From Leucobacter allii (lineage in GTDB: Bacteria; Actinomycetota; Actinomycetes; Actinomycetales; Microbacteriaceae), in NCBI RefSeq assembly GCF_022919155.1, contig NZ_CP095045.1:2604001-2668000 (forward strand): a DNA stretch of 64,000 nt, read 5' to 3'. Positions 1 through 64,000 of this stretch are shown here, piece after piece. The translations under genes were made by a program, and so were the position numbers. Under the pieces are notes generated by a model. That model worked only from the letters and a program-made list of their open reading frames with translations, had not been told where the DNA came from and did no database searches. How positions within the stretch are numbered: the stretch's first letter is position 1; each line of letters begins with the position of its first letter.

Positions 1-83
1 TGCTCGAGCGTCGATAGCGTCCCGCAGAAGAGCGGCACGACCCGAGGACAATAGGGGGAAAACCTCGGGCCGTCCGCGTCCGA

Positions 84-107
84 CCGGGCGTCGAGACCGA
101 CGCCCGG
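84..107. terminator. Hairpin, possible terminator
   Basis: Perfect 9-bp stem CCGGGCGTC / GACGCCCGG around a 6-nt loop (gagacc). There is no clear T-run on either side. It is suitable as a terminator for a gene lying left of the window, but this cannot be tested here. Confidence 0.4.
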
Positions 108-237
108 AGTCTCGATGTCCGCTCATATGAGCCCCCGTTGTATGGAGAGCAACACTACGGGGAGGATCGCGGCGGCGGGATCCGGGCATCCTACGTATTT
201 TCCGCGGTTCGCTCGCGCGCGGCCCCGGACGGGACGG

Positions 238-270
238 CTGAGGGCCGCGCCGATCCGGCACGGCCCTCAG
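238..270 (-). terminator. Hairpin downstream of DUF3027 gene
   Basis: CTGAGGGCCG at 238-247 pairs with CGGCCCTCAG at 261-270 across a 13-nt loop. It lies 30 nt beyond the stop codon of the leftward DUF3027 gene, where a terminator is expected. It lacks a T-tract, as is common in GC-rich actinobacteria. Confidence 0.5.
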
Positions 271-300
271 CAGGGTGCGGCGCCCGCCGGGCGTCGCCGA

Positions 301-978
301 CTACTCCTCGTCGTCGGTGTCGTCCTCCGCGTCGTCGTCATCGTCCGCCTCGGCGTCGTCGTCCACGTCATCGTCCGCGAAGAGCTCGGTGTCGTCGGCG
401 GCATCGGCGCGGTCCTCGGCATCGGCATCGTCGTCCGCGTCGTCGTCATCATCCGCGTCGTCGTCCTCGTCGAGGTCGACGCCGTCGATCTCGTCGTCGA
501 AGTCGCTGAAGTCGTTGTCGAGCAGATCCTCATCGGGATCCACCTCGTCCTCCTCGCTGAGCTCGGCCGCGGCCTCCTCGGCGGCGGCGGCCTCGTCCGA
601 GGCCTGACGCGCCTGGGTCTCGCGGTACTGCGCGAGTCGCTCGGACCACGGCACCCAGTCGGGCGCGACCACGGCGCCGACGCCCGGGAGGAGCTCGACC
701 TCGAGCACGTTGACCGGCGAGCCCTCGTCGACGCGGGCGACGGTCGCCGCCCATCGCCACCCAGGGTACCCCGGCTTCCGGCACTCGAAGAACAGGGTGA
801 GCACGTGCGCCTCGTGCACCTCGTGCCCGTCGTCCGAGCCGATGGTCGCGGCGTCGGTGATCTCGGCGAGCGCCGCGCGCGCCTGATCGCGCGCCGCGAG
901 CAGCACCGGATCGGCGGCCGCCGGGGCGGTCCCCGTCACGTCAGCGCTCATGGCCTGCGCCTCCCCCGACTCAGACAT
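301..978 (-). CDS. DUF3027 family protein with acidic tail
   Basis: A 225-residue protein of the actinobacterial DUF3027 family, whose function is not known. The recognisable domain spans about residues 25-122 and includes the family-like stretches GYPGWRWAATVARV (69-82), LEVELLPG and PDWVPWSERL. From about residue 129 to the end the chain is extremely acidic and of low complexity, with long Asp runs, which gives the GTC/ATC-rich look of bases 301-590 on the plus strand. Its start overlaps the stop of the upstream cold-shock gene by 8 nt (ATGtcTGA), so the two are probably co-transcribed and translationally coupled. An internal ATG at 951 is a possible alternative start. No catalytic motif is visible. 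Confidence 0.8.
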   Translation of the reverse strand: MSESGEAQAMSADVTGTAPAAADPVLLAARDQARAALAEITDAATIGSDDGHEVHEAHVLTLFFECRKPGYPGWRWAATVARVDEGSPVNVLEVELLPGVGAVVAPDWVPWSERLAQYRETQARQASDEAAAAEEAAAELSEEDEVDPDEDLLDNDFSDFDDEIDGVDLDEDDDADDDDDADDDADAEDRADAADDTELFADDDVDDDAEADDDDDAEDDTDDEE

Positions 979-1348
979 CGAAATCGTCCGCCACGCGGCG
1001 CAGCATGGTCGCCACCTTCCGCGACTGCTGTCGTTCGGGGTACTGCCCGTTCTTGAGGCGGCCGCCGAGGGCGTCGAGCAGCTTCACGAGATCCTCCACG
1101 ATGACGGCCATTTCATCGGCGGACTTGCGGCTGCGCTTGGCCAGGCGCGGCGTGTCGATGATGCGCACGGACAGCGCCTGCGGCCCGCGCTTGCCCTCGC
1201 CCACGCTGTACTCGAGGCGCGTTCCGGGCTGCACCTCGGCGTCGTCGGGGACCACCGAGGCGTGCAGGTAGACCTGCGCGCCGTCATCCCCCTGGATGAA
1301 CCCGAAGCCCTTCGCCTCGTCGTAGAACCTGACCTTGCCGTTCGGCAT
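971..1348 (-). CDS. Cold-shock domain protein (CspA-like, extended)
   Basis: A 125-residue protein with an N-terminal cold-shock domain (residues 1-66): MPNGKVRFYDEAKGFGFI carries the RNP1-type KGFGFI, and VYLHAS is the RNP2-type motif. The domain binds single-stranded nucleic acid. Residues 67-125 form a basic, helical extension not found in the roughly 67-residue classical CspA, seen in longer actinobacterial versions. I chose the ATG at 1348 because GAGAGGGACGAGG lies just upstream and the domain begins there; the longer frame upstream is arginine-rich and unlike the family. It is first in a two-gene unit with the DUF3027 gene. Confidence 0.88.
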   Translation of the reverse strand: MPNGKVRFYDEAKGFGFIQGDDGAQVYLHASVVPDDAEVQPGTRLEYSVGEGKRGPQALSVRIIDTPRLAKRSRKSADEMAVIVEDLVKLLDALGGRLKNGQYPERQQSRKVATMLRRVADDFDV

Positions 1349-1483
1349 GCCTCGTCCCTCTCCGTCTCGAACCCTGCGGCGGCGGCCGTCGCAACGCCCG
1401 CGCACCGCGCCCGCGGGCGTGCGCCCGCATATCCATCCGAGTCTACTCCAGCGCCCTTGCTGCGAGCGCAGCCGCTTCCTCGA

Positions 1484-1489
1484 TAAAAT
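1484..1489 (+). promoter_or_regulatory. -10 box of a leaderless promoter
   Basis: TAAAAT ends 7 nt before the ATG at 1497. This spacing puts the transcription start at or next to the start codon, as in many leaderless actinobacterial genes. No Shine-Dalgarno sequence is present, which supports the choice of this start over the ATG at 1488. Confidence 0.5.
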
Positions 1490-1496
1490 GGTGCGG

Positions 1497-1763
1497 ATGT
1501 CCACTGAACCCGCTCCCCCGTCGCTCCTCGAGCGCATCCTCGCCTACGCGTCGCTCGCCATCATCGCGATCGCGCTGCTGTCCTTCTTCGCCACGCTCAT
1601 CGTGGGGATGAACGATCGCTACGCCGCGGCGGAGGGGCTGTGGCCGGTGGTCTACGGCGTCTCGCTCATCGGCCTGCCGATCGGCTTCGTGCTGCTCGTC
1701 GCCCTCCTCATCATCAGCCAGCGCCGGCGGCGCGCCGAGTTCCGGCGGAACTCGGGCCGCTGA
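1497..1763 (+). CDS. Small two-helix membrane protein
   Basis: An 88-residue protein with two hydrophobic helices, about residues 17-37 (YASLAIIAIALLSFFATLIV) and 50-72 (VVYGVSLIGLPIGFVLLVAL), then a short basic tail (QRRRRAEFRRNSGR). Similar short proteins occur widely in Microbacteriaceae, where database names referring to a multidrug ABC transporter ATPase are unsupported: there is no Walker motif. It lies divergent from the cold-shock gene and 13 nt before the helicase-associated gene. Function unknown. The start is chosen from the leaderless promoter spacing. Confidence 0.7.
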   Translation: MSTEPAPPSLLERILAYASLAIIAIALLSFFATLIVGMNDRYAAAEGLWPVVYGVSLIGLPIGFVLLVALLIISQRRRRAEFRRNSGR

Positions 1764-1992
1764 GCCCGGCCCGGCCATGAGCGGCACCCTCGCCCTCGCC
1801 ACGTCCATCGCCGCGATGGACCGGGAGGCCCTCGAACGCCTCGTGGCGCGGCGACGCCCCCAGGCGCCGAACAGCGTGCTCGACCCCATCGGCCTGGCCG
1901 CGGAGCTCCTCCGCCCCGACTCGATCGCCCGAGCCATCGCCCCGCTCGATCGCTCCGCGCTCGCCCTCCTCGGCGACGCGGCGCCGCTGCCG

Positions 1993-2055
1993 GACGGTGC
2001 GGGCGACGCAGACGGTACGGGCGATGCAGGCGGTGCGGGCGATGCAGGCGGTGCG
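1993..2055. repeat. 18-bp coding minisatellite, about 3.5 copies
   Basis: Units of the form GGCGATGCAGGCGGTGCG, two identical copies at 2020-2037 and 2038-2055, a diverged copy at 2002-2019 and a half copy before it. It encodes a Gly/Ala/Asp-rich hexapeptide repeat (GDAGGA) inside the helicase-associated protein. Confidence 0.85.
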
Positions 2056-2109
2056 GGCGACGCGGCCGCCCGGGTCGCCGCGCTGACGGCGCTCGGGCTG
2101 CTGGGCGCC

Positions 2110-2174
2110 GAGGGCGCACCGGGGCCCGAGGGCGCACCGGGACCCGAGGGCGCACCGGGACCCGAGGGCGCGCC
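2110..2174. repeat. 18-bp coding minisatellite, collagen-like
   Basis: Units of GAGGGCGCACCGGGACCC, three full copies at 2110-2127, 2128-2145 and 2146-2163, plus a partial fourth. It encodes EGAPGP repeats, that is Gly-X-Y periodicity like collagen-like segments, in the same protein as the repeat at 1993-2055. Confidence 0.85.
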
Positions 2175-3819
2175 GAGAGCCTCCGGCACCGCATCGTCCC
2201 GCACGCGGCCCGCGCGACTCCCGGAGGTCGTCGCCGCGGTGCGGGAGGCCCTCGCCGAGCGGGCCGCACCCGCCCCGGCGCAGGCTGTCGGCGGGGCGGG
2301 CGCCGAGGGCGCGGCCGCGGGCGGCGGCTCCCCGGCCGCAGCGGAACCCGCGGACACGGACGCCTGGTTCGCCGCGGGGCTCACGGCGGTCGGGCAGGCG
2401 GCCGAGTGCCTCCGCCTGCTGCGGGAGCGCCCGGGGCGACTCAACCGGAACCGCACGGTCGCCGTCGCCACCGTCCGCGCCGCCGCGGAGCACACGGGCG
2501 TCGCCCCCGAGGATGTCGCGCTCGCCTTCGGGCTGCTCCAGCGCGCGGGCCTCGCTGCACCCGTCGCGGAGGAGGCGACGCTCGTGGTCTCGGCCCGCTC
2601 GGAGGGCTGGCTCGCCCTGCCCCACGGGGCGCGCTGGCTCGCCCTCGCGGACTCCCTCGCGGCCGGGCTCGCGCCCCAGCTGCGCGCCCTCCTCGGGGTC
2701 GATCCGGATCCCGGCTCGGATCTCGCGGCGGCCGCCGCGCGGCTCCCCGTGGAGTACCCGCTGCTCCCCGACGCGGATCGGAGCGCCGTCGCGGCGTTCG
2801 TCGCGGCCGCGGAGTACGCCGGCGCGACCGTCGGCGGGGTGCTGTGCCCGGCCTTCGAGCGGCTGCTCGCCGGCGACCGGGAGGCCGCCGCCGCCATCGT
2901 CGCGGCGCAGATGCCCCCCGCCGCCCCGGCGTCTACGTGCAACCGGACCTCAGCGTCGTCGTCCCGGGACCGCTGGCTCCCGAGGACGAGGCGGACCTCG
3001 CGGCGGTCACGCGGCCGGAGCACATCGGGGTCGCCTCGACGCGGCGGATCGCGGACGCCTCGGTCGCCGAAGCGCTCGACCGCGGTCGCTCGGCCGCGGA
3101 GGTGCGCGGGATCTTCACACGACTCTCCCTCACCGGGATCCCGCAGCCGCTCGACTACCTCCTCGACGCGCTGGCCGAGCGCGTCGGAAGCATCGTCGTC
3201 GCCGAGCACACGGGCGACGAGGGCCGCACGAGCATCACGGTGTCGCGCCTCGATCTCGCCGACACGCTGCTCGTCGATCGGGCGCTGCAGCATCTGCAGC
3301 TGCATCGCCGCTCCCCCACCGGCACTCGGCTCTTCTCCCGGCTGCGATCCGAGCACGTCGCGGCGGCGCTGGCCGACGCGCGCTATCACGCGAGCGGCGC
3401 TTCGGCCGATCGGGCGCCGGCACCGCCGGCCTCCCCGTCGGACGCCGCCCCGGGCGCCCCCGGCCCGAGCGACCCCGACGCGCTGCCCGCCCCGCTCGGC
3501 GCCCTCGTCGAGCGCGTCTATCTCGCCGCCCGCTCGGAGCCGGGCTCCGCGGACTTCACCCGGAGGCTCGAGCTCGCCATCCGGGACCGCAGCCCCGTGC
3601 TGGTCACGGCCGAGGCGCGCGGGCAGCGGCACACCTTCACGCTCCTGCCCGTCTCGGTGAACGGCGGCCGCCTGCGCGCGACCGACCAGTCCGCCGGCGT
3701 GGAGCGCACGCTGCCGGTGAGCGTCATCACCGCGGTCGAATCGGTCTGAGGCGCCGGACGCAGCCTCCCTCCGGCTCCACCGGACCGGCCGCCCCCAGCG
3801 CGGATCCCGGAGCCGGGAG

Positions 3820-3825
3820 TAGAAT
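3820..3825 (+). promoter_or_regulatory. -10 box before XPB helicase gene
   Basis: TAGAAT lies 8 nt before the ATG at 3834, with no ribosome binding site between. This suggests a leaderless or nearly leaderless transcript for the helicase gene. Confidence 0.5.
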
Positions 3826-3833
3826 GGTCCGCT

Positions 3834-5510
3834 ATGACTCTCGGCCCCCTCATCGTGCAGAGCGACCACACCGTCCTCCTCGAGGTCGCCCATCCCGACG
3901 CGGAGGACGCCAGGCACGAGCTCGCGGTGTTCGCCGAACTCGAACGCGCACCCGAGCACATCCACACCTACCGCGTCACGCGCCTCGGCCTCTGGAACGC
4001 GCGCGCCGCGGGCCACACCGCGGAGGAGATCCTCGAGACGCTGAACCGGCACGCGAAGTTCCCCGTGCCCTCGGGCGTCGCCGGCGAGATCGCCGATACG
4101 ATGCGGCGCTACGGCCGCCTCACGATCGAGCGCGCCGGCGATGAGGAGTACGGCGGGGAGCACGCCGGCGAGCTGATCCTGCGCTCCGACGAGCCCGCGA
4201 TCCTGCGCGAGGTCTCGAGCGCGAAGAAGATCGCGCCGCTGCTCGGAAACCGTCTCGACGAGCGCACCTATCCCGTCGAGGCGTGGGCGCGGGGCGAGCT
4301 GAAGCAGCAGCTCGTGGCCCGCGGCTGGCCGGCGGAGGATCTCGCCGGTTACACCCCGGGCGACCCGTACGACATCGAACTCGACTTCAGTCGGGAGGGG
4401 CGGGAGGACTGGGAGCTCCGCGACTACCAGGCGAAAGCGGTCGAGGCCTTCCAGCGGGGCGGTTCCGGCGTCGTCGTGCTGCCGTGCGGCGCGGGGAAGA
4501 CGATCGTCGGCGCGGCCTCCATGGCCGCCGTCGGAGCGAAGACGCTGATCCTCGTCACCAACGCGGTGTCCGCCAGGCAGTGGCGCGACGAGCTGCTGCG
4601 GCGCACCACCCTCACCGAGGAGGAGATCGGGGAGTACTCCGGTCAGGTGAAGGAGGTGAAGCCCGTCACGATCGCGACCTACCAGATCCTCACGAGCCGC
4701 AGGAAGGGCGAGTACGCGCATCTCTCGCTGCTCAACGCGGAGGACTGGGGCGTCATCGTCTACGACGAGGTGCATCTCCTCCCCGCCCCGGTGTTCAAGC
4801 TCACGGCGGAGCTCCAGGCCCGCCGCCGCCTCGGACTCACCGCGACGCTCGTGCGCGAGGACGGCCGCGAGGGCGACGTCTTCAGCCTCATCGGGCCGAA
4901 GCGCTACGACGCCGCATGGAAGGACATCGAGGCGCAGGGCTTCATCGCCCCGGCGGCCTGCTTCGAGGTGCGGATCGAGCTGAGCGAGTCGGAGCGGATG
5001 GACTACGCCATCGCCGAGGATCAGGATCGCTACCGCATCGCCTCGTCCACCTTCGCCAAGCAGACGATCGCGCGGCGCATCATCGAGCGGCACCCCGGCG
5101 AGAGCGTGCTCGTGATCGGGCAGTACATCGATCAGCTGGAGGCCATGGCCGAGGCGCTCGGTGCGCCGCTCATCACGGGGCAGACGCCCGTCGACGAGCG
5201 GGAGGAGCTGTTCGGCGCCTTCCGCGCGGGCGAGACGAAGATCCTCGTGGTGTCGAAGGTCGCGAACTTCTCGGTCGACCTCCCCGACGCCTCCGTCGCC
5301 ATCCAGATCTCTGGCTCCTTCGGCTCGCGCCAGGAGGAGGCGCAGCGCCTCGGACGCCTGCTCCGCCCGAAGGCGAACGGCGCCACCGCGTCCTTCTACA
5401 CGCTCATCGCGCGCGACACGGTCGATCAGGACTTCGCGCAGAACCGGCAGCGCTTCCTCGCGGAGCAGGGCTACGCGTACACGATCATGGACGCCGACGA
5501 GCTGGGATGA
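3834..5510 (+). CDS. XPB/ERCC3-type DNA helicase
   Basis: A 558-residue superfamily 2 DNA helicase of the bacterial XPB type (mycobacterial Rv0861c family), with 3'-to-5' ATP-dependent unwinding implied in repair. An N-terminal XPB/Ssl2-like domain (about 1-185) precedes the motor. Visible motifs are LRDYQAKAV (Q-like), the Walker A LPCGAGKT ending at residue 223, DEVH at 311-314, LTATLVRED (motif III plus the RED motif of XPB proteins), and EAQRLGRLLRP (motif VI). The length is usual for the family. It follows the helicase-associated gene by 84 nt and has its own -10 box. No defect is seen. Confidence 0.93.
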   Translation: MTLGPLIVQSDHTVLLEVAHPDAEDARHELAVFAELERAPEHIHTYRVTRLGLWNARAAGHTAEEILETLNRHAKFPVPSGVAGEIADTMRRYGRLTIERAGDEEYGGEHAGELILRSDEPAILREVSSAKKIAPLLGNRLDERTYPVEAWARGELKQQLVARGWPAEDLAGYTPGDPYDIELDFSREGREDWELRDYQAKAVEAFQRGGSGVVVLPCGAGKTIVGAASMAAVGAKTLILVTNAVSARQWRDELLRRTTLTEEEIGEYSGQVKEVKPVTIATYQILTSRRKGEYAHLSLLNAEDWGVIVYDEVHLLPAPVFKLTAELQARRRLGLTATLVREDGREGDVFSLIGPKRYDAAWKDIEAQGFIAPAACFEVRIELSESERMDYAIAEDQDRYRIASSTFAKQTIARRIIERHPGESVLVIGQYIDQLEAMAEALGAPLITGQTPVDEREELFGAFRAGETKILVVSKVANFSVDLPDASVAIQISGSFGSRQEEAQRLGRLLRPKANGATASFYTLIARDTVDQDFAQNRQRFLAEQGYAYTIMDADELG

Positions 5511-5573
5511 GCGGGGCGGCACCGCCGCCGTATTGTCAGGAGCTTCATAGCGAACCATCAGAGACTGGGTTCC

Positions 5574-6275
5574 ATGAACACTCAGCACAAGGGACCCCGG
5601 ATCCTCATCGTCGACGACGAGCCCAGCATCCGCGAGCTGCTCAGTACGAGCCTGCGCTTCGCCGGCTTCGGCGTGCGCGCGGTCGGCAACGGCGCGCAGA
5701 CCATCTCCGCCGTGCTCGAGGAGGAGCCCGACCTCATCGTCCTCGACGTCATGCTGCCCGACATGAACGGCTTCAGCGTGACGAAGCGCCTGCGCTCCGC
5801 CGGATACACGGCGCCCATCATCTTCCTCACCGCGAAGGACGACACCGAGGACAAGGTCGAGGGCTTGACGGTCGGCGGCGACGACTACGTCACGAAGCCC
5901 TTCAGCCTCGACGAGATCATCGCCCGCATCAAGGCCGTGCTGCGCCGCACGATCCAGGAGGACGAGGACTCCGTGCTCACGGTCGGCCCGATCACGATGG
6001 ATCAGGACACCCACGAGGTCACCGTCGACGGCACCGGCGTCGAGCTCTCCCCCACAGAGTTCAAGCTGCTGCGCTACCTCATGCAGAACGCGAACCGCGT
6101 GCTCTCGAAGGCGCAGATCCTCGACCACGTCTGGGAGTACGACTTCAACGGCGACGCCGGCATCGTGGAGTCCTACATCTCCTACCTGCGCCGCAAGCTC
6201 GACCCCCTCACCGAGGAGTCGCTGATCCAGACCAAGCGCGGTTTCGGGTACATGCTCAAGACCGAAACCAAGTAG
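5574..6275 (+). CDS. OmpR/PhoB-type response regulator
   Basis: A 233-residue two-component response regulator. The receiver domain (8-122) has the acidic pair DD (14-15), the phospho-acceptor Asp58 (LIVLDVMLPDMNGF), Thr in FLTAKDD and Lys in VTKPFS. A winged-helix DNA-binding domain (about 135-230) contains LSPTEFKLLRYLMQNANRVL and the recognition region VESYISYLRRKL. The histidine kinase gene begins one base after the stop, so the pair form one operon. It resembles MprA/TcrX-type regulators, but the signal sensed is not evident. Confidence 0.92.
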   Translation: MNTQHKGPRILIVDDEPSIRELLSTSLRFAGFGVRAVGNGAQTISAVLEEEPDLIVLDVMLPDMNGFSVTKRLRSAGYTAPIIFLTAKDDTEDKVEGLTVGGDDYVTKPFSLDEIIARIKAVLRRTIQEDEDSVLTVGPITMDQDTHEVTVDGTGVELSPTEFKLLRYLMQNANRVLSKAQILDHVWEYDFNGDAGIVESYISYLRRKLDPLTEESLIQTKRGFGYMLKTETK

Positions 6276-6276
6276 C

Positions 6277-7773
6277 GTGGGGCGGTTCGCCGACCGCTTC
6301 GCCGATGTGTCGCTGCGGGCGAAGATCACCGGCGTCACGGTCTTCATCCTGTTCCTCGGCCTCATCGTCGCCGGCGTCGGCACGCTCTCGGTGCTGCGCC
6401 CGATGCTGCTGAACAATCAGGAGAGCACGCTCAGGCAGCTCCACGAGGATCCGACGCCGGCGCTCGCCGCGGAGGCGGACGTCGACAACCTCACCCGCGA
6501 GGACGTGCTCTTCGCCGGGCCGCAGTTCTACGTCGCCGTGCTCGACGCGGACGGCGATCTGCAGTACGACAACACGCACGGCAAGTCGAGCTCGGCCTGG
6601 CCCGACGTGGACGGCATGTCGGCGCCCATCTCCGTCGAGTCGGTGAGCACCGGCCGCGAGCAGCCGATCTCGATCCGCAGCGGCGACGGCACGGAGTGGC
6701 GGGCCGTGGCGCTCACGATCGGCGTCTCCGGCCAGCCGGGCGGCACGCTGCTCATCGCGTCGACCACGGCCGGCATCAATCAGACCGTCGCCCAGTACGT
6801 CGTCATCTTCACCGCGTTCGGGATCGCGGTGCTGCTGCTCGGCGCCGCGCTGACGCGGATCCTCGTCACGGCGACGTTCCTGCCGCTCGCCGAGGTGGAA
6901 CGGACGGCCCTCGAGATCTCGAGGGGCGACTACTCCAAGCGCATCATGGTGGCGAGTCCGCACACGGAGGTCGGGCACCTCGGCGAATCGCTGAACATCA
7001 TGCTCGACCGGCTCGACGGTTCGCTGGAGGAGCGCGCGCGCACGATCGAACGCATGCGGCGCTTCATCGGCGACGCGAGCCATGAGCTGCGCACCCCGCT
7101 CGTCTCCGTCCGCGGCTACGCCGAGCTCTACCGGATGGGCGCGCTGCAGGAGGGCGAGCAGACCGCGCAGGCCATGGAGCGGATCGAGAAGGAGGCCATC
7201 CGCATGACCTCCCTCGTCGAGGATCTGCTGGCCCTCGCCCGGCTCGACGAGCGCCGCCCCCTCGAGCTCGCGCAGCTCCCCCTCAACGGCCTCGCGCACG
7301 ACGCCGCCCTCGACGCCGGAGTGCAGGATCCGGATCGCGCCATCACCGCGATCGAGGATCCGGCGGCGCCCGTCGTGGTCGGCGACGAGCACAAGGTGCG
7401 CCAGCTCATGACGAACCTGCTCGGCAATGCGATGCGGCACACGCCGGCGGGCAGCCCCATCGAGATCGTCGTCTCCTCCGTGCCCGCCGGCGACGGTGTC
7501 GCACCGATGGCGCGCTTCGAGATCGTCGACCACGGCGAGGGGATCCCCGAGCAGATCAGGGAGAAGATCTTCGGACGCTTCTGGCGGGCGGATACCTCCC
7601 GGAACCGCGAGACGGGCGGATCGGGGCTCGGCCTCGCGATCGTGAAGTCCATCGTCGACGCCCACGGCGGCTCCGTGAGCGTGCACGAGACCCCGGGCGG
7701 CGGCGCGACCTTCCGCGTCGATCTGCCGAGCGCGCCCCCCGGCGACGACACGGTACCGGTGCCCCGGGTCTGA
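6277..7773 (+). CDS. Sensor histidine kinase, partner of upstream regulator
   Basis: A 498-residue membrane histidine kinase. A first transmembrane helix (about 17-38) and a second (about 167-189) flank an extracellular sensor of about 125 residues with no named domain. A HAMP segment follows (about 190-245), then HisKA with the phospho-acceptor His269 in DASHELRTPL, and a HATPase domain with N (LLGNAMRHTP), G1 (DHGEGIPE), F (FGRFWRAD) and G2 (GGSGLGLAIV) boxes. Translation starts at GTG 6277, one base after the regulator's stop, with no separate ribosome binding site, so coupling is likely. A hairpin at 7787-7809 follows. Confidence 0.9.
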   Translation: MGRFADRFADVSLRAKITGVTVFILFLGLIVAGVGTLSVLRPMLLNNQESTLRQLHEDPTPALAAEADVDNLTREDVLFAGPQFYVAVLDADGDLQYDNTHGKSSSAWPDVDGMSAPISVESVSTGREQPISIRSGDGTEWRAVALTIGVSGQPGGTLLIASTTAGINQTVAQYVVIFTAFGIAVLLLGAALTRILVTATFLPLAEVERTALEISRGDYSKRIMVASPHTEVGHLGESLNIMLDRLDGSLEERARTIERMRRFIGDASHELRTPLVSVRGYAELYRMGALQEGEQTAQAMERIEKEAIRMTSLVEDLLALARLDERRPLELAQLPLNGLAHDAALDAGVQDPDRAITAIEDPAAPVVVGDEHKVRQLMTNLLGNAMRHTPAGSPIEIVVSSVPAGDGVAPMARFEIVDHGEGIPEQIREKIFGRFWRADTSRNRETGGSGLGLAIVKSIVDAHGGSVSVHETPGGGATFRVDLPSAPPGDDTVPVPRV

Positions 7774-7786
7774 GGGGCGCCGGAGC

Positions 7787-7809
7787 GCCGGAGCAGCGGT
7801 CGCTCCGGC
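7787..7809. terminator. Shared hairpin between convergent genes
   Basis: GCCGGAGC at 7787-7794 pairs with GCTCCGGC at 7802-7809 around a 7-nt loop, in the 52-nt gap between the convergent kinase and APC transporter genes. It could serve both. No T-tract. Confidence 0.5.
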
Positions 7810-7825
7810 ACTCCGGCGGGCCGGG

Positions 7826-9307
7826 TCAGGGCAGCGCGGGCGACTCGGCTTCGACGTCGATCGAGTTGAGGGCCGCGTAGCGCCGCGGATCCCGGGATCG
7901 CATGCGCCATGCGATCCCGATGCCGACCGCGAAGAGGATCGGTATCGGCGCGAGCAGCGCGACGTTGATCTCGTTGGAGGCCGCCGTCAGGAGCTCCATC
8001 TGACTGACGGCCAGACCGATGAGCACGGCGAGCCCGACGGCCGACAACGCCGGCGCGACGATCACTCGCAGGCTCGAGTGCCCCCTCCGGTCCTTCCAGA
8101 AGAAGGCGACGATCGCGACAGCGGCGATCATCTCGAGCAGCAGCACGCCCAGGACGCCGGGGGCAGACGACCACAGGAACACGACCAGATAGGGGTCGGC
8201 CTGCGCGAGAGCTGCGGCGCCGAGCACGACCACTGTGATCCCGATCTGCAGCACGACTCCGCCGATCGGCGAGCCGTGGCGCGCACTGATCCTGCCGACG
8301 CGCCTGGGCAGGAGTCCCTCCCTCGCCATCGTGAAGTGATAGCGCGACGCAGCGTTGTGGAAGGCGAGTGCGGCGGCGAACGCGCTCGTGCACAGCAAGA
8401 GCTGCCCGACGTCCGCCAGCCATACCCCGACGTAGCGGGACATCGAGACGAAGGTGAGGCTGTCGACGTCGTCACCAGCGGCGAACGCGAGCGCGCCCTC
8501 GGGAGTGTATGCGACGAAGAGGCACCAGACGGAGAAGGTGTAGAACAGGCCCAAGAAGCCGATGGCGATGTAGGTCGCTCTCTGAACGGTCCGCTCCGGG
8601 TCCTTCACTTCTTCCGCGTAGAGGGCCGTCGCTTCGAAGCCGATGAATCCCCCGGCGGTCAGCACCAGCATCGCCCCGAAACCGGGATCGAGCATCACCG
8701 ACGGATTGAACATCTCGAAGGAGCGCACGTCGACGTCCCCCGACCCCAGCGTGGCGACCTGGTAGACGATCAGCACGAGCACCTCGAGGATCAACGCGAT
8801 CCCGAGCACCTTCGCACCCATCGTCACCTTGAAGTACCCGAGCAGCCCGACCCCGACGACCCCGACGGCAGCGATCATCCACCAGGGCACCGTCACGCCG
8901 AAGAATGATTCGAGGAGCCCCTGCCCGTAGACCGCGAACCCGGCGAGCAGGCAGACGGTCATCGCGTTGTACGCGAGCGCGGCGACGAAGCTCCCTCCGA
9001 CGCCGATGGGCTTGCCGATCCCCCGGGAGATGTACGCGTAGAACGCGCCCGCGTTCTTGATATGGGGACTCATCGCCGTGAACCCGACCGCGAACATGAG
9101 CAGTATCACCGCGGGCACGAGGTAGCCGTAGGCGGTGGACAGCCCTCCAGTCCGGATCGCCAGCGGAACGACCCCGGCGACAACGGTCAGCGGCGCGGCC
9201 GCGGCCACGACGAAGAACACCAGATCGGCCGTCCCGAGCCCGGTCCGGCGGAGGCGTCTGCCGGCGACGTCGCCCGCGGCGACCGCTCCCGGGGCGCGCG
9301 AGCTCAT
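7826..9307 (-). CDS. APC-family amino acid/amine permease
   Basis: A 493-residue integral membrane transporter of the amino acid-polyamine-organocation (APC) superfamily with about twelve hydrophobic helices. The first helix carries GLGTADLVFFVVAAAAPLT and the second TGGLSTAYGYLVPAV, typical of the unwound substrate-site helices of APC proteins. GGFIGFEATALYAEEVKDP is the conserved helix 6 region with its following loop. The start ATG overlaps the stop of the upstream amidohydrolase gene (ATGA), so they are translated together and the substrate is likely linked to that enzyme. The specific substrate cannot be read from sequence. Confidence 0.9.
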   Translation of the reverse strand: MSSRAPGAVAAGDVAGRRLRRTGLGTADLVFFVVAAAAPLTVVAGVVPLAIRTGGLSTAYGYLVPAVILLMFAVGFTAMSPHIKNAGAFYAYISRGIGKPIGVGGSFVAALAYNAMTVCLLAGFAVYGQGLLESFFGVTVPWWMIAAVGVVGVGLLGYFKVTMGAKVLGIALILEVLVLIVYQVATLGSGDVDVRSFEMFNPSVMLDPGFGAMLVLTAGGFIGFEATALYAEEVKDPERTVQRATYIAIGFLGLFYTFSVWCLFVAYTPEGALAFAAGDDVDSLTFVSMSRYVGVWLADVGQLLLCTSAFAAALAFHNAASRYHFTMAREGLLPRRVGRISARHGSPIGGVVLQIGITVVVLGAAALAQADPYLVVFLWSSAPGVLGVLLLEMIAAVAIVAFFWKDRRGHSSLRVIVAPALSAVGLAVLIGLAVSQMELLTAASNEINVALLAPIPILFAVGIGIAWRMRSRDPRRYAALNSIDVEAESPALP

Positions 9308-10614
9308 CGCCCCGCCCCGATGCTCGCGGCGAGCGCCGCACGCGGCACGTACTCGCTCCGCGGCGTGAGCAGGTCCTTCCAGACCTGCTCGCCCCGCTGG
9401 ATCCAGACGAGGTTGTCGCGGTGCAGGCTCTCGATGTCCTCCCAGGGATCGCCGTCGACGATCAGGAAGTCCGCGGCCTTCCCCTCCTCGAGGGTTCCGG
9501 TGACGTCATCGACGCGCAACGCGCGCGCGCCGATCGACGTCGCCGAGGTGAAGACGTCGTGGCGGGGCATGCCCGCCCCCACCATCGTCTTGATCTCCTC
9601 GACCGTCGAGTATCCGAAGGGAACGTCGATGCTCGAGAAGCTGTCGCTCCCCACCGCGATCTGCACTCCCGCTGCAATCGAGCTGAGGAAGTTCTGGGTC
9701 ACGCGGAACTTCTCCCGCTCCACCGGAGTCGCTCCGGGGTACGCGTCCAGGCCGCCGCGCGGCGGCGGCGGATACTCGTCGAACCAGGGGCCCAGGAACA
9801 GCTGGAGCGTGGGCACGTGGACGATCCCCCGCTCCACCATCATCGTCCGGCATTCGTCGTCCAGCTCCTCGCCGTGCTCGACCGTGGCGACCCCCGCCCG
9901 AATGCAGTCCTTCGCGGCCGCCAGCGATTCCGCGTGGGCGAGCACGGGGATCCTCAGATGGTCCGCCTCGCGGATGATCGCGGTGATCTCCTCGAAGTCG
10001 AAGTGCTGATCCGTCTCGAGCTCCTTGTCCCACATCCCGCCGCCGGTCGCCCAGATCTTGATCGCATCGGAGCCCATCCGGCTCAGCGTCCGCACGGCCT
10101 TGCGCAGGTCCTCGGGGCCATCGGCGATGTACCCCCACGGGTGGCTGTGCTGCACGGTCTCCAGCGGGAGGTTGTGCGCATCGCCGTGTCCGCCGGTGCG
10201 CGAGATACCGGGCCCGCAGGCGACGATCCGAGGGCCGTCGAGGTGTCCGTGGTCCACGGCCCACTTGAGCCGGATCCCGTTTCGCGAGATGTCGCGGATC
10301 GTCGTGACTCCCCAGTCCATGAGTTCGCGCATCTGCTTCGTCGAGATGACCGCCTGACGCAGGTCGTCCTCGATCACCCAGGTCCGGTAGTCGGGACTCG
10401 ACGCTCCGCCGAGATGCGTGTGGCAATCGACGAGGCCCGGCATGAGCGTGAGCCCTGAGGCGTCGATGCTCCGGGCGCCGGCCGGGGTGCCGGCGTCGTC
10501 CGCGCGGATGCCGACGATCCGGCCGTCGACCACCGTCATCGTCCCGTTCTCGATCATTCTGCCGTCACCGACGATGATGCGTCCCGCATGCACGACGGTT
10601 GTCGAATTCGTCAT
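9304..10614 (-). CDS. Metal-dependent amidohydrolase (imidazolonepropionase/prolidase-like)
   Basis: A 436-residue amidohydrolase-superfamily enzyme. Metal ligands are visible: His65 and His67 (LVDCHTHLGG), Lys186 (DAIKIWATGGG, the bridging-lysine position), His227 (VLAHAES), His247 (TVEHGEE) and Asp324 (AVGSDSF). The composite N- and C-terminal beta-sandwich edges are present (GRIIVGDGRMIENGTM; EEGKAADFLIVDGDPW). Relatives include imidazolonepropionase-like and Xaa-Pro dipeptidase enzymes that act on cyclic amides or dipeptides; the actual substrate is unknown. I chose ATG 10614 for its GAGGAC ribosome binding site. It is co-transcribed with the APC permease (4-nt overlap) and divergent from an Lrp regulator, suggesting uptake and hydrolysis of an amino-acid-like compound. 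Confidence 0.88.
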   Translation of the reverse strand: MTNSTTVVHAGRIIVGDGRMIENGTMTVVDGRIVGIRADDAGTPAGARSIDASGLTLMPGLVDCHTHLGGASSPDYRTWVIEDDLRQAVISTKQMRELMDWGVTTIRDISRNGIRLKWAVDHGHLDGPRIVACGPGISRTGGHGDAHNLPLETVQHSHPWGYIADGPEDLRKAVRTLSRMGSDAIKIWATGGGMWDKELETDQHFDFEEITAIIREADHLRIPVLAHAESLAAAKDCIRAGVATVEHGEELDDECRTMMVERGIVHVPTLQLFLGPWFDEYPPPPRGGLDAYPGATPVEREKFRVTQNFLSSIAAGVQIAVGSDSFSSIDVPFGYSTVEEIKTMVGAGMPRHDVFTSATSIGARALRVDDVTGTLEEGKAADFLIVDGDPWEDIESLHRDNLVWIQRGEQVWKDLLTPRSEYVPRAALAASIGAGR

Positions 10615-10660
10615 ATGTCCTCCTCGACACACTCCTGGGCGTAAATAATTGCCAGAGTCC

Positions 10661-10688
10661 AATATAGCCTCCAAAATGAATGTGGCAA
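10661..10688 (-). promoter_or_regulatory. Promoter of amidohydrolase-permease operon
   Basis: On the minus strand TTGCCA (10688-10683) and TATATT (10666-10661) are separated by 16 nt and lie about 50 nt upstream of the ATG at 10614. The left arm of the inverted repeat at 10666-10715 falls between the two boxes. Confidence 0.65.
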
Positions 10689-10715
10689 GCAATTTTTGAT
10701 TTCATTTTGAAGGCT
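10666..10715. promoter_or_regulatory. Inverted-repeat operator, probably for Lrp/AsnC regulator
   Basis: AGCCTCCAAAATGAA at 10666-10680 and TTCATTTTGAAGGCT at 10701-10715 are inverted copies (14 of 15 positions) with a 20-nt spacer. The centre-to-centre distance is about 35 bp. The left arm covers the spacer of the amidohydrolase promoter. This is the layout expected for a local regulator such as the adjacent Lrp-family protein. The assignment to that protein is inferred. Confidence 0.65.
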
Positions 10716-10767
10716 CTCGCGAACCTCACGCGCACATTCCCCCCACCGCAGACGCCATAATGGAGGA

Positions 10768-11256
10768 ATGAACGTTGGCGGCATGTTCCACGGCCTGAAA
10801 CCGGCGGAGCTCGACGAGCTCGATCGGAAGCTCATCCTGCTCCTCCAGCAGGACGGCCGGATGTCCGTCGCCGAGATGTCGCGCGCCGTGGGCCTCTCCC
10901 ACCCCGCAGTGCGCCAGCGACTCCAGCGCCTGTTCGAGTCCAAGATCGCGAACATCACCGCGACAACCCATCCGGGCACCCACGGCCTCACCGAGTCCGC
11001 GCTCATCGTCGTGAGAACGGACGAGCGGATGCACCAAGTCGCGGCGCAGCTCGCCGAGTTCCCCGAGGTCTACTACCTCGTCACCACCCAGGGTCGTTTC
11101 GACATCGCCCTCGAGGCCATGGCCAGAGACAAGCTTCACCTCAGCGAGATCTCCCTGCGAATCAGGGCCACGCCCGGGGTCGTCTCCAGCGAGACGATCT
11201 CGATCACGGAAACCGTGAAGTGGGAGTACGGCCCGGATTTCACCGCCCTCGACTGA
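10768..11256 (+). CDS. Lrp/AsnC family transcriptional regulator
   Basis: A 162-residue regulator. The N-terminal winged helix (about 13-62: LDELDRKLILLLQQDGRMSV, then SRAVGLSHPAVRQRLQRL) is the AsnC-type DNA-binding domain, and the rest (about 75-155) is the RAM ligand-binding and oligomerisation domain. It is divergent from the amidohydrolase-permease operon, which it probably controls in response to an amino acid or related ligand, and it may regulate itself. GGAGGA directly abuts the ATG and CATAAT (10756-10761) lies 6 nt upstream, so initiation may be leaderless rather than Shine-Dalgarno driven. Confidence 0.9.
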   Translation: MNVGGMFHGLKPAELDELDRKLILLLQQDGRMSVAEMSRAVGLSHPAVRQRLQRLFESKIANITATTHPGTHGLTESALIVVRTDERMHQVAAQLAEFPEVYYLVTTQGRFDIALEAMARDKLHLSEISLRIRATPGVVSSETISITETVKWEYGPDFTALD

Positions 11257-11287
11257 CCCGCTCCCTCGGCAGTCTCGCACAGACTCA

Positions 11288-11354
11288 CTATTCAGTATTG
11301 CCAAGTACCGCTACTCAGTGTTACCTTGTACCGGTAGTCAACATCACTGAATAG
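11288..11354 (+). promoter_or_regulatory. padR promoter with flanking inverted repeats
   Basis: TTGCCA (11298-11303) and TTACCT (11321-11326) are 17 nt apart and form a plausible promoter. CTATTCAGT at 11288-11296 and ACTGAATAG at 11346-11354 are a perfect 9-bp inverted pair flanking it, and a half-similar ACTCAGTG lies between (11313-11320), as does the palindrome TACCGGTA (11329-11336). PadR proteins usually repress their own operon, so these are likely operator elements. Confidence 0.5.
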
Positions 11355-11365
11355 GAGGTGGCCGC

Positions 11366-11722
11366 ATGGCGAATCAGATGACCGAGATGCTCAAGGGCAC
11401 CCTCGAGGGCATCGTCCTCGCGATCCTCGCCGCGCAGCCGGCATACGGCTACGAGATCACGGCGAGACTGCGCGAGGAGGGCTTCGCGGATCTCGCGGAG
11501 GGCACCATCTACGCCCTCCTCATCCGCATCGAGCAGCGGGGCTTCGTCGACGTGGCGAAGGTCCCCTCCGAGAAGGGCCCTCCGCGCAAGGTCTTCACGC
11601 TCAACGAGGCGGGCCTCGCCCAACTCGAGGAGTTCTGGACCGCGTGGCGCTTCCTCGCCGGCCGGATCGAGGAGCTCCGCGCACACCGCACCCCCGGCAG
11701 CACCGCACACGAAGGAGCCTGA
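11366..11722 (+). CDS. PadR-family transcriptional regulator
   Basis: A 118-residue PadR regulator. The winged helix covers about residues 5-85 (LKGTLEGIVLAILAAQPAYG, GYEITARL, AEGTIYALLIRIEQRGFV) with a basic wing (KGPPRKVFTLNEAG) and a short C-terminal dimerisation helix. It has a strong ribosome binding site (AGGAGGTG). It is first in an operon with a DUF1048 protein and an ABC-2 exporter, a common arrangement in Gram-positive bacteria in which PadR represses the exporter until a ligand, often a drug or membrane-active compound, is present. Confidence 0.92.
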   Translation: MANQMTEMLKGTLEGIVLAILAAQPAYGYEITARLREEGFADLAEGTIYALLIRIEQRGFVDVAKVPSEKGPPRKVFTLNEAGLAQLEEFWTAWRFLAGRIEELRAHRTPGSTAHEGA

Positions 11723-11723
11723 C

Positions 11724-12101
11724 ATGGCCGCGAAATGGATCGAAGCACTCACCGGATCGCTCGAGCAGAAGCGCGAGTACAAGCAGCAGATGGCGCGCCT
11801 CGAGGCGCTCCCCGCCCCCTACGCGGAGGCGGCCCGGGCGCTGAACCGGTATTTCATGTACTACGGGGCGATCGCCGACGGCGAGACGCTCGTCACGATG
11901 CTCGGCGACCACGTCGAGCTGTGGGAGCGCGCCGCCGTCGACGGCACGCCCGTGAGCGCCATCGTCGGCGACGACCCCGTCGGGTTCGCCGAGACCTTCG
12001 TGAGCTCCTACCGGCACCGCGAATGGATCGACAAGGAGCGGCAGCGCCTCGTCACGGCGATCGGATCGGCGATCGAGCAGGAACGGGGGCGGGAATCATG
12101 A
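11724..12101 (+). CDS. DUF1048 family protein
   Basis: A 125-residue, mostly helical and charged protein of the DUF1048 family. No catalytic motif is seen and the family role is unknown. It starts one base after the padR stop and overlaps the ABC ATPase start by 4 nt (ATGA). DUF1048 proteins are regularly encoded between PadR regulators and DrrAB-like exporters, so a regulatory or accessory role in the same system is likely. Confidence 0.85.
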   Translation: MAAKWIEALTGSLEQKREYKQQMARLEALPAPYAEAARALNRYFMYYGAIADGETLVTMLGDHVELWERAAVDGTPVSAIVGDDPVGFAETFVSSYRHREWIDKERQRLVTAIGSAIEQERGRES

Positions 12102-12904
12102 CCGCCGCGACGCTCGCTCCGCCGGCGATCGCGGTCGAGGGCCTCGTGAAGTCCTTCGGCGACGTGGAGGTGCTCCGCGGCGTCTCCTTCGAGGTCGCCG
12201 CGGGGAGCATCTTCGCGCTGCTCGGCTCGAACGGGGCGGGCAAGACGACCCTGGTGCGCATCCTCGCGACGCTGCTGCGCGCGGACGCCGGCCGGGCGGC
12301 CGTCCACGGCAACGACGTGTCCGCCGCCCCCGACGCCGCCAGGCGCGCGATCAGCCTCACCGGGCAGTTCGCCGCCGTCGACGAGATGCTCACCGGTCGC
12401 GAGAACCTCGTGCTCGTCGCCCGGTTGCGACGGACGCCGCGACCGGCACGGCTCGCCGAGGAACTGCTCGATCGCTTCCAGCTGCGCGACGCCGCGGATC
12501 GCCGGGCGGGCAGCTACTCCGGCGGGATGCGCCGCCGGCTCGACATCGCGATGAGCCTCGTCGGGGAGCCGCAGGTGCTCTTCCTCGATGAGCCGACCAC
12601 GGGCCTCGACCCCCAGTCCCGGCTCGAGGTCTGGCGCACGGTGCGCGAGCTCGCCGCCGGCGGCGCCACCGTGCTGCTCACCACGCAGACGCTCGACGAG
12701 GCCGAGCATCTGGCCGACCGCATCGCGATCCTGCACGAGGGCACGATCATCAGCGACGGCACCCTGGCCGAACTCCGCGCCCTGCTGCCGCAAGAGGTCG
12801 CGTACGTGCCGAAGGAGCCCTCGCTCGAAGACGTCTTCCTCGCGCTCGTCGGGGACGGCACGGCTCGCGGGGAGCACCCCGAGGGCCAGGAGGGAGAACG
12901 ATGA
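12098..12904 (+). CDS. ABC exporter ATP-binding protein (DrrA-like)
   Basis: A 268-residue ATPase with Walker A GSNGAGKTT, signature YSGGMRRRLDIA, Walker B VLFLDEPTTGLD and the H-loop region TTQTLDEAEHLADR. The C-terminal extension ending near PKEPSLEDVFLAL is typical of the DrrA/CcmA group of daunorubicin-resistance-type exporters. It energises the permease encoded next, with which it overlaps by 4 nt. The exported compound is unknown. Confidence 0.93.
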   Translation: MTAATLAPPAIAVEGLVKSFGDVEVLRGVSFEVAAGSIFALLGSNGAGKTTLVRILATLLRADAGRAAVHGNDVSAAPDAARRAISLTGQFAAVDEMLTGRENLVLVARLRRTPRPARLAEELLDRFQLRDAADRRAGSYSGGMRRRLDIAMSLVGEPQVLFLDEPTTGLDPQSRLEVWRTVRELAAGGATVLLTTQTLDEAEHLADRIAILHEGTIISDGTLAELRALLPQEVAYVPKEPSLEDVFLALVGDGTARGEHPEGQEGER

Positions 12905-13683
12905 GCGCGCACACCCTCGTCACGGGCGGCGTCCGCGACGCCGCGATCCTCACCGGACGCTCGCTGCGCCACATCCTGCGCAGCCCCGACACCATCATCA
13001 CGACCGCGATCACCCCGATCGCGCTCATGCTGCTCTTCGTGTTCGTGCTCGGCGGCGCCATCGAGACCGAAGTCGAGGGGTCCTACGTGGACTACCTGCT
13101 CCCCGGGATCCTGCTCATCACGATCGCCTCGGGCGTCGCCTACACCTCGTACCGGCTCTTCCTCGACCTGCGCAGCGGGATCTTCGAGCGCTTCCGCTCC
13201 ATGCCGATCACCCGATCCGGTGTGCTGTGGGCGCACGTGCTCACCTCGGTGTGCGCGAACCTCGTCTCCGTCGCGCTCGTCATCGGCGTCGCGCTGCTGC
13301 TCGGCTTCCGCTCGAGCGCCTCGCCCGCCACCTGGGTCGCGGTCGCCGGGATCCTGGCGCTCTTCACGCTCGCGCTGACCTGGCTCGCCGTGATCGCGGG
13401 GCTCTCCGCGCAGTCCGTGGACGGCGCGAGCGCGTTCAGCTACCCGCTGATCTTCCTGCCCTTCATCAGCTCGGCCTTCGTGCCGACGGATTCGATGCCG
13501 GCGCCCGTCGCCTGGTTCGCCGAGCACCAGCCCGTCACCGCCATCGTCGACACGCTCCGCGCGCTCCTCGACGGCGACGCGCCTCAGGGCGCCACGGGCT
13601 GGATCGCGCTCGCGTGGCTCCTCGGGATCCTCGCGCTCGCCTACCTCGGCGCCCGGCTGGCCTACCGCCGCAGGACCCGCTGA
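12901..13683 (+). CDS. ABC-2 type exporter permease (DrrB-like)
   Basis: A 260-residue ABC-2 permease with six predicted membrane helices, including ITPIALMLLFVFVLGGAI and the segment ending in FISSAFVPTDSMPAPVAW, a conserved ABC-2 signature (SSAFVPxxxMP). It forms the membrane channel for the ATPase encoded just upstream. It is last in the padR operon and followed by a strong terminator at 13702-13739. Confidence 0.92.
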   Translation: MSAHTLVTGGVRDAAILTGRSLRHILRSPDTIITTAITPIALMLLFVFVLGGAIETEVEGSYVDYLLPGILLITIASGVAYTSYRLFLDLRSGIFERFRSMPITRSGVLWAHVLTSVCANLVSVALVIGVALLLGFRSSASPATWVAVAGILALFTLALTWLAVIAGLSAQSVDGASAFSYPLIFLPFISSAFVPTDSMPAPVAWFAEHQPVTAIVDTLRALLDGDAPQGATGWIALAWLLGILALAYLGARLAYRRRTR

Positions 13684-13701
13684 GTCCCGTCCCGCGGACG
13701 C

Positions 13702-13739
13702 GAACAGGGGCCGCACCCTTCCGGGTGCGGCCCCTGTTC
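13702..13739. terminator. Strong bidirectional hairpin terminator
   Basis: A perfect 17-bp stem starting GAACAGGGGCCGCACCC with a TTCC loop, between the convergent exporter permease and groEL genes. It is followed by a T-containing stretch on the plus strand (GTCGTTCCGTC). It can stop transcription from both sides. Confidence 0.85.
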
Positions 13740-13777
13740 GTCGTTCCGTCGGGCGCGGGCGCCCGGGAGGCTCGGAC

Positions 13778-15500
<1,723 letters not shown>

Positions 15501-15504
15501 GACC

Positions 15505-15534
15505 AATCTTGGCACTCACGCACGGCGAGTGCAA
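15505..15534 (-). promoter_or_regulatory. groEL promoter
   Basis: On the minus strand TTGCAC (15534-15529) and AAGATT (15510-15505) are 18 nt apart, directly upstream of the CIRCE element. The -10 match is moderate. The arrangement fits repression by HrcA bound just downstream of the start point. Confidence 0.5.
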
Positions 15535-15611
15535 GCGGCGGCGCTCGCGCAAAGCGAACACTCGGGGACGCCGGTGAACGCCGGGGGCGGAGACCGAGGG
15601 CGCTCGGAGGA

Positions 15612-16427
15612 CTACGGGACGGGGATCGTCGTCGGATCGGTGGGGAGGCCCGTCGTCGGGTCGATCGGCCAGCCCGTGGCGGGGTCGATGTCCCAGCCGG
15701 TCGCCTCGTCGATGTCGTTGCCCGTCTCGGGGTTGACCTCGTTGCCCGTGTCGGGATTGATCTCGTTGCCGGACCCGGCGCCGCCCGCGGAGCTCGCATC
15801 GGCGCCGGAGTTCGCCGCCTCCTCCTCCGTCATCGCCCGCGCCTCGTCGATGCCCGGCCCGGCGTAGTCGCTGCCGAGGAGCACCACGAGCCGCGCGCCG
15901 TACTCCTGGTAGTCGGAGGTCGTGTAGGTCGAGAGCCCGCCGAGCTGGGCCGCGAGGCCCTCCGCGGCCGGGGCGTCGGCGGGATCCGTGTAGAAGACGG
16001 CCGAGATCTGCACGTCGGCCGAGGCGGCGGCGCCGGAGAAGAGGATCGATCCCCACCCCTCCTGCGTGATGATCTGGTCGACGGCCGCGGCGAGATTCTC
16101 GGTCCCCGTGCCGTTGAGCACCGCCACGGTCGCCGTGGGATCGAGCTCCGCGGTCACCTGCGGCGCGGCCGAGGCCTGCGGCCCGTTCGAGATGGAGCTG
16201 GGCAGCTTGCCCGCATCGCCGATCGCCTGGACGGCCACGATCCCGAGCGTCGTGAGCAGCGCGAATCCGAGCAGGGCCGCGATGAGGTACTGCCAGACGT
16301 AACGCGGCCGTGCCGCGATCCGGTGCGCGCCGACCCGGCCGCTGCGCGCGACGCGGTCGAAGCGATCCTCGGGGTAGTCGCTCCGGATCGCGCGGTTCCC
16401 GTCCGTGCGGTCGATGGTCTGCGGCAC
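15612..16427 (-). CDS. LytR_C domain membrane protein with octapeptide-repeat tail
   Basis: A 271-residue membrane-anchored protein. After a basic cytoplasmic N-terminus there is one membrane helix (YLIAALLGFALLTTLGIVAV), then a LytR C-terminal (LytR_C) domain of about 85 residues starting at TATVAVLNGTGTENLAAAV and reaching ARLVVLLGSDYAGPG. The last 48 residues before the IPVP end are six 8-residue repeats (GNEINPDT ... GLPTDPTT). LytR_C domains occur alone or with cell-wall-attachment enzymes; no catalytic LytR domain is present. The GTG at 16427 is preferred because AGGGGGA lies 6 nt upstream; GTG 16445 is the alternative. A -10-like TAGGGT lies at 16485-16480. Confidence 0.82.
   Translation of the reverse strand: MPQTIDRTDGNRAIRSDYPEDRFDRVARSGRVGAHRIAARPRYVWQYLIAALLGFALLTTLGIVAVQAIGDAGKLPSSISNGPQASAAPQVTAELDPTATVAVLNGTGTENLAAAVDQIITQEGWGSILFSGAAASADVQISAVFYTDPADAPAAEGLAAQLGGLSTYTTSDYQEYGARLVVLLGSDYAGPGIDEARAMTEEEAANSGADASSAGGAGSGNEINPDTGNEVNPETGNDIDEATGWDIDPATGWPIDPTTGLPTDPTTIPVP
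15627..15770. repeat. Six 24-bp coding repeats
   Basis: Six in-frame 24-nt units encode GNEINPDT, GNEVNPET, GNDIDEAT, GWDIDPAT, GWPIDPTT and GLPTDPTT. The units have diverged but keep a G-x-x-[IVT]-[ND]-x-x-T pattern. They form the extracellular tail of the LytR_C protein. Confidence 0.85.
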
Positions 16428-16530
16428 GTCGGTCCCCCTGTTCACGGCTGGCTTGCGCGACCGCCCGGTCGACGATCAGACCCTAGCGTACATCGGGCTC
16501 GCTGCCAGGACGGTGTGCGGCCCGCGCCGC

Positions 16531-17651
16531 TCACGCGAGGGAGTCGGGCGCGTAGATCGCACGGGCCAGCCCGTCGATCACGTCGGGGATGCGGGTGCCG
16601 CCGGCGAAGAGCACCGAGTCGTCCACATCGATGATGCGCCGCCGCTCGCCCGCCGGGGTGAGCGCGATGCTCGGCTGGGCCGCGAGCAGTCCGTCGACGC
16701 CGCCGGCGCTCTCGAGTCCCTTGGTCATCACGAGGATGACGTCGGGCTCCATCGCGATGAGCGCCTCCTCCGTCATCGGCTTCTCGCCGACCCAGCCGAT
16801 CTCCTCGGCCACGTCGACCGCGCCGACGGAGCGGACGAGGCTGTCCACTCCGCTGCCCTCGCCGAAGAGGTAGAAGATGCCCGCCGTGCCGCGCACGTAG
16901 AGGAAGGCCACGCGGGCAGCTTCGCGGGGTCCTCGGGCCGCAGCTCCGCGACCTCGGCCTCCTTGTCCGCGATGGCCTGCCGCAGGGTGTCGACGAGCCC
17001 GGGGGCCGCGTCGCCGATGCCGAGGGCGTCGGCCACCTGCTGGGCGGTCGCGAAGCTCGACTCGGGATCGATGGCGCGATCGACCGTGACGACCGGGATC
17101 CCCGCGTCGCGCAGCTGCAGCACGACGTCGACGGGACCGATGCTGCCGTCCGTGATGATGACGGAGGGGTTGAGCGCGAGGACCGCCTCGGCGTCGACCG
17201 AGTGGCCGTCCTTCGTGATCACGGGGATCTCGTCCGAGCCCGGGAAGCTCGTCGAGATGTCGCGCCCGACGATGTGGTCGGCGAGACCGAAGGCGTAGAC
17301 GAGTTCGCCCACGGAGCCGCTCAGGGAGAGCGGCACGATGCGCGAGGCGTCCTCGACGGTGATCTCGGTGTCGCCCGCGCCGTCCTTCGAGACGACCGTG
17401 ACCGGGAGCTCGGCGGCCGGGGCCTCCGCGAGCGGCGGGATGCTCGGCCCGCCGACGACCGCGGTGGTCGGCCCCTCGTAGGCCCTCGGATCCTCGAGCG
17501 GGGTGAGCTCGCTGAGCGCCGGCAGCTCGACCGCCTCGGCGGCTTCGTCGCCTCCGCCATGCGCGCCGCCTGTCTGGCAGGCGGTCAGACCGAGCCCCAG
17601 CAGCGCCACCACGGCCGCGGCCAGTACCCGGCGCCTCGATCCCAGCCTCAT
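16531..17651 (-). pseudogene. hmuT: Haem ABC transporter binding lipoprotein HmuT, frameshifted
   Basis: Substrate-binding lipoprotein of a haem ABC importer, divergent from hmuU-hmuV. The N-terminus has a lipoprotein signal with lipobox LGLTAC, followed by a periplasmic-binding fold of the cobalamin/iron type (VGRDISTSFP, ALNPSVIITDGSIGP). The reading frame breaks near 16915: the first part runs to PAKLP and the rest (ARVAFLYVRGTAGIFYLFGE to the end at 16531) is in another frame. One extra G in the GGG run at 16914-16916 restores 373 residues. As written, the last third is lost; a base-calling error is plausible. The start is ATG 17651. Confidence 0.85.
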
Positions 17652-17682
17652 GCCCACGGCACCCCTCTCGTCTGATGTTTCC

Positions 17683-17713
17683 GCAGGCCAGCCTAACCCA
17701 ACAAAGGTAAGAT
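17683..17713. promoter_or_regulatory. hmuT/hmuU intergenic iron-box-like site and -10
   Basis: AGG-ccag-CCTAA at 17685-17696 matches the inner part of the DtxR/IdeR box (TTAGG-N4-CCTAA). A -10-like TAAGAT for hmuU follows at 17708-17713, and TAGGCT (17695-17690, minus strand) could be the -10 of hmuT, so a bound repressor would cover both. The same AGG-N4-CCTNA pattern appears before the two large htaA genes. Confidence 0.5.
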
Positions 17714-17800
17714 GAAGAGCGAACATCGCAGATCCTGCGCAGCATCGCGCCGTCCGGGCCCGCTTCCGGCGGCGCGTGTCCATGAAAGCGGCCGTCCCGA

Positions 17801-18919
17801 ATGACCTCACCTCCCCCACGCACCGCTCCGCGCCCCGAGCCGGCCGCTGCCGCCACGCTCCACCGCGGCCGCTCCGCCTCCCGGCATCTCGCGACGAAGA
17901 CGATCCTCTTCGCGGCGCTCGCGTTCGCGCTCGCCGCGTCGATCGTCCTCTCCGCCGGCACCGGGCAGCTCGGCATCCCGCCGCAGGAGGTGCTCGGATC
18001 GCTGCTGCACCGCGTCGGCATCGACTGGCTGCCGATGCCCGCCCACCCGACGGGGGACGCCACGCTCTGGGCGATCCGCTTCCCGCGCGTCGCGATGGCC
18101 GCGCTCGTCGGCGCCGGACTCGCCGTGTCGGGCCTGCTCATGCAGGCCATCTTCGGCAACCCGCTCGCGGAGCCCGGCGTCATCGGCATCTCCTCGGGCG
18201 CGGCCGTCGGCGCGGGGCTCGCCATCGTGTTCGGGCTCACCGTGTTCGGGGAGTGGACGACGGCCGTGTTCGCCTTCGCCGCGGGCCTCACCGCGACCCT
18301 CGTCGTCTACGGCATGAGCCGCGCCCAGGGGCGCACGGAGGTCGTGACCCTCGTCCTCACCGGCATCGCCGTCAACGCCATCGCGGGGGCGGCGATCGCC
18401 CTCCTCACCTTCCTCGGTGACACCCAGTCGCGCGAGCAGATCGTCTTCTGGCAGCTCGGCAGCCTCGCGGGCAGCCGGTGGACGCAGATCGCCATCGTCG
18501 CCCCCATCGTCGCGGTCGGGCTGCTCGCCGCGTACTTCGCGGCCCGGAAGCTGGATCTGCTCTCCCTCGGCGAGCGCAACGCCCGCCATCTCGGCGTCAA
18601 CGTCGAGGTGCTGCGCATCGTCATGATCTTCGTCGTGGCGCTCCTCACGGGCGCGGCGGTCGCCTTCGCCGGCATCATCTCCTTCGTCGGACTCGTGATC
18701 CCGCACCTCATGCGCATGGTGCTCGGCCCCGCGCATCTGCCGCTCGTCACCGCATCGGCGCTCGGCGGGGCGCTGCTGCTCACGCTGGCCGATCTCGGGG
18801 CGCGCACCATCGTGCCGAACGCCGACATGCCGATCGGCATGCTCACGGCTCTGGTCGGCGGCCCCTTCTTCTTCTGGCTGCTGCGACGCACCCGCAAGCG
18901 CTCCGGGGGGTGGGGCTGA
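17801..18919 (+). CDS. hmuU: Haem ABC transporter permease HmuU (FecCD family)
   Basis: A 372-residue FecCD-family permease with about ten membrane helices. Conserved family segments are LWAIRFPRVAMAALVGAGLA, QAIFGNPLAEPGVIGISSGA and GIISFVGLVIPHLMRMVLGP. It forms the channel through which haem or iron-siderophore delivered by HmuT crosses the membrane. Its stop shares one base with the hmuV start (TGATG), so the two are coupled. The surrounding HtaA proteins point to haem as substrate; the permease sequence alone does not separate haem from siderophore. Confidence 0.92.
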   Translation: MTSPPPRTAPRPEPAAAATLHRGRSASRHLATKTILFAALAFALAASIVLSAGTGQLGIPPQEVLGSLLHRVGIDWLPMPAHPTGDATLWAIRFPRVAMAALVGAGLAVSGLLMQAIFGNPLAEPGVIGISSGAAVGAGLAIVFGLTVFGEWTTAVFAFAAGLTATLVVYGMSRAQGRTEVVTLVLTGIAVNAIAGAAIALLTFLGDTQSREQIVFWQLGSLAGSRWTQIAIVAPIVAVGLLAAYFAARKLDLLSLGERNARHLGVNVEVLRIVMIFVVALLTGAAVAFAGIISFVGLVIPHLMRMVLGPAHLPLVTASALGGALLLTLADLGARTIVPNADMPIGMLTALVGGPFFFWLLRRTRKRSGGWG

Positions 18920-19734
18920 TGGCCGCGCGCCACTTCGTCCTGCCCGAGCGCCCGGAGCCCGGTGCCGTCGTCTGCGCGGCCGAGGAGGTCCATCTCGAGC
19001 GCGGCGGCCGTGTGCTCCTCGACTCGGTCTCGCTCGAGCTGCGCGCGGGCGAGGTCCTCGCGCTCCTCGGCCCGAACGGGGCGGGGAAGTCGACGCTGCT
19101 GAGCATGCTCTCCGGGGATGCGACGCCGGATCGCGGCAGCGTGCGCTTCGGCGATCGACCGCTCGCCGACTGGTCGCTGACCGAGCTGTCGCGCCGGCGC
19201 AGCGTGCTGCTGCAGGACAACCAGCTGCTCTTCCCGTTCACCGTGCACCAGGTCGTCGAGATGGGTCGGGCGCCGTGGCGCCGCACCCCGCTCGAGGACG
19301 ACGACAACTTCGCGATCTCCGAGGCGATCGACGCCGCCGACATCGCGCACCTCGGGAGCCGCCGGGTCCCCTCGCTCTCCGGCGGGGAGCGCGCACGGGC
19401 GGCCTTCGCGCGCGTCATGGCCGGCCGCACGGGGGTGCTCATGCTCGACGAGCCGACCGCGGCGCTCGATCTCGGCCACCAGGAGGCGGTGCTGTCGATC
19501 GCCCGCGAGCGCGCCCGCGCGGGCGACGCCGTGCTCGTCGTGCTCCACGACCTGAATCTCGCCTCGGCCTACGCCGACCGCATCGCGCTGCTGCAGGAGG
19601 GCCGGGTCGCCGCGTGCGACGCGCCCGAGCGGGTGCTCACGGCGGAGACCGTGAGCTCCGTCTACCGCACGCCGGTCGAGGTGATCCCGCACCCGGTCAC
19701 CGGACACGGGATCGTGGTGCCGCTGCGCCACTGA
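18919..19734 (+). CDS. hmuV: Haem ABC transporter ATPase HmuV
   Basis: A 271-residue ABC ATPase: Walker A GPNGAGKST, Q-loop VLLQDNQLLFPF, signature LSGGERARAAFA, Walker B VLMLDEPTAALD and H-loop VLHDLNLASAYADR. The ADIAHLGSR and RAPWRR regions fit the HmuV/FhuC group. It powers HmuU. It is followed by a 9-bp GC-rich hairpin at 19804-19827 shared with the convergent htaA operon. Confidence 0.92.
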   Translation: MAARHFVLPERPEPGAVVCAAEEVHLERGGRVLLDSVSLELRAGEVLALLGPNGAGKSTLLSMLSGDATPDRGSVRFGDRPLADWSLTELSRRRSVLLQDNQLLFPFTVHQVVEMGRAPWRRTPLEDDDNFAISEAIDAADIAHLGSRRVPSLSGGERARAAFARVMAGRTGVLMLDEPTAALDLGHQEAVLSIARERARAGDAVLVVLHDLNLASAYADRIALLQEGRVAACDAPERVLTAETVSSVYRTPVEVIPHPVTGHGIVVPLRH

Positions 19735-19803
19735 GGCGCGGCGCGGCCGGAAGCGCGGCGGGCCCGGCCGGAGCCGCAGGGCCCGACCGGCGTCGCGGCG
19801 GGC

Positions 19804-19827
19804 GGGCGCCGGAGCGCGCCGGCGCCC
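19804..19827. terminator. Shared hairpin between hmuV and htaA operon
   Basis: GGGCGCCGG at 19804-19812 pairs perfectly with CCGGCGCCC at 19819-19827 around a 6-nt loop, in the 100-nt gap between convergent genes. No T-tract. Confidence 0.55.
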
Positions 19828-19834
19828 TCCGGAC

Positions 19835-20758
19835 TCAGGGCGCCGCGGGCCCCGTCGGCTCGGCCGGCGTCGCGGCGTCGACCGCGGCCGACTGCGGCGC
19901 CACCGGCTGCGACGCCGGAACCTGGCGCTTGCGACCGCCGATGAGCAGGCCGAGGGTCAGCCCGATGACGAAGAGCGCGGCGCCGCCGATGCCGATCGGC
20001 AGCCACGGGATCTGCGGTCCCGCCGTGTCGGCGACCGCGGGGGTCGCGATCTGCGGCTCCTCGGCCCCGGCGCCGCCGTCGGACGCGGCTGCCGCGGGGG
20101 CGCCGGACGCATCGCACCCGGTGAACTCGAGGTCGAGGTTCAGCGGATCCAGCTCCTGCCCGGCCTCGTAGAAACCGGCGAAGGCCTTGACGCCCTCGCT
20201 CGTGAGCACCGCGGGCAGGTCGGCGAGCGCCAGCGCGTCGCCGCTCGGCGCCACGGTCTCGCCGACCGAGACGTCGCCGACCCACTGCTGGGCCGCGTCC
20301 ACGACGACCTCGCCTTCGGTGTCGGTGCTGCGCGTGTCGAGCATGAGCGCGGCCTTGCCGTCGCCCTCGAATTCGATCGTCGGGTTGGCGATGGTGAGGT
20401 CGAGGACGCCGTCGTGCCCCGTGAAGTGCACGGTGCCGGTGAAGGACACCGTGCCGGTGCCGGTCGCGGGATCGATGCGGCCGGTCGCGCCGGACCAGCC
20501 GAAGTCGGGCGTCTCGTACGTGGCGCCGTCGCTCGTCTCCCAGGAGCCGTTCGCGATGGTGCCGCTGATGTAGGAGCGGAAGCTCTCCTTGACGCCCCAG
20601 CTCAGGGTGCCTCCCGTGATCTCGCAGGCCTCGGCGGCGCCGTCGCTCGTCGCCTGCGCCGCTCCGGGCCCGGCGAGCAGGCCGCCCGCGATGATCGTGC
20701 CGGCGAGCGCGGCTCCCATGAGGGCGGATCCGGTGCGGCGGATGGGTCGGGCGTTCAC
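19835..20758 (-). CDS. HtaA-domain haem-binding protein, single domain, membrane-anchored
   Basis: A 307-residue secreted haem-binding protein with signal peptide (1 to about 36), one HtaA (CR) domain (about 43-215), a linker, a membrane helix (about 254-274) and a cytoplasmic tail starting GGRKRQ. In corynebacterial HtaA proteins haem is bound by a conserved Tyr and stabilised by a His; here Tyr63 (SWGVKESFRSYI) and His111/His115 (VHFTGHDG) occupy those places. It starts at GTG 20758 with AGGAGG 7 nt upstream. It follows the large htaA gene by 87 nt, so both probably share one transcript. Proposed role: passing haem from the surface to HmuT. Confidence 0.88.
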   Translation of the reverse strand: MNARPIRRTGSALMGAALAGTIIAGGLLAGPGAAQATSDGAAEACEITGGTLSWGVKESFRSYISGTIANGSWETSDGATYETPDFGWSGATGRIDPATGTGTVSFTGTVHFTGHDGVLDLTIANPTIEFEGDGKAALMLDTRSTDTEGEVVVDAAQQWVGDVSVGETVAPSGDALALADLPAVLTSEGVKAFAGFYEAGQELDPLNLDLEFTGCDASGAPAAAASDGGAGAEEPQIATPAVADTAGPQIPWLPIGIGGAALFVIGLTLGLLIGGRKRQVPASQPVAPQSAAVDAATPAEPTGPAAP

Positions 20759-20845
20759 TGATGGGCCTCCTGCTCGGGGTGGTGGGGAAAGGGATGCGGG
20801 GCGGGGCGTTCCGGTGCAGCGGTCCGATGCGGCGGTCGTGCCGGA

Positions 20846-23800
20846 TCAGCTCAGGGCGCGGCGCTGACGCACGGCGAGGGCCGTCATGCATGCGGCGATG
20901 AGGACGAGGCCGCCGGCGCTCGCCCACCACTCCCAGACTGCCATACCCGCGACGGGGGCGAGGATTCCCGCCTGCGCGGTCTCGCGCTCGGCCACGGCGG
21001 CGGCGCTCAGCGCCCGGGCGTTCTTCGCCTGGTCGGCCGACTTCTTGGCGCCGTCGAGGACATCGATCACGGATCCGGCGTTCTCGCTGCCCTGGAAGGT
21101 GATGACGTGCTCGTCTGAGATGTCCTTCGGCAACGTGCCCTGCCAGCTCACGGCGCCCGTGGCCGAGGCCGTCGCGTCCTCGTCGAGCACCACGGGGTTG
21201 CGCCCGTCGCCGTCGTACAGCACGACGAGGATGCCCTCGTCGTCGGCCTCGAAGCCCGTCGCGGCGAGTTCGATCCGGCCGCCTGCCGCGATCTTCTCGC
21301 GATCGGTGAGCACGGTGAGCCCAGTCCTCGTCGGAGCGGTGTCCGCCGCGGTGTACTTCTTCGTCTCGCCTCCCGCCTGGGTGGAGCCGTAGCTCACGCC
21401 GCTCGTGGCTCCGACGGTGAAGGTGAGGGGGTCGAGCCCGATGCTCTGGCTCCCGCTGCCGCCGGCACCGCCGCTCGAGAGGGAGCCGCGCACGGGCACC
21501 CCGCTCCAGGTGACCTCCCCGTTCGGTCCGACGGACTTCGCGGCGCTGCCGAGGTCGAGCTCGTAGGAGCCGGAGCCGAAAGACGTGCTGTTGCCCGTGT
21601 TCAGGGTCGCGCTCGTGGGGCCGGTGACGGTGATGGTGGGATTCGTGACGTTGAACATCGTCATCCCGTAGCCGGTGAAGGCGACCGTGCCGCTGAAGCC
21701 CACGGTGCCGGTCTGGGTCTCGCGGTTCCACCCCGCGTCGTCGGACTGGGGGAAGAGGTACCCGGAGCCGACCCCCGATGTGCTGATCTCGCCCTTGGCG
21801 CAGTGGGAGTAGCCGTAGGCCTCCTTGTTCGCGCAGGTCGTGTAGGCGACGAAGGCCTGGGAGACGCCCCACTGGAGGGAGCCCGCGGCCTGGCCGGAGG
21901 AGCCGGTTGCGCCGGGATTCGGGGTGCCCGCGGGCCCCTCGCCGGCCACCGTGACCGTGACTGCCGCGGAGATCGAATGACTGTAGGCCGCGTCCTTCGG
22001 TGTGAACGTCGCCATGACGGAGTGGATGCCGACGGGGAGCGTCACGGTCTTCGTCGCCGCTCCGCCGCGCACCATCGCGGCCGTGCCGAGCGACTTCCCC
22101 CCGGCGGAGAAGGCGACCGTGCCCCCGATCGCCTTCGGTGCGGTCGACGCGGTGAGGGTCACCGGCTGGCCCGCCTCGAGCTTCTCGGCCGAGGCGGCGA
22201 GCGTCGTCTTCGTGGGCTTCTTCGTGTCGATCTTCACATCGGAGTTGAAGGAGAAGGTGATCGGATCGAGCGCCTCGCCCGCCGGGTAGAAACCGCCGAA
22301 GGCCTTCGCGCCCGCCGCGGTGAGCGTCGCGGCCGCGTTCGTCCAGGTGTACGTGCTCCCAGACTGGGTCACCGCGGGGAGCGCGAGATCCGCCATGACG
22401 ACCCCCGGGTACGCATACGGGGCGCCGACCTCGGTCATACTCTTGAACTCGGTGCCGTTCGCATCGAGGATCAGCTGGGCGGTGGTCTCCGAGGTGATCT
22501 TGATACGCACCTTCGTGAACGTCATGTCGAGGGCGTAGACCCGCTCGTCGCCCACGGTCATGGGATGCGACTGGAAGTGCACGCCGTCGCCCGCGCGGAA
22601 CCCAATATCGGCGCTCGTGACCGCGGTCTGCCCGTTGCGCGTCTGCGTGGTCACCTCGCCGCTGCCGCCCGACCAACCGAAGACGCCGTCGGCACCCTTC
22701 GACTGCGCCTTCTGCGTGGTCTTGCCGAGCAGCTTCGAGTCGCCCTCGAACATCGTGAAGTTGTAGATGTAGTTGCGGAACGACGACTTGACGCCCCAGC
22801 TCGCGGTGGCCCGGTCGACGTCGCTCGTCACCGGGGCGGAGGGGTCGGTCACGGTGACGGTGATGGCCTCCGAGGTCGACGGCGCGAAGGCCGCCGGATC
22901 GGCCGGCGCGAACGTCGCGGTGATCGCACGGGCGCCGACGGTCAGCGCCGCGGTCGAGAGCGTCGCGACCCCGGCGGAGACCTTCCGGGGCTTCCCGAGC
23001 GCCGCGCCATCGGCGGCGAACTGGACGGTGCCGGCAGCGTCGCTCGGCGCGACCGTCGCGGTGAGCGACGCGGCGGCCCCGAGCTCGACCGCGGCGGATG
23101 CGGCGGAGACCGTGATGCTCGTCTCGACGGGCTCGGCCGGCTCGGGCTCGCCGGGCCCGGGAGCGGTCGCCATCGGCCCCGTCGAGAAGGTGACGGGGTC
23201 GAGCGCTTCGCCGGCCTCGTAGAACCCGCCGAAGGCGGAAGCACCATCCGTCGAGAGCGTTGCCGCAGCGTTCGTCCAGGTCAGTACACCGTGTGCGTTC
23301 GTCGGTGCATTCAGGACGAGATCCGCCACCACCACGTCATCGAAGGAGTACGGGTCACCCACCGACGTCATATCGACGAACTCGTGCCCCTCAACATCAA
23401 GGCGAAGCTCGGCGGTCGTTGCCGACGTCACCACGACGTGCGGGTTCGTGAACGTCATGTCCAGCGAGTACGCGTCGTTCTCGCCGTCGCCGTCAGTGTC
23501 CATCGGGTGCGACTGGAAATGCACGCCATTCCCCTCGCCGAACGCGACATCAGCGGCAGAGCCATCGATATCAGCGGAGCCGGTGCCGCCGGTCCAGTTG
23601 AAGACTCCATCTTCGTTCTTCGTCTGAGCGACCTGGGTGGCACTGCCCAGCAGCGTCGACTTTCCCTCGAACATCGCGAAGTTGTAGATGTAATTCCGGA
23701 ACGACGACTTCACCCCCCACGACAACGTCGCATCGCTCACCGCGAGCTCCGTCGTCGCCCCGGCCTCGTCCGCGACCGCTCCGGCCGGATCCTCGGTGCC

Positions 23801-24163
23801 GTCCGCCGCGCTCCCGGCGCCCCCTCGAGCCTCCCCCGCCGCCCCGACCGCCGGATCGCCGCCATCGGCGTCGGCGCCCGGCTCGGATCCCGTGCCCGGC
23901 TCGGATCCGGAACCCGATCCCGACCCGTCACCGGAGCCGGTCTCGTCGGTCGCCGGCTCCTCGGCGGTCGCCGACTCGTCGGCGGGCGCGGTCTCCGCCG
24001 CGGGAGCCGCGGGATCCGCCGCCGGCGCGCTCTCGGAGCCCTGCGCCGCGGGATCCTCGACGACCGCGTGCGCCGCGGCGCCCCCGACGAGGGTGCCGCC
24101 GATCACGAGCAGTGCGGCGAGCGCGGTCGAGGCGGCGCGGAGGAGCGGGATACGAGCAGACAC
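20846..24163 (-). CDS. Large three-domain HtaA haem-binding surface protein
   Basis: A 1105-residue surface protein: signal peptide (1 to about 33), acidic/proline-rich linker (about 35-140), HtaA domain 1 (about 143-330), Ig-like domain (about 347-437), HtaA domain 2 (about 448-640), second Ig-like domain (about 650-740), HtaA domain 3 (about 758-930), an extra beta-rich domain, and a membrane anchor (about 1073-1094) with a basic tail. Domains 1 and 2 keep SWGVKSSFRNYIYNF and VHFQSH (Tyr and His haem-site residues). Domain 3 reads VAFTGYG where the small HtaA has VHFTGHD, so both His are replaced. The GTG at 24163 is chosen because the signal peptide starts there and AAAGGA precedes it. Confidence 0.88.
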   Translation of the reverse strand: MSARIPLLRAASTALAALLVIGGTLVGGAAAHAVVEDPAAQGSESAPAADPAAPAAETAPADESATAEEPATDETGSGDGSGSGSGSEPGTGSEPGADADGGDPAVGAAGEARGGAGSAADGTEDPAGAVADEAGATTELAVSDATLSWGVKSSFRNYIYNFAMFEGKSTLLGSATQVAQTKNEDGVFNWTGGTGSADIDGSAADVAFGEGNGVHFQSHPMDTDGDGENDAYSLDMTFTNPHVVVTSATTAELRLDVEGHEFVDMTSVGDPYSFDDVVVADLVLNAPTNAHGVLTWTNAAATLSTDGASAFGGFYEAGEALDPVTFSTGPMATAPGPGEPEPAEPVETSITVSAASAAVELGAAASLTATVAPSDAAGTVQFAADGAALGKPRKVSAGVATLSTAALTVGARAITATFAPADPAAFAPSTSEAITVTVTDPSAPVTSDVDRATASWGVKSSFRNYIYNFTMFEGDSKLLGKTTQKAQSKGADGVFGWSGGSGEVTTQTRNGQTAVTSADIGFRAGDGVHFQSHPMTVGDERVYALDMTFTKVRIKITSETTAQLILDANGTEFKSMTEVGAPYAYPGVVMADLALPAVTQSGSTYTWTNAAATLTAAGAKAFGGFYPAGEALDPITFSFNSDVKIDTKKPTKTTLAASAEKLEAGQPVTLTASTAPKAIGGTVAFSAGGKSLGTAAMVRGGAATKTVTLPVGIHSVMATFTPKDAAYSHSISAAVTVTVAGEGPAGTPNPGATGSSGQAAGSLQWGVSQAFVAYTTCANKEAYGYSHCAKGEISTSGVGSGYLFPQSDDAGWNRETQTGTVGFSGTVAFTGYGMTMFNVTNPTITVTGPTSATLNTGNSTSFGSGSYELDLGSAAKSVGPNGEVTWSGVPVRGSLSSGGAGGSGSQSIGLDPLTFTVGATSGVSYGSTQAGGETKKYTAADTAPTRTGLTVLTDREKIAAGGRIELAATGFEADDEGILVVLYDGDGRNPVVLDEDATASATGAVSWQGTLPKDISDEHVITFQGSENAGSVIDVLDGAKKSADQAKNARALSAAAVAERETAQAGILAPVAGMAVWEWWASAGGLVLIAACMTALAVRQRRALS
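23667..23735. repeat. 69-bp repeat shared with 26460-26528
   Basis: Bases 23667-23735 and 26460-26528 agree at 68 of 69 positions, including synonymous sites. Both encode the start of the first HtaA domain in two different genes. Copies in the second domain of the larger protein (near 22750) are clearly more diverged. Confidence 0.9.
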
Positions 24164-24238
24164 GGAGGATCCTTTGCGGGGTGTCGGGGCGGAGCCGGCG
24201 ACCGCATCCGCCGCCCCGTCGCGCGGGGCGGCACGGGG

Positions 24239-24300
24239 AAGTGAGGGTCGCCTTACTTTCCTCATACCAGTCTCCCGCGTATCGTCTGATGATGCAAGTC
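24239..24300 (-). promoter_or_regulatory. Promoter and iron-box-like operator of large htaA
   Basis: On the minus strand TTGCAT (24297-24292) and GAGACT (24274-24269) are 17 nt apart. Downstream lies AAGTGAGG-gtcg-CCTTACTT (24239-24258), an inverted repeat with one mismatch containing TGAGG-N4-CCTTA, like the DtxR/IdeR core. The 34-nt block 24267-24300 is mostly conserved with 26743-26776 before the SLH-fused htaA gene. Confidence 0.6.
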
Positions 24301-24374
24301 GCACGGCGCCCCTCGCGGTCGCGCTCGGCGAGCCGCGGGCGCGAGCGCCGCGCGCGGGTGGGCCGGGAGAACGC

Positions 24375-24412
24375 CGCAGGGGCGGCCGCTCGATCGAGCG
24401 GCCGCCCCTGCG
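24375..24412 (-). terminator. Terminator of htaA-SLH gene (38-bp palindrome)
   Basis: A perfect palindrome: CGCAGGGGCGGCCGCTCG, 2-nt centre, then its complement. It lies 19 nt past the stop of the leftward HtaA-SLH gene and isolates it from the next htaA operon. Such a tight centre would form a hairpin with a slightly opened loop. Confidence 0.75.
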
Positions 24413-24430
24413 TCCGGGTGCTGCGCGGCG

Positions 24431-26644
24431 TTACGCCGCGGCGTTCTGCCAGGTGTCGAAGCGGAAGACGAACGCGGCCATGGCGTTGCGCTTCACCGCG
24501 TCCTTCGGCTGGTACACGACCTTGCCGCCGACCTTCGAGCCGGTGGAGATGCCCGTGCTGTGCATCCAGGAGATCTCCTTGTAGAAGCCGCTGCCGGGCT
24601 TCACGTCCGAGAACGCGGAGGTCGCGGGCGCGGAGTAGCTCGGCTCGCCGGCGAAGCGGTACATGAACGCGGCCATCGCGGCCCGGCTGATCTGCTCGCG
24701 CGGGAGGAAGTTCGCCTTGTTCGTGCCGGGGATCTTCGTTCCGGTGGTGATGCCCTCGCTCGCGAGCCAGGTGATCTCCTTGTAGAAGCGATCGCCGGTC
24801 TTCAGATCGGCGAACGGGCTCTTCGTCGGCGCGGTGAACGCCGGCTCCCCCGCCAGTCGGTAGAGGAAGGCCGCCATCGCCTCGCGCGTCACGGAGTTCG
24901 CGGGACGGTAGTAGACCTCGGAGCCCACCTTCGTGCCGGTGGAGAGCCCCTCGGTGTACATCCAGGCGATCTCGGTGTAGAACTTGTCACCGGGCTGCAC
25001 ATCGACGAACGGGATCTCGACCGGAGCGTCCGCCCAGCTGAGCTCGATCGGCGCGGCCGGCTTCTTCGCGTCGCTGCCCGCGCCGCTCGCGTAGTAGAAG
25101 GCCTGGATGGAGGACGGGATCATGTTCACGAAGGCGTTCGACCAGGCGTCGCTGTAGCCGCTCTTCCAGGTTCCCTTCGCAGTGGTGCCCGCGTAGTCCG
25201 GCACGATCGACGCGGTCCCGGCATCGACGAAGTCGGGCAGCTCGGCGCCGCTCACGGTGGCGACCGCGACGCGCTCGGACGAGTTCTCGTTGAGCGCACC
25301 CGCGCCCGTGCGCACCTCAGCGGTCCACGCGCCGTTGCCGGCGGCGTCGATCACGAGGGCGGGATCGACGAGCTCGACCCACTGGCCGTTCGTCGGGAAG
25401 AAGTTCGCGTAGGCCTCGACGCGGGCGGTGCCGGTGAAGGCGATGCTCGTGCAGTCGGCGGTGACGGACGCGGTGCCGTCGGAGAGCACGAAGTCGGTGT
25501 CGTCGACCGCGATGTTCCCGCCGCCGACCTTGGTCCAGGCGTACCCGCCGCCGCCCGTGTGGTTCGGCTCGTTCGAGTAGGCGCTCCACGCCCACGTCGC
25601 GTCGACGCCGGCGTAGGTCTTGGCGCCGGCACCGACGCTGCAGAGCTCGGGCTGCGCCGTGTCGATCACGCGCAGGGCGGCGCTCGGGGCGCTCTCGCTC
25701 GCGACGTAGAAGGCGTTCGGTGCGAACTCGGCGCGGTAGCTGGTCTCGCCGGCGGGGACCTCGGCGGTCGTCAGCGTCGCGACGCCGTCGACGACGGCGA
25801 CGGGAGCCCCGATCGGCTGCTCGGCGCCCTCGGCGTCGGTCGCGAAGAACTGCACCTCGCCCTGCGCCTCGACCGGCGCGAGCGTGGCGGTGAGGGTGAC
25901 GTCGCCGCCCTTGACCACCGATGCGGCGGGAGCCACCTCGAGCGTCGTCGTGGTCGCCTCGGGGACGACCTCGGTCGTCGGGAGGGAGAAGGTGACGGGG
26001 TCGAGGGTCTCGCCCGCCGGATAGAAGCCCCCGAACGCCGTGGACCCCTCCGCGGTCAGCGTCGCCGCCGCATCCGTCCAGGTGACCGTGCCACCCGCGT
26101 TCGTCGGCGCCGCAAGCGCCAGATCCGCCAACACCACATCATCGAACGCATACGGATCGCCGACCGAGGTCATGCTCTCGAACTCGTAGCCCTCCACATC
26201 GAGCCGCAGCTCGCCCGTCGTCGGCGACGTCACCACCACATGCGGGTTCGTGAACGTCATATCCAGCGCGTACACCTGCTGACCATCGACCGTCATCGGA
26301 TGCGACTGGAAATGCACACCATTGCCCTCGCCGAAGGAGACATCGGCGTTCGCACCCTCGGTATCGCCGACGCCCGTGCCGCCCGACCAGTTGAACACGC
26401 CGTCCGGGCCGTTCGTCTTCGCGGTCTGCGTCGTGTTCCCCAGCAGCGACGAATCGCCATCGAACATCGCGAAGTTGTAGATGTAATTCCGGAACGACGA
26501 CTTCACTCCCCACGACAACGTCGCATCGGCGACGGTGCCGGGGGCGGCGTTCGCGGCCGCCGGCGCGAGCGCGATACCGCTCGCCACGACCAATCCGGCC
26601 GTCGCGGTCGCGAGAAGCTTCCGCCAGCCCTTCTGTGCAGACAT
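24431..26644 (-). CDS. HtaA-domain protein with three SLH domains
   Basis: A 737-residue secreted protein: signal peptide (1 to about 33), HtaA domain (about 36-225) with SWGVKSSFRNYIYNF and GVHFQSHPM, an Ig-like domain (about 235-320), a second HtaA-like region (about 325-540) that appears degenerate (FTGTARVEAY at the usual His site), then three S-layer homology domains at about 544-609, 610-675 and 676-737. SLH domains attach proteins to secondary cell-wall polymers, so haem binding would occur at the wall surface rather than in the membrane. ATG 26644 has AAGGAG upstream. It has its own promoter with an iron-box-like site and its own terminator. Confidence 0.88.
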   Translation of the reverse strand: MSAQKGWRKLLATATAGLVVASGIALAPAAANAAPGTVADATLSWGVKSSFRNYIYNFAMFDGDSSLLGNTTQTAKTNGPDGVFNWSGGTGVGDTEGANADVSFGEGNGVHFQSHPMTVDGQQVYALDMTFTNPHVVVTSPTTGELRLDVEGYEFESMTSVGDPYAFDDVVLADLALAAPTNAGGTVTWTDAAATLTAEGSTAFGGFYPAGETLDPVTFSLPTTEVVPEATTTTLEVAPAASVVKGGDVTLTATLAPVEAQGEVQFFATDAEGAEQPIGAPVAVVDGVATLTTAEVPAGETSYRAEFAPNAFYVASESAPSAALRVIDTAQPELCSVGAGAKTYAGVDATWAWSAYSNEPNHTGGGGYAWTKVGGGNIAVDDTDFVLSDGTASVTADCTSIAFTGTARVEAYANFFPTNGQWVELVDPALVIDAAGNGAWTAEVRTGAGALNENSSERVAVATVSGAELPDFVDAGTASIVPDYAGTTAKGTWKSGYSDAWSNAFVNMIPSSIQAFYYASGAGSDAKKPAAPIELSWADAPVEIPFVDVQPGDKFYTEIAWMYTEGLSTGTKVGSEVYYRPANSVTREAMAAFLYRLAGEPAFTAPTKSPFADLKTGDRFYKEITWLASEGITTGTKIPGTNKANFLPREQISRAAMAAFMYRFAGEPSYSAPATSAFSDVKPGSGFYKEISWMHSTGISTGSKVGGKVVYQPKDAVKRNAMAAFVFRFDTWQNAAA
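26460..26528. repeat. 69-bp repeat shared with 23667-23735
   Basis: Second copy of the near-identical block in the HtaA-SLH gene, with one T for C difference. It points to recent duplication or gene conversion between htaA genes. Confidence 0.9.
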
Positions 26645-26713
26645 ACCGAACGCACTCCTTCTTCTGTGTCGGAGGACACGCTCCGGGCGTGACCCCACCT
26701 CATCGGACCGAAC

Positions 26714-26776
26714 TGAGGCATACCTAACCCCAGTGCCGCGGTCCAGTCTCCCGGAAATGATCAGATGATGCAAGTC
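26714..26776 (-). promoter_or_regulatory. Promoter and iron-box-like operator of htaA-SLH
   Basis: On the minus strand TTGCAT (26773-26768) and GAGACT (26750-26745) are 17 nt apart, the same boxes and spacing as before the large htaA gene. TGAGG-cata-CCTAA follows at 26714-26727, matching the DtxR/IdeR core TTAGG-N4-CCTAA with one difference. Confidence 0.62.
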
Positions 26777-26882
26777 CGCTGTGCGTTCACTGGGCGACGG
26801 CAGTGCGCGACACCCCGGCTGGTCCGCAGGCCCAGCGCGTAGACTCGATGCCGACAGCACCCTCCGATCCCCGAAGGCGAGC

Positions 26883-27452
26883 ATGAACCCTCCGATCGAC
26901 GACGGGGGCGGCGGAGCGGCGTTCCAGGCGCTCCGCGGCCGCCGCTCCCACTCCAAGGTGAGCGATGAGGCGCCGAGTCGCGCCGAGCTCGAGCGCTACC
27001 TCGCCGCGATGTCGAGCATCTCCGATCACTCCGGTCTCCGGCCGTGGCGCATCATCGAGCTGCGCGGCGACGCCAGGCAGCGGCTGGGCGCGGGGCTCGC
27101 GGCGGCCGCGGGCGGAGACGAGGCCAAGTTTCTCGCCAAGGCGACGCGGGCCCCGCTCGTGCTGGCGATCGTGATCAGTCCGCGCCCGAGTCGCAAGGTG
27201 CCCCTCTGGGAGCAGGAGGCCGTCGGCAGCGGCGTCGCCCACGTGCTCGAACTGCTGCTCCACGAGGACGGGTGGGGAGCGATGTGGCGGACCGGGCCGC
27301 ACACGCGGGATCCGCGGGTCGCGGCCGCACTCGGCGTCGAGGATCCCGAGTACCTCCTCGGCTGGCTCTACGTCGGAGGGATCCGCGAGCGCGACCGCAA
27401 GCAGAAGCCGCGCGCCCCGCTCGACGTCTCGCAGCACCTCACCGCACTGTAG
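26883..27452 (+). CDS. Nitroreductase-family protein
   Basis: A 189-residue flavin (FMN)-dependent nitroreductase-fold protein, similar in size to the YdjA group of small nitroreductases. N-terminal FQALRGRRSHSKVSDEAP holds the usual RRS-type FMN phosphate contact, and EQEAVGSGVAHVLELLLHEDGWGAMWRTG is close to the family helix plus GxxWRTG segment. The substrate is unknown. ATG 26883 is chosen from family alignment and a weak AAGGCGAG ribosome binding site; a -10-like TAGACT lies at 26840-26845. It is divergent from the htaA-SLH gene and convergent with the DMT transporter. Confidence 0.85.
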   Translation: MNPPIDDGGGGAAFQALRGRRSHSKVSDEAPSRAELERYLAAMSSISDHSGLRPWRIIELRGDARQRLGAGLAAAAGGDEAKFLAKATRAPLVLAIVISPRPSRKVPLWEQEAVGSGVAHVLELLLHEDGWGAMWRTGPHTRDPRVAAALGVEDPEYLLGWLYVGGIRERDRKQKPRAPLDVSQHLTAL

Positions 27453-27472
27453 TCGCGGACCGCGGGATCCGC

Positions 27473-28405
27473 TCAGCCGCGGCGCTGCGGCACCGCCGCG
27501 ACGGCCACCGCGAGCAGTGCGACGGCCGCCCCCGCGATCATGCCGGGGGTGACCCCGGCCGCGAGCGGCGCCCACGCCTCGAACGCGACCGCGGCGACGA
27601 GCTGCCCGGCCACGTTCGACATGCTGAGCAGCAGCACCCCCGCCGTGCGCACGAGCATCGCCGCGACGGCGATGAAGATCGTGCCGATGAGCCCGCCGAT
27701 GTAGTACCCGGGGGCGCTCGGCCAGGCCGTCGGCCAGCCGGAGACCGCGACGGACACGATCGCGATGGCGACGAGCGCGGCCGTGCCGACGATGAAGTTC
27801 ACGAGCGTCGAGGTCATGGCGCTGCGCGCCGCCGCGCGCGTCAGCCCGTTCACCATCGACTGCGCGGCGACGCCGAAGCCGATGGCCACGGGGAAGACGA
27901 CGAGCCACATGACGCTCCGCGCCGCCGGGTCGAGCCCCACCGAGATGCCGATGGCGACCACCGCGAGGACGGTCCCGACGATGCGCATGACCGTCGGATC
28001 GATCCGGCCCCCCGGCCCGAGCCCGGCGCGGTCGAGCACGAGGCCGCCGAGCACCTGCCCGGCGACGATCCCCACGGTGAAGAGCGCGAGTCCCGTGACG
28101 GGCGCGACGAGCCCCTGCGCGAGCACGAAGCTCGCGCCGCCGAGACCGCCGAGGAGCGTCCACCAGGGCAGGCGGCCCGCGCGGACCTCGGTGCGCAACC
28201 GCGCGAGGCCCCGACGACCGCGGCGTGAGACGCACAGCGCGAGGAGCAGGATCACGAGGCCCGAGCCGAAGGATGCGGCCGCCGTCACGTAGCCGTTGCC
28301 GAGCTCCTGGCTGAGCCCGCCGTTGACGCGGGACTGCAGGGCGACGAGCACGCCGGCGAGACCGGAGGCGATCAGCGCCGCAGGGACCCTGAGCCGTTCG
28401 TGCAC
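27473..28405 (-). CDS. DMT-family transporter (YdcZ/DUF606 type)
   Basis: A 310-residue membrane protein with about ten hydrophobic helices made of two similar halves, each starting with a segment like ALQSRVNGGLSQELGN or AAQSMVNGLTR, the hallmark of tandem YdcZ/DUF606 proteins in the drug/metabolite transporter superfamily. The substrate is unknown. It starts at GTG 28405 with AAGGAG 6 nt upstream, 22 nt after the end of the tRNA-Thr gene, so it may be co-transcribed with that tRNA. Confidence 0.85.
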   Translation of the reverse strand: MHERLRVPAALIASGLAGVLVALQSRVNGGLSQELGNGYVTAAASFGSGLVILLLALCVSRRGRRGLARLRTEVRAGRLPWWTLLGGLGGASFVLAQGLVAPVTGLALFTVGIVAGQVLGGLVLDRAGLGPGGRIDPTVMRIVGTVLAVVAIGISVGLDPAARSVMWLVVFPVAIGFGVAAQSMVNGLTRAAARSAMTSTLVNFIVGTAALVAIAIVSVAVSGWPTAWPSAPGYYIGGLIGTIFIAVAAMLVRTAGVLLLSMSNVAGQLVAAVAFEAWAPLAAGVTPGMIAGAAVALLAVAVAAVPQRRG

Positions 28406-28427
28406 CTCAGCTCCTTCCGCGCCCGCG

Positions 28428-28503
28428 TGGAGCCTCCTGCCGGACTCGAACCGGCCACCTGCGGTTTACAAGGCCGCTGCTCTACCAGATGAGCTAAGGA
28501 GGC
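28428..28503 (-). tRNA. tRNA-Thr (anticodon TGT)
   Basis: A 76-nt tRNA with encoded CCA. The acceptor stem GCCTCCT/AGGAGGC, D-arm (AGCTCATCTGGTAGAGC), anticodon loop CTTGTAA giving TGT, and T-arm GCCGG-TTCGAGT-CCGGC are all visible; the discriminator base is T. The anticodon stem is GCGGC/ACCGC, so the closing pair 31-39 is C-A unless edited or modified. It reads Thr ACA and related codons. Confidence 0.95.
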
Positions 28504-28509
28504 GAGGAC

Positions 28510-28531
28510 GGGGCGGCGGCTCGGCCGCCCC
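28510..28531 (-). terminator. Terminator of dsbA-like gene
   Basis: GGGGCGGC (28510-28517) pairs with GCCGCCCC (28524-28531) around a 6-nt loop, between the DsbA-like gene (ends 28549) and the tRNA gene (begins 28503), both leftward. Confidence 0.6.
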
Positions 28532-28548
28532 GTCGAGTGTAGCGGGTC

Positions 28549-29541
28549 CTACTCCGCCGCGGGCTCGTCGGCGGCGTCCGCATCCGCGGAGTCCGAAGCG
28601 TCTCCGGCGTCGTCGGCGTTCTGCTCGATCTCGCCCTTGACCTTCAGCAGGTAGGACTCGAGGTCGCCGTCGCGGGCCTGGTTCCACTGCACGCCGTTCA
28701 CGATGACGGTCGGGGTGCTGACGAGGCGCTGCGGGGCGTCGGCGTCCTGGGGGGTGACGCCGTCGGAGGAGAGCAGCTGGGAGCCCTTCGCGAGGCCGAG
28801 GATCCCGGTCTCGCTCGCGGCCTTGTAGTTCGCGGCGACGAAGCCGCCGAAGCGGGTCTCCTTGACGCACTGCTTGAGCTCGGTCGTGAGCTCGGCGCCC
28901 GAGGCCTCCGCCTGCTCCAGCAGCTGGTCGTCGGTCAGGCCCGTCGTGCCCTCCGCCGGCTGCACGTCGGCGCTCAGCAGCCGGTTGTGGAGGTCGAAGG
29001 CGACGTCGGGCTGCTGCTCGACCACGCAGGCGAAGAGATTGCCCGCCCGGGTGGAGTACTTCGAGCCGAGCGACTGCCCGTCGAGGAAGTTCAGGGGGTA
29101 GATGCTGAGGTCGACGTCGCCGGCCCCGACGTAGTTCTCGAGCATGGTGCCGTACTGCTGGTCGAACGCACCGCAGGCGGGGCACATGTAGTCCACGTAG
29201 ACCTCGACGTCGAGCGGCAGCGCCTCCCAGTCGGAATCGCGGGCCTGGCGCTCCTCGCCGGACTGCAGCGCGGGCGTCTCCACCACCTTGAGGTCCTTCG
29301 TGAAGGTCACGGCGCCGGAGGCCATGTTCTCGGGCCCCGGGCCGGCCGGCTTCATCGTCTGCGTGAGGATCAGCGCGACGACGCCGAGAATGGCGATGAC
29401 GCCGAGCACGATGCCGCCCTGCAGGAACAGCCGGCTGCGCTTCTCCCGCTTCTTCTCCTGCTCGCGGGCCGCGCGGGCCTGCTCGCGGGCCTGCGCCCGC
29501 CGTTCGTTCTTCGAGGGACGAGCGTTCGTCTCGTGTGTCAT
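28549..29541 (-). CDS. Membrane-anchored DsbA-family thioredoxin-fold protein
   Basis: A 330-residue protein: charged cytoplasmic N-terminus (1-38), one membrane helix (about 39-61), then an extracellular thioredoxin-like domain with the redox motif C120-P-A-C123 in VEVYVDYMCPACGAF and the cis-Pro loop STPTVIVNG. Further Cys in the domain (FACVV, LKQCVK) could form a second disulfide. The C-terminal tail is Asp/Ala-rich. It probably forms or isomerises disulfides in secreted proteins, in the DsbA_4 group common in actinobacteria. ATG 29541 is favoured over ATG 29547 because GGGAG is 6 nt upstream. It lies downstream of secA on the same strand. Confidence 0.88.
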   Translation of the reverse strand: MTHETNARPSKNERRAQAREQARAAREQEKKREKRSRLFLQGGIVLGVIAILGVVALILTQTMKPAGPGPENMASGAVTFTKDLKVVETPALQSGEERQARDSDWEALPLDVEVYVDYMCPACGAFDQQYGTMLENYVGAGDVDLSIYPLNFLDGQSLGSKYSTRAGNLFACVVEQQPDVAFDLHNRLLSADVQPAEGTTGLTDDQLLEQAEASGAELTTELKQCVKETRFGGFVAANYKAASETGILGLAKGSQLLSSDGVTPQDADAPQRLVSTPTVIVNGVQWNQARDGDLESYLLKVKGEIEQNADDAGDASDSADADAADEPAAE

Positions 29542-29607
29542 TGACATCTCCCAGTCGGTCCGCTCGGCGCGGATCACGGAATCGGTATCGCGGGGCGCCT
29601 GCGCGCC

Positions 29608-32385
29608 CTACTTCTTCTTGTTCGCGCGACGATCGGCGCGGTTGCCGCCCTCGGCGGGCACCTGCTGGCCGAAGGACCCGCGCTGCGTCGCCTGCGGTGC
29701 AACACGGCCGCCGCCGGCGGCCTTCCCGCCTGCGCGGCTCTTGCGCGCATTCCCAGCTTCGCCGTCCTCAGCGCCGCTCACGGCCGGGGCGCCGTCCTCG
29801 TCGGGGGCGCTGTAGCTGAGCTTGGACTGATCCGTCGCCTGCTCCGTCTCGAGCCCGCCGCCCTCGAGGTGCACGTGATCCTGCGGCCCCTCCGCGGGGC
29901 GCACCTTCACCTCGAGGTTGTAGAGCAGCCCCATCGACTCCTCCTTGATCTGCCCCATCATGCCCTCGAACATGTTGAAGCCCTCGCGCTGGTACTCCAC
30001 CAGCGGGTCGCGCTGCGCCATCGCCCGCAGGCCGATGCCCTCCTTGAGATACTCCATCTCGTAGAGGTGGTCGCGCCAGCGGCGGTCGATCGTGGCGAGC
30101 ACCACGCGGCGCTCGAGCTCGCGCATCGCCTCGGAGCCGAGGGTCTCCTCGCGCTTCTCGTACGCGACGATCGCATCGGAGAGGATCTCGCGGCGCAGGA
30201 AGTCCTTGTCGACGCGGCCGCCGCCGGTCTCCGCGAGCAGCTCGTCGACGGTGATCCCGACGGGGTACACCTGCTTGAGATCGTTCCACAGCGCGTCGAA
30301 GTCCCAGTCGACGGCGCTGCCGTGCGAGTCGATGATCGCGTCGATCGTCTGCTCGCGGAACGCCTCGATGCGGGACTCGATCTCCTCGCCGTCGAGGATC
30401 TGCTGGCGGTCGCCGTAGATGGCCTTGCGCTGGCGGTCGAGCACATCGTCGTACTTCAGCACGTTCTTGCGGATCTCCGCGTTGCGCTGCTCGACCTGGC
30501 TCTGCGCGCTCTGGATGGCGCGGGTGACCACCTTCGACTCGATGGCGAGATCGTCGGGGAACCCGTCGCGGTTCATGAGCGCGGCGGCCGCACCCGAGTT
30601 GAACAGGCGCATGAGGTCGTCGGCGAGCGAGAGGTAGAAGCGGCTCTCGCCCGGATCGCCCTGGCGGCCCGAGCGGCCGCGCAGCTGGTTGTCGATGCGG
30701 CGCGACTCGTGTCGCTCCGTGCCGAGCACGTAGAGGCCGCCGACCTCGATGACCTTCGCGGCCTCCTCGGCGACGGTCTCCTTCACCGCGGCGAAGACCT
30801 CGTCCCACGCGGCCTCGTAGGCCTCCGGATCGTCCTCCGTCGACAGGCCGCGCGCGGCCATCTCCTGGACGGCGAGGAACTCGGCGTTGCCGCCGAGCAT
30901 GATGTCGGTGCCGCGACCGGCCATGTTCGTCGCGACCGTCACCGCGCCGAGGCGACCCGCCTGGGCGATGATCGCGGCCTCGCGCGCGTGGTTCTTCGCG
31001 TTCAGGACCTCGTGCCGCACGCCGGCCTTCGCGAGCAGCCGTGAGAGGTACTCGCTCTTCTCGACGCTCGTGGTGCCGACGAGCACGGGCTGACCCTGCT
31101 CGTAGCGCTCGGCGATGTCCTTCGTGACCTGGGCGAACTTCGCCTCCTCGTTCTTGTAGACGAGGTCGGGCTGGTCTTTGCGCTGCATCGTGCGGTTCGT
31201 CGGGATCGGCACGACGCCCAGCTTGTAGGTCGACATGAACTCGCTGGCCTCGGTCTCGGCCGTGCCGGTCATGCCCGAGAGCTTCTCGTACAGGCGGAAG
31301 TAGTTCTGCAGCGTGACGGTGGCGAGCATCTGGTTCTCGGCCTTGACCTGTACGCCCTCCTTCGCCTCGATCGCCTGGTGCATGCCCTCGTTGTAGCGGC
31401 GTCCGGCGAGGATGCGGCCGGTGTGCTCGTCGACGATGAGCACCTCGCCGTTGAGCACGACGTAGTCCTTGTCTCGCGTGAAGAGCGCATTGGCCTTGAT
31501 CGAGTTGTTGAGGAAGGAGATGAGCGGCGTGTTCACCGACTCGTAGAGGTTCGTGATGCCGAGGTGGTCCTCGACCTTCTCGATGCCGGGCTCGAGCACG
31601 CCGACCGTGCGCTTCTTCTCGTCGACCTCGAAGTCGACCCCCGGCTCGAGCCGGCGGGCGATACGGGCGAACTCGGCGAACCACCGGTTCGCCTCGCCCG
31701 AGGAGGGGCCGGAGATGATGAGCGGCGTGCGGGCCTCATCGATGAGGATCGAGTCGACCTCGTCGATGATGGCGAAGAAGTGGCCGCGCTGCACCCGCTC
31801 CGCGGCGGAGGAGGCCATGTTGTCGCGGAGGTAGTCGAAGCCGAACTCGTTGTTCGTGCCGTAGGTGATGTCGGCGTTGTACTGCTCGCGGCGGGTCGCC
31901 GGATCCTGGCCGGAGACGATGCAGCCCGTGGTCATGCCGAGGGCGCGGAAGACGCGGCCCATGAGCTCGCTCTGGTAGCTGGCGAGATAGTCGTTCACCG
32001 TGATGATGTGCACGCCCTTGCCGGCGAGCGCGTTGAGGTACGCGGGCATCGTGGCGACGAGCGTCTTGCCCTCGCCGGTCTTCATCTCGGAGATGTTGCC
32101 GTGGTGCAGGTTCGCCCCGCCCATCACCTGGACGCGGAAGGGGTTCAGTCCGATGGTCCGCTTGGCTGCCTCCCGCACGGCGGCGAAGGCCTCGGGGAGC
32201 AGGTCGTCGAGCGTCTCGCCCTTCTCGAGCCTGGCCCGGAACTCCTCGGTCTCGCTGCGCAGCTCCTCGTCGCTGAGTTCGGAGAACGAATCCTCGAGCT
32301 CGGCCACGAGCTTGGCCTGCCGCTCGAGTTTCTTCAGCGTGCGTCCCTCGCCGACGCGAAGGAGCTTTTCGAGAACTGTCGCCAC
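29608..32385 (-). CDS. secA: Preprotein translocase ATPase SecA
   Basis: A 925-residue motor of the Sec pathway that drives unfolded preproteins through SecYEG. Seen: [20 protein letters not shown] at the N-terminus, Walker [40 protein letters not shown], the [19 protein letters not shown] region and [19 protein letters not shown] of the scaffold. The tail lacks the Cys-rich zinc motif and ends in basic residues ([11 protein letters not shown]). The start is GTG 32385, with AGGAGAG 6 nt upstream. It is the conserved end member of the mtrA-mtrB-lpqB-comF-hpf-secA neighbourhood. Confidence 0.97.
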
Positions 32386-32555
32386 GTTGTCTCTCCTGTA
32401 AGGTTCTGCACGGTGAACGGCCCCGCCGCACGGGCGCCACCGTCGTTGCCGAATTGTGACAACGCCCCAGCTTAGCAAGGCGCACCGGCGGCACGGCTGG
32501 GGAGATGCCAAGATGGGGGTGCTGCGCCGCCGGGCGGAGCCCGGGAGGAGCCGCC

Positions 32556-33329
32556 GTGAGGGACCGCGCACGCGACGTGCTCGTCTTGCTGCCCACCTTC
32601 GAGGAGCGCGCGACGCTCCCGGCGACGATCGCGGGCGTGCGCTCCCACGCCCCCGGCGCGGACATCCTCGTGATCGACGACGGCAGCCCCGACGGCACCG
32701 GTCGCCTCGCCGAGGAGATCGCGGCCGCCGACCCAGCGGTGAGCGTGCTGCACCGCCCGGGCAAGCAGGGGCTCGGCACGGCCTACGCCCTCGGCTTCGC
32801 GCGCGCCCTGGCCGGCGGCTACCGCTACGTCGTCGAGATGGACTCCGACGGATCGCACCTCCCGGCGGAGCTGCCCGTGCTGCTGGCCGCGGCGCGCGGG
32901 GACGCGCGCAACCGGGGCGCCGGCCTCGTCATCGGCGCCCGCTGGGTGCCGGGCGGGCGGATCGTCAACTGGCCGTGGTATCGGCGCTGGGTCTCCCGCA
33001 CGGGCACCCGCGTCGCGCGGATCGCGCTCCGCTCCGAGCTGCGCGACCTCACGAGTGGATTCCGGGTGATCGACGCGGGCTGGCTCGCGCGCCTCGAGCT
33101 CGATGCGCTCGACTCGCACGGCTACGCCTTCCAGGTGGAGACCGCCTGGACGTTCGAGCGCCTCGGCTGTCCGATCGTCGAGGTGCCGATCACCTTCGTG
33201 GAGCGGGCCGGTGGCCGCTCGAAGATGTCGCTCGGGATCGTCGCCGAGGCGCTCGCGAACGTGCTGCGCTGGGGGTGGCGCCTGCGCCGCCCCCGTCCTC
33301 ACTCCTCCGAGAGGGAGATCACGCCGTAG
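32556..33329 (+). CDS. Polyprenol-phosphate mannosyltransferase-like GT2
   Basis: A 257-residue family-2 glycosyltransferase of the dolichol/polyprenol-phosphate mannose synthase type, which transfers mannose from GDP-mannose to a lipid phosphate carrier. Visible: [35 protein letters not shown], the DxD-like MDSDGSH, and [25 protein letters not shown] near the end is also typical. Only the catalytic domain is present, with no membrane domain. GTG 32556 is chosen because GGGAGGAG lies 5 nt upstream. It is on the opposite strand between secA and hpf, and its 3' end overlaps the hpf 3' end by 31 bp. Confidence 0.85.
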
Positions 33330-33931
33330 TTCCAGCCCTTGCGTCGGTAGACGACGCTCGGGCGGCCGGTGCCGCTCTCGACGAAGAGGAAGAAGTCGTG
33401 GCCGACGAGCTCCATGCGGTCGACCGCGTCCTCGACGCAGAGGTGCTCGGCCGGGAACTCCTTCGAGCGGATCACGACGGGCGAGTACTGCTCGTCCCCG
33501 CCCTCCTGCCCCTGCACGGGCACCGAGCCGGTCGCGACGGACTCGAGCACCTCGAGGGGCGCGGGAGTGATGTCGACCGAGCCGAAGTCGTTGGCCGCGG
33601 CGTCGCCGAGCGAGACGCGCCCGCGACCGCGGCGGTCCTTCCGCTTGTCCTTCACCCGGCGGATCCGCTCGAGCACCCGCCCGTAGGCGATGTCGAACGC
33701 CGAGTACTTGTCTCCACCCGCGGATTCCGCCCGGATCACGGGGCCCGGTCCGATGAGCGTGATCTCCACGAGATCCCCGTGCTGGGGACTGCGGTCGCTC
33801 TGTCTGGACACCTTCACCTCGAACGACTGGGCCCGGGGAAGCAGGCCCGCGACCTTCTCCGTCTTCGACTCGACGTAGTTCTCGAATCGATCGGTGATGC
33901 CGACGTTCTTGCCGCGGATGTTCACGTCCAT
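33299..33931 (-). CDS. hpf: Long ribosome hibernation-promoting factor
   Basis: A 210-residue long-form HPF. The N-terminal domain (1 to about 105: MDVNIRGKNVGITDRFENYV, KYSAFDIAYGRVLERIRRVK) sits in the decoding region of idle ribosomes, and the C-terminal domain (about 150-210: [48 protein letters not shown]) mediates dimerisation into 100S particles. ATG 33931 has GGGAGG upstream. A -10-like TAGAGT lies at 33999-33994. Its place between comF and secA is the usual actinobacterial order. Confidence 0.95.
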   Translation of the reverse strand: MDVNIRGKNVGITDRFENYVESKTEKVAGLLPRAQSFEVKVSRQSDRSPQHGDLVEITLIGPGPVIRAESAGGDKYSAFDIAYGRVLERIRRVKDKRKDRRGRGRVSLGDAAANDFGSVDITPAPLEVLESVATGSVPVQGQEGGDEQYSPVVIRSKEFPAEHLCVEDAVDRMELVGHDFFLFVESGTGRPSVVYRRKGWNYGVISLSEE

Positions 33932-34051
33932 GGTGACCTCCCAGGGGACTCGGGCGGGTGGGCCAGAGTGGCGCACCGTTACGCCTTTCCGGCACTCTAC
34001 TCCACCGGGCGGAGCGGATTCCACCTCGCCGCCGGGGCGTTGCCCGAGTTG

Positions 34052-34819
34052 TCAGGATCGCCGCTCCGAACGGCACAGCGCGACGATCGCAACCACCTGC
34101 GCGCCGGCCGATGCGAGCGCGTCGCGGGCCGCCGCCACGGTCGCGCCCGTCGTGATCACGTCGTCCACGAGGATCACCTCGCGTCCGCTGAGGACGCGTC
34201 TCGTGTCGCCCCTGACGGCGATCCGGCGGGCGTTCTCGATCCGCTCGGCGGGCCCCAGGCCGACCTGGCCCGCCCGGCCGCGCGTCGTCCGCAGCGCCCG
34301 CAGCCGCAGGCACGGCACGCGCTGCCCGCGGAGCGCCCGGCTCACGAGCAGTTCGACGGGCCGGTAGCCGCGCTGCCGCGTCCGGCTCGGCCGCGAGGGC
34401 GCGGCGACGATGACGGGCGCGGCGGGGCCCGTGCAGCACGCGAGCGCCGCGGCGAGCGGCGGTCGCAGCTGCCTCCCGAGCTCGCGCGCGAATCCCGTGC
34501 GGCCCTCGTGCTTGAAGGCCACGAGCGCCGCACGGAGCGGCCCCGCGTAGGCGGCGCGGACGAAGACGGGCGCCCCGGCGGAGAACGGTGCGGGCATCTC
34601 CTGTTCCCGCAGCTCCACCAGGCAGGGCAGGCACACGTCGCGGTCGGCGGCCCCGCAGTGGACGCAGGCGGTCGGCCATAGGAGCGCGGCGAGGTCGAGC
34701 CGGAGCTCATCCAGGCGCCGCACCAGCCCGCCGCCGGCGGGGTCGACGCCGATGGGAGCGATGCCGGCGGAATCGGAGGGGGCGGAGGCGATACGGGCGG
34801 GTCCGGTGAGCTCGGTCAT
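34052..34819 (-). CDS. ComF family phosphoribosyltransferase-like protein
   Basis: A 255-residue ComF/GntX-family protein. A short Cys motif (WPTACVHCGAADRDVCLPCL) for metal binding precedes a phosphoribosyltransferase fold with the PRPP-binding loop VILVDDVITTGAT. Relatives are linked to DNA uptake in competent species, but the role in actinobacteria is not established. Start ATG 34819. It lies before hpf and secA, and in related genomes follows lpqB directly; here a catabolic gene cluster separates them. Confidence 0.9.
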   Translation of the reverse strand: MTELTGPARIASAPSDSAGIAPIGVDPAGGGLVRRLDELRLDLAALLWPTACVHCGAADRDVCLPCLVELREQEMPAPFSAGAPVFVRAAYAGPLRAALVAFKHEGRTGFARELGRQLRPPLAAALACCTGPAAPVIVAAPSRPSRTRQRGYRPVELLVSRALRGQRVPCLRLRALRTTRGRAGQVGLGPAERIENARRIAVRGDTRRVLSGREVILVDDVITTGATVAAARDALASAGAQVVAIVALCRSERRS

Positions 34820-34926
34820 GCGCCCAGCCTGCGTCGCCCGGCAGCGACGCGGAAGGCCGCAGCAGGCGTCTGTGGACGACACGCCGCATGACCCGGCGGT
34901 CCCCGCGGCTGTGGGCGGCGTGCCGC

Positions 34927-35823
34927 TCAGTCGTTCCAGGCCGTGGCCCGGCCCACCCCCCAGCTCATCGCCCGCATCGTCCCGAGCGCCAGCGCCGAGT
35001 ACACGATGGCGATGACGACCATCTGGCCGACGAGCGAGAACTTCAGCGTCTCCCCCAGCATCCACCCGAGCCCGGACTGGATCCCGTAGAGCTCCGAGGC
35101 GAGCGCGCTCGTCCAGGCGACGAGACCCGCGAACATCAGCGGACCCCGGACTTCGGGGAGCACGGCGGGGAAGATGACGCGCGTGTACATCCTGACGCCC
35201 CGTACGCCGAGCGTGCGGGGGTACTCGATGGTCTCGGGAGGGATGTTCCGCACGGCATTCGTCACGGCGACGAAGACGATGAACATGACGCCGAAGATGA
35301 TGAAGACGATGCTCGCCGCCGTCGTCGCGCCGAACCAGAGCGTGAAGAGCGGCGCCATCGCCAGTGTCGGCAGCATGCGCATCAGCTCCGCGACGCCCGT
35401 GACCCCGTAGCGCAGCGGTCGCAGGCCCGCGACCAGGAATCCGAGGAGCGCGCCGAGCGCGGATCCGGCGACGAGGCCCACGACGACGCGGAGTACGGTG
35501 ATAGCCCCGTTGGTCACCAGGCTGAGCACGGCTCCCAGGGCCGAGGTCTCCGCGCCGTTCGCGGTGGCCTCGATACCGAAACCGCCTTTGAAGAAATTGC
35601 TCAGGCCGACGAAGCCGTCGGTGGCGACGGTGAGGAGGGACGGCATCACCTGGGCCGCCTGCGGGCCGTTGCGTCCGATGACCTGGGCCGCCGTCTCCCA
35701 CGCCGCGAGCCCGACGAGGGCGCCCGCGAGCAGTGCCCACCCTTTCGGGGTCGTCCGCAGCCGATCATCGAAGGAGGACCGGCGTCGGCGCCCCGATGCT
35801 CGACTCGACGCCTGCGCGGTCAT
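34927..35823 (-). CDS. NitT/TauT-type ABC transporter permease
   Basis: A 298-residue permease of the nitrate/sulfonate/taurine-type ABC importer class, with six or seven membrane helices. The EAA-like coupling loop EYPRTLGVRGVRMYTRVIFPAVLPEVRGPL is close to the family pattern. It is the last gene of a leftward operon (acyl-CoA ligase, binding protein, permease, ATPase, permease) and overlaps the ATPase stop by 4 nt. Two distinct permeases in one importer suggest a heterodimeric channel. The substrate is probably an organic acid used by the island's enzymes (inference). Confidence 0.88.
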   Translation of the reverse strand: MTAQASSRASGRRRRSSFDDRLRTTPKGWALLAGALVGLAAWETAAQVIGRNGPQAAQVMPSLLTVATDGFVGLSNFFKGGFGIEATANGAETSALGAVLSLVTNGAITVLRVVVGLVAGSALGALLGFLVAGLRPLRYGVTGVAELMRMLPTLAMAPLFTLWFGATTAASIVFIIFGVMFIVFVAVTNAVRNIPPETIEYPRTLGVRGVRMYTRVIFPAVLPEVRGPLMFAGLVAWTSALASELYGIQSGLGWMLGETLKFSLVGQMVVIAIVYSALALGTMRAMSWGVGRATAWND

Positions 35824-36620
35824 TGCGGCATCGCCTTCGCCTCGAGCTCTTCGAGCAGGTAGCGCCGCATCGCGTCGGCCTCGGGATCCGTGCGCAGTCC
35901 GTCGGTGCGGGGGCGCTCGAACGCGACCGGCAGATCGGCGCCGACGACCCCGTTGCTCACGACCACGATCCGATCCGCGAGTTTGAGCGCCTCGTCGACG
36001 TCGTGGGTGACGAACACGATCGTCTTCCCCGTCTCCTCCCACAGCGCCAGCAGGGTGTTGTGCAGCGTCGCCCGGGTGAAGTAGTCGAGCGATCCGAAGG
36101 GTTCGTCCATCAGCAGGACATCCGGATCATTCGCGAACACGGCGGCGATCGCGGCGCGCTTGCGCATGCCTCCCGACAGCTGTCTCGGCCACGCGCGCTC
36201 CCGCCCGCGCAGCCCGACCGCATCGATGAAGTGCTCGACGCGCGGAGCCCACTCCTGCTGGGGCACCCCGCGCATGCGCGGACCGAAGGACACATTGTCC
36301 TTGACGCGCAGCCACATCGGGATCGCGTCCTGCTGGAAGACCATCCCGAGCGACGCGTTCGGGCCCTCCACCTCGGCGCCGAGCGCCTCCACCGTGCCGG
36401 AGGTCGGCGCCTGCAGTCCGGTCATGCAGCGCAAGAGCGTGCTCTTGCCCTGTCCGGATGGGCCGAGGATGCACAGGAACTGGCCCCTCGGGACTTCGAG
36501 GTCGAGGCCCTGCAGCGGGGTGACGACGCCGTCTCCCGTGCCGAAGGAGACGACCAGATCCCGGATGCGGAACGCGAGCCCCTCGGGAGCGCGCCGCACG
36601 GCGGCAGCGGTGTCAGTCAT
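35820..36620 (-). CDS. NitT/TauT-type ABC transporter ATPase
   Basis: A 266-residue ATPase of the SsuB/TauB/NrtD class. Walker A is GPSGQGKST (Gln where Ser or Cys is more usual), signature LSGGMRKRAAIA, Walker B VLLMDEPFGSLD, H-loop VFVTHDVDEALKLADR. It energises import through the two flanking permeases. It overlaps the downstream permease by 4 nt and follows the other permease by 33 nt with GAAGGAAGG as ribosome binding site. Confidence 0.92.
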   Translation of the reverse strand: MTDTAAAVRRAPEGLAFRIRDLVVSFGTGDGVVTPLQGLDLEVPRGQFLCILGPSGQGKSTLLRCMTGLQAPTSGTVEALGAEVEGPNASLGMVFQQDAIPMWLRVKDNVSFGPRMRGVPQQEWAPRVEHFIDAVGLRGRERAWPRQLSGGMRKRAAIAAVFANDPDVLLMDEPFGSLDYFTRATLHNTLLALWEETGKTIVFVTHDVDEALKLADRIVVVSNGVVGADLPVAFERPRTDGLRTDPEADAMRRYLLEELEAKAMPQ

Positions 36621-36653
36621 GATTGGAACCTTCCTTCGAAGTTCGAGCGGTGG

Positions 36654-37514
36654 TCATTGCCACCTGAGCAGGCTGCGGATGACCGCTCGGAGGATCAGAT
36701 CGAGCAGGATCGCCACGAGACCGACGGCGATCGCGAGCGCGAGGACTGCGGCCACGTTCGCCTGCGTCGCACGCAGCGCGATGAGCCGGCCCGCCCCGCT
36801 CTCGGATCCCAGCAGCTCCACGGTCGCCGTGACCGCGATGGCCGTCGAGAGCGCGAGGCGCAGCCCGGAGAGGACCGCCGGAAGCGTGCCGGGGAGGACG
36901 ACCGCCCAGAATCGGCCGAAGCGACCGATCCCGAGACCCGCCGCGTACTCCTCGGTGGCCTTCGGCAGCGCGAGCGCGGCGGACTGGGCGACCATCGCGA
37001 CGGTGATGAACGCGTAGAAGGTGACGAGCACGAACTTGTTGCCGACGCCGTTCCCGAACCACACGAGGAAGAACGGGGCGAGCACGAGGACAGGAACGGC
37101 GCCGAACACGAAGAGCAGCGGCTCCGAGAGGTTCCGCACTAGCTGCAGGCGCGCCCCCAGCAGGCCGACGAGCACGCCGAGGAGACTCCCCAGCGCCCAG
37201 GCGCCGACGGCGACGCCCACCGTGTACCCGATGTTGAGGAGATACCCCGGCTGCTTCACGCCGAGGTACTTCAGCCCGGGGTCGTCGAACATGCTCGCGT
37301 GGAAGTTCGCGACGACTGCGGACGGCGAGGGAAGTATCGCGACGTAGTCGATCTGCCGTGCGATGAGCTCCCACGCGCCGAGGAACACGGCGACGCCGAC
37401 GACCTGCCACGCGATCGCCGACCAGGCCGCGCGGCGCGCCGCCCGGCGGCGGGAGGTCTCGGCTCCGCCGCTTGCCGCCGCGAGGCGGATACTGCGAGTG
37501 AGCGTCGCGGTCAT
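36654..37514 (-). CDS. NitT/TauT-type ABC transporter permease
   Basis: A 286-residue permease with about six membrane helices and the coupling loop EYAAGLGIGRFGRFWAVVLP then GTLPAVLSGLRLAL. It differs clearly from the second permease of the operon (34927-35823), so the channel is probably a heterodimer. Its start overlaps the stop of the binding-protein gene by 4 nt. Confidence 0.88.
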   Translation of the reverse strand: MTATLTRSIRLAAASGGAETSRRRAARRAAWSAIAWQVVGVAVFLGAWELIARQIDYVAILPSPSAVVANFHASMFDDPGLKYLGVKQPGYLLNIGYTVGVAVGAWALGSLLGVLVGLLGARLQLVRNLSEPLLFVFGAVPVLVLAPFFLVWFGNGVGNKFVLVTFYAFITVAMVAQSAALALPKATEEYAAGLGIGRFGRFWAVVLPGTLPAVLSGLRLALSTAIAVTATVELLGSESGAGRLIALRATQANVAAVLALAIAVGLVAILLDLILRAVIRSLLRWQ

Positions 37515-38803
37515 GACGCCGCCGCTGCCGCCAGTCGGTACGCATCGAGGTAGTTGCGGTGATCGTACTGCTCCTGCGCGCGGGATTTCAGGTCGCCGTC
37601 CGGCGCATCGACCAGTGCCTCGTCGGCGGCTTCGCGATACTGCACCAGATCGCGGTACACCTGCCCGGCGATGCTCAGCGAATCGGGGGTGTGCCCCGTT
37701 CCGATGACGCCGGTCTCTGCGAGATCATCGATCTGCGCGCCCATGACCTCGTCGAAGTAGAACGGCTCGCCCTCGTCGAGGTACAGCTCGGAGGCGTCCT
37801 CGAAGTTGCGCATCGAGTACAGACCGTCGAACATGCTCGCCAGCTCCTCGGTCGACACCTCCGAGCCCGTGTAGCTGTTGAGATAATCGCGGAACCGCTC
37901 GACGGTTCCCTCGGGATCGGCCTCGAGATCGTCGATGAGGCGGTAGACGACCGAGGTGAACCGCAGCAGCGTCTCGTAGTTGTCCGCAGCGTACTCGGTC
38001 GTCGTCAGGTATCCCGAGAACGTTGAGCGCAGGCTGACCGTCGCCTCGGAGGGCTCGTTGTCGATGACGTCACGGAGCTCGATGATCGGCTCCCAGCCGT
38101 CGAGCTCCATGCTCGTGATCTGCGCCGCACCCGTGGGCGAGGTGAAATCGGCCTGCCCGGAGAATCCGGCGCGGACGATGTCGGGATTCGCGAGGTAGGT
38201 CACCTCGAGATCGTCGAGCGTCATGCCCGCCTTCTCGAGGATGAGCTCGTAGAAGGTCGGCACCACGCCCTCGCGCAGAATGACCGGCTGGCCTCGAAGC
38301 TGCTCGACGACCGTCGCCACGGCCTCGCCGTAGCTCTCTCCGCCCTCCATCGCCTCCGCGAGCGTCGTGTACTCGCCTGCGGGAGCGAGGATCCGGTAGC
38401 CGTAGAAGACGTCGCTGATCGCGAAGGTGACGACGTTGTCGACGCTGTCGAGCTGCGAGACGATCGCCGGCGGGTAGCCCGATCCGACCTCGATCTGCTT
38501 GTTCAGCAGCGGCGTGAGGGCCGCGATGAGATCGACCTGCTCACCGTTGGGTTCGGGCGAGATCGTGATGCCGACCTCGTCGAAATACCCGTTCTCGATC
38601 CCGGCGACGGCGAGCAGTTCGTCCGCATAGGGGGAGAATCCTGCGTGGAGGTCGACCTCGGGGATCGAGTCGCCCGGCTCCGCCATCTCAGCGGGGGCCG
38701 CCGCCGCGGTCTCCGCCTCGCTCTGCGGCGCGCACGCCGACAGCAGCAGCGCGAAGCCGGCGATCCCTGCCGTCAGCAGCAGGCGCTTCGAGTGTCTGGT
38801 CAT
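37511..38803 (-). CDS. NMT1/SsuA-like ABC substrate-binding lipoprotein
   Basis: A 430-residue lipoprotein with lipobox LLLSAC (Cys about residue 24), an acidic linker and a two-lobed type II binding fold. Segments such as GFSPYADELLAVAGIENGYF and ALTPLLNKQIEVGSGYPPA fit the NMT1/THI5-like and aliphatic sulfonate-binding families. It is longer than typical SsuA (about 320), with an extended helical C-terminus. It lies directly after the acyl-CoA ligase (3-nt gap) and before its permease, with AAGGAG as ribosome binding site. Ligand unknown. Confidence 0.87.
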   Translation of the reverse strand: MTRHSKRLLLTAGIAGFALLLSACAPQSEAETAAAAPAEMAEPGDSIPEVDLHAGFSPYADELLAVAGIENGYFDEVGITISPEPNGEQVDLIAALTPLLNKQIEVGSGYPPAIVSQLDSVDNVVTFAISDVFYGYRILAPAGEYTTLAEAMEGGESYGEAVATVVEQLRGQPVILREGVVPTFYELILEKAGMTLDDLEVTYLANPDIVRAGFSGQADFTSPTGAAQITSMELDGWEPIIELRDVIDNEPSEATVSLRSTFSGYLTTTEYAADNYETLLRFTSVVYRLIDDLEADPEGTVERFRDYLNSYTGSEVSTEELASMFDGLYSMRNFEDASELYLDEGEPFYFDEVMGAQIDDLAETGVIGTGHTPDSLSIAGQVYRDLVQYREAADEALVDAPDGDLKSRAQEQYDHRNYLDAYRLAAAAAS

Positions 38804-38806
38804 GGT

Positions 38807-40453
38807 TCATACTCCTTCAGTTGCCGGTCCGGTTATGGGACGCCCGGCGGCGACGATGCCGCCGGGCTGGTCTTCGACGTGCAGCACCGGTGTCGCCGCA
38901 TCGCCCGCGTAGATCCGGTCGAGGCGATCCCGATGACGGCGTTCCACCGCCGTCCTCACGACCTTGCCGCTCGCGGTGGACTCGCCCAGCTCCTGTCGGA
39001 ACGGCTCGTCGAGCACGAGGATCTTCTGCACGCGCTCCTGCGGGGCGCGCTCGCCGTTGAGACGGAGCGCCGCGGATCGCAGCACCTCGGTCTCGAGCGC
39101 GCGGCCCCTGCCCGCCGCCGCGATCCCGATCACGTAGGGCCGTCGGTCGCCCACGAGGACGAAGTCCTCGACGCCGGTTTCTGCCCGGAACGCATTCTCG
39201 TAGTCCTCGGGCGAGATATTCTTTCCGGTCGAGGTGACGATGACGTTCTTCGCGCGACCGGTGATCGTGAGGAATCCCGCCTCGTCCACCCGGCCGAGGT
39301 CCCCGGTGCGCAACCAGCCGTCCGTGATCGCCCGGGCCGTCGCCTCGGGGTCGCCGAGGTATCCGGCGAAGACATTGGGGCCGCGGACGAGGACCTCCCC
39401 GTCCGCGGCGATGCGGACCTCGAGTCCGGGAAGCGGACGCCCGACCGTCCCGCGACGGAAGTCGTGCGGCGTTCCGATCGCGACGGCGGTGGACGACTCG
39501 GTGAGCCCGTAGCCGTCGACGATCGCGACCCCGGCCCCGGCGTAGACGTCGAGCACGTCGTGCGCGAGCGGCGCGCCACCGCTCAGGGCGTAGACGAGGC
39601 GTTCTCCGAATGCGGCGCGCAGGCCGCCGGGATCCTCGGCGTGCCTCGCCGCGGCCTGTTCGAAGAGCCGCGGCACCCCCGCGACGTAGCTCGGAGCGCT
39701 CTCCGCGATCTGTTCGAGGATGCCTGCGGTGCCCCGGGACCCGTCGCCGTAGACGATCTCGCCGCCGAGACACAGGCTCGTCAGCTGCTGCAGCCTGGCG
39801 GAGGCGTGGGCGAGCGGGAGGTAGATGAAGGCGGACGCGCGATGGGCGTGAGCGTGCACCGGGTGGCGTTCGGCCTCCAGAACCATCCGGAGGACGGCAG
39901 CGTAGTTGCGCTGCAGGATCACGCACCCCTTCGGCCGCCCCGTCGATCCCGAGGAGAACGCGATCGTGAAGACGTCGTCCGGCAGGCCGGCCGCCCACTT
40001 GTCCGTTCCGCGGAGCCCGCCCGAGCTCCGGAGCAGGCTCCCCAGTTCGCCCTCCGCGCGGCCGATCTCGACCACGCCGGCGGGAAGCCCGCGGGCGGCG
40101 GGCGGGAGCGGCGTCCCCGCTTCGACGATGAGCATCCGAGGTTCCGCGCTGGCGAGAAGCCACTCGAGTTGCTCGGGAGTCGCCGTGGGATAGACGGGCA
40201 CGAGCACGGCCCCGAGGACCGCGGCGGCGAGCTCGATCACGGTCCAGTCCGGGCGCGTGCGCACCATGAGTCCGATACGATCTCCTCGGCCGATTCCGGC
40301 ATCCGCAAGTCCCTCCGCCACTCCCGCCACGAGCGCGTGCAGTTCGCCGTAGTCGCGCGCATGCCACTCGCCGTCCCGGAGGAAGCGCTGGGCCGGCGCC
40401 GACGGATGCGCGTGCAGCATCGGCCGGAGGAGCGCGGCAACCGTCTGAGGCAT
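38807..40453 (-). CDS. AMP-dependent acyl-CoA ligase
   Basis: A 548-residue adenylate-forming enzyme of the long-chain fatty acyl-CoA synthetase (FadD15-like) type: it activates a carboxylic acid with ATP and joins it to CoA. Motifs are FSSGSTGRPKG (P-loop), DGYGLTESSTAVAIG, TGDLGR and GRAKNVIVTSTGKNIS. First gene of the transporter operon, so the imported compound is likely a carboxylate activated on entry. ATG 40453 is preferred over ATG 40468 because a -10 box (TAGAAT, 40472-40467) overlaps the latter, leaving a very short leader. Acid specificity cannot be read from sequence. Confidence 0.9.
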   Translation of the reverse strand: MPQTVAALLRPMLHAHPSAPAQRFLRDGEWHARDYGELHALVAGVAEGLADAGIGRGDRIGLMVRTRPDWTVIELAAAVLGAVLVPVYPTATPEQLEWLLASAEPRMLIVEAGTPLPPAARGLPAGVVEIGRAEGELGSLLRSSGGLRGTDKWAAGLPDDVFTIAFSSGSTGRPKGCVILQRNYAAVLRMVLEAERHPVHAHAHRASAFIYLPLAHASARLQQLTSLCLGGEIVYGDGSRGTAGILEQIAESAPSYVAGVPRLFEQAAARHAEDPGGLRAAFGERLVYALSGGAPLAHDVLDVYAGAGVAIVDGYGLTESSTAVAIGTPHDFRRGTVGRPLPGLEVRIAADGEVLVRGPNVFAGYLGDPEATARAITDGWLRTGDLGRVDEAGFLTITGRAKNVIVTSTGKNISPEDYENAFRAETGVEDFVLVGDRRPYVIGIAAAGRGRALETEVLRSAALRLNGERAPQERVQKILVLDEPFRQELGESTASGKVVRTAVERRHRDRLDRIYAGDAATPVLHVEDQPGGIVAAGRPITGPATEGV

Positions 40454-40459
40454 GTGCGA

Positions 40460-40504
40460 TTTTTCCATTCTACGAAAAACTAATTTGCTCTAAAGAAAAA
40501 CTAA
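40460..40504 (-). promoter_or_regulatory. Promoter/operator of ligase-transporter operon
   Basis: TAGAAT (40472-40467, minus strand) is a good -10 with a weak TTTAGA -35 16 nt upstream. TTTTTC (40460-40465) and GAAAAA (40474-40479) form a perfect inverted pair around it. GAAAAACTAA occurs twice as a direct repeat (40474-40483 and 40495-40504), 21 bp apart, that is on the same face of the helix. This suggests repressor or activator binding. Confidence 0.55.
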
Positions 40505-40578
40505 CCACTGCGGGGACGAGAATCAAGACCCGAGCCGGAGCTGAAACACGAACTTCACGTGCGCGAATCCCTCGTGTC

Positions 40579-41007
40579 TCATGCGGTGGTCTCCGCGACC
40601 GGCCCATCGACGAGGAGCTCGCGCGCCCGGTCGGCGAAGGCCTCGGGCAGCGGTGAGGCGCGACGCCGCCGGAGATCGAAGCGCACCGTCACCGCTTCGA
40701 CGATCGCCGCCGGCTCCTCATCCCCGAGCGTCGTCAGCCGCTGGAGATAGTCGATCGAGCTCCGCCCGACCCGTTGCACGTCGCAGTCCACGGTGAACAA
40801 CGCCCCGAGCGAGACCTCGCGCAGATACGTGATGCGCTGGGAGACGTCGGCCCAGCCGAACCCCTCCCCCGGCTTTCCGCCGATCTCCGCGAGGAAATGC
40901 TGGGCGGCGTCGTCGAAGGCGCCGACGTAGTGCCGGGTGTTGAGGTGCCCGTTCGCATCGCACAGCCACGGGTGCGCGATGCCGTGGAAGCTCACGATCG
41001 GCGTCAT
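40579..41007 (-). CDS. Hotdog-fold acyl-CoA thioesterase
   Basis: A 142-residue 4-hydroxybenzoyl-CoA thioesterase-type (YbgC-like) hotdog protein. The active-site loop DANGHLNTRHYVGAFDDA contains the family Asp/Asn and His positions; RITYLREVSLGALFTVDCDV follows. It would hydrolyse an acyl-CoA to free acid and CoA. It starts at ATG 41007, overlapping the acyl-CoA dehydrogenase stop by 4 nt, and is the last gene of the hyuA operon. 125 nt of AT-richer DNA separates it from the ligase operon. Confidence 0.85.
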   Translation of the reverse strand: MTPIVSFHGIAHPWLCDANGHLNTRHYVGAFDDAAQHFLAEIGGKPGEGFGWADVSQRITYLREVSLGALFTVDCDVQRVGRSSIDYLQRLTTLGDEEPAAIVEAVTVRFDLRRRRASPLPEAFADRARELLVDGPVAETTA

Positions 41008-42179
41008 ACGAACGCCCCCGTCCCCGTCGCGGCCCGCGTCGCGACCAGCCCGGAGATCTCGTCGGTCCCCTCGTAGGTGTAGACGGCCTCGGCGTCGCAG
41101 AAGTGCCGCATGACGCCCGTGCCGAGGACGATGCCGTTGCCTCCGCAGAGCTCGCGGGCGATGGCCACGGTCTCGCGCATCATGCGCGAGACGGCGTACT
41201 TGGCCAGCGCCGAATGCTCGTCCGCGTACTTGCCCTCCTCGTGCATCCGGGCGACGCGGGAAGCGTATCCGAGACCCGCCGTGACGTTGTCCAACATGCG
41301 CGCGACCTTGCCCTGCACGAGTTGGAACCGGGCCAGCGGGCGACCGAACTGCTCGCGTGTGGCGATGTAGCGCAGGGCGGCCTCGTAGGCCCCGGCCTGC
41401 AGGCCGGCCGCGAGCCACACGACGCTCGCCCGCATGTGCCGGAGCATCCTGGCGACGTCCGCGAACGTGTCGACCCCGTGCAGGCGCAGCGAATCGGGGA
41501 CCCGTACGTCGCGCATGACGATGTCGGCGTTGTTCACGATCCTGAGCGAGGCCTTCTGCGGAATCCTCGAGATCTCAAAGCCCGCCGAGTCCCGGGGGAC
41601 GAGGAACGCGCGCATCGCGCCGCTCGATTCCTCCTTCGCCACCACGCACACGTGAGTCGCATATGCGGCGCTCCCGATCCAGCGCTTCGCCCCGTTCAGC
41701 ACCCACTCGTCGCCATCGCGGACTGCCGTCGATTCGAGTCCGCGGGCGACATCGCTGCCGTGCTCCGGCTCAGTGATCGCGAAGACCCCGCGGAGCCGGT
41801 ACTCGACCACCTGCCGCATGAGTCCCGCCCGCTGCTCGTCCGAGGCGCCGTGGAGGATCGCACTCGTGATCATCGTCGCCTGACCGCTGAAGTACGTCGC
41901 CATCGACGCGTCGACCCGCGCGATCTCGAAGAGCCTGAAGCCCTCGAACAGCGGCCGCACGGCCTCCCCGGCGCGTCGCAGTTCCTCGGGGTCGAGGAGC
42001 CGCAGCCCGGCGATGCGCTCGATGAGGTGCTCGGGGAACAGTCCCCGCTCCCAATGGTCGTCCACGATCGGCGCGACCTCAGCATCCAGGAAGGCCCGCA
42101 ATCGCAGGATCGCGGAGCGTTCCGCCGGGGTGAGCTCGGAGGCGTAGTCGTACACGTCGCACTGGGGGTACAGGCCCAT
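41004..42179 (-). CDS. Acyl-CoA dehydrogenase (glutaryl-CoA dehydrogenase-like)
   Basis: A 391-residue FAD-dependent acyl-CoA dehydrogenase. The N-terminal helical domain, middle domain (GVFAITEPEHGSD; NGAKRWIGSAAYA) and C-terminal domain with AIARELCGGNGIVLGTGVMR and the catalytic Glu in YTYEGTDEI are all present. The HxD-like LCGGNGI and TYEGT pattern is closest to glutaryl-CoA dehydrogenases, which oxidise and sometimes decarboxylate dicarboxylyl-CoA, so a dicarboxylic or medium-chain acyl-CoA is a reasonable substrate (inference). It is followed directly by the thioesterase gene and preceded by MaoC with a 50-nt gap. Confidence 0.9.
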   Translation of the reverse strand: MGLYPQCDVYDYASELTPAERSAILRLRAFLDAEVAPIVDDHWERGLFPEHLIERIAGLRLLDPEELRRAGEAVRPLFEGFRLFEIARVDASMATYFSGQATMITSAILHGASDEQRAGLMRQVVEYRLRGVFAITEPEHGSDVARGLESTAVRDGDEWVLNGAKRWIGSAAYATHVCVVAKEESSGAMRAFLVPRDSAGFEISRIPQKASLRIVNNADIVMRDVRVPDSLRLHGVDTFADVARMLRHMRASVVWLAAGLQAGAYEAALRYIATREQFGRPLARFQLVQGKVARMLDNVTAGLGYASRVARMHEEGKYADEHSALAKYAVSRMMRETVAIARELCGGNGIVLGTGVMRHFCDAEAVYTYEGTDEISGLVATRAATGTGAFV

Positions 42180-42229
42180 CGGGGTGCTCCTTCTGAGGTG
42201 TTGTCGGGGTCGTGGGGAGGGAATGCGCG

Positions 42230-42688
42230 TCAGCGCGCGTACTGGACGATCGTCCTCGCGACGACGCAGGGATGATCGGCGGCGCAGTCGCGGATCTCGA
42301 GATCGGCGTGGAGACGGATTCCGCGGCGCGGGGCCTCCAGTTCCTTCGCACGGACGATGACGCCGCGGATCTCGAGTACGGCGCCGACGCGGACCGGGGC
42401 GATGAAGCGCACCCGGTCGAGGCCGTAGTTGAGGCCCTCAGCCGCATCCGCGACCCGGAGCGTGCGCGTCCAGTATCCGCCGAGCAGCGACAGCAGCAGG
42501 TACCCGTGCACGATGGTGCCGCCGAACGGCCCCGTGACCGCCCGCGCCGGATCCACATGGATCCATTGCGCATCCCCCGAGATCGCCGCGAAGCGGTCGA
42601 CGTCCTCTTGTACCACGGCGAAGGGCTCCGATGGTTCGAGCGCCGCCCCGGTCATCTCGAGCAGCTCGGCCATCGTCCGACGCATCAC
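42230..42688 (-). CDS. MaoC-family enoyl-CoA hydratase
   Basis: A 152-residue hotdog-fold hydratase. The hydratase 2 motif is present as FAAISGDAQWIHVDPARA with the catalytic Asp and His, followed by GGTIVHGYLLLSLLG. It adds water to a 2-enoyl-CoA. It starts at ATG 42688, overlapping the SDR stop by 4 nt (ATGA). Within the operon it would act between the acyl-CoA dehydrogenase and the SDR. Confidence 0.9.
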   Translation of the reverse strand: MMRRTMAELLEMTGAALEPSEPFAVVQEDVDRFAAISGDAQWIHVDPARAVTGPFGGTIVHGYLLLSLLGGYWTRTLRVADAAEGLNYGLDRVRFIAPVRVGAVLEIRGVIVRAKELEAPRRGIRLHADLEIRDCAADHPCVVARTIVQYAR

Positions 42689-43440
42689 AGCGACAGCCCG
42701 CCGTCAACATACAGGACCTGCCCGGTGATGAACGCCGCGTCGTCCCCCGCGAGGAAGGCGACGGCGGCGGCGACATCCTCGGGCGTCCCCACGCGGCGCA
42801 GGGGCGTGATCTCCGCCGTCTGCGCGCGGTACGCCTCGGGATCCGCGCCGAGGCGTACCGCGGTGGCGTCCGTCATCGCCGTGCTGATGTAGCCCGGGCC
42901 GATCGTGTTCGCCGTGATGCCGAACGGCCCGAGTTCGATCGCGAGGGTGCGGGTGAAGCCCTCGAGCCCGGCCTTCGCCGCCGAATAGTTCGCCTGGCCC
43001 CGATTCCCGCCGGCGGCGATGCTCGACAGATTGACGATGCGACCCGATCGCTGCGCGACCATGTGCTGCTGCACCGCGCGGCTCAGCAGGAACGCACCGC
43101 GGAGGTGCACCGCGATGACGGCGTCCCAGTCCTCGTCGGTCATCCGGAACAGGAGGTTGTCCCGCGTGATCCCCGCGTTGTTCACGAGGACGTCGACGGT
43201 GCCGAAAGCGGCGACGACGTCCTCGACGGTGTCGGAGACCGAACGAGCGTCCGTCACGTCGGCCGAGAATCCCGCAGCTCCCTCGATCTGCGCCGCCGCC
43301 GCAGCAGCGCGATCCGGGTCGATGTCCACGACCGCGACGCGCGCGCCGAGGGCGGAGAGCCGCCTGGCGGTCGCCTGCCCGATGCCTCCCGCCCCTCCGG
43401 AGACCACGGCCACGCGCCCGTCGAGCGCGCCGGGTGTCAC
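42685..43440 (-). CDS. Short-chain dehydrogenase/reductase (FabG-like)
   Basis: A 251-residue classical SDR with the cofactor motif SGGAGGIG, NNAG, catalytic Ser-Tyr-Lys (SSIAAGGNRGQANYSAAKAG) and the C-terminal ITGQVLYVDGG. Asp after the second strand (VVDIDPDR) suggests NAD(H) over NADP(H), as suits an oxidising 3-hydroxyacyl-CoA dehydrogenase. I place the start at GTG 43440 because it overlaps the BKACE stop as GTGA; longer frames upstream belong to the shadow of that gene. Confidence 0.88.
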   Translation of the reverse strand: MTPGALDGRVAVVSGGAGGIGQATARRLSALGARVAVVDIDPDRAAAAAAQIEGAAGFSADVTDARSVSDTVEDVVAAFGTVDVLVNNAGITRDNLLFRMTDEDWDAVIAVHLRGAFLLSRAVQQHMVAQRSGRIVNLSSIAAGGNRGQANYSAAKAGLEGFTRTLAIELGPFGITANTIGPGYISTAMTDATAVRLGADPEAYRAQTAEITPLRRVGTPEDVAAAVAFLAGDDAAFITGQVLYVDGGLSL

Positions 43441-44369
43441 GACGCGCTCCACCACGGACCCAGCCCGGCGCGCACCTCGTCGGGGGTCTGCAGCGCGCGG
43501 CCCTGCAGGGTGACGAGACGGGCGGCGACCTCGACCAGGTCGGCGTTCTGCCCGGCCTGCTCGGCGCGCGTCATCCGCAGACTGTCCTCGAGTCCGACGC
43601 GCACGTCGAGCCCCATCCCCGCGGCGAGCGAGGCGTGGCGGAACTGCATGGGGTACCCCGTCGCCGCGACCCCGACGACGCCGAGGTCGTCGCCGAGCAC
43701 GCGCCTCGCCGTCGCGTGCAGGTGGAAGAGATCCTCCAGGTCGTTCCCCGCACCGCCGAGCACGCCGAGGACGAACTGCACGCGCACCGGCGCCTCGAGC
43801 ACTCCGGCATCGATGAGGTAGCGCGCCATGCCGATGTGGCTGAGATCGTAGATCTCGAGTTCGGGGGTGATGCGCTGCTCCTTGAACCTGGCGGCGAAGT
43901 CGCGCAGCATGGCGAGAGTGTTCGTGAACACGACCGTCCCGCTGCGCTCGAGCACCTCCCGCTCCCAGGCGTGCTGCACGCTCGGCCATCTGGCCGGGTC
44001 GGGGTACCCCTCGTAGTTCATCGTCCCGAGATTGAAGGTCGCGAGCTCGGGCCGGGTCACCAGAGCGCCGGCGAGGCGCTCCTCGGCCGTCATGTGCGGT
44101 GACCCGCCGGTCGAGATGCTGATGACGGCGTCCACGCGCTCGCGGATCCCCTCGACGATCTCGATGAAGCGCCGCTGGTCGGCGCTCGGCCGACCGTCAT
44201 CGTCCCGCGCGTGCAGGTGGATCACCGATGCCCCCGCCTCGACGGCCGCGACGGACTGCGTCACGACGTCTTCCACTCGGCACGGAATCGCCGAGCTCTG
44301 GCTCGGCAGGACGTCTCCGCCGGTGACTGCCGCGGTGATCGCGACCGGATCGTACTTGCCCCTGGTCAT
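43437..44369 (-). CDS. Beta-keto acid cleavage enzyme (BKACE, DUF849)
   Basis: A 310-residue BKACE-family enzyme (Kce/DUF849). Family members condense a beta-keto acid with acetyl-CoA and split it into acetoacetate and the CoA ester of the remaining acid; the founder acts on 3-keto-5-aminohexanoate in lysine fermentation. Zinc ligands are visible as His51 and His53 (VIHLHARD), and the conserved Glu in VRVGLEDSLRM is Glu261. Start ATG 44369 with GGGAG 6 nt upstream. Located between the aminotransferase and SDR genes. The substrate specificity pocket cannot be judged here. Confidence 0.92.
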   Translation of the reverse strand: MTRGKYDPVAITAAVTGGDVLPSQSSAIPCRVEDVVTQSVAAVEAGASVIHLHARDDDGRPSADQRRFIEIVEGIRERVDAVISISTGGSPHMTAEERLAGALVTRPELATFNLGTMNYEGYPDPARWPSVQHAWEREVLERSGTVVFTNTLAMLRDFAARFKEQRITPELEIYDLSHIGMARYLIDAGVLEAPVRVQFVLGVLGGAGNDLEDLFHLHATARRVLGDDLGVVGVAATGYPMQFRHASLAAGMGLDVRVGLEDSLRMTRAEQAGQNADLVEVAARLVTLQGRALQTPDEVRAGLGPWWSAS

Positions 44370-44394
44370 GCTTGACTCCCGTTCGTTCGTTCGT

Positions 44395-45699
44395 TCACTG
44401 GGCGACGTCGTGCACGGAGGCGACGACATCGAGGGCGGCATCGGCCGCCGCGAGGAAGCGCTCGGCGTCCGCCGAGGTGTGCGCCGAGGAGACGTAGAAC
44501 TTCGCCCCCGGCACGACGTAGATACCGCGATGCAGCATCTCGGCACCGAACCTCGTCGATGCGGCCCGGTCGCTCGAGAGGTAGCTCGCGAGATCGACAA
44601 CCGGCTCCCGCGGTGCGAATACGACGTCGAAGAAGACGTCCGGTCCGACGAGGTCGAGGGCGATCGACTTGCTCTGCGCGAGGTCCCGCAGCCCCGCGGA
44701 CACCTCGGCGACGTGGGCGGCGATCGCCTCGCGTCCGCGCGCCTCGTCGAGCTCCCGCAGCAGCGCGAGCCCGGCCGCGGCTCCGAGCGGATTGCCGTTG
44801 AGCGTGCCGCTCATGAACGAACGCTGGCTCGCCCCGGGCGAGCCGGGGACCAGGTACTCGATGAGCTCGCGACTCGCCGCCACGGCGCCGACCGCCGTGC
44901 CCCCGCCGACCGCTTTGCCGAGGGCGACGAGATCGGCGTGGACGCCGTATCGCTCCTGGGCGCCGCCCCGGCTCAGACGGAACCCCGTCACGACCTCGTC
45001 GAAGATGAGCAGCGCCCCGGTTTCGTCCGCGAGCTCCCGCAGCCCTTGCAGGAACCCTGGGGCGGGCGGCAGCGAACGCTGCACCGGCTCGACGATGATC
45101 GCCGCGAGATCGCCCCGGTGCGCGCGCGCCATGTCCTGCGCACTGACGAGGTCGTTGAACCCCGCGACCACGATCTTCTCGGTGGCCCCAGCCGGGATCC
45201 CGAGCGAGTCGGCGCCGACCGCGCCGCGATCCTCTGGGACGCCGGGGAAGCTCGGCAGCGCGTAGTCGTGGTGGCCGTGGTAGGCGCCGGCGAACTTCAT
45301 CACCGTCTCGCGACCCGTCGCCGCGCGGGCCAGCCGCATCGCGAAGAACGTCGCCTGCGACCCGTCGGCGCAGAACTTGACCGCCTCGACTCGCGGCACC
45401 GACTCCACGATGAGCTCCGCGAGCGAGATCGCCGGCTCGTTCATCGCGTAGAAGTGCGTGCCCTTCGCGGCCTGCTCCGCGATCGCCCGTGTCACCCGCG
45501 GATGCGCGTGCCCGACGAGCAGTGGACCGGAGCCGAGCGTGTAGTCGACGAGCTCCGTCTCCGCGGTCGTGAAGATCCGCGAGCCCCGGCCATGACTCGC
45601 GACGAACGCGTCCTCGTCGGGGATCCGCGTGTACCCGAAGCAGGCGCCCGGGATGACCCGATCCGCGCGGTCGACCGGTGAAGCGTCCGCGCCGTTCAT
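44395..45699 (-). CDS. Class III aminotransferase (GSA-aminomutase-like)
   Basis: A 434-residue PLP-dependent enzyme related to glutamate-1-semialdehyde aminomutase and beta-amino acid aminotransferases. Motifs: FCADGSQATFFAMRLARAAT (PLP phosphate binding), AGAYHGHHD, LIFDEVVTGFRL and the PLP lysine in LVALGKAVGGG. Its setting in a catabolic operon argues against tetrapyrrole synthesis and for an omega- or beta-amino acid substrate. It overlaps the hyuB stop by 4 nt and precedes BKACE by 25 nt. Confidence 0.87.
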   Translation of the reverse strand: MNGADASPVDRADRVIPGACFGYTRIPDEDAFVASHGRGSRIFTTAETELVDYTLGSGPLLVGHAHPRVTRAIAEQAAKGTHFYAMNEPAISLAELIVESVPRVEAVKFCADGSQATFFAMRLARAATGRETVMKFAGAYHGHHDYALPSFPGVPEDRGAVGADSLGIPAGATEKIVVAGFNDLVSAQDMARAHRGDLAAIIVEPVQRSLPPAPGFLQGLRELADETGALLIFDEVVTGFRLSRGGAQERYGVHADLVALGKAVGGGTAVGAVAASRELIEYLVPGSPGASQRSFMSGTLNGNPLGAAAGLALLRELDEARGREAIAAHVAEVSAGLRDLAQSKSIALDLVGPDVFFDVVFAPREPVVDLASYLSSDRAASTRFGAEMLHRGIYVVPGAKFYVSSAHTSADAERFLAAADAALDVVASVHDVAQ

Positions 45700-47465
45700 C
45701 GTTCCGCTCCCGTCGCGATCAGGTACCGGCCCTCGACCCGGCTCTCGTCCTCCACCACGTCGACGCCGTAGCTCGCGCGTGCCCGCTCGGGCGAGAGGTA
45801 GCCGTCGTCGAGATCGGCCTGCACCTCGGCCGGGGGGCGCAGCGACGGGTCTCCGTACCCTCCGGCACCGGCGCAGGTGAGCCGCAGCACGGCACCGGCC
45901 GGCACTCCGGAGCGCACCGTCTTCCCGCCGAGACGCTCCTCGGTGCCGTCCGGCAGGGTGAGCACGAAGGACGCCGTCTCCCCCTGGTGCCCTCCGGCGA
46001 GGCCGTAGGGATGACTGCGGTCCCGATCCGCGACGATCGTGACCGTCGACTCCTCGGTGAACTCGACGATCCGCGTGATTCCGTTCCCGCCCCGATAGCG
46101 CCCCGCACCCCCGCCGTCCTGACGGATCTCATAGCCGATCACACGGATCGGATGATTGCCCTCGAGCACTTCGACCGGGGTGTTTCCGGTATTCCCGATG
46201 CTCGTCCGGCGCGCGTGCGATCCGTCGACGCCGATGTTCGCACCTTGCCCGGCACCGTGCACCTCGTACATGATGCTGTCGTCCACCACGCCGTCGCGCC
46301 CGATGATGAGGACGGTCGAGCTGCCGGTGCCGGCCGCGCATACGCGTCCGGGCACCGCCTGCGACAGGGCTCCGAGCACGACGTCGGCGATCCGGGCGGA
46401 GGTCTCGTGGTTGCCCGCGACCACCGGTGCCGGTGCGTGGGGGTTGATCACGGTGCCCTCGGGCGTGACGATGGTGACCGGCCGGTATGAGCCGGAGTTC
46501 GACGAGGTGTGGGGCTCCGCGACGGCCTTGAGCGCGAAGTACGTCGCGGAGAGCGTCACCGCCAGCGGGCTGTTGATTCCGCCTCTCGCCTGCGGAGAGG
46601 TCCCGGTGAAGTCGACCTCGACCTCGTCGCCGTCGATCGTGAGCGCGACGCGGATCTCGACCGGCTCATCGCTGAACCCGTCGCCGTCCACGGTGTCGGC
46701 GAACTCGTAGCGCCCGTCCGGCATCTCGCGGAAGGCCGTCCTGGCCCGCCGTTCGCTCACGTCCAGGACCTCGCGCATGGCCTGCTCCACGACCTCCGTC
46801 CCGTAGCGCTCGCAGTAGTCGAGCAGGCGCCGCTCGGCGGCCAGGCAGCCGGCGTACTGGGAACGCATGTCCCCCAGGCGCTCCGCCGAGTTGCGCACGT
46901 TCAGGGAGATGATCGAGACGATCTCCTCGTTGAGCTCCCCGCGGCGGTAGAGCTTCACCGGGGGCATGCGGAGCCCTTCCCCGTAGAGATCCGTCGCCCG
47001 CAGATTGTAGCTGCCCGGAGTCGGACCTCCGATGTCCACGTAGTGGCCGCGGACCGCCGCGAAGGCGATGAGCCTGTCCTCGGAGAAGATCGGCTTCGCC
47101 ATGATGAAGTCCGGCATGTGGTTGTTGCCCTGGTACGGGTCGTTCTGCAGGAGCACATCGCCCGGCTCGAGGGTCTCCGCAGGGATCCTCGCGAGCAGGC
47201 CGCGCATCGACGTCGGCATGCTCGCGAGATGGATGGGGATGTCCCCGACCCCTTGGGCGACGATGTCCCCGTGCGCGTCGAGCAACCCGCAGGACAGATC
47301 GCCCGCCTCGCGCCAGAGGTTCGAGTAGGCCGTGCGCAGCACGACGGACTTCATCTCGGCGACCGCGGTGCGCAGGCCGGAGTCCATGACGGAGAGGGTG
47401 ATCGGGTCGAGCCCGGTGCCGGGAAGCGGCCCGGATCCGATCTCGGCGAGTGGGGCGATGGTCAT
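45696..47465 (-). CDS. Hydantoinase/oxoprolinase B subunit (HyuB-like)
   Basis: A 589-residue HyuB-family subunit. Typical segments: LDPITLSVMDSGLRTAVAEM, LRTAYSNLWREAGDLSCGLL, LLQNDPYQGNNHMPDFIMAK, DFTGTSPQARGGINSP and the glycine-rich GGGAGRYRGGNG. With HyuA it forms ATP-dependent amidohydrolases or carboxylases (hydantoinase, 5-oxoprolinase, caprolactamase, acetone or acetophenone carboxylase). Overlaps hyuA by 4 nt and the aminotransferase by 4 nt, so all three are translationally coupled. The reaction type cannot be fixed from sequence alone. Confidence 0.92.
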   Translation of the reverse strand: MTIAPLAEIGSGPLPGTGLDPITLSVMDSGLRTAVAEMKSVVLRTAYSNLWREAGDLSCGLLDAHGDIVAQGVGDIPIHLASMPTSMRGLLARIPAETLEPGDVLLQNDPYQGNNHMPDFIMAKPIFSEDRLIAFAAVRGHYVDIGGPTPGSYNLRATDLYGEGLRMPPVKLYRRGELNEEIVSIISLNVRNSAERLGDMRSQYAGCLAAERRLLDYCERYGTEVVEQAMREVLDVSERRARTAFREMPDGRYEFADTVDGDGFSDEPVEIRVALTIDGDEVEVDFTGTSPQARGGINSPLAVTLSATYFALKAVAEPHTSSNSGSYRPVTIVTPEGTVINPHAPAPVVAGNHETSARIADVVLGALSQAVPGRVCAAGTGSSTVLIIGRDGVVDDSIMYEVHGAGQGANIGVDGSHARRTSIGNTGNTPVEVLEGNHPIRVIGYEIRQDGGGAGRYRGGNGITRIVEFTEESTVTIVADRDRSHPYGLAGGHQGETASFVLTLPDGTEERLGGKTVRSGVPAGAVLRLTCAGAGGYGDPSLRPPAEVQADLDDGYLSPERARASYGVDVVEDESRVEGRYLIATGAER

Positions 47466-49516
47466 CGGTGTCCTCCCAGGGTGAGCAAGAGATTGCCGTA
47501 GCCGTCGACCCGCGTCAGCGATCCGCCGGGCACGACGAAGGTGGTGTCGTTCGATTCGATCACGGCGGCACCCTCGATCCGCTGCCCCGGGAGCAGCAGC
47601 TCCCGGCGGAAGAGCGGCACGTCGAGGATCTGCGTGGGCGACACGACGAGCGATCTGGACCCGTGCGATCGCGGCGCCTCGGTCGATGGCGGCGCCGGCC
47701 GGAGATCCGTGCGGGTGATCGAGCCGGCGCCGCCGACCCGCGCCGTCGTGATGTCGATGGGCTCGCCGTCGACCCGGAAGCCGTTGACGCGCTCGTGCAT
47801 GGCGTGGAACCTCTCGACCGTCCGGGCGATCCACCCCGCGTCGAAGCCCTCGTCGACCTCGACGGTGATGGCGGTGTTCTGGCCCACGTAGCTCAGGTCG
47901 AGCGCGAGTTGCACCGTCTGCCGCTCGGACGGGATACCGTCGTCGGCGAGTTCCTCGACGGCTCGGCGCCTGAGCCCGCTCAGGGTCGCGGCCAGCGCGG
48001 GGATGGCCCGTCCGTCGAGCCGCATCTGGAAACTCGCCGCGTGGTTGTGGAGCACGTCCGAGACGACGAGCCCCACCGCCGAGAGGCATCCGGCGACGGG
48101 CGGGACGATCACGGTCGGGATGGACATCTCCAGCGCGATGTCCGCGGCGTGCATGGGGCCCGCACCGCCGAAGGCGTTGAGCGCGAAGTCCCGCGGGTCG
48201 TGCCCGCGGCCGACCGAGATCGCGCGCACCGCTCCCGCCATCGCGGCATTGCTGATCCGCCGGATGCCCAGAGCGGTCTCGATCGGGTCGAGTCCGAGCT
48301 TCGCTCCGAGCCTGGCGCACGCGTCCTCGGCGAGCCCGCGATCGACGACGACGTCGTCGCCGAGCTCGGCACCATCGGCGAGGATCCCGAGGACCGCGTT
48401 CGCGTCGGTGACCGTGGGCTCGGTGCCTCCGCGGCCGTAGCAGACGGGGCCGGGGACGGCTCCGGCGCTCCGCGGGCCGACGAGGAACTGCCCGCCGCTG
48501 TCGACGTAGGCGATGCTGCCGCCCCCGGTACCGATCGTCTCGATATCGACGGTGGGCACCCGCACGGGCATCTCCATCACCTCGCGTGCGGTGGTGAGCG
48601 GTATTCTGCCGTCCGCGAGCAGGGCGACGTCGAAGCTCGTGCCGCCCATGTCGACCGTGATCGTGTTCGCGATCCCCGTCTGCCGGGAGATCCAGCGCCC
48701 GGCCACGACGCCGCCGCTCGGCCCGGACAGCAGGAGGTTCACGGGGTGCTCTGCGGCGCGCTGCGGCGTCGTCACGCCGCCGTTGGACTGCATGATCCAG
48801 GTCTGCAATCCCTCCCGCCACGCCTGCACCTGGTCGGTGAGGTGGGCGAGGTAGGGCGCGCAGACGGGGGCCAGGTAGGCGTTCAGAGCCGTCGTGGAGG
48901 TCCGCTCGTACTCGCGCGTCTGGGGCAGGATCTCGCTCGAAAGCGAGACGCTGATCTCCGGCGCCTCCTCTCGGATCAACTCGGCGGCACGGCGCTCGTG
49001 GTCGGCGTTGAGATAGGAGTAGAGGAAGCTGACCGCGACGCTCGAGATGCCCCGCGAGGACATCGAACGCGCGGCTTCGCGCACCCCTTCCTCATCGAGT
49101 TCCGTCACGACGGAACCGTCGCGATCGATGCGCTCAGCGACCTCGAAGCGGTCCTTGCGGGCCACGAGAGGCGCGGGCCCGGGCGACAGCAGATCGTAGA
49201 GCGCCTCGGAGGAGCGCGTCAGCCGTGCGATCTCGAGGACATCGCGGAACCCCCGGGTGGCGAGGATCGCCGTGCGCGGCCCGTTGCGTTCGAGGGAGAC
49301 GTTCGTGCCGATCGTCGTCCCGTGCACGAGGTCCCTGAGGTCCGACAGGGACGCGTCATCCGCATGGGCGACCACTCGGCTCGCGGCGGCCACGACCGCG
49401 CCGGCCGGGTCGTCCTTCCGGGAGGAGACCTTGGCGCTGCTGATCAGTCCGGTCTCCTCGTCCCAGAACACGGCGTCCGTGAAGGTGCCTCCCGCGTCCA
49501 CACCGATTCGCTTCAT
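47462..49516 (-). CDS. Hydantoinase/oxoprolinase A subunit (HyuA-like)
   Basis: A 684-residue HyuA-family ATP-binding subunit. N-terminal MKRIGVDAGGTFTDAVFWDE is the actin-fold phosphate-binding segment of the family. The middle domain includes MQSNGGVTTPQRAAEHPVNL, LLSGPSGGVVAG and TVDMGGTSFDVAL. It activates the amide or ketone substrate by phosphorylation and works with HyuB. First gene of the eight-gene catabolic operon. ATG 49516 has CAGGAGAGG 6 nt upstream. Its promoter region (49559-49622) is shared divergently with the MenB/BadI-like gene. Confidence 0.92.
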   Translation of the reverse strand: MKRIGVDAGGTFTDAVFWDEETGLISSAKVSSRKDDPAGAVVAAASRVVAHADDASLSDLRDLVHGTTIGTNVSLERNGPRTAILATRGFRDVLEIARLTRSSEALYDLLSPGPAPLVARKDRFEVAERIDRDGSVVTELDEEGVREAARSMSSRGISSVAVSFLYSYLNADHERRAAELIREEAPEISVSLSSEILPQTREYERTSTTALNAYLAPVCAPYLAHLTDQVQAWREGLQTWIMQSNGGVTTPQRAAEHPVNLLLSGPSGGVVAGRWISRQTGIANTITVDMGGTSFDVALLADGRIPLTTAREVMEMPVRVPTVDIETIGTGGGSIAYVDSGGQFLVGPRSAGAVPGPVCYGRGGTEPTVTDANAVLGILADGAELGDDVVVDRGLAEDACARLGAKLGLDPIETALGIRRISNAAMAGAVRAISVGRGHDPRDFALNAFGGAGPMHAADIALEMSIPTVIVPPVAGCLSAVGLVVSDVLHNHAASFQMRLDGRAIPALAATLSGLRRRAVEELADDGIPSERQTVQLALDLSYVGQNTAITVEVDEGFDAGWIARTVERFHAMHERVNGFRVDGEPIDITTARVGGAGSITRTDLRPAPPSTEAPRSHGSRSLVVSPTQILDVPLFRRELLLPGQRIEGAAVIESNDTTFVVPGGSLTRVDGYGNLLLTLGGHR

Positions 49517-49558
49517 GCGTTCCTCTCCTGGTTGCTGCACGTCACTCGATTCCATCTG

Positions 49559-49575
49559 ACAGAAACATTTCCTGT
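49559..49575. promoter_or_regulatory. Palindromic operator in hyuA leader
   Basis: ACAGAAA-cat-TTCCTGT, an imperfect 17-bp palindrome (6 of 7 arm positions), lying about 20 nt downstream of the hyuA -10 box. The AGGAAATGTTTCT core is reminiscent of IclR-family operators, and an IclR gene lies 1 kb away. Binding is inferred. Confidence 0.5.
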
Positions 49576-49593
49576 TTTGTGGAACTAGCAGTT

Positions 49594-49622
49594 AGTATTC
49601 ACGAGAACCGCAGCGAAGGCAA
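49594..49622 (-). promoter_or_regulatory. Promoter of hyuA catabolic operon
   Basis: On the minus strand TTGCCT (49622-49617) and AATACT (49599-49594) are 17 nt apart, about 80 nt upstream of the hyuA start codon. This AT-richer divergent region contrasts with the GC-rich genes around it. Confidence 0.55.
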
Positions 49623-49650
49623 GGTTCAGTTCTGCTCAATAAAACGACTT

Positions 49651-49672
49651 TCCATTGAATAGAATCAATGGA
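49651..49672. promoter_or_regulatory. Perfect palindrome over -10 box of MenB-like gene
   Basis: TCCATTGA and TCAATGGA form a perfect 8-bp inverted repeat with a 6-nt spacer. The spacer and its edges contain TAGAAT (49660-49665), the best -10 match for the rightward gene starting at 49700. A protein bound here would block that promoter. The neighbouring IclR regulator is the obvious candidate. Confidence 0.65.
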
Positions 49673-49699
49673 GCGAATGATGCACGCACCGGGAGAACC

Positions 49700-50539
49700 A
49701 TGAACGCTCAGTCAGACACCGCCTGGACCGCGCAGGGCGACTTCACCGACATCAGCTACCGGACCACCTCCGACGGGATCGCGCTCATCACGATCGAGCG
49801 CCCGGAGAAGCGCAATGCCTTCAGGCCGCTGACGAGCGCCGAGCTCGCCCACGCGTTCGCGCGGGCGAGGCACGATCGGAACGTGCGCGTCGTGCTGCTG
49901 ACCGGCCGCGGAGACGCGGCCTTCTGCGCCGGAGCCGATCTCTCGGTCCGCGCCGGGGACCGTGCTGGAACGGATTGGCCTGAACATCTCAGCCCCGCGA
50001 GCGTCTCCGACGTCCAGCTGGCGATTCGGAGAATCGAGAAGCCCGTCATCGCACTGGTCTCGGGATTCGCCATCGGCGGCGGCCAGGTACTCCATCAGGT
50101 CTGCGATCTCTCGATCGCCGCCGAGCACGCCCAGTTCGGACAGGTCGGGCCGCGCGTCGGCAGCTTCGACGGCGGCTATGGGATCAATCTGCTCGCGAAG
50201 CAGATCGGGCACAAGCGCGCCAAGGAGATCTGGTTCCTCTGCCGTCGCTATACCGCCCGGAACGCCCTGGAGTGGGGCCTGGTCAACGCGGTCGTTCCCG
50301 CGGAGGAGCTCCTGGATACCGGCGTCGCCTGGGCCCGCGAACTCCTGCAGATGTCCCCCGCCGCGCTGCGTCTGCTCAAATCGAGCGTCAATGCCGAGGA
50401 GGACGGACTCGCCGGCGTCGCGCAGCTCGCGGACGACAGCTGTCAGCTCTACTACGGCACGAGCGAGGCCGCGGAGGGTGCTGCGGCCTTCCTCGAGCGC
50501 CGCGCCCCGGATTTCACGGGCGTGCACGCCTTCGACTGA
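49700..50539 (+). CDS. MenB/BadI-like enoyl-CoA hydratase-family enzyme
   Basis: A 279-residue crotonase-fold enzyme. IERPEKRNAF and GAADLS-type oxyanion-hole segments are present (FCAGADLSV; SGFAIGGGQVLHQVCDLSIA), and QVGPRVGSFDGGYGINLLAK plus AKEIWFLCRRYTARNALEWG strongly resemble MenB (naphthoate synthase) and its ring-opening relative BadI (2-ketocyclohexanecarboxyl-CoA hydrolase). Placement in a catabolic island with no menaquinone genes favours a BadI-like C-C bond hydrolase. ATG 49700 has GGGAGAA upstream. It is divergent from hyuA and 54 nt before the iclR gene. Confidence 0.85.
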   Translation: MNAQSDTAWTAQGDFTDISYRTTSDGIALITIERPEKRNAFRPLTSAELAHAFARARHDRNVRVVLLTGRGDAAFCAGADLSVRAGDRAGTDWPEHLSPASVSDVQLAIRRIEKPVIALVSGFAIGGGQVLHQVCDLSIAAEHAQFGQVGPRVGSFDGGYGINLLAKQIGHKRAKEIWFLCRRYTARNALEWGLVNAVVPAEELLDTGVAWARELLQMSPAALRLLKSSVNAEEDGLAGVAQLADDSCQLYYGTSEAAEGAAAFLERRAPDFTGVHAFD

Positions 50540-50593
50540 GCACCGCCTCCGAACACGGTAGTCTTCGAACACCACGTCACCCCGAGGAGAAGC

Positions 50594-51355
50594 ATGGCAC
50601 GTGAGGATTCCCGAGGGATGCTCGAACGCGGACTCGTCATTCTCGGTGCGCTCGGCGAGCATCCAGACGGCATGGTACTCACAGACATCGTGAAGGCCAC
50701 CGGTCTCCCCGTCAGCACCACACACCGGCTCTTGAACATCGTCGTGACCACGGGTTTCGCCGCCTTCGACTCGGCGACCAAGCGCTACACCTTGGGCGTG
50801 AGGATCTTCGAGCTCGCCAGCCGGGTGCGCTCCGTGCAGACGATCTCGCAGATCGCCCGCCCGCTCATGCGCGAACTCGCCGATCTGACGGGAGAGACCA
50901 TCCAGCTCGCAGTGCTCGCGGACGGGAGCGCCATGTTTCTGGAAAAGGTCGGGGCCGACCGCTCGATCACCATTCGAGGGACCGTCGGCCAACGCGAGCC
51001 GCTCTGGGCGACGTCCACGGGCAAAGTGCTGCTCGCGGCACTGGAACCGGAGGAACTGGCGACGACGCTCGCGGGCCTCGAACTCAGGGCATACACGGAG
51101 CACACCATCACCTCGCGCGAGCGGTTGCTCGAAACGATCGCTCAGGTCGCCGAGCAGGACTGGGCGCTGACCGACGAGGAGTACGATCGCGACGTGCGCG
51201 CCATCGCCGTGCCGGTCAGGAATTCCGATGACCGCGTGGCCGCGGCACTGTGCATCGCCGGACCGAAGTATCGTCTCGATGTCGGCACCCTGGAAGGCTG
51301 GCTGCCCGAGCTCCGAGAGACGGCCCATCGGATCGGCGTGCAGCTGGCCCCCTGA
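50594..51355 (+). CDS. IclR-family transcriptional regulator
   Basis: A 253-residue IclR regulator: N-terminal winged helix (about 8-62, with VLTDIVKATGLPVSTTHRLL) and C-terminal effector-binding domain (about 75-250, with TSTGKVLLAALEPEEL and AIAVPVRNSDDRVAAALCIAG). IclR proteins often control degradation of aromatic or other organic acids. It lies after the MenB/BadI-like gene and probably regulates both arms of the divergent region 49517-49699. TAGTCT at 50561-50566 may be its own -10, and CGAACAC is repeated on either side. GAGGAG precedes the ATG. It is convergent with lpqB, with only 4 nt between stops. Confidence 0.9.
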   Translation: MAREDSRGMLERGLVILGALGEHPDGMVLTDIVKATGLPVSTTHRLLNIVVTTGFAAFDSATKRYTLGVRIFELASRVRSVQTISQIARPLMRELADLTGETIQLAVLADGSAMFLEKVGADRSITIRGTVGQREPLWATSTGKVLLAALEPEELATTLAGLELRAYTEHTITSRERLLETIAQVAEQDWALTDEEYDRDVRAIAVPVRNSDDRVAAALCIAGPKYRLDVGTLEGWLPELRETAHRIGVQLAP

Positions 51356-51359
51356 GCCC

Positions 51360-53063
51360 CTAGCCGCGCTTCGCGAGCACCTCGATCCCGCCGTCGACCC
51401 GCTGCCAGCCGCTGTTCTGCGCGGCGAAGAGCGCCCCGTCCGCACCGAGCACACGGATCTGCGAGCGCGCGCCGCCGCCGGTCACCCGCGCGCCGCCCTG
51501 CACGGCGCCGAGCTCGCTCGGGAACTGGCCGAGCGCGCAGGAGCTCACCCGCACGGTGCTGCCCTCGGCCGTGAGCACGACCACTCCGCGCTGACCGGTC
51601 CAGTCGAGGTCGACCGGGGTTCCCTCGGCCCAGAGCACCGTGTCGGCCTCGGCGCTCGTCCCCGTCGGGCGCCCCTCGTCGTCGCGGACGACCGCCGCGA
51701 CGAGCACCTGGCTGTCCGCGTCGCTCGTCACGAGCGCCGCGATCCGCGCGCCGTCGGGCGACACGCGCACGGCGACGGGCGTGCGCCCCGCGAGCCAGGG
51801 GGCCGGCACACTCGTGACCGTGCCGTCCCTGGCGGTGAGCTGCAGCGTCTGCGGCGCCGTCGCCTGCACGGTCCAGACGAAGCCCAGGCGGTCGAAGGCG
51901 GGGGCGAGCAGCTCGCGGCGCGGATCGATGAGCACGCTGTTCTCGTCGTCGAGCAGGGTCGCGCCCTCGGGCCCGAGCACGGCAGCCGCGCTCTCGTCGA
52001 GGGCGAGCGTGATCGCGCTCGGCTCGTACTCCGCGATCGTCTCGGCGTAGCCGGAGAGTTCGGTGAACTCTCCCGAGACGAGCGTGCCGAAGCGCCCGTC
52101 GGTGAGCACCGCCGGGTTCGACACCTCGCTCACGGTCGCGGGGGCAGAGCTCGCGCCGCCTGGCGTGTCGCGGACCTCGGTGCCCTCCACGAGCAGCTCG
52201 AAGCCCGTGACCCCCGCCACCGACTGCAGACTCGTCGCCAGCTGCTGGCGCACCTCCGCCATCGCGGGCGCTCCGGCCTCGAGGAGCTCCGCCGTGAGAT
52301 CGATCCGCGCGCGGCCGTCCACGATCGGCACCGAGCTCGACACGAGCGCGGTGCCCGCGGGGAAGCCGCTGTGCACCGCCTCCCGCATGCGCTCGCCGGG
52401 GCCGTCCAGCAGTGCTCCCACGATCTCGGTCGCGAGCGAGGACCGGGCGAGGTACCAGCGGGTCTCGGGCACGAGCACATTGCCCGCGCCGACGAAGTAG
52501 AGCTGCTGCGGCGTCCAGATCTCCTGGAACTTCGTGCTGTCCAGGATGATCCCCGCGGGGGCCGAGGAGATGCGCCACTCGCCCCCGACGCGCTCAAACT
52601 CGAACCGGAGCTCGGTCTCCGGACCGGGCCCCACGGGAAGCAGCACCCCGTCGGCGTCGACCTTCGCGGTCGCGGACAGCGACATCACGCCGGCCGCGGC
52701 GCCGTCGGCCGTGTAGCTCCGGCTGCCGTCGTCGACGAGCACGCCGTAGGACGGATCCCACTGCGCGGCGTACTCGGGCACGAGGAACTCGCGTGCGACC
52801 GCGTAGTCGTCGGTGGGCGAGATCGCCGCGACCACGAAGGCGCGCGCGATGTCCTCCTGGCTCGCCCCGGCGACGGGACCATCGGCGTTGTAGCGGATCG
52901 AGGCCTGCTCGACGCGCTCCAGATCCTTCAGCCCCGTCTGCACCGATCCCGCGCCGGGGATCGAGGTGCAGCCGGCCAGCAGCAGGGCGAGCACCGCCCC
53001 GGTCGCCGCAGCCAGCCGCCTGCCCGTTCGGGCACCGCGCCCGCCCTGCACCTTCGCGCTCAT
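51360..53063 (-). CDS. lpqB: Lipoprotein LpqB
   Basis: A 567-residue lipoprotein that acts with the MtrAB system in cell-wall and division control in actinobacteria. Signal peptide with lipobox LALLLAGC, an N-terminal domain, a GerMN domain (about 170-300) and a C-terminal beta-propeller-like domain. AAGGAG lies before ATG 53063. The start overlaps, as ATGA, the stop of mtrB once the mtrB frame is restored. In most relatives comF follows lpqB; here an island and an IclR gene come next. Confidence 0.94.
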   Translation of the reverse strand: MSAKVQGGRGARTGRRLAAATGAVLALLLAGCTSIPGAGSVQTGLKDLERVEQASIRYNADGPVAGASQEDIARAFVVAAISPTDDYAVAREFLVPEYAAQWDPSYGVLVDDGSRSYTADGAAAGVMSLSATAKVDADGVLLPVGPGPETELRFEFERVGGEWRISSAPAGIILDSTKFQEIWTPQQLYFVGAGNVLVPETRWYLARSSLATEIVGALLDGPGERMREAVHSGFPAGTALVSSSVPIVDGRARIDLTAELLEAGAPAMAEVRQQLATSLQSVAGVTGFELLVEGTEVRDTPGGASSAPATVSEVSNPAVLTDGRFGTLVSGEFTELSGYAETIAEYEPSAITLALDESAAAVLGPEGATLLDDENSVLIDPRRELLAPAFDRLGFVWTVQATAPQTLQLTARDGTVTSVPAPWLAGRTPVAVRVSPDGARIAALVTSDADSQVLVAAVVRDDEGRPTGTSAEADTVLWAEGTPVDLDWTGQRGVVVLTAEGSTVRVSSCALGQFPSELGAVQGGARVTGGGARSQIRVLGADGALFAAQNSGWQRVDGGIEVLAKRG

Positions 53064-54759
53064 CGCCGCTTCTCCTTCCGGATGCGCCGCCCCGGTCGCC
53101 GCAGCCAGCCGCCCGTCTTCTCGACCTCGCTCGCGGCTTCCACGTCGTCCGGCACGAGCGGCAGCGGCGAGAGGTAGCTCGTCACGCCGTCCCCGCGCGG
53201 CAGCGTGAGACGGAAGTTGGAGCCCTCCCGAGCGCCGACCACGCCTCGAGGATCCCGCCGTGCACCGCGGCGTCCTCCTGCGCGATCGCGAGCCCGAGGC
53301 CGGTGCCGCCGAGCGTGCGCGTGCGCGAGGGGTCCGCCCGCCAGAAGCGGTCGAAGACGTGCTCGAGGTCGGCGGCGGACATGCCGATCCCCCAGTCGCG
53401 CACCGAGACCGCGACGGCCTGCGCGTTCGAGTCGATCGCGACGACGATGGGCTTCCCCTCGCCGTGCTCGATCGCGTTGCCCACGAGATTCGAGACGATG
53501 CGCCGGATCCGCCGCGCATCGACCTCGACGGGGGCGTAGCCTCCGAGTGCGCGGACCTCGATGAGCCCGGCGGAGAGCGGCTGCAGCCCCTCCACGACGT
53601 CGTGGGCGAGCGCGACGAGATTGGTGGCATCCGTCTCGAGCGTGACCCTGCCCGCGTCGTAGCGGGAGATCTCGAGGAGGTCGGCGAGCAGCGACTCGAA
53701 GCGCTCGATCTGATCGCCCAGCACCTCGACCGCCCGCTGCTGCCCGGGTTCGAGGCCGTCCGCGCCGCCCTGCAGCACCTCCCCCACCAGGCGGATCGTC
53801 GTGAGGGGCGTGCGCAGCTCGTGGGAGACGTCCGAGACGAAGCGCTGCTGCATCTCGGAGAGCTCGTCGAGCTCGCGGATGCGCGCCTGAAGGGTGTCCG
53901 CCATGTCGTTGAAGCCGTCGGAGAGCACGTCGAAGTGCTCGTCGTTCTGCCGCGGCATGCGCGCGTCAGCCACACCGGACGCGAGCAGCCGGCTCGCGTC
54001 GGCCGCGGCCCGGATGGGACGGAAGACGATGCGCGTCATGATCCATACGAGGATGCCGATGAACGCCATCATCGCCGCCGCGGTGATGAGCAGGGTGCGC
54101 TGGATGAAGCTCAGCGTGTCCTGGGTGTCGGCGAGGTCGTAGCCGATGTAGAGGTCGTAGGTGCCCGCGCCGCCGGGGAACTCGAGGGTGGAGGCGACCA
54201 CGATGCCCGGGGAGAGCGTGCCGTCGGCGGCCGTGAAGGTGACCGACTGCCAGTGCTGGGGATCGGGAGACGCCGCGAGGGTGCGGGCCAGTTCGGGGCT
54301 CACGGCCTCGGGCAGCATGTCGTCCGTCGTCGAGGAGGGCGGTGCCTCAGGGAATGCGGTCTGCCCCGGCTGACGCCTGAGGTACACCATCTGGCTCGCC
54401 GAGGTGTCCTGCACCGTGCGGCGCACCGTGGCCGCGAGGGTCGACAGCGCGCCGCGGTCGCTCGCGTCCGAGGCGTCGATCCACCGCTGCGCCGCCAGCG
54501 TGGCCCGCGCGGAGTCCTCGAGCGCCTGGTCGCGACGGGAGGAGTACAGGTCGTCCGTCACGCTCGTGAGCAGGAACAGTCCGGCGACGAGGATGATGCA
54601 GCCCGTCACGAGGCCCGTGATCGTCATCGTGCGGAGCATCAGCGAGCGCCGCCAGCGCGCCCGGAACGGTCCGAGCACCGGCGCCGTCGCGCGCGCCCAG
54701 CGCAGGCGGAGACGGCGCAGCGCCGCGGAGGCGCGCGAGCGGCCGCCGGAGGGCTTCAT
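53060..54759 (-). CDS. mtrB: Sensor histidine kinase MtrB, with C-terminal frameshift
   Basis: Membrane histidine kinase of the MtrAB two-component system. Membrane helices at about 41-67 and 218-240 flank an extracellular sensor; HAMP, HisKA with phospho-acceptor His313 (SDVSHELRTPL) and HATPase with NLVGNAIEHG, DWGIGM, FDRFWRAD and GGTGLGLAIAQ follow. As written the frame shifts after GILEAWSALG and ends at 53182, giving 525 residues with an altered tail. Adding one C to the CCC run at 53227-53229 continues into EGSNFRLTLPRGDGVTSYL and stops at 53060, overlapping lpqB by 4 nt (566 residues). The exact fit suggests a base-calling error. Start 9 nt after mtrA. Confidence 0.9.
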
Positions 54760-54768
54760 GCGCGCGTC

Positions 54769-55452
54769 CTACTCGACGGGGACGCCCGCGCGGTACCCGA
54801 CGCCGCGCACCGTCGTGACGATCGTCGGGTGATCCGGATCCTGCTCGATCTTCGCCCGCAGGCGCTGCACGTGCACGTTCACGAGACGCGTGTCGGCCTT
54901 GTACTGGTACCCCCAGACCTTCTCGAGCAGGATCTCCCGGGTGAAGACCTGCTGGGGCTTGCGCGCCAGGATCACGAGGAGGTCGAACTCGAGCGGCGTC
55001 AGCGGGATCGTCTGGGTGCCGCGGCGCACCTCGTGCGCCGCGACGTCGATCGTGAGGTCGCCGATGCGCAGCGTCTCGCTCGCGTCCTGCTGGGGCTCGC
55101 GCAGGCGCGCGCGGATGCGGGCGATGAGCTCGGCCGGGTTGAAGGGCTTCACGATGTAGTCGTCGGCGCCGGCTTCGAGCCCGCGCACCACGTCGCGGGT
55201 GTCCGTGCGCGCGGTGAGCATGATGATCGGCACGCCGGACTCGGCGCGGATGCGCTCGCACACCTCGATGCCGTCGAGACCCGGCAGCATGACGTCGAGC
55301 AGCACGAGGTCGGGACGCATCTCGCGGAACCTCTCGACGGCTTCGGCTCCGTCCGCCGAGTACTCCGTGGAGAACCCCTCGGCCTGGATCACCATGGCGA
55401 GCATCTCGGCCAGGGCCCTGTCATCGTCAACCACCAAGATGCGAGCGCTCAT
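54769..55452 (-). CDS. mtrA: Response regulator MtrA
   Basis: A 227-residue OmpR-type response regulator, the DNA-binding partner of MtrB, which controls cell-wall, division and osmotic genes in actinobacteria. Receiver domain with phospho-acceptor Asp53 (LVLLDVMLPGLDG) and Lys in YIVKPFN; winged helix with LTPLEFDLLVILARKPQQVF and the recognition segment VNVHVQRLRAKI. ATG 55452 is chosen because a CATAAT -10 lies 7 nt upstream, suggesting leaderless initiation; ATG 55461 would overlap that box. First gene of mtrA-mtrB-lpqB. Confidence 0.96.
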   Translation of the reverse strand: MSARILVVDDDRALAEMLAMVIQAEGFSTEYSADGAEAVERFREMRPDLVLLDVMLPGLDGIEVCERIRAESGVPIIMLTARTDTRDVVRGLEAGADDYIVKPFNPAELIARIRARLREPQQDASETLRIGDLTIDVAAHEVRRGTQTIPLTPLEFDLLVILARKPQQVFTREILLEKVWGYQYKADTRLVNVHVQRLRAKIEQDPDHPTIVTTVRGVGYRAGVPVE

Positions 55453-55459
55453 GTGACCC

Positions 55460-55465
55460 ATTATG
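55460..55465 (-). promoter_or_regulatory. -10 box of mtrA (leaderless)
   Basis: CATAAT on the minus strand, 7 nt before the ATG at 55452, with no ribosome binding site. This would place the transcription start at the start codon. Confidence 0.5.
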
Positions 55466-55554
55466 GACGCAATTCAGGAGATCCCCAGCGAGGCGCCACG
55501 GTGTCCTCCGCACTCTCCCAGGATCCGCCGAGGGATGCGTTCCCGCTCGCGCGC

Positions 55555-55995
55555 TCAGTAGTGGTCGAAGCGGCCGGGCAGCAGGTCCCAGGGCTCCCGC
55601 CCGAGGTACTCGCAGACGGCGAGGTAGACGCAGTGCTCCACGAAGTAGCGCCGGTGCTCCTCGTCGTTGACGTGCAGACCGCGGGCTCGCTGGATCGGCA
55701 TGCGGAACAGCACAATGCTGCGCGCGCGCCGGTCGACGGCGTAGAGGAGCGGGAAGCGGCTGTCCCCCGCACCGCTCGGCGCGGTCTGGAAGCCGATCCG
55801 CACGCCGCGGAGCTCGTCGGGGAAGTGCGACTGCAGCACCTCGACGGCGCCGCGCGCATCCGCTTCGAAGCGGGGGAAGCGGCCGGCGGGGTCGGGCAGA
55901 CTCGCGCCCGTGACCGAGGAGCGGATCGGCCGCCGCCCGTGCCGCCTCGGGACGGGGCGTGCGACGCGCTTGGATCTGCGCTCTCGACCGAACAT
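55555..55995 (-). CDS. Metallopeptidase-family-like protein, degenerate motif
   Basis: A 146-residue protein with a basic N-terminus. By position (between mtrA and DUF5719/whiB) and by the pattern VLFRMPIQ ... HRRYFVEHCVYLAVCEYLGR, it is probably the actinobacterial metallopeptidase-family protein (PF06262-like, near Rv3259 in mycobacteria). The expected HExxH zinc motif is not present; the aligned region reads VEHCVYLAV, so catalysis is doubtful. It ends with WDLLPGRFDHY. Family assignment is moderately sure; activity is not. Confidence 0.6.
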   Translation of the reverse strand: MFGRERRSKRVARPVPRRHGRRPIRSSVTGASLPDPAGRFPRFEADARGAVEVLQSHFPDELRGVRIGFQTAPSGAGDSRFPLLYAVDRRARSIVLFRMPIQRARGLHVNDEEHRRYFVEHCVYLAVCEYLGREPWDLLPGRFDHY

Positions 55996-56055
55996 GCCTC
56001 CCAGTCTACGGCGCGGGCGGGCCCCGCCGGCGCCCGGGCGGCGTGAGCCGACGGG

Positions 56056-57453
56056 CTACCGGGTGTAGACCGTCAGCTCGCCGTCGCGCGGGTCGGGTGC
56101 GAGGATCGGGTAGCCGGCGAGATCGCCGCCCGTGAGGTAGCGCACGCCCGCGTGCACGGGGGCCGAGCTCGTGAGGACGGCATCGGCCGGTGCGGAGGCG
56201 AGTACCGACGCTCCGGCGGGGACGTCGACCGTGCGCGTCTTGCCGTTGCCCGAGGCCGACGCGATCGTCACCTCCGCCGCCTCGTCTCCGGGGTTCGCGA
56301 GGACGAGCCGCCCGCCGCCGACGACCGGGGCGGCCGTCGGCGTGTCGGCGGGAATGCGGTTCGCCGGCGTGAACCATTCGTTGTCGGTCTCGTCGTCCTC
56401 GCTGGCCGTCCCCTGGACGGCGGCGAGCACGGGGACGTCCGCGTCGACGATCACCGTCGTGGCGCCCTTCGGCCACGTGGTGATCTGCAGTTCTCCGACG
56501 ACCCCCGGCGCGAGATCGATGGCGCCGAGCTCGGTGCTCGCGCCCTCGCGGTCGATGGCGCGCACGGTCGCGACGCCCCCGGCCTCGCCGGGCGCGAGCG
56601 CGCGCACGACCACCGGGATCTCGTCGCCCTCCCCGGAGTCACTGGGGCCGTGCACGTGGTCGCTGACGTTCGCGATGCCCGGGATCACGAGCCGGGTCTC
56701 GGGCTCCGCCTGCCGGTTCACCGTCGAGACGGCCCACGGCTCGATGCCCGAGGTCTGCCCGACCCCCAGGCTCGCGGTCACCGGGGCGCCTGTGCTCTCC
56801 ACCCGCACGGCGAGCCGCTCGCGATCGGGCGCGTAGCCGTTGAGCGAGACGATCTGCTCGCTGCCCGGCGCCACGAGCACGCCGCTCATGCGGTCGTCGA
56901 CGACCTCGCCGTTCTCGTCGTACACCGTGAGCTGCACGGTCGCGGGCACGGTGCCCGCGTTGCCCAGGCTGAGCGTCGTGGAGATGCCGAGCGTCGAAGC
57001 GCCGCCGAGGAGCCACTGCTCGTTGAGCGGCTCGGCGCAGGAGCTCGCGACCGCGCCGCGCAGCGTCTCGGTCGACACCTGCTGGAGCTGCGCCGCTCCG
57101 ATCGGCTCCGCGGCCGGTGCCGAGAAGACCGCGGGGAGGCCGTCGCCGCCCTCGGGCCGCGCGAGGGCGGCGCTCTCCGAGGCCGTGCCCGAGAGCGCGA
57201 CGGCCGGTGCACCGGTCGGGACGGCGACGTTCGCACGCGCGGCGTCCCCGCCGAGTTCGGCGAAGGCTCCCGCGCACACGAGCGTGCGCTGGGTGTTCTG
57301 CGTGGTGTCGACGGCGAGGGCGGGCGGCTCCGTCGCGACCGCGGGCAGCGTCGCGCTGCCGATCAGCGCCACGGCCGCGGCGCTCACGGCCACCACGGCG
57401 AGGCCCGTGACGGCGCGGGCGCCGCCGCGGAGGATGCGGGATCGTTCGCTCAT
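56056..57453 (-). CDS. DUF5719 family secreted protein
   Basis: A 465-residue protein with one N-terminal membrane helix or signal anchor (GLAVVAVSAAAVALIGSATL) and an all-beta extracellular region matching the actinobacterial DUF5719 family, in which repeated strands of the type VQLTVYDENGEVVDD and APGSEQIVSLNGYAPDRE occur. The function is unknown. It overlaps the large glycosyltransferase stop by 4 nt (ATGA), a pairing also seen in relatives, which suggests a joint role in envelope assembly. Confidence 0.85.
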   Translation of the reverse strand: MSERSRILRGGARAVTGLAVVAVSAAAVALIGSATLPAVATEPPALAVDTTQNTQRTLVCAGAFAELGGDAARANVAVPTGAPAVALSGTASESAALARPEGGDGLPAVFSAPAAEPIGAAQLQQVSTETLRGAVASSCAEPLNEQWLLGGASTLGISTTLSLGNAGTVPATVQLTVYDENGEVVDDRMSGVLVAPGSEQIVSLNGYAPDRERLAVRVESTGAPVTASLGVGQTSGIEPWAVSTVNRQAEPETRLVIPGIANVSDHVHGPSDSGEGDEIPVVVRALAPGEAGGVATVRAIDREGASTELGAIDLAPGVVGELQITTWPKGATTVIVDADVPVLAAVQGTASEDDETDNEWFTPANRIPADTPTAAPVVGGGRLVLANPGDEAAEVTIASASGNGKTRTVDVPAGASVLASAPADAVLTSSAPVHAGVRYLTGGDLAGYPILAPDPRDGELTVYTR

Positions 57454-60400
57454 GCGCGGTCTCCGTCCGTCGGGTCTGCGGGCTTCGCATCGGCGGGCTC
57501 CGCATCTGCAGGCTCCGCGTCGACAGGCGGAGTCGGGCTGTCGGCCCGGCCCTCGCTCGGCGCGTCCGTCGCTGCTGCCGGCTCGGCGGCCGCGGGCGCC
57601 GCCGCGGCGCCCGCATCGGGCGCGGTCGGGGCCCCGGGCCGCTCCGCCGCCGCGCCGCCGCGCTTCCGCCGGCGCGCGGGGCGCCGACGCCGCTCGGGCC
57701 GCCAGGTGACCTCCCCCGTCGGCAGGGCGAGCAGCAGCACGGCCAGCAGCACCACGAGCTGGATCGCCCAGATCGTCGCGCCCGTCACCGAGGTGCCGTC
57801 GAGGCGGGCGCCCGCGTCGCCCTGCCCCGCGTCGGACTCGGGCTCGACGACGCGCCACAGCAGCCCCTGATCCGTGAGCCCGGCGCTCGCGAGCGCCGCG
57901 TGCTGGTCGAAGACCCGCTGCAGCGCCGCGTGCTCGGCGTCGCTCCCCGGCCCGTCCCCGTCGCCTTCCGCGAGCAGCACGAAGGCGATCCGCTCCGTCC
58001 GCAGCGCGTCGCGCATGTCCGTTCCGCCCACGCTCGCGAGCCCACCGACGAGCTCGGCGAGCGTGCGGTCCTCCGCGGTCTCCTCAGGCGGGCTCGACGC
58101 CGTCCGGATCCGATCCAGCCGCAGCCCGGCGCCCGTGACCAGCTCGGCGCGCACGCTGTGCGAATCCTCCGGCGTGACGACGAGCGTGCGGACCCCGGGA
58201 TCGAGTTCGCCCGCGGCCTGGACGAGCGCGGGCATCTGCGCCGCGCCCTGCTGGAAGCCGGTCCGGCCGAGCAGCAGCTGGGAGCCCACCGGCACGACCG
58301 CGACGAGCGCGGCGACGAGCGCGACCGACACGACGGGCGCCGCGGCCCGTCGCAGCGTCCCCGCGCCCACCGCGGCGAGGCCGAGCACCGCGATCCAGTA
58401 CACCGCGAGGCCCGAACCGGTCCACAGCGCGATGCTCTCGTCCCCGACCACCGAGAGGCGCAGCTGGGCGGCGCCGATGGCGGTGAGCATGCCGAGCCCG
58501 CCGAGCAGCGCGTGCAGCAGCGTCACCGCCACGCGTCCGGTGAACAGCCCGAGCAGGGCGAGCAGCGCGATCGGGAGCATGAGCACGCCGACGAGCAGCG
58601 TCGCGGGCGGTCCGCCGAGGCCGATGGTCTCGAGGATCCCGTCCCAGCCGAACAGCCCGAACTCGGGGAAGCCGAGCAGCAGGTGCCAGGTCGTGCCCGG
58701 TGCGTACGCCTCGACGATGCCGGGATCGAGCAGCAGGTCGAGGGGGCGCCCCGAGAGGATGCCCGTGACGATCTTCGGCGCGAAGAGCACGAGCGGCACG
58801 AGCGCCGTGGTGAGCACGCGCGCGGCGCCGCGGAGCGTGGTGAACAAGCCGACCACGAGCAGCACGACGGCGGCGGGGATCAGGACGGGGGCGGCCGCGA
58901 GCGCGGCCCCCGCGAGCAGCGACGCCGTTCCCGCCCAGCTCCACGATTCGCGGCAGCGCGTCGCTGCGAGCAGCAGCCAGGGCAGCACGATCACGAGCAC
59001 CAGCGTCGGCAGGCTGCCGGCGGCCAGCGAGCCGAGCAGCATCGGGCTGAGGGCGAAGCCGATCCCGACGAGGGCCCGACCCGCCTTCGACTCCGTGAGC
59101 TGGGCGCCCCACATCCATCCGCCGAGCGCGGTGAGCGGGATCGCGGCGATCATGAGCAGCACGACGGCGTGCGAGGGGTTCCAGAAGGTGAGCGTGCCCA
59201 GCAGCGCGAGCACCCAGGTGAAGGGGTCGGCCGGCACGCCGTCGAGCGGGCGCGTGTTCCACCACAGCTGATCGATGGAGCTGAGGGGGGCCAGGCCGCC
59301 GCCGAACGCGCTCGTCATCGGGAACGCCCACCACAGCAGCGCGACCGCCGCGATCGCGGCCCCGCCGAGCACCGCGAGGCCGCCCGAGGAGATGAAGTGG
59401 ACCTCGCGACGCTGCCTGCCGGTGGAGGCGAGGATGGCCTCGCGGTCGATCATGCGCGCGGTGCGCACGCTCTTGGGGTCGATGCGCAGCGATCGCAGGC
59501 CCGCCCAGCCCGCGGAGGAGTGCGCGGCGATCCGGCGGCGGGAGGCGAGGATCGCGTGCGGCCGGAGGAACACGGTCATGGCCGCCGCGAACTCGCCGAT
59601 CATGTGCCCGGGCTGCTCGCGGACGAGCGCCCACAGCACGCGGAGCACGCCGTACAGCGGCAGACCCAGCCATTCGAGGCCCGCGACGACGGCGGGCGCG
59701 TACGCGATCCTGCGGTGGAGGTGCGCGGTGCGCGCCTGACGGTGCGCCGTGCGCATCACCGCGCGGCGGCGATCGATGCGGGGGCCCGCGACGCCGCTCT
59801 GCGCGAACCGCACGCGCGAGGCCGGCGAGACCTCGACGCGATGGCCCGCGAGGCGCGCGCGCACGCAGAAGTCCAGGCCGTCGTCGTACACGGGGAGCGC
59901 CGGGTCGAAGCCGCCCAGCTCGTCCCAGACGTCGCGGCGCACGAGCATGCCGACGGGTCCCACGCCGAGCACGTCCTGCATGTGGTCGTACTGCTGCTGG
60001 TCGAGCTCCTGACGGCGAAGGGTCCACCGTGCGCCGTAGCGCGTGAGGCTCTGGCCGAGTTCGATGATGCGGTCGGGGCGGTCCCAGTCGACGAGCTTCG
60101 GCCCGGCGACCGCGACCGAGGGGGCGCGCTGCACGCTGCTCACGATGCGCTCGAGCGCCTCCGGCTCGGGGCACGCATCCTCGCTGAGGAGCCAGATCCA
60201 CTCCTGCGCCCCGTCGTCCGCCGCCTCCGGGAGCGCCGCGACGCCCTGCGCCACGGCCTGGCCGAAGGAGACGCGCGCGGGCACGCCGACGACCCGATCG
60301 ACGGCGGCGCCCAGCAACTGCTCCGAGAGCCCGTCGGGGCCGCCGTTGTTCACGGCGACGACGGTTTCGGGCGCGAACGTCTGAGCCGCGAGTCCGGCGA

Positions 60401-60464
60401 TGGTCTGGTCGAGCCACTCCCCGCCCCGTTGGGCGACCAGGATGGCGGTTACTCTCGTGCGCAT
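57450..60464 (-). CDS. Large membrane glycosyltransferase family 2 protein
   Basis: A 1004-residue protein: N-terminal GT-A glycosyltransferase domain (about 1-230; AAQTFAPETVVAVNNGGPDG, WIWLLSEDACPEP as the metal-binding acidic site, GPVGMLVRRDVWDELGGFDP), then about twelve to fourteen membrane helices with extracytoplasmic loops, and a Pro/Ala/Asp-rich C-terminal tail of about 80 residues. It likely adds a sugar to a lipid-linked envelope glycan. TAGACT (60479-60474) lies 9 nt before the ATG with no ribosome binding site, suggesting near-leaderless initiation. Downstream DUF5719 is coupled to it. Confidence 0.88.
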   Translation of the reverse strand: MRTRVTAILVAQRGGEWLDQTIAGLAAQTFAPETVVAVNNGGPDGLSEQLLGAAVDRVVGVPARVSFGQAVAQGVAALPEAADDGAQEWIWLLSEDACPEPEALERIVSSVQRAPSVAVAGPKLVDWDRPDRIIELGQSLTRYGARWTLRRQELDQQQYDHMQDVLGVGPVGMLVRRDVWDELGGFDPALPVYDDGLDFCVRARLAGHRVEVSPASRVRFAQSGVAGPRIDRRRAVMRTAHRQARTAHLHRRIAYAPAVVAGLEWLGLPLYGVLRVLWALVREQPGHMIGEFAAAMTVFLRPHAILASRRRIAAHSSAGWAGLRSLRIDPKSVRTARMIDREAILASTGRQRREVHFISSGGLAVLGGAAIAAVALLWWAFPMTSAFGGGLAPLSSIDQLWWNTRPLDGVPADPFTWVLALLGTLTFWNPSHAVVLLMIAAIPLTALGGWMWGAQLTESKAGRALVGIGFALSPMLLGSLAAGSLPTLVLVIVLPWLLLAATRCRESWSWAGTASLLAGAALAAAPVLIPAAVVLLVVGLFTTLRGAARVLTTALVPLVLFAPKIVTGILSGRPLDLLLDPGIVEAYAPGTTWHLLLGFPEFGLFGWDGILETIGLGGPPATLLVGVLMLPIALLALLGLFTGRVAVTLLHALLGGLGMLTAIGAAQLRLSVVGDESIALWTGSGLAVYWIAVLGLAAVGAGTLRRAAAPVVSVALVAALVAVVPVGSQLLLGRTGFQQGAAQMPALVQAAGELDPGVRTLVVTPEDSHSVRAELVTGAGLRLDRIRTASSPPEETAEDRTLAELVGGLASVGGTDMRDALRTERIAFVLLAEGDGDGPGSDAEHAALQRVFDQHAALASAGLTDQGLLWRVVEPESDAGQGDAGARLDGTSVTGATIWAIQLVVLLAVLLLALPTGEVTWRPERRRRPARRRKRGGAAAERPGAPTAPDAGAAAAPAAAEPAAATDAPSEGRADSPTPPVDAEPADAEPADAKPADPTDGDRA

Positions 60465-60540
60465 ATCGCGCTCAGTCTAGGCACGAAAGGAAGCGCGGAG
60501 CTGGAGCCATGCCGTGACGGCGGGGCTTCCGGGAGCCGTG

Positions 60541-60855
60541 CTACATGGCCTCCCGGCGGAGCTTCCGACGCTCGCGCTCGGAGAGGCCGCCCCAGATGCC
60601 GAAGCGCTCGTCGTTCTCGAGGGCGTACTCCAGGCACTCGGAGCGCACCTCGCAGCTCTCGCAGATGCGCTTCGCCTCGCGGGTCGATCCGCCCTTCTCC
60701 GGGAAGAAGGCCTCGGGATCGGTCTGCGCGCACAGGGCGTCCGTCTGCCATCCCAGCGCCTCGTCATCGTCGCTGCGCACCCCGGGCACGCCCAGGAAGA
60801 CGGGGTCGACGAACCAGTTCGCGGGTACCGGGGTGTTCGGCGTCTCGTCCAGCAT
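60541..60855 (-). CDS. WhiB-family iron-sulfur regulator (WhiB2-like)
   Basis: A 104-residue WhiB protein that binds a [4Fe-4S] cluster through Cys42, Cys65, Cys68 and Cys74 (C-x22-C-x2-C-x5-C) and partners with the main sigma factor. The turn motif GIWGG (87-90 region) and basic tail ERERRKLRREAM are present. The setting beside envelope glycosyltransferase genes and mtrAB matches whiB2/whmD, which controls septation. ATG 60855 has AAGGAG 5 nt upstream. A palindrome at 60915-60932 lies in its upstream region. Confidence 0.93.
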   Translation of the reverse strand: MLDETPNTPVPANWFVDPVFLGVPGVRSDDDEALGWQTDALCAQTDPEAFFPEKGGSTREAKRICESCEVRSECLEYALENDERFGIWGGLSERERRKLRREAM

Positions 60856-60914
60856 GCCGCTCCTTTCCCGAAGGTCCCGCGGAGACGGATGTCCCGCGCC
60901 TGAATGACACCACT

Positions 60915-60932
60915 AATTACACCGGTGTGATT
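60915..60932. promoter_or_regulatory. Palindrome upstream of whiB
   Basis: AATTACACCGGTGTGATT: a perfect 10-bp core ACACCGGTGT with near-perfect flanks (16 of 18 positions symmetrical), 60 nt upstream of the whiB start. It also lies near GACAC (60906-60910), the known WhiA half-site sequence. The protein that binds it is unknown. Confidence 0.55.
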
Positions 60933-60959
60933 CCCTCAAGTCAAGCCGAGGAGTCTAAA

Positions 60960-60980
60960 CCCTCAAGAACCGCTTGAGGG
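60960..60980 (-). terminator. Terminator of truB-downstream gene
   Basis: On the minus strand CCCTCAAG-cggtt-CTTGAGGG followed by TTTAGACT, about 50 nt past the stop of the small membrane protein gene. A perfect 8-bp stem with a short T-run. Confidence 0.7.
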
Positions 60981-61028
60981 TGCCCGACACGCTCGCGTGT
61001 CGCAAATGTGCCCGCCGGGCCGCCGCGC

Positions 61029-61385
61029 TCATCCCCAGATCACGAGCATCCGGTACGTCATCACCGCCACCGCGAAGTGCACGACCGCGAGCACCACGGT
61101 CGCCCAACGGGTGCGGTCCACGAGCGCCCAGAAGCCGGCGCCGAGCGGCAGCAGGAAGGCCACGACGAGGTACATCCAGAATTCGAGCGGGTCGCCCGCC
61201 GCGGGATTCCCCGCCAGCGGCGCGACGATCGCCACGATGATCTGCACGAACAGCAGCAGGGCGACGAGCGCGGTCGCGCCCATGGTGTAGTCGTCGGGCG
61301 CGCGGCCCCGCGCGCCCGCGACGAGGCAGAGCACGGCCGCGGCGAGCGCGACCGCGATGAGCGCGACGGCGAACCAGAGGATCAC
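61029..61385 (-). CDS. Small four-helix membrane protein
   Basis: A 118-residue hydrophobic protein with four predicted membrane helices (ILWFAVALIAVALAAAVLCL; MGATALVALLLFVQIIVAIV; FWMYLVVAFLLPLGAGFWAL; ATVVLAVVHFAVAVMTYRML). No family motif is recognised. It begins at GTG 61385, overlapping the truB stop as GTGA, so it is translated from the truB message. Similar small membrane genes follow truB in relatives; function unknown. Confidence 0.75.
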   Translation of the reverse strand: MILWFAVALIAVALAAAVLCLVAGARGRAPDDYTMGATALVALLLFVQIIVAIVAPLAGNPAAGDPLEFWMYLVVAFLLPLGAGFWALVDRTRWATVVLAVVHFAVAVMTYRMLVIWG

Positions 61386-62359
61386 GCGCCGGCCCCCGCC
61401 CCGGCATCGGGCGTCGGGAAGTTCGTGACGACCCGGCTGCGCCCGCCGTGCACCTCCACGAGACCCACGAGCGCTCCGTCCGGCGCCACGGCGGCGGCGA
61501 GCGCCGCGTCCGCGACGCCGTCGAGCTCGAGCCGCTTCCCGTGCCCGAGATCGACGCTCTGCGCCGGGGTGAGCGCGAGCACGGGGAACAGGGCGGCGGC
61601 GATCTCCGCCGGGCGCAGCAGCGTCAGGTTCCGGCCCTCGGCGAGCTCCTCCATCGTCGTCGCCCCCGCCACGGAGAACGGCCCGACATCCGTCCGCCGC
61701 AGCGCCGTGAGATGCCCGCCGACGCCGAGCGCGGCGCCGAGATCCCGAGCGAGGGCCCGCACGTAGGTGCCGGAGGAGCAGCGCACGGTGGCGTCGATGT
61801 CGAGCATCGGGGCGCCGTCCTCCGCACGGGCAGCGCGCGGCGCGCCGATGTCGAAGGCGTGGATGCGGACGGGCCGGCGGCGCAGTTCGACGTGCTCCCC
61901 GGCGCGCACCCGGTCGTAGGCGCGGCGGCCGTCCACCTTGATCGCGCTCACGGCGCTCGGCGCCTGTTCGATGTCCCCCGTGAGCCCCGCGACCGCGGCG
62001 GCGATGCGCTCGGGCGCGGCGGCGAGCGCCGCCACGGCATCCGCCCGGGCCACGGCGGTCCGTTCGCCCTCGCGATCGTCGGTGAGCGTGGACGCTCCGA
62101 GCCGGATGGTGGTCGTGTACGTCTTGTCGAGCCCGACGAGGTGCGTCAGCAGGCGCGTCGCGGGCCCGGCTCCGAGCACGAGCAGCCCCGTCGCCATGGG
62201 GTCGAGCGTTCCGGCGTGGCCGACCTTGCGGGTGCCGAGCGCGCGGCGGGATCGCGCGACCGCATCGTGGCTCGTCCACCCCTCGGCCTTGTCGATGAGG
62301 ATGATCGCTCCCTGGGGGTGCGCGTGCAGGATTCCCGCGTCCGGTTGCTCGTTCGCCAC
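61382..62359 (-). CDS. truB: tRNA pseudouridine-55 synthase TruB
   Basis: A 325-residue pseudouridine synthase that converts U55 in the T-loop of tRNA. Catalytic Asp53 lies in HAGTLDPMATGLL; KAEGWTSHDAVARSRRALG and CSSGTYVRALARDLG are family motifs. Length is a little above the usual 290-310 because of an extended C-terminus, in the part where a PUA-like domain sits in actinobacterial forms. Start ATG 62359. Followed by the small membrane protein gene (4-nt overlap) and a terminator. Confidence 0.95.
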   Translation of the reverse strand: MANEQPDAGILHAHPQGAIILIDKAEGWTSHDAVARSRRALGTRKVGHAGTLDPMATGLLVLGAGPATRLLTHLVGLDKTYTTTIRLGASTLTDDREGERTAVARADAVAALAAAPERIAAAVAGLTGDIEQAPSAVSAIKVDGRRAYDRVRAGEHVELRRRPVRIHAFDIGAPRAARAEDGAPMLDIDATVRCSSGTYVRALARDLGAALGVGGHLTALRRTDVGPFSVAGATTMEELAEGRNLTLLRPAEIAAALFPVLALTPAQSVDLGHGKRLELDGVADAALAAAVAPDGALVGLVEVHGGRSRVVTNFPTPDAGAGAGA

Positions 62360-62377
62360 CCGTCCAGCCTACCGGCG

Positions 62378-63001
62378 TCAGTCGAGCAGGCCCCGGTCGC
62401 GGGCGAGGGCGACCGCCCGCGACCGGCTGCCCGCCCCGAGCTTCGCGAGCACGTGGGCGACGTGGGTCTTCACCGTGGCCTCCGAGAGGAAGAGCGCCCG
62501 GGCGATCTCCCGATTCGAGGCGCCCTCGGCGAGCCGGGCGAGCACCTCGCGTTCGCGTCCGGTGAGCGGTGTCGCGGGCGCCGCGCCGCACGCGCTCACG
62601 CGGGCCAGCACGCCGGGCGCGAGCACCGTGCGACCCGCCGCGGCATCCGCGATCCCGGCGAGGATCGTCGCCGTCGGGGCGTCCTTCATGAGGTAGCCGG
62701 CAGCGCCGGCCTCGATGGCGCGCAGGATGTCGGCGTCTCGATCGAAGGTGGTGAGGATCAGTACTTCAGGAGCGCCCTCCGCGGCGCGGATGCGGGCCGT
62801 CGTCTCGATCCCGTCGATCCCGGCACCGAGGCGCAGGTCGCAGAGCACCACGTCGGGCCGCAGCAGACCCGCCGCCGTCACCGCCTCCTCGCCGCTCGCG
62901 GCCTCGCCCACCACGCGGGCGTCCGGCGCGGCGTCGAGCACCGCGCGGAGCCCCGCCCGCACGATCGGGTGGTCGTCGACCAGCAGCACCGTCGTGCTCA
63001 C
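62378..63001 (-). CDS. NarL/LuxR-type response regulator
   Basis: A 207-residue response regulator. Receiver domain with DD (9-10) and phospho-acceptor Asp55 (VVLCDLRLGAGIDGIE), and Lys in YLMKDAP; LuxR-type helix-turn-helix at the C-terminus (LTGREREVLARLAEGASNRE, LFLSEATVKTHVAHVLAKLG). It starts at GTG 63001, overlapping the histidine kinase stop as GTGA. The pair form one two-component system; target genes are not evident. Confidence 0.92.
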   Translation of the reverse strand: MSTTVLLVDDHPIVRAGLRAVLDAAPDARVVGEAASGEEAVTAAGLLRPDVVLCDLRLGAGIDGIETTARIRAAEGAPEVLILTTFDRDADILRAIEAGAAGYLMKDAPTATILAGIADAAAGRTVLAPGVLARVSACGAAPATPLTGREREVLARLAEGASNREIARALFLSEATVKTHVAHVLAKLGAGSRSRAVALARDRGLLD

Positions 63002-64000
63002 GCCGCACCGCCGAGTCTCAGCCACGCCGAGAGGGCCGTCCCCTCCCCGGGCTCGCTCTCCACCTCGAGCCCGCCGCCCAGTTCGCGCAGCCTCGCCCGC
63101 GCCTCCCGCAGACCCACCGAGACGCCGCGGCTCCCGGCCTCCCACTCGGGCACCGAGAACCCCCGCCCGTCGTCGACGATGTCCAGCCGCACCTCGTCCC
63201 CGAGCTCGCGCAGCTCGATCCCGACCCGGCTCGCCCCCGCGTGCGCGCGTACGTTCGCAAGGCCCGTCTGCAGCGTGCGCAGCAGCGCCACCTCGAAGGC
63301 CGTGCCGAGCGGACGCACCGCGTCGGCCTCGAACGTCGCCGCGATCCCGCTCTCCTCGGCGAAGCCGTCGACCAGACGGGCGAGCCCCTCCGTGAGCGCC
63401 TGGGATTCGAGTTCGACGGGCAGCAGCGCCCGCACGATGCGCCTGGCGTCCTCCGCACCGCGACGGGCGATCGCATCGATGCGGCCGAGCGCCTCGTCCG
63501 CGCGGCCGCCGCCCTCGGTCTCCGCCGCGCTCCGCAGCTCCGCGCCTGCGCCCCGGGCGAGCAGGGTGATCGACGAGAACTCCTGCGCGATGGTGTCGTG
63601 GATGTCGCGCGCGATCCGGGTCCGCTCCTCGCTCGCGCCGGCCTCCCGCTGCACGCGGCCCAGCTCGGCCTGCAGTTCCTCGGTCTCGCGCCGTGCCGCG
63701 ACGAGCGAGGCGATCAGGCGCCGGTGCTCGGCGTCGTCGGCGAGCAGCATCGTGTACGCCCGCGCGATCCCCCAGGCGAAGGCGCCCCCGATGACGGGTC
63801 CCAGCACCTCGGCGACCGTGATCCCGCCGCGCTGCACCCAGGGCGCCGCCACCGCAGCCGCGACGACCACGGCCCCGAAGAGGGCGCCGGCCGCACCCCG
63901 CAGCACGTGGCCGCCGACGAGGAGCAGCGGGAACGACACCCACACGAACTCCGGCGAGATCACCAGCGCGAGCAGCCACACCGCGGCGAGCACCAGCGGC
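62998..64000 (-). CDS. NarL-type sensor histidine kinase, 5' end cut by window
   Basis: At least 333 residues of a HisKA_3-type histidine kinase. Four or so N-terminal membrane helices (VWLLALVISPEFVWVSFPLL; VLRGAAGALFGAVVVAAAVA), a coiled linker (RRETEELQAELGRVQREAG), the phospho-acceptor His in RIARDIHDTIAQEFSSI, and a HATPase domain with VDDGRGFS and GVSVGLREARARL. The frame is open to the edge of the window; an ATG at 63993 is possible, but the true start may lie beyond. Translationally coupled to the response regulator. Confidence 0.88.
   Translation of the reverse strand, partial: PLVLAAVWLLALVISPEFVWVSFPLLLVGGHVLRGAAGALFGAVVVAAAVAAPWVQRGGITVAEVLGPVIGGAFAWGIARAYTMLLADDAEHRRLIASLVAARRETEELQAELGRVQREAGASEERTRIARDIHDTIAQEFSSITLLARGAGAELRSAAETEGGGRADEALGRIDAIARRGAEDARRIVRALLPVELESQALTEGLARLVDGFAEESGIAATFEADAVRPLGTAFEVALLRTLQTGLANVRAHAGASRVGIELRELGDEVRLDIVDDGRGFSVPEWEAGSRGVSVGLREARARLRELGGGLEVESEPGEGTALSAWLRLGGAA

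Follow-up and report, generated by a model that had tools for sequence, protein, structure and literature searches.

A putative cyclic-amide catabolic island in Leucobacter allii with an aminotransferase gene adjoining a BKACE gene

Introduction

HyuA/HyuB genes and genes for beta-keto acid cleavage enzymes (BKACE) are common and mostly have no assigned substrate. This work describes a putative catabolic island of 15 genes, located at 34.93-51.36 kb of the window (the whole stretch of 64,000 analysed nucleotides of DNA from the high-GC bacterium Leucobacter allii), whose distinctive feature is an aminotransferase gene adjoining a BKACE gene. We document its gene content, packing, motifs, insertion site and partial conservation, and we give an even chance to the reading that it serves cyclic-amide breakdown: a lactam-like ring would be imported and opened, the product transaminated to a beta-keto acid, and this acid cleaved by BKACE. 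With somewhat less confidence than that, we propose that BKACE would be fed directly by a GSAM-like aminotransferase acting behind an ATP-dependent lactamase whose specificity is new, that the unstable beta-keto acid would thereby be trapped as acetoacetate and an acyl-CoA with no need for a CoA ligase, and that related islands would swap this end of the route, in one case for a thiolase, behind a shared set of transporter, ligase, regulator and HyuAB. Such an island, which would combine import and sensing of the compound with ring opening, loss of the amine and C-C cleavage, would offer a direct handle on the substrate: the compound can be identified through the regulator and the binding protein.

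Results

Extent and insertion site of the island

The initial annotation described eight overlapping genes at 40579-49516. All eight lie on the minus strand and belong to the families then named, as confirmed with Pfam profiles. The overlap holds for five of the seven junctions: with the chosen start codons, start and stop overlap at HyuA/HyuB, HyuB/aminotransferase, BKACE/SDR, SDR/MaoC and acyl-CoA dehydrogenase/thioesterase, whereas gaps of ~25 and ~50 bases separate the aminotransferase from BKACE and MaoC from the acyl-CoA dehydrogenase. The island is larger than this run and additionally comprises a four-gene ABC transporter and an acyl-CoA ligase (34927-40468) and, divergently, a MenB/BadI-like crotonase and an IclR regulator (49655-51355).

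The island is seated between lpqB and comF, an interval that holds no match to any of the 15 genes in 20/20 fetched congeners. It was probably acquired horizontally, as a self-contained unit for cyclic-amide catabolism. The two 300-base stretches at the island ends share no exact direct repeat of more than 10 bases, and the GC content is 0.694, against 0.708 and 0.741 in the flanks. No plasmid record matched the aminotransferase, HyuB or BKACE with at least 60% identity.

The putative ring-opening enzyme

HyuA (47462..49516, minus strand; Pfam Hydantoinase_A, 283.9 bits), annotated as the subunit that binds ATP in an ATP-dependent cyclic-amide hydrolase, comprises the domains Hydant_A_N, Hydantoinase_A and Hydant_A_C. 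The ATP motifs of lactamases and hydantoinases are given as DxGGTxxD, DxGGT and GxxPGP in the motif definition of PMC8453981, and all three are found in HyuA (DAGGTFTD at 7, DMGGTSFD at 289 and GAVPGP at 352). HyuB (45696..47465, minus strand; Hydantoinase_B, 582.8 bits), the metal/hydrolysis subunit, has a complete Asp-His-Asp-His metal site: D55, H115, D118 and H140, where residue 1 is the codon that follows the ATG at 47465, align with D41, H99, D102 and H124 of CapB, and Tyr152 aligns with CapB Tyr136. The vicinal cysteines 410-411 of CapB are replaced by Thr and Ser in the alignment, and adjacent cysteines are absent from the HyuB sequence. The NCBIfam equivalog cut-offs for caprolactamase are missed by both subunits (CapA 541.1 of 1000 bits, CapB 333.6 of 1000 bits).

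The assignment of HyuAB to the cyclic-amide hydrolases was upheld by profiles and solved structures, which place it closer to N-methylhydantoinase (the nearest solved structure to HyuA) and caprolactamase than to ketone carboxylases. Judged from these affinities, HyuAB is most likely an ATP-dependent opener of a lactam-like ring. Profile scans of the island genes (14 of the 15, all but permease 2) revealed no carbamoylase, which makes a lactam a better candidate than a hydantoin or a dihydropyrimidine. Caprolactam was rejected as the substrate given the missed CapAB cut-offs, the missing cysteine pair and the lack of a recognised aldehyde dehydrogenase among the 15 genes in the same scans. Biotin breakdown was weighed as well and set aside.

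Aminotransferase and BKACE

The aminotransferase (44395..45699, minus strand; Pfam Aminotran_3, 177.2 bits) is a class III, GSAM-like enzyme with a lysine, K262, within ALGK, which we take to be the PLP lysine. Against solved structures it scores 248 bits with GSAM, 150.7 with a beta-transaminase (2yku) and 120.1 with beta-phenylalanine aminotransferase. It misses the HemL (GSAM) equivalog cut-off (310.7 of 527.3 bits), as do both pieces of a second HemL-like locus elsewhere in the genome (318.3 and 177.5 bits). A canonical haem role was set aside in view of that other locus. The enzyme would most likely convert an amine to a ketone at the position beta to a carboxylate.

BKACE (43437..44369, minus strand) scores 272.8 bits with its Pfam profile, over a cut-off of 24.8. 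His51, His53 and Glu261, reported earlier as intact, were confirmed in the translation, and the protein also carries Glu172, Tyr174 and Arg257, the remaining catalytic residues of the PdKce type. All six (H51, H53, E172, Y174, R257, E261) are invariant across 14 aligned sequences, own included. The cut-off of the 3,5-dioxohexanoate-type equivalog (NF053538) is missed (284.1 of 430). With these canonical catalytic residues in place, the predicted activity is most likely cleavage of a beta-keto acid.

Further catabolic enzymes

On the minus strand follow a FabG-like SDR dehydrogenase (42685..43440; profile match), with a likely GTG start overlapping the BKACE stop, a MaoC-type hydratase (42230..42688; MaoC_dehydratas, 81.8 bits) starting at GTG 42688 or ATG 42685, an ACX4/GCDH-like acyl-CoA dehydrogenase (41004..42179; profile match), a 4HBT_2 thioesterase (40579..41007; 65.5 bits) and an AMP-binding acyl-CoA ligase (38807..40468; 215.2 bits). 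The thioesterase is weakly similar to the C-terminal part of carnitine 3-dehydrogenase (PRK07531, 32.8 of 592 bits). An Arg of glutaryl-CoA dehydrogenase (GCDH) binds the distal carboxylate. The acyl-CoA dehydrogenase has Ala94 at the place of the Arg seen in three GCDH-named structures (2eba, 3sf6 and 3swo); a glutaryl-CoA route, with 3-oxopimelate cleaved to glutaryl-CoA for GCDH, therefore looks unlikely and was set aside.

The divergent crotonase (49655..50539, plus strand; menB model, later ATG start possible) stays below the equivalog cut-offs of menB (321.4 of 342.7) and badI (269.4 of 467.6). A separate menB scores over the cut-off elsewhere in the genome (401.1 bits); with this separate locus, a canonical menaquinone role was set aside. 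The enzyme is possibly a C-C hydrolase.

Transport and regulation

The transporter genes lie on the minus strand and encode an NMT1/THI5-like substrate-binding lipoprotein (37511..38803; PF09084, 20.5 bits, exactly at the cut-off), permease 1 (36654..37514; BPD_transp_1, 85.1 bits), a NitT/TauT-type ATPase (35820..36620; ABC_tran, 102.9 bits) and permease 2 (34927..35823), an open frame of 298 aa from the ATG at 35823 that was named from sequence and position. The ATPase reaches 189.3 of 357 bits with the taurine ATPase model. Outside the sister islands described below, the proteins most similar to the binding protein reach 30% identity. In the one cluster examined, a ureide cluster, the neighbouring genes are those for urease, a PuuE-like allantoinase and a dihydropyrimidinase/hydantoinase-like protein.

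The IclR-family regulator (50594..51355, plus strand; IclR_C, 149.8 bits) is PcaR/PcaU/PobR-like and falls under the TIGR02431 cut-off (181.9 of 284.75 bits). Within the divergent promoter region (49517..49654, no strand), TTCCA/TGGAA-like half sites were read by eye, which possibly form the IclR operator. A palindrome, TTCCATCAGATGGAA, was likewise found by eye, without statistics, upstream of hyuA in the Nocardia-like sister island.

Conservation and sister islands

Relatives of HyuB, the aminotransferase and BKACE occur on metagenome contigs of the same five sizes (29264, 49291, 11701, 11335 and 15363 bases), which suggests that this trio is probably conserved; linkage was read here from matching contig sizes. 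Relatives of BKACE and the aminotransferase further have the contig sizes 83278 and 80381 in common. On contigs of at least 7 kb, BKACE and aminotransferase sizes coincide seven times; 2000 jittered draws gave 0.09 coincidences on average and never more than 2. Nine BKACE relatives share at least 70% identity; 6/9 are size-matched with an aminotransferase relative and 5/9 also with a HyuB relative, while three have no size-matched aminotransferase relative.

Around 80 more distant aminotransferases, 35 of them with full flanks, BKACE was found in 0/80 and HyuA or HyuB in 6/80. Two sister islands keep the transporter, ligase, regulator and HyuAB in a different order. Their binding lipoproteins are 61 and 58% identical to the one described here, their permease 2 matches 56 and 59%, and both contain relatives of the acyl-CoA ligase. 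HyuAB and an aminotransferase stand in one run in both; this aminotransferase, of another class III type (26-29% identical over ~230 residues), directly follows HyuB in G1228 and lies at the far end, after the acyl-CoA dehydrogenase, in G278. BKACE and the thioesterase are absent from both sister-island stretches (55 kb and 35 kb). A thiolase comes next after the aminotransferase in the Nocardia-like G1228, the one sister island that has it.

Close matches were also sought in genome sets that sample larger groups. BKACE at E ≤ 1e-90 was found in 1/394 class genomes, and the aminotransferase (P0130) at 1e-100 in 1/396 phylum genomes, in each case the own one only. HyuB was found in 2/398 family genomes at 1e-180 and in 1/88 genomes of the G480 genus at 1e-160. 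At 1e-50, BKACE is present in 19/398 family genomes, own included; after the own one, the protein with the best E-value has 42% identity.

Discussion

Proposed route and alternatives

Every reaction, its regiochemistry, the step order and the substrate are predicted from sequence. The NitT/TauT-type transporter would import a ring compound, most likely a lactam, which HyuA would activate with ATP and HyuB hydrolyse at its metal site to a free amino acid. The aminotransferase would then replace the amine by a keto group, whose position is most likely beta to a carboxylate, and BKACE would convert the resulting beta-keto acid and acetyl-CoA into acetoacetate and a shortened acyl-CoA, to be oxidised further by the acyl-CoA dehydrogenase, MaoC hydratase and SDR. 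The island lacks a thiolase, and the MenB/BadI-like crotonase may perform the last C-C cleavage, its place in the order being tentative. The thioesterase and the ligase, the latter also of tentative place, would handle CoA, and the IclR regulator would sense a pathway intermediate. The affinity of HyuAB, the probable linkage of the trio and the BKACE residues favour this route, in line with the earlier proposal. Against it count the absence of BKACE from both sister stretches, the three close BKACE relatives without a size-matched aminotransferase relative, the greater similarity of the aminotransferase to GSAM than to beta-transaminases, and the ureide cluster that holds the nearest outside relatives of the binding protein. 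The finding of BKACE in 0/80 distant-aminotransferase loci, 35 of them with full flanks, speaks against a general rule. As one sister island has a thiolase where this one has BKACE, the prediction of a beta-keto acid can be tested.

CoA chemistry might instead come first or run in parallel, which we consider unlikely though deserving of real weight. HyuAB and the aminotransferase would then make a keto or aldehyde acid for activation by the ligase, the acyl-CoA dehydrogenase, MaoC and SDR would yield a beta-ketoacyl-CoA, and the thioesterase would free the beta-keto acid, with BKACE replacing a thiolase. This would account for a ligase in all three islands and BKACE in this one only, for the thiolase of the Nocardia-like island, and for BKACE and thioesterase occurring together here and both missing from the sister stretches. 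However, its energy cost would be expected to exceed that of a thiolase, an aldehyde would require a dehydrogenase, none of which was recognised in the island, and the aminotransferase gene of this island adjoins that of BKACE, with relatives of the two on same-size contigs. That the compound is instead a cyclic ureide (hydantoin or dihydropyrimidine), its carbamoylase being encoded elsewhere in the genome, is distinctly less probable: N-methylhydantoinase as nearest solved structure and the distant binding-protein relatives in the ureide cluster point towards it, but none of the 15 genes was recognised as a carbamoylase gene (the sister stretches were inspected by eye only).

The best solved relatives of the aminotransferase are glutamate-1-semialdehyde aminomutases, and it could be an aminomutase that shifts the amine, or an alpha-amino acid enzyme, with BKACE acting on an unrelated intermediate; the missed HemL cut-off and the other HemL-like locus, itself without a piece over the cut-off, count against this, and we regard it as improbable. 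Least of all do we expect HyuAB to carboxylate a ketone into a beta-keto acid for BKACE while the aminotransferase serves elsewhere. Ketone carboxylases are homologous, their products are beta-keto acids suited to BKACE and the metal-site residues are common to the whole family, but HyuAB misses the equivalog cut-offs of acetophenone carboxylase, the one carboxylase whose models were matched (289.9 of 1500 for ApcC, 189.3 of 1250 and 124.7 of 1500 bits). The island moreover encodes two HyuAB subunits without the extra subunits of carboxylases, and HyuB (589 aa) is near CapB (581) in length and below the carboxylase subunits (684 and 776).

Comparison with known systems

Among the papers listed in a limited search of the open literature, there was no pathway with this gene set, in agreement with the initial annotation, which knew of none, and no natural pathway pairing an aminotransferase with BKACE. 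BKACE-dependent carnitine degradation combines BKACE with a 4HBT-type thioesterase, as does the island, which differs in lacking a carnitine 3-dehydrogenase and in placing an aminotransferase before BKACE. The cyclohexanecarboxylate route (AliAB-BadK-BadH-BadI) resembles the island in its ligase, acyl-CoA dehydrogenase, hydratase, SDR and BadI/MenB-like crotonase, but the island enzymes remain under the cut-offs of badI (see above) and badH (194.2 of 431.2).

Caprolactam degradation in Pseudomonas jessenii, as outlined in PMC6061476 and PMC8453981, proceeds through CapAB, an omega-aminotransferase and 6-oxohexanoate dehydrogenase. It shares with the island HyuAB-type ATP-dependent ring opening, a class III aminotransferase and acyl-CoA oxidation, as well as an IclR gene, which in P. 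jessenii belongs to the beta-oxidation cluster. Unlike that outline, the island scores below the CapA/CapB cut-offs, lacks the vicinal cysteines and a recognised aldehyde dehydrogenase, and has a GSAM-like aminotransferase plus a BKACE. For anaerobic indoleacetate degradation, the HyuAB-like IaaCE has been proposed to open a lactam ring (PMC8453981), similar to the function predicted here, and the description of that route there mentions neither an aminotransferase nor BKACE. A parallel to the predicted use of a transaminated beta-amino acid to feed BKACE is synthetic: a module of the CORE cycle, as presented in PMC11961710, couples beta-alanine:pyruvate transaminase to BKACE with malonate semialdehyde as the keto acid, whereas the island has a natural gene pair.

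Gene content and sister islands

The eight genes at 40579..49516, encoding HyuA, HyuB, a class III aminotransferase (AT), BKACE, SDR, MaoC, an acyl-CoA dehydrogenase (ACAD) and a thioesterase, lie on the minus strand as initially annotated, and profile matches bear out the family of each. They had been described as overlapping, which holds for starts and stops at five of the seven junctions, whereas gaps separate AT from BKACE (~25 bases) and MaoC from ACAD (~50 bases). The set was rightly observed as a unit, but it is only part of a larger, clean island (34.93-51.36 kb): ~110 bases past the run, on the same strand, an acyl-CoA ligase is followed by a four-gene ABC transporter, and a MenB/BadI-like crotonase and an IclR regulator are divergent to the run. 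A second BKACE gene elsewhere in the genome is a distant relative (106 bits).

Sister islands were found in two genomes. The first (G278, HyuB 71% identical) contains the ligase, all four transporter genes, IclR, crotonase, HyuAB, SDR, MaoC and ACAD, with transporter and ligase on the opposite side of the regulator compared with our island. A different class III AT (29% identical over 234 residues) is located at the far end after ACAD, and no BKACE or thioesterase match occurs within the 55 kb taken. The second, Nocardia-like island (G1228, HyuB 72%) comprises the ligase, four transporter genes, a divergent IclR and HyuAB, the latter directly followed by an AT of the same other type as in G278, a thiolase and an SDR. 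Its crotonase matches reach only 33-34%, and the 35 kb taken contain no match to BKACE, thioesterase, ACAD or MaoC. The gene content of the three islands thus reveals a shared set of transporter, ligase, regulator, HyuAB and an AT, and a variable pathway end. On a Binataceae contig, a truncated HyuB (52%) directly precedes an AT (51%), and the next two genes read as CaiB-type CoA-transferases.

Close before hyuA, the Nocardia-like island carries the palindrome TTCCATCAGATGGAA, a possible IclR operator; similar half sites are readable in the promoter regions of the other two islands.

Several further genes were observed. G278 has a RidA-like gene beside its alternative AT (L127:5004-5414; 59.8 bits against a model cut-off of 106.25) and, read by eye, a PxpA-like gene after the ligase (L149:879-1688). 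On contig BEIE01000002.1 (Bacterium HR28; L006:15438-18234), genes read by eye as PxpA- and PxpB/C-like, another ATP-dependent lactam hydrolase, lie ~4 kb from an AT relative. In the window itself, two adjoining long proteins (20846-24304 and 24431-26956, minus strand) share a repeated, FRNYIYNFAMF-like domain and presumably resemble HtaA-type haem-binding proteins.

Conservation of the HyuB-AT-BKACE trio

Co-occurrence was assessed by matching the best 120 listed relatives each of BKACE, AT and HyuB on the size of the longest contig, an indirect sign of shared contigs that is silent on gene order. Among these relatives, five sizes are common to all three lists, two further ones, besides the window's own, to BKACE and AT only, one (7647) to BKACE and HyuB, and four (26223, 127001, 6558 and 3876) to AT and HyuB. 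For sizes of at least 7 kb in the same lists, coincidences number 7 for BKACE/AT (jittered mean 0.09, maximum 2), 6 for BKACE/HyuB (0.14, maximum 4) and 7 for AT/HyuB (0.10, maximum 2). Of the nine BKACE relatives with at least 70% identity (P0002-P0010), six match an AT relative in size and five of these a HyuB relative too; no shared size was seen for the remaining three. Since our HyuB is filed with two contigs (longest 3.66 Mb), the same gene is probably present in a second genome.

Around more distant AT relatives, 80 loci were inspected, 35 of which extend a full 10 kb in both directions. HyuA or HyuB (at least 60 bits) is present in 6/80 and BKACE (E ≤ 1e-5) in 0/80, so BKACE use is not a general rule for this AT family.

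Insertion site

The island is flanked on the right by lpqB, then mtrB and mtrA, and on the left by comF, hpf and secA (gene names assigned from sequence). Each of the 41 congeneric genomes searched, our own included, has an lpqB match, and the stretch after it was fetched from 20 of the 40 others. comF comes after lpqB in 20/20, and none of the 15 island proteins used as queries (E ≤ 1e-3) matches between the two genes; the sole match in these stretches is an ATPase in one congener (L148), far past hpf. In L144, ~1.5 kb of other sequence separates lpqB from comF, and L142 has a comF match split in two. GC is only slightly below that of the flanks, and comparison of the island ends gave no long exact direct repeat, so it is from the empty sites in congeners that we infer acquisition of the island.

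Enzymes, substrate and reaction order

Against solved structures, HyuA scores 471 bits with N-methylhydantoinase, 410 with caprolactamase, 289 with acetophenone carboxylase and 245 with acetone carboxylase; HyuB scores 298, 289, 131 and 72 bits, respectively. By these structure-match bits, HyuAB is nearer to the amide-opening enzymes than to the ketone carboxylases, the distinction raised by the initial annotation. The family ATP motifs and metal ligands, as defined in PMC8453981, are retained; HyuAB falls below the caprolactamase cut-offs and lacks the vicinal cysteine pair. According to excerpts of PMC9477822, a HyuAB pair of Gulosibacter molinativorax was induced on molinate medium and then expressed, and caprolactam was degraded only by another candidate, ChnC, and not by that pair.

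The island genes include no recognisable carbamoylase, which means that the HyuAB product should already bear a free amine and favours a lactam over a hydantoin. By the same kind of argument from absence in the island, where no aldehyde dehydrogenase was recognised either, transamination more likely yields a ketone than an aldehyde. A pure lactam reading is challenged chiefly by the binding protein, whose similarity to known families is remote and which has relatives of 30% identity in two genomes besides our own among 197 searched. The one examined (L165:1-15500; 30%), the nearest non-island relative found in these genomes, belongs to a ureide-type cluster with its own transporter, a urease alpha gene over the cut-off and, below cut-off, a PuuE-like allantoinase gene and, where the stretch ends, a dihydropyrimidinase-like gene. 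This neighbourhood is a hint that the compound is a cyclic amide or ureide.

The AT is a GSAM-like class III enzyme under the HemL cut-off, with K262 invariant in nine aligned sequences including its own; solved beta-transaminases match it more weakly. The neighbouring BKACE gene suggests a beta-amino acid as its substrate. The HemL model aligns to another strong HemL-like locus in the genome (G000:C1:2718115-2719476) as two segments ~85 bases apart, the frame being open throughout.

In BKACE, His51, His53 and Glu261 are intact, as initially noted, and invariant across 14 aligned sequences, as are Glu172, Tyr174 and Arg257, which align with PdKce Glu171, Tyr173 and Arg254 (discussed in parts of PMC11961710 and PMC12871164). 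Because Tyr174 is present instead of the Phe found in BsfD, a divergent enzyme, canonical chemistry would be expected; an excerpt of PMC4922564 gives seven BKACE substrate groups. ACAD is without the arginine of GCDH-named structures, an indication that the acyl group after BKACE is neutral. Cleavage of a cyclic beta-ketoacyl-CoA would be a fitting role for the BadI/MenB-like crotonase in an island with no thiolase. The initially proposed route from cyclic amide opening through transamination to BKACE cleavage stands as the best single reading, with roughly an even chance of being correct and with a provisional substrate and step order.

Comparison with known systems

Among the matches listed from the open-access literature, no example of a HyuAB-AT-BKACE-type set was found, nor anything on '3-keto-5-aminohexanoate cleavage' with hydantoinase. 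A single listed open-access paper combines BKACE, aminotransferase and beta-keto acid, and it deals with a phosphonate. Nearest in chemistry is a CORE-type synthetic precedent, in which, according to sections of PMC11961710, a beta-alanine transaminase feeds BKACE.
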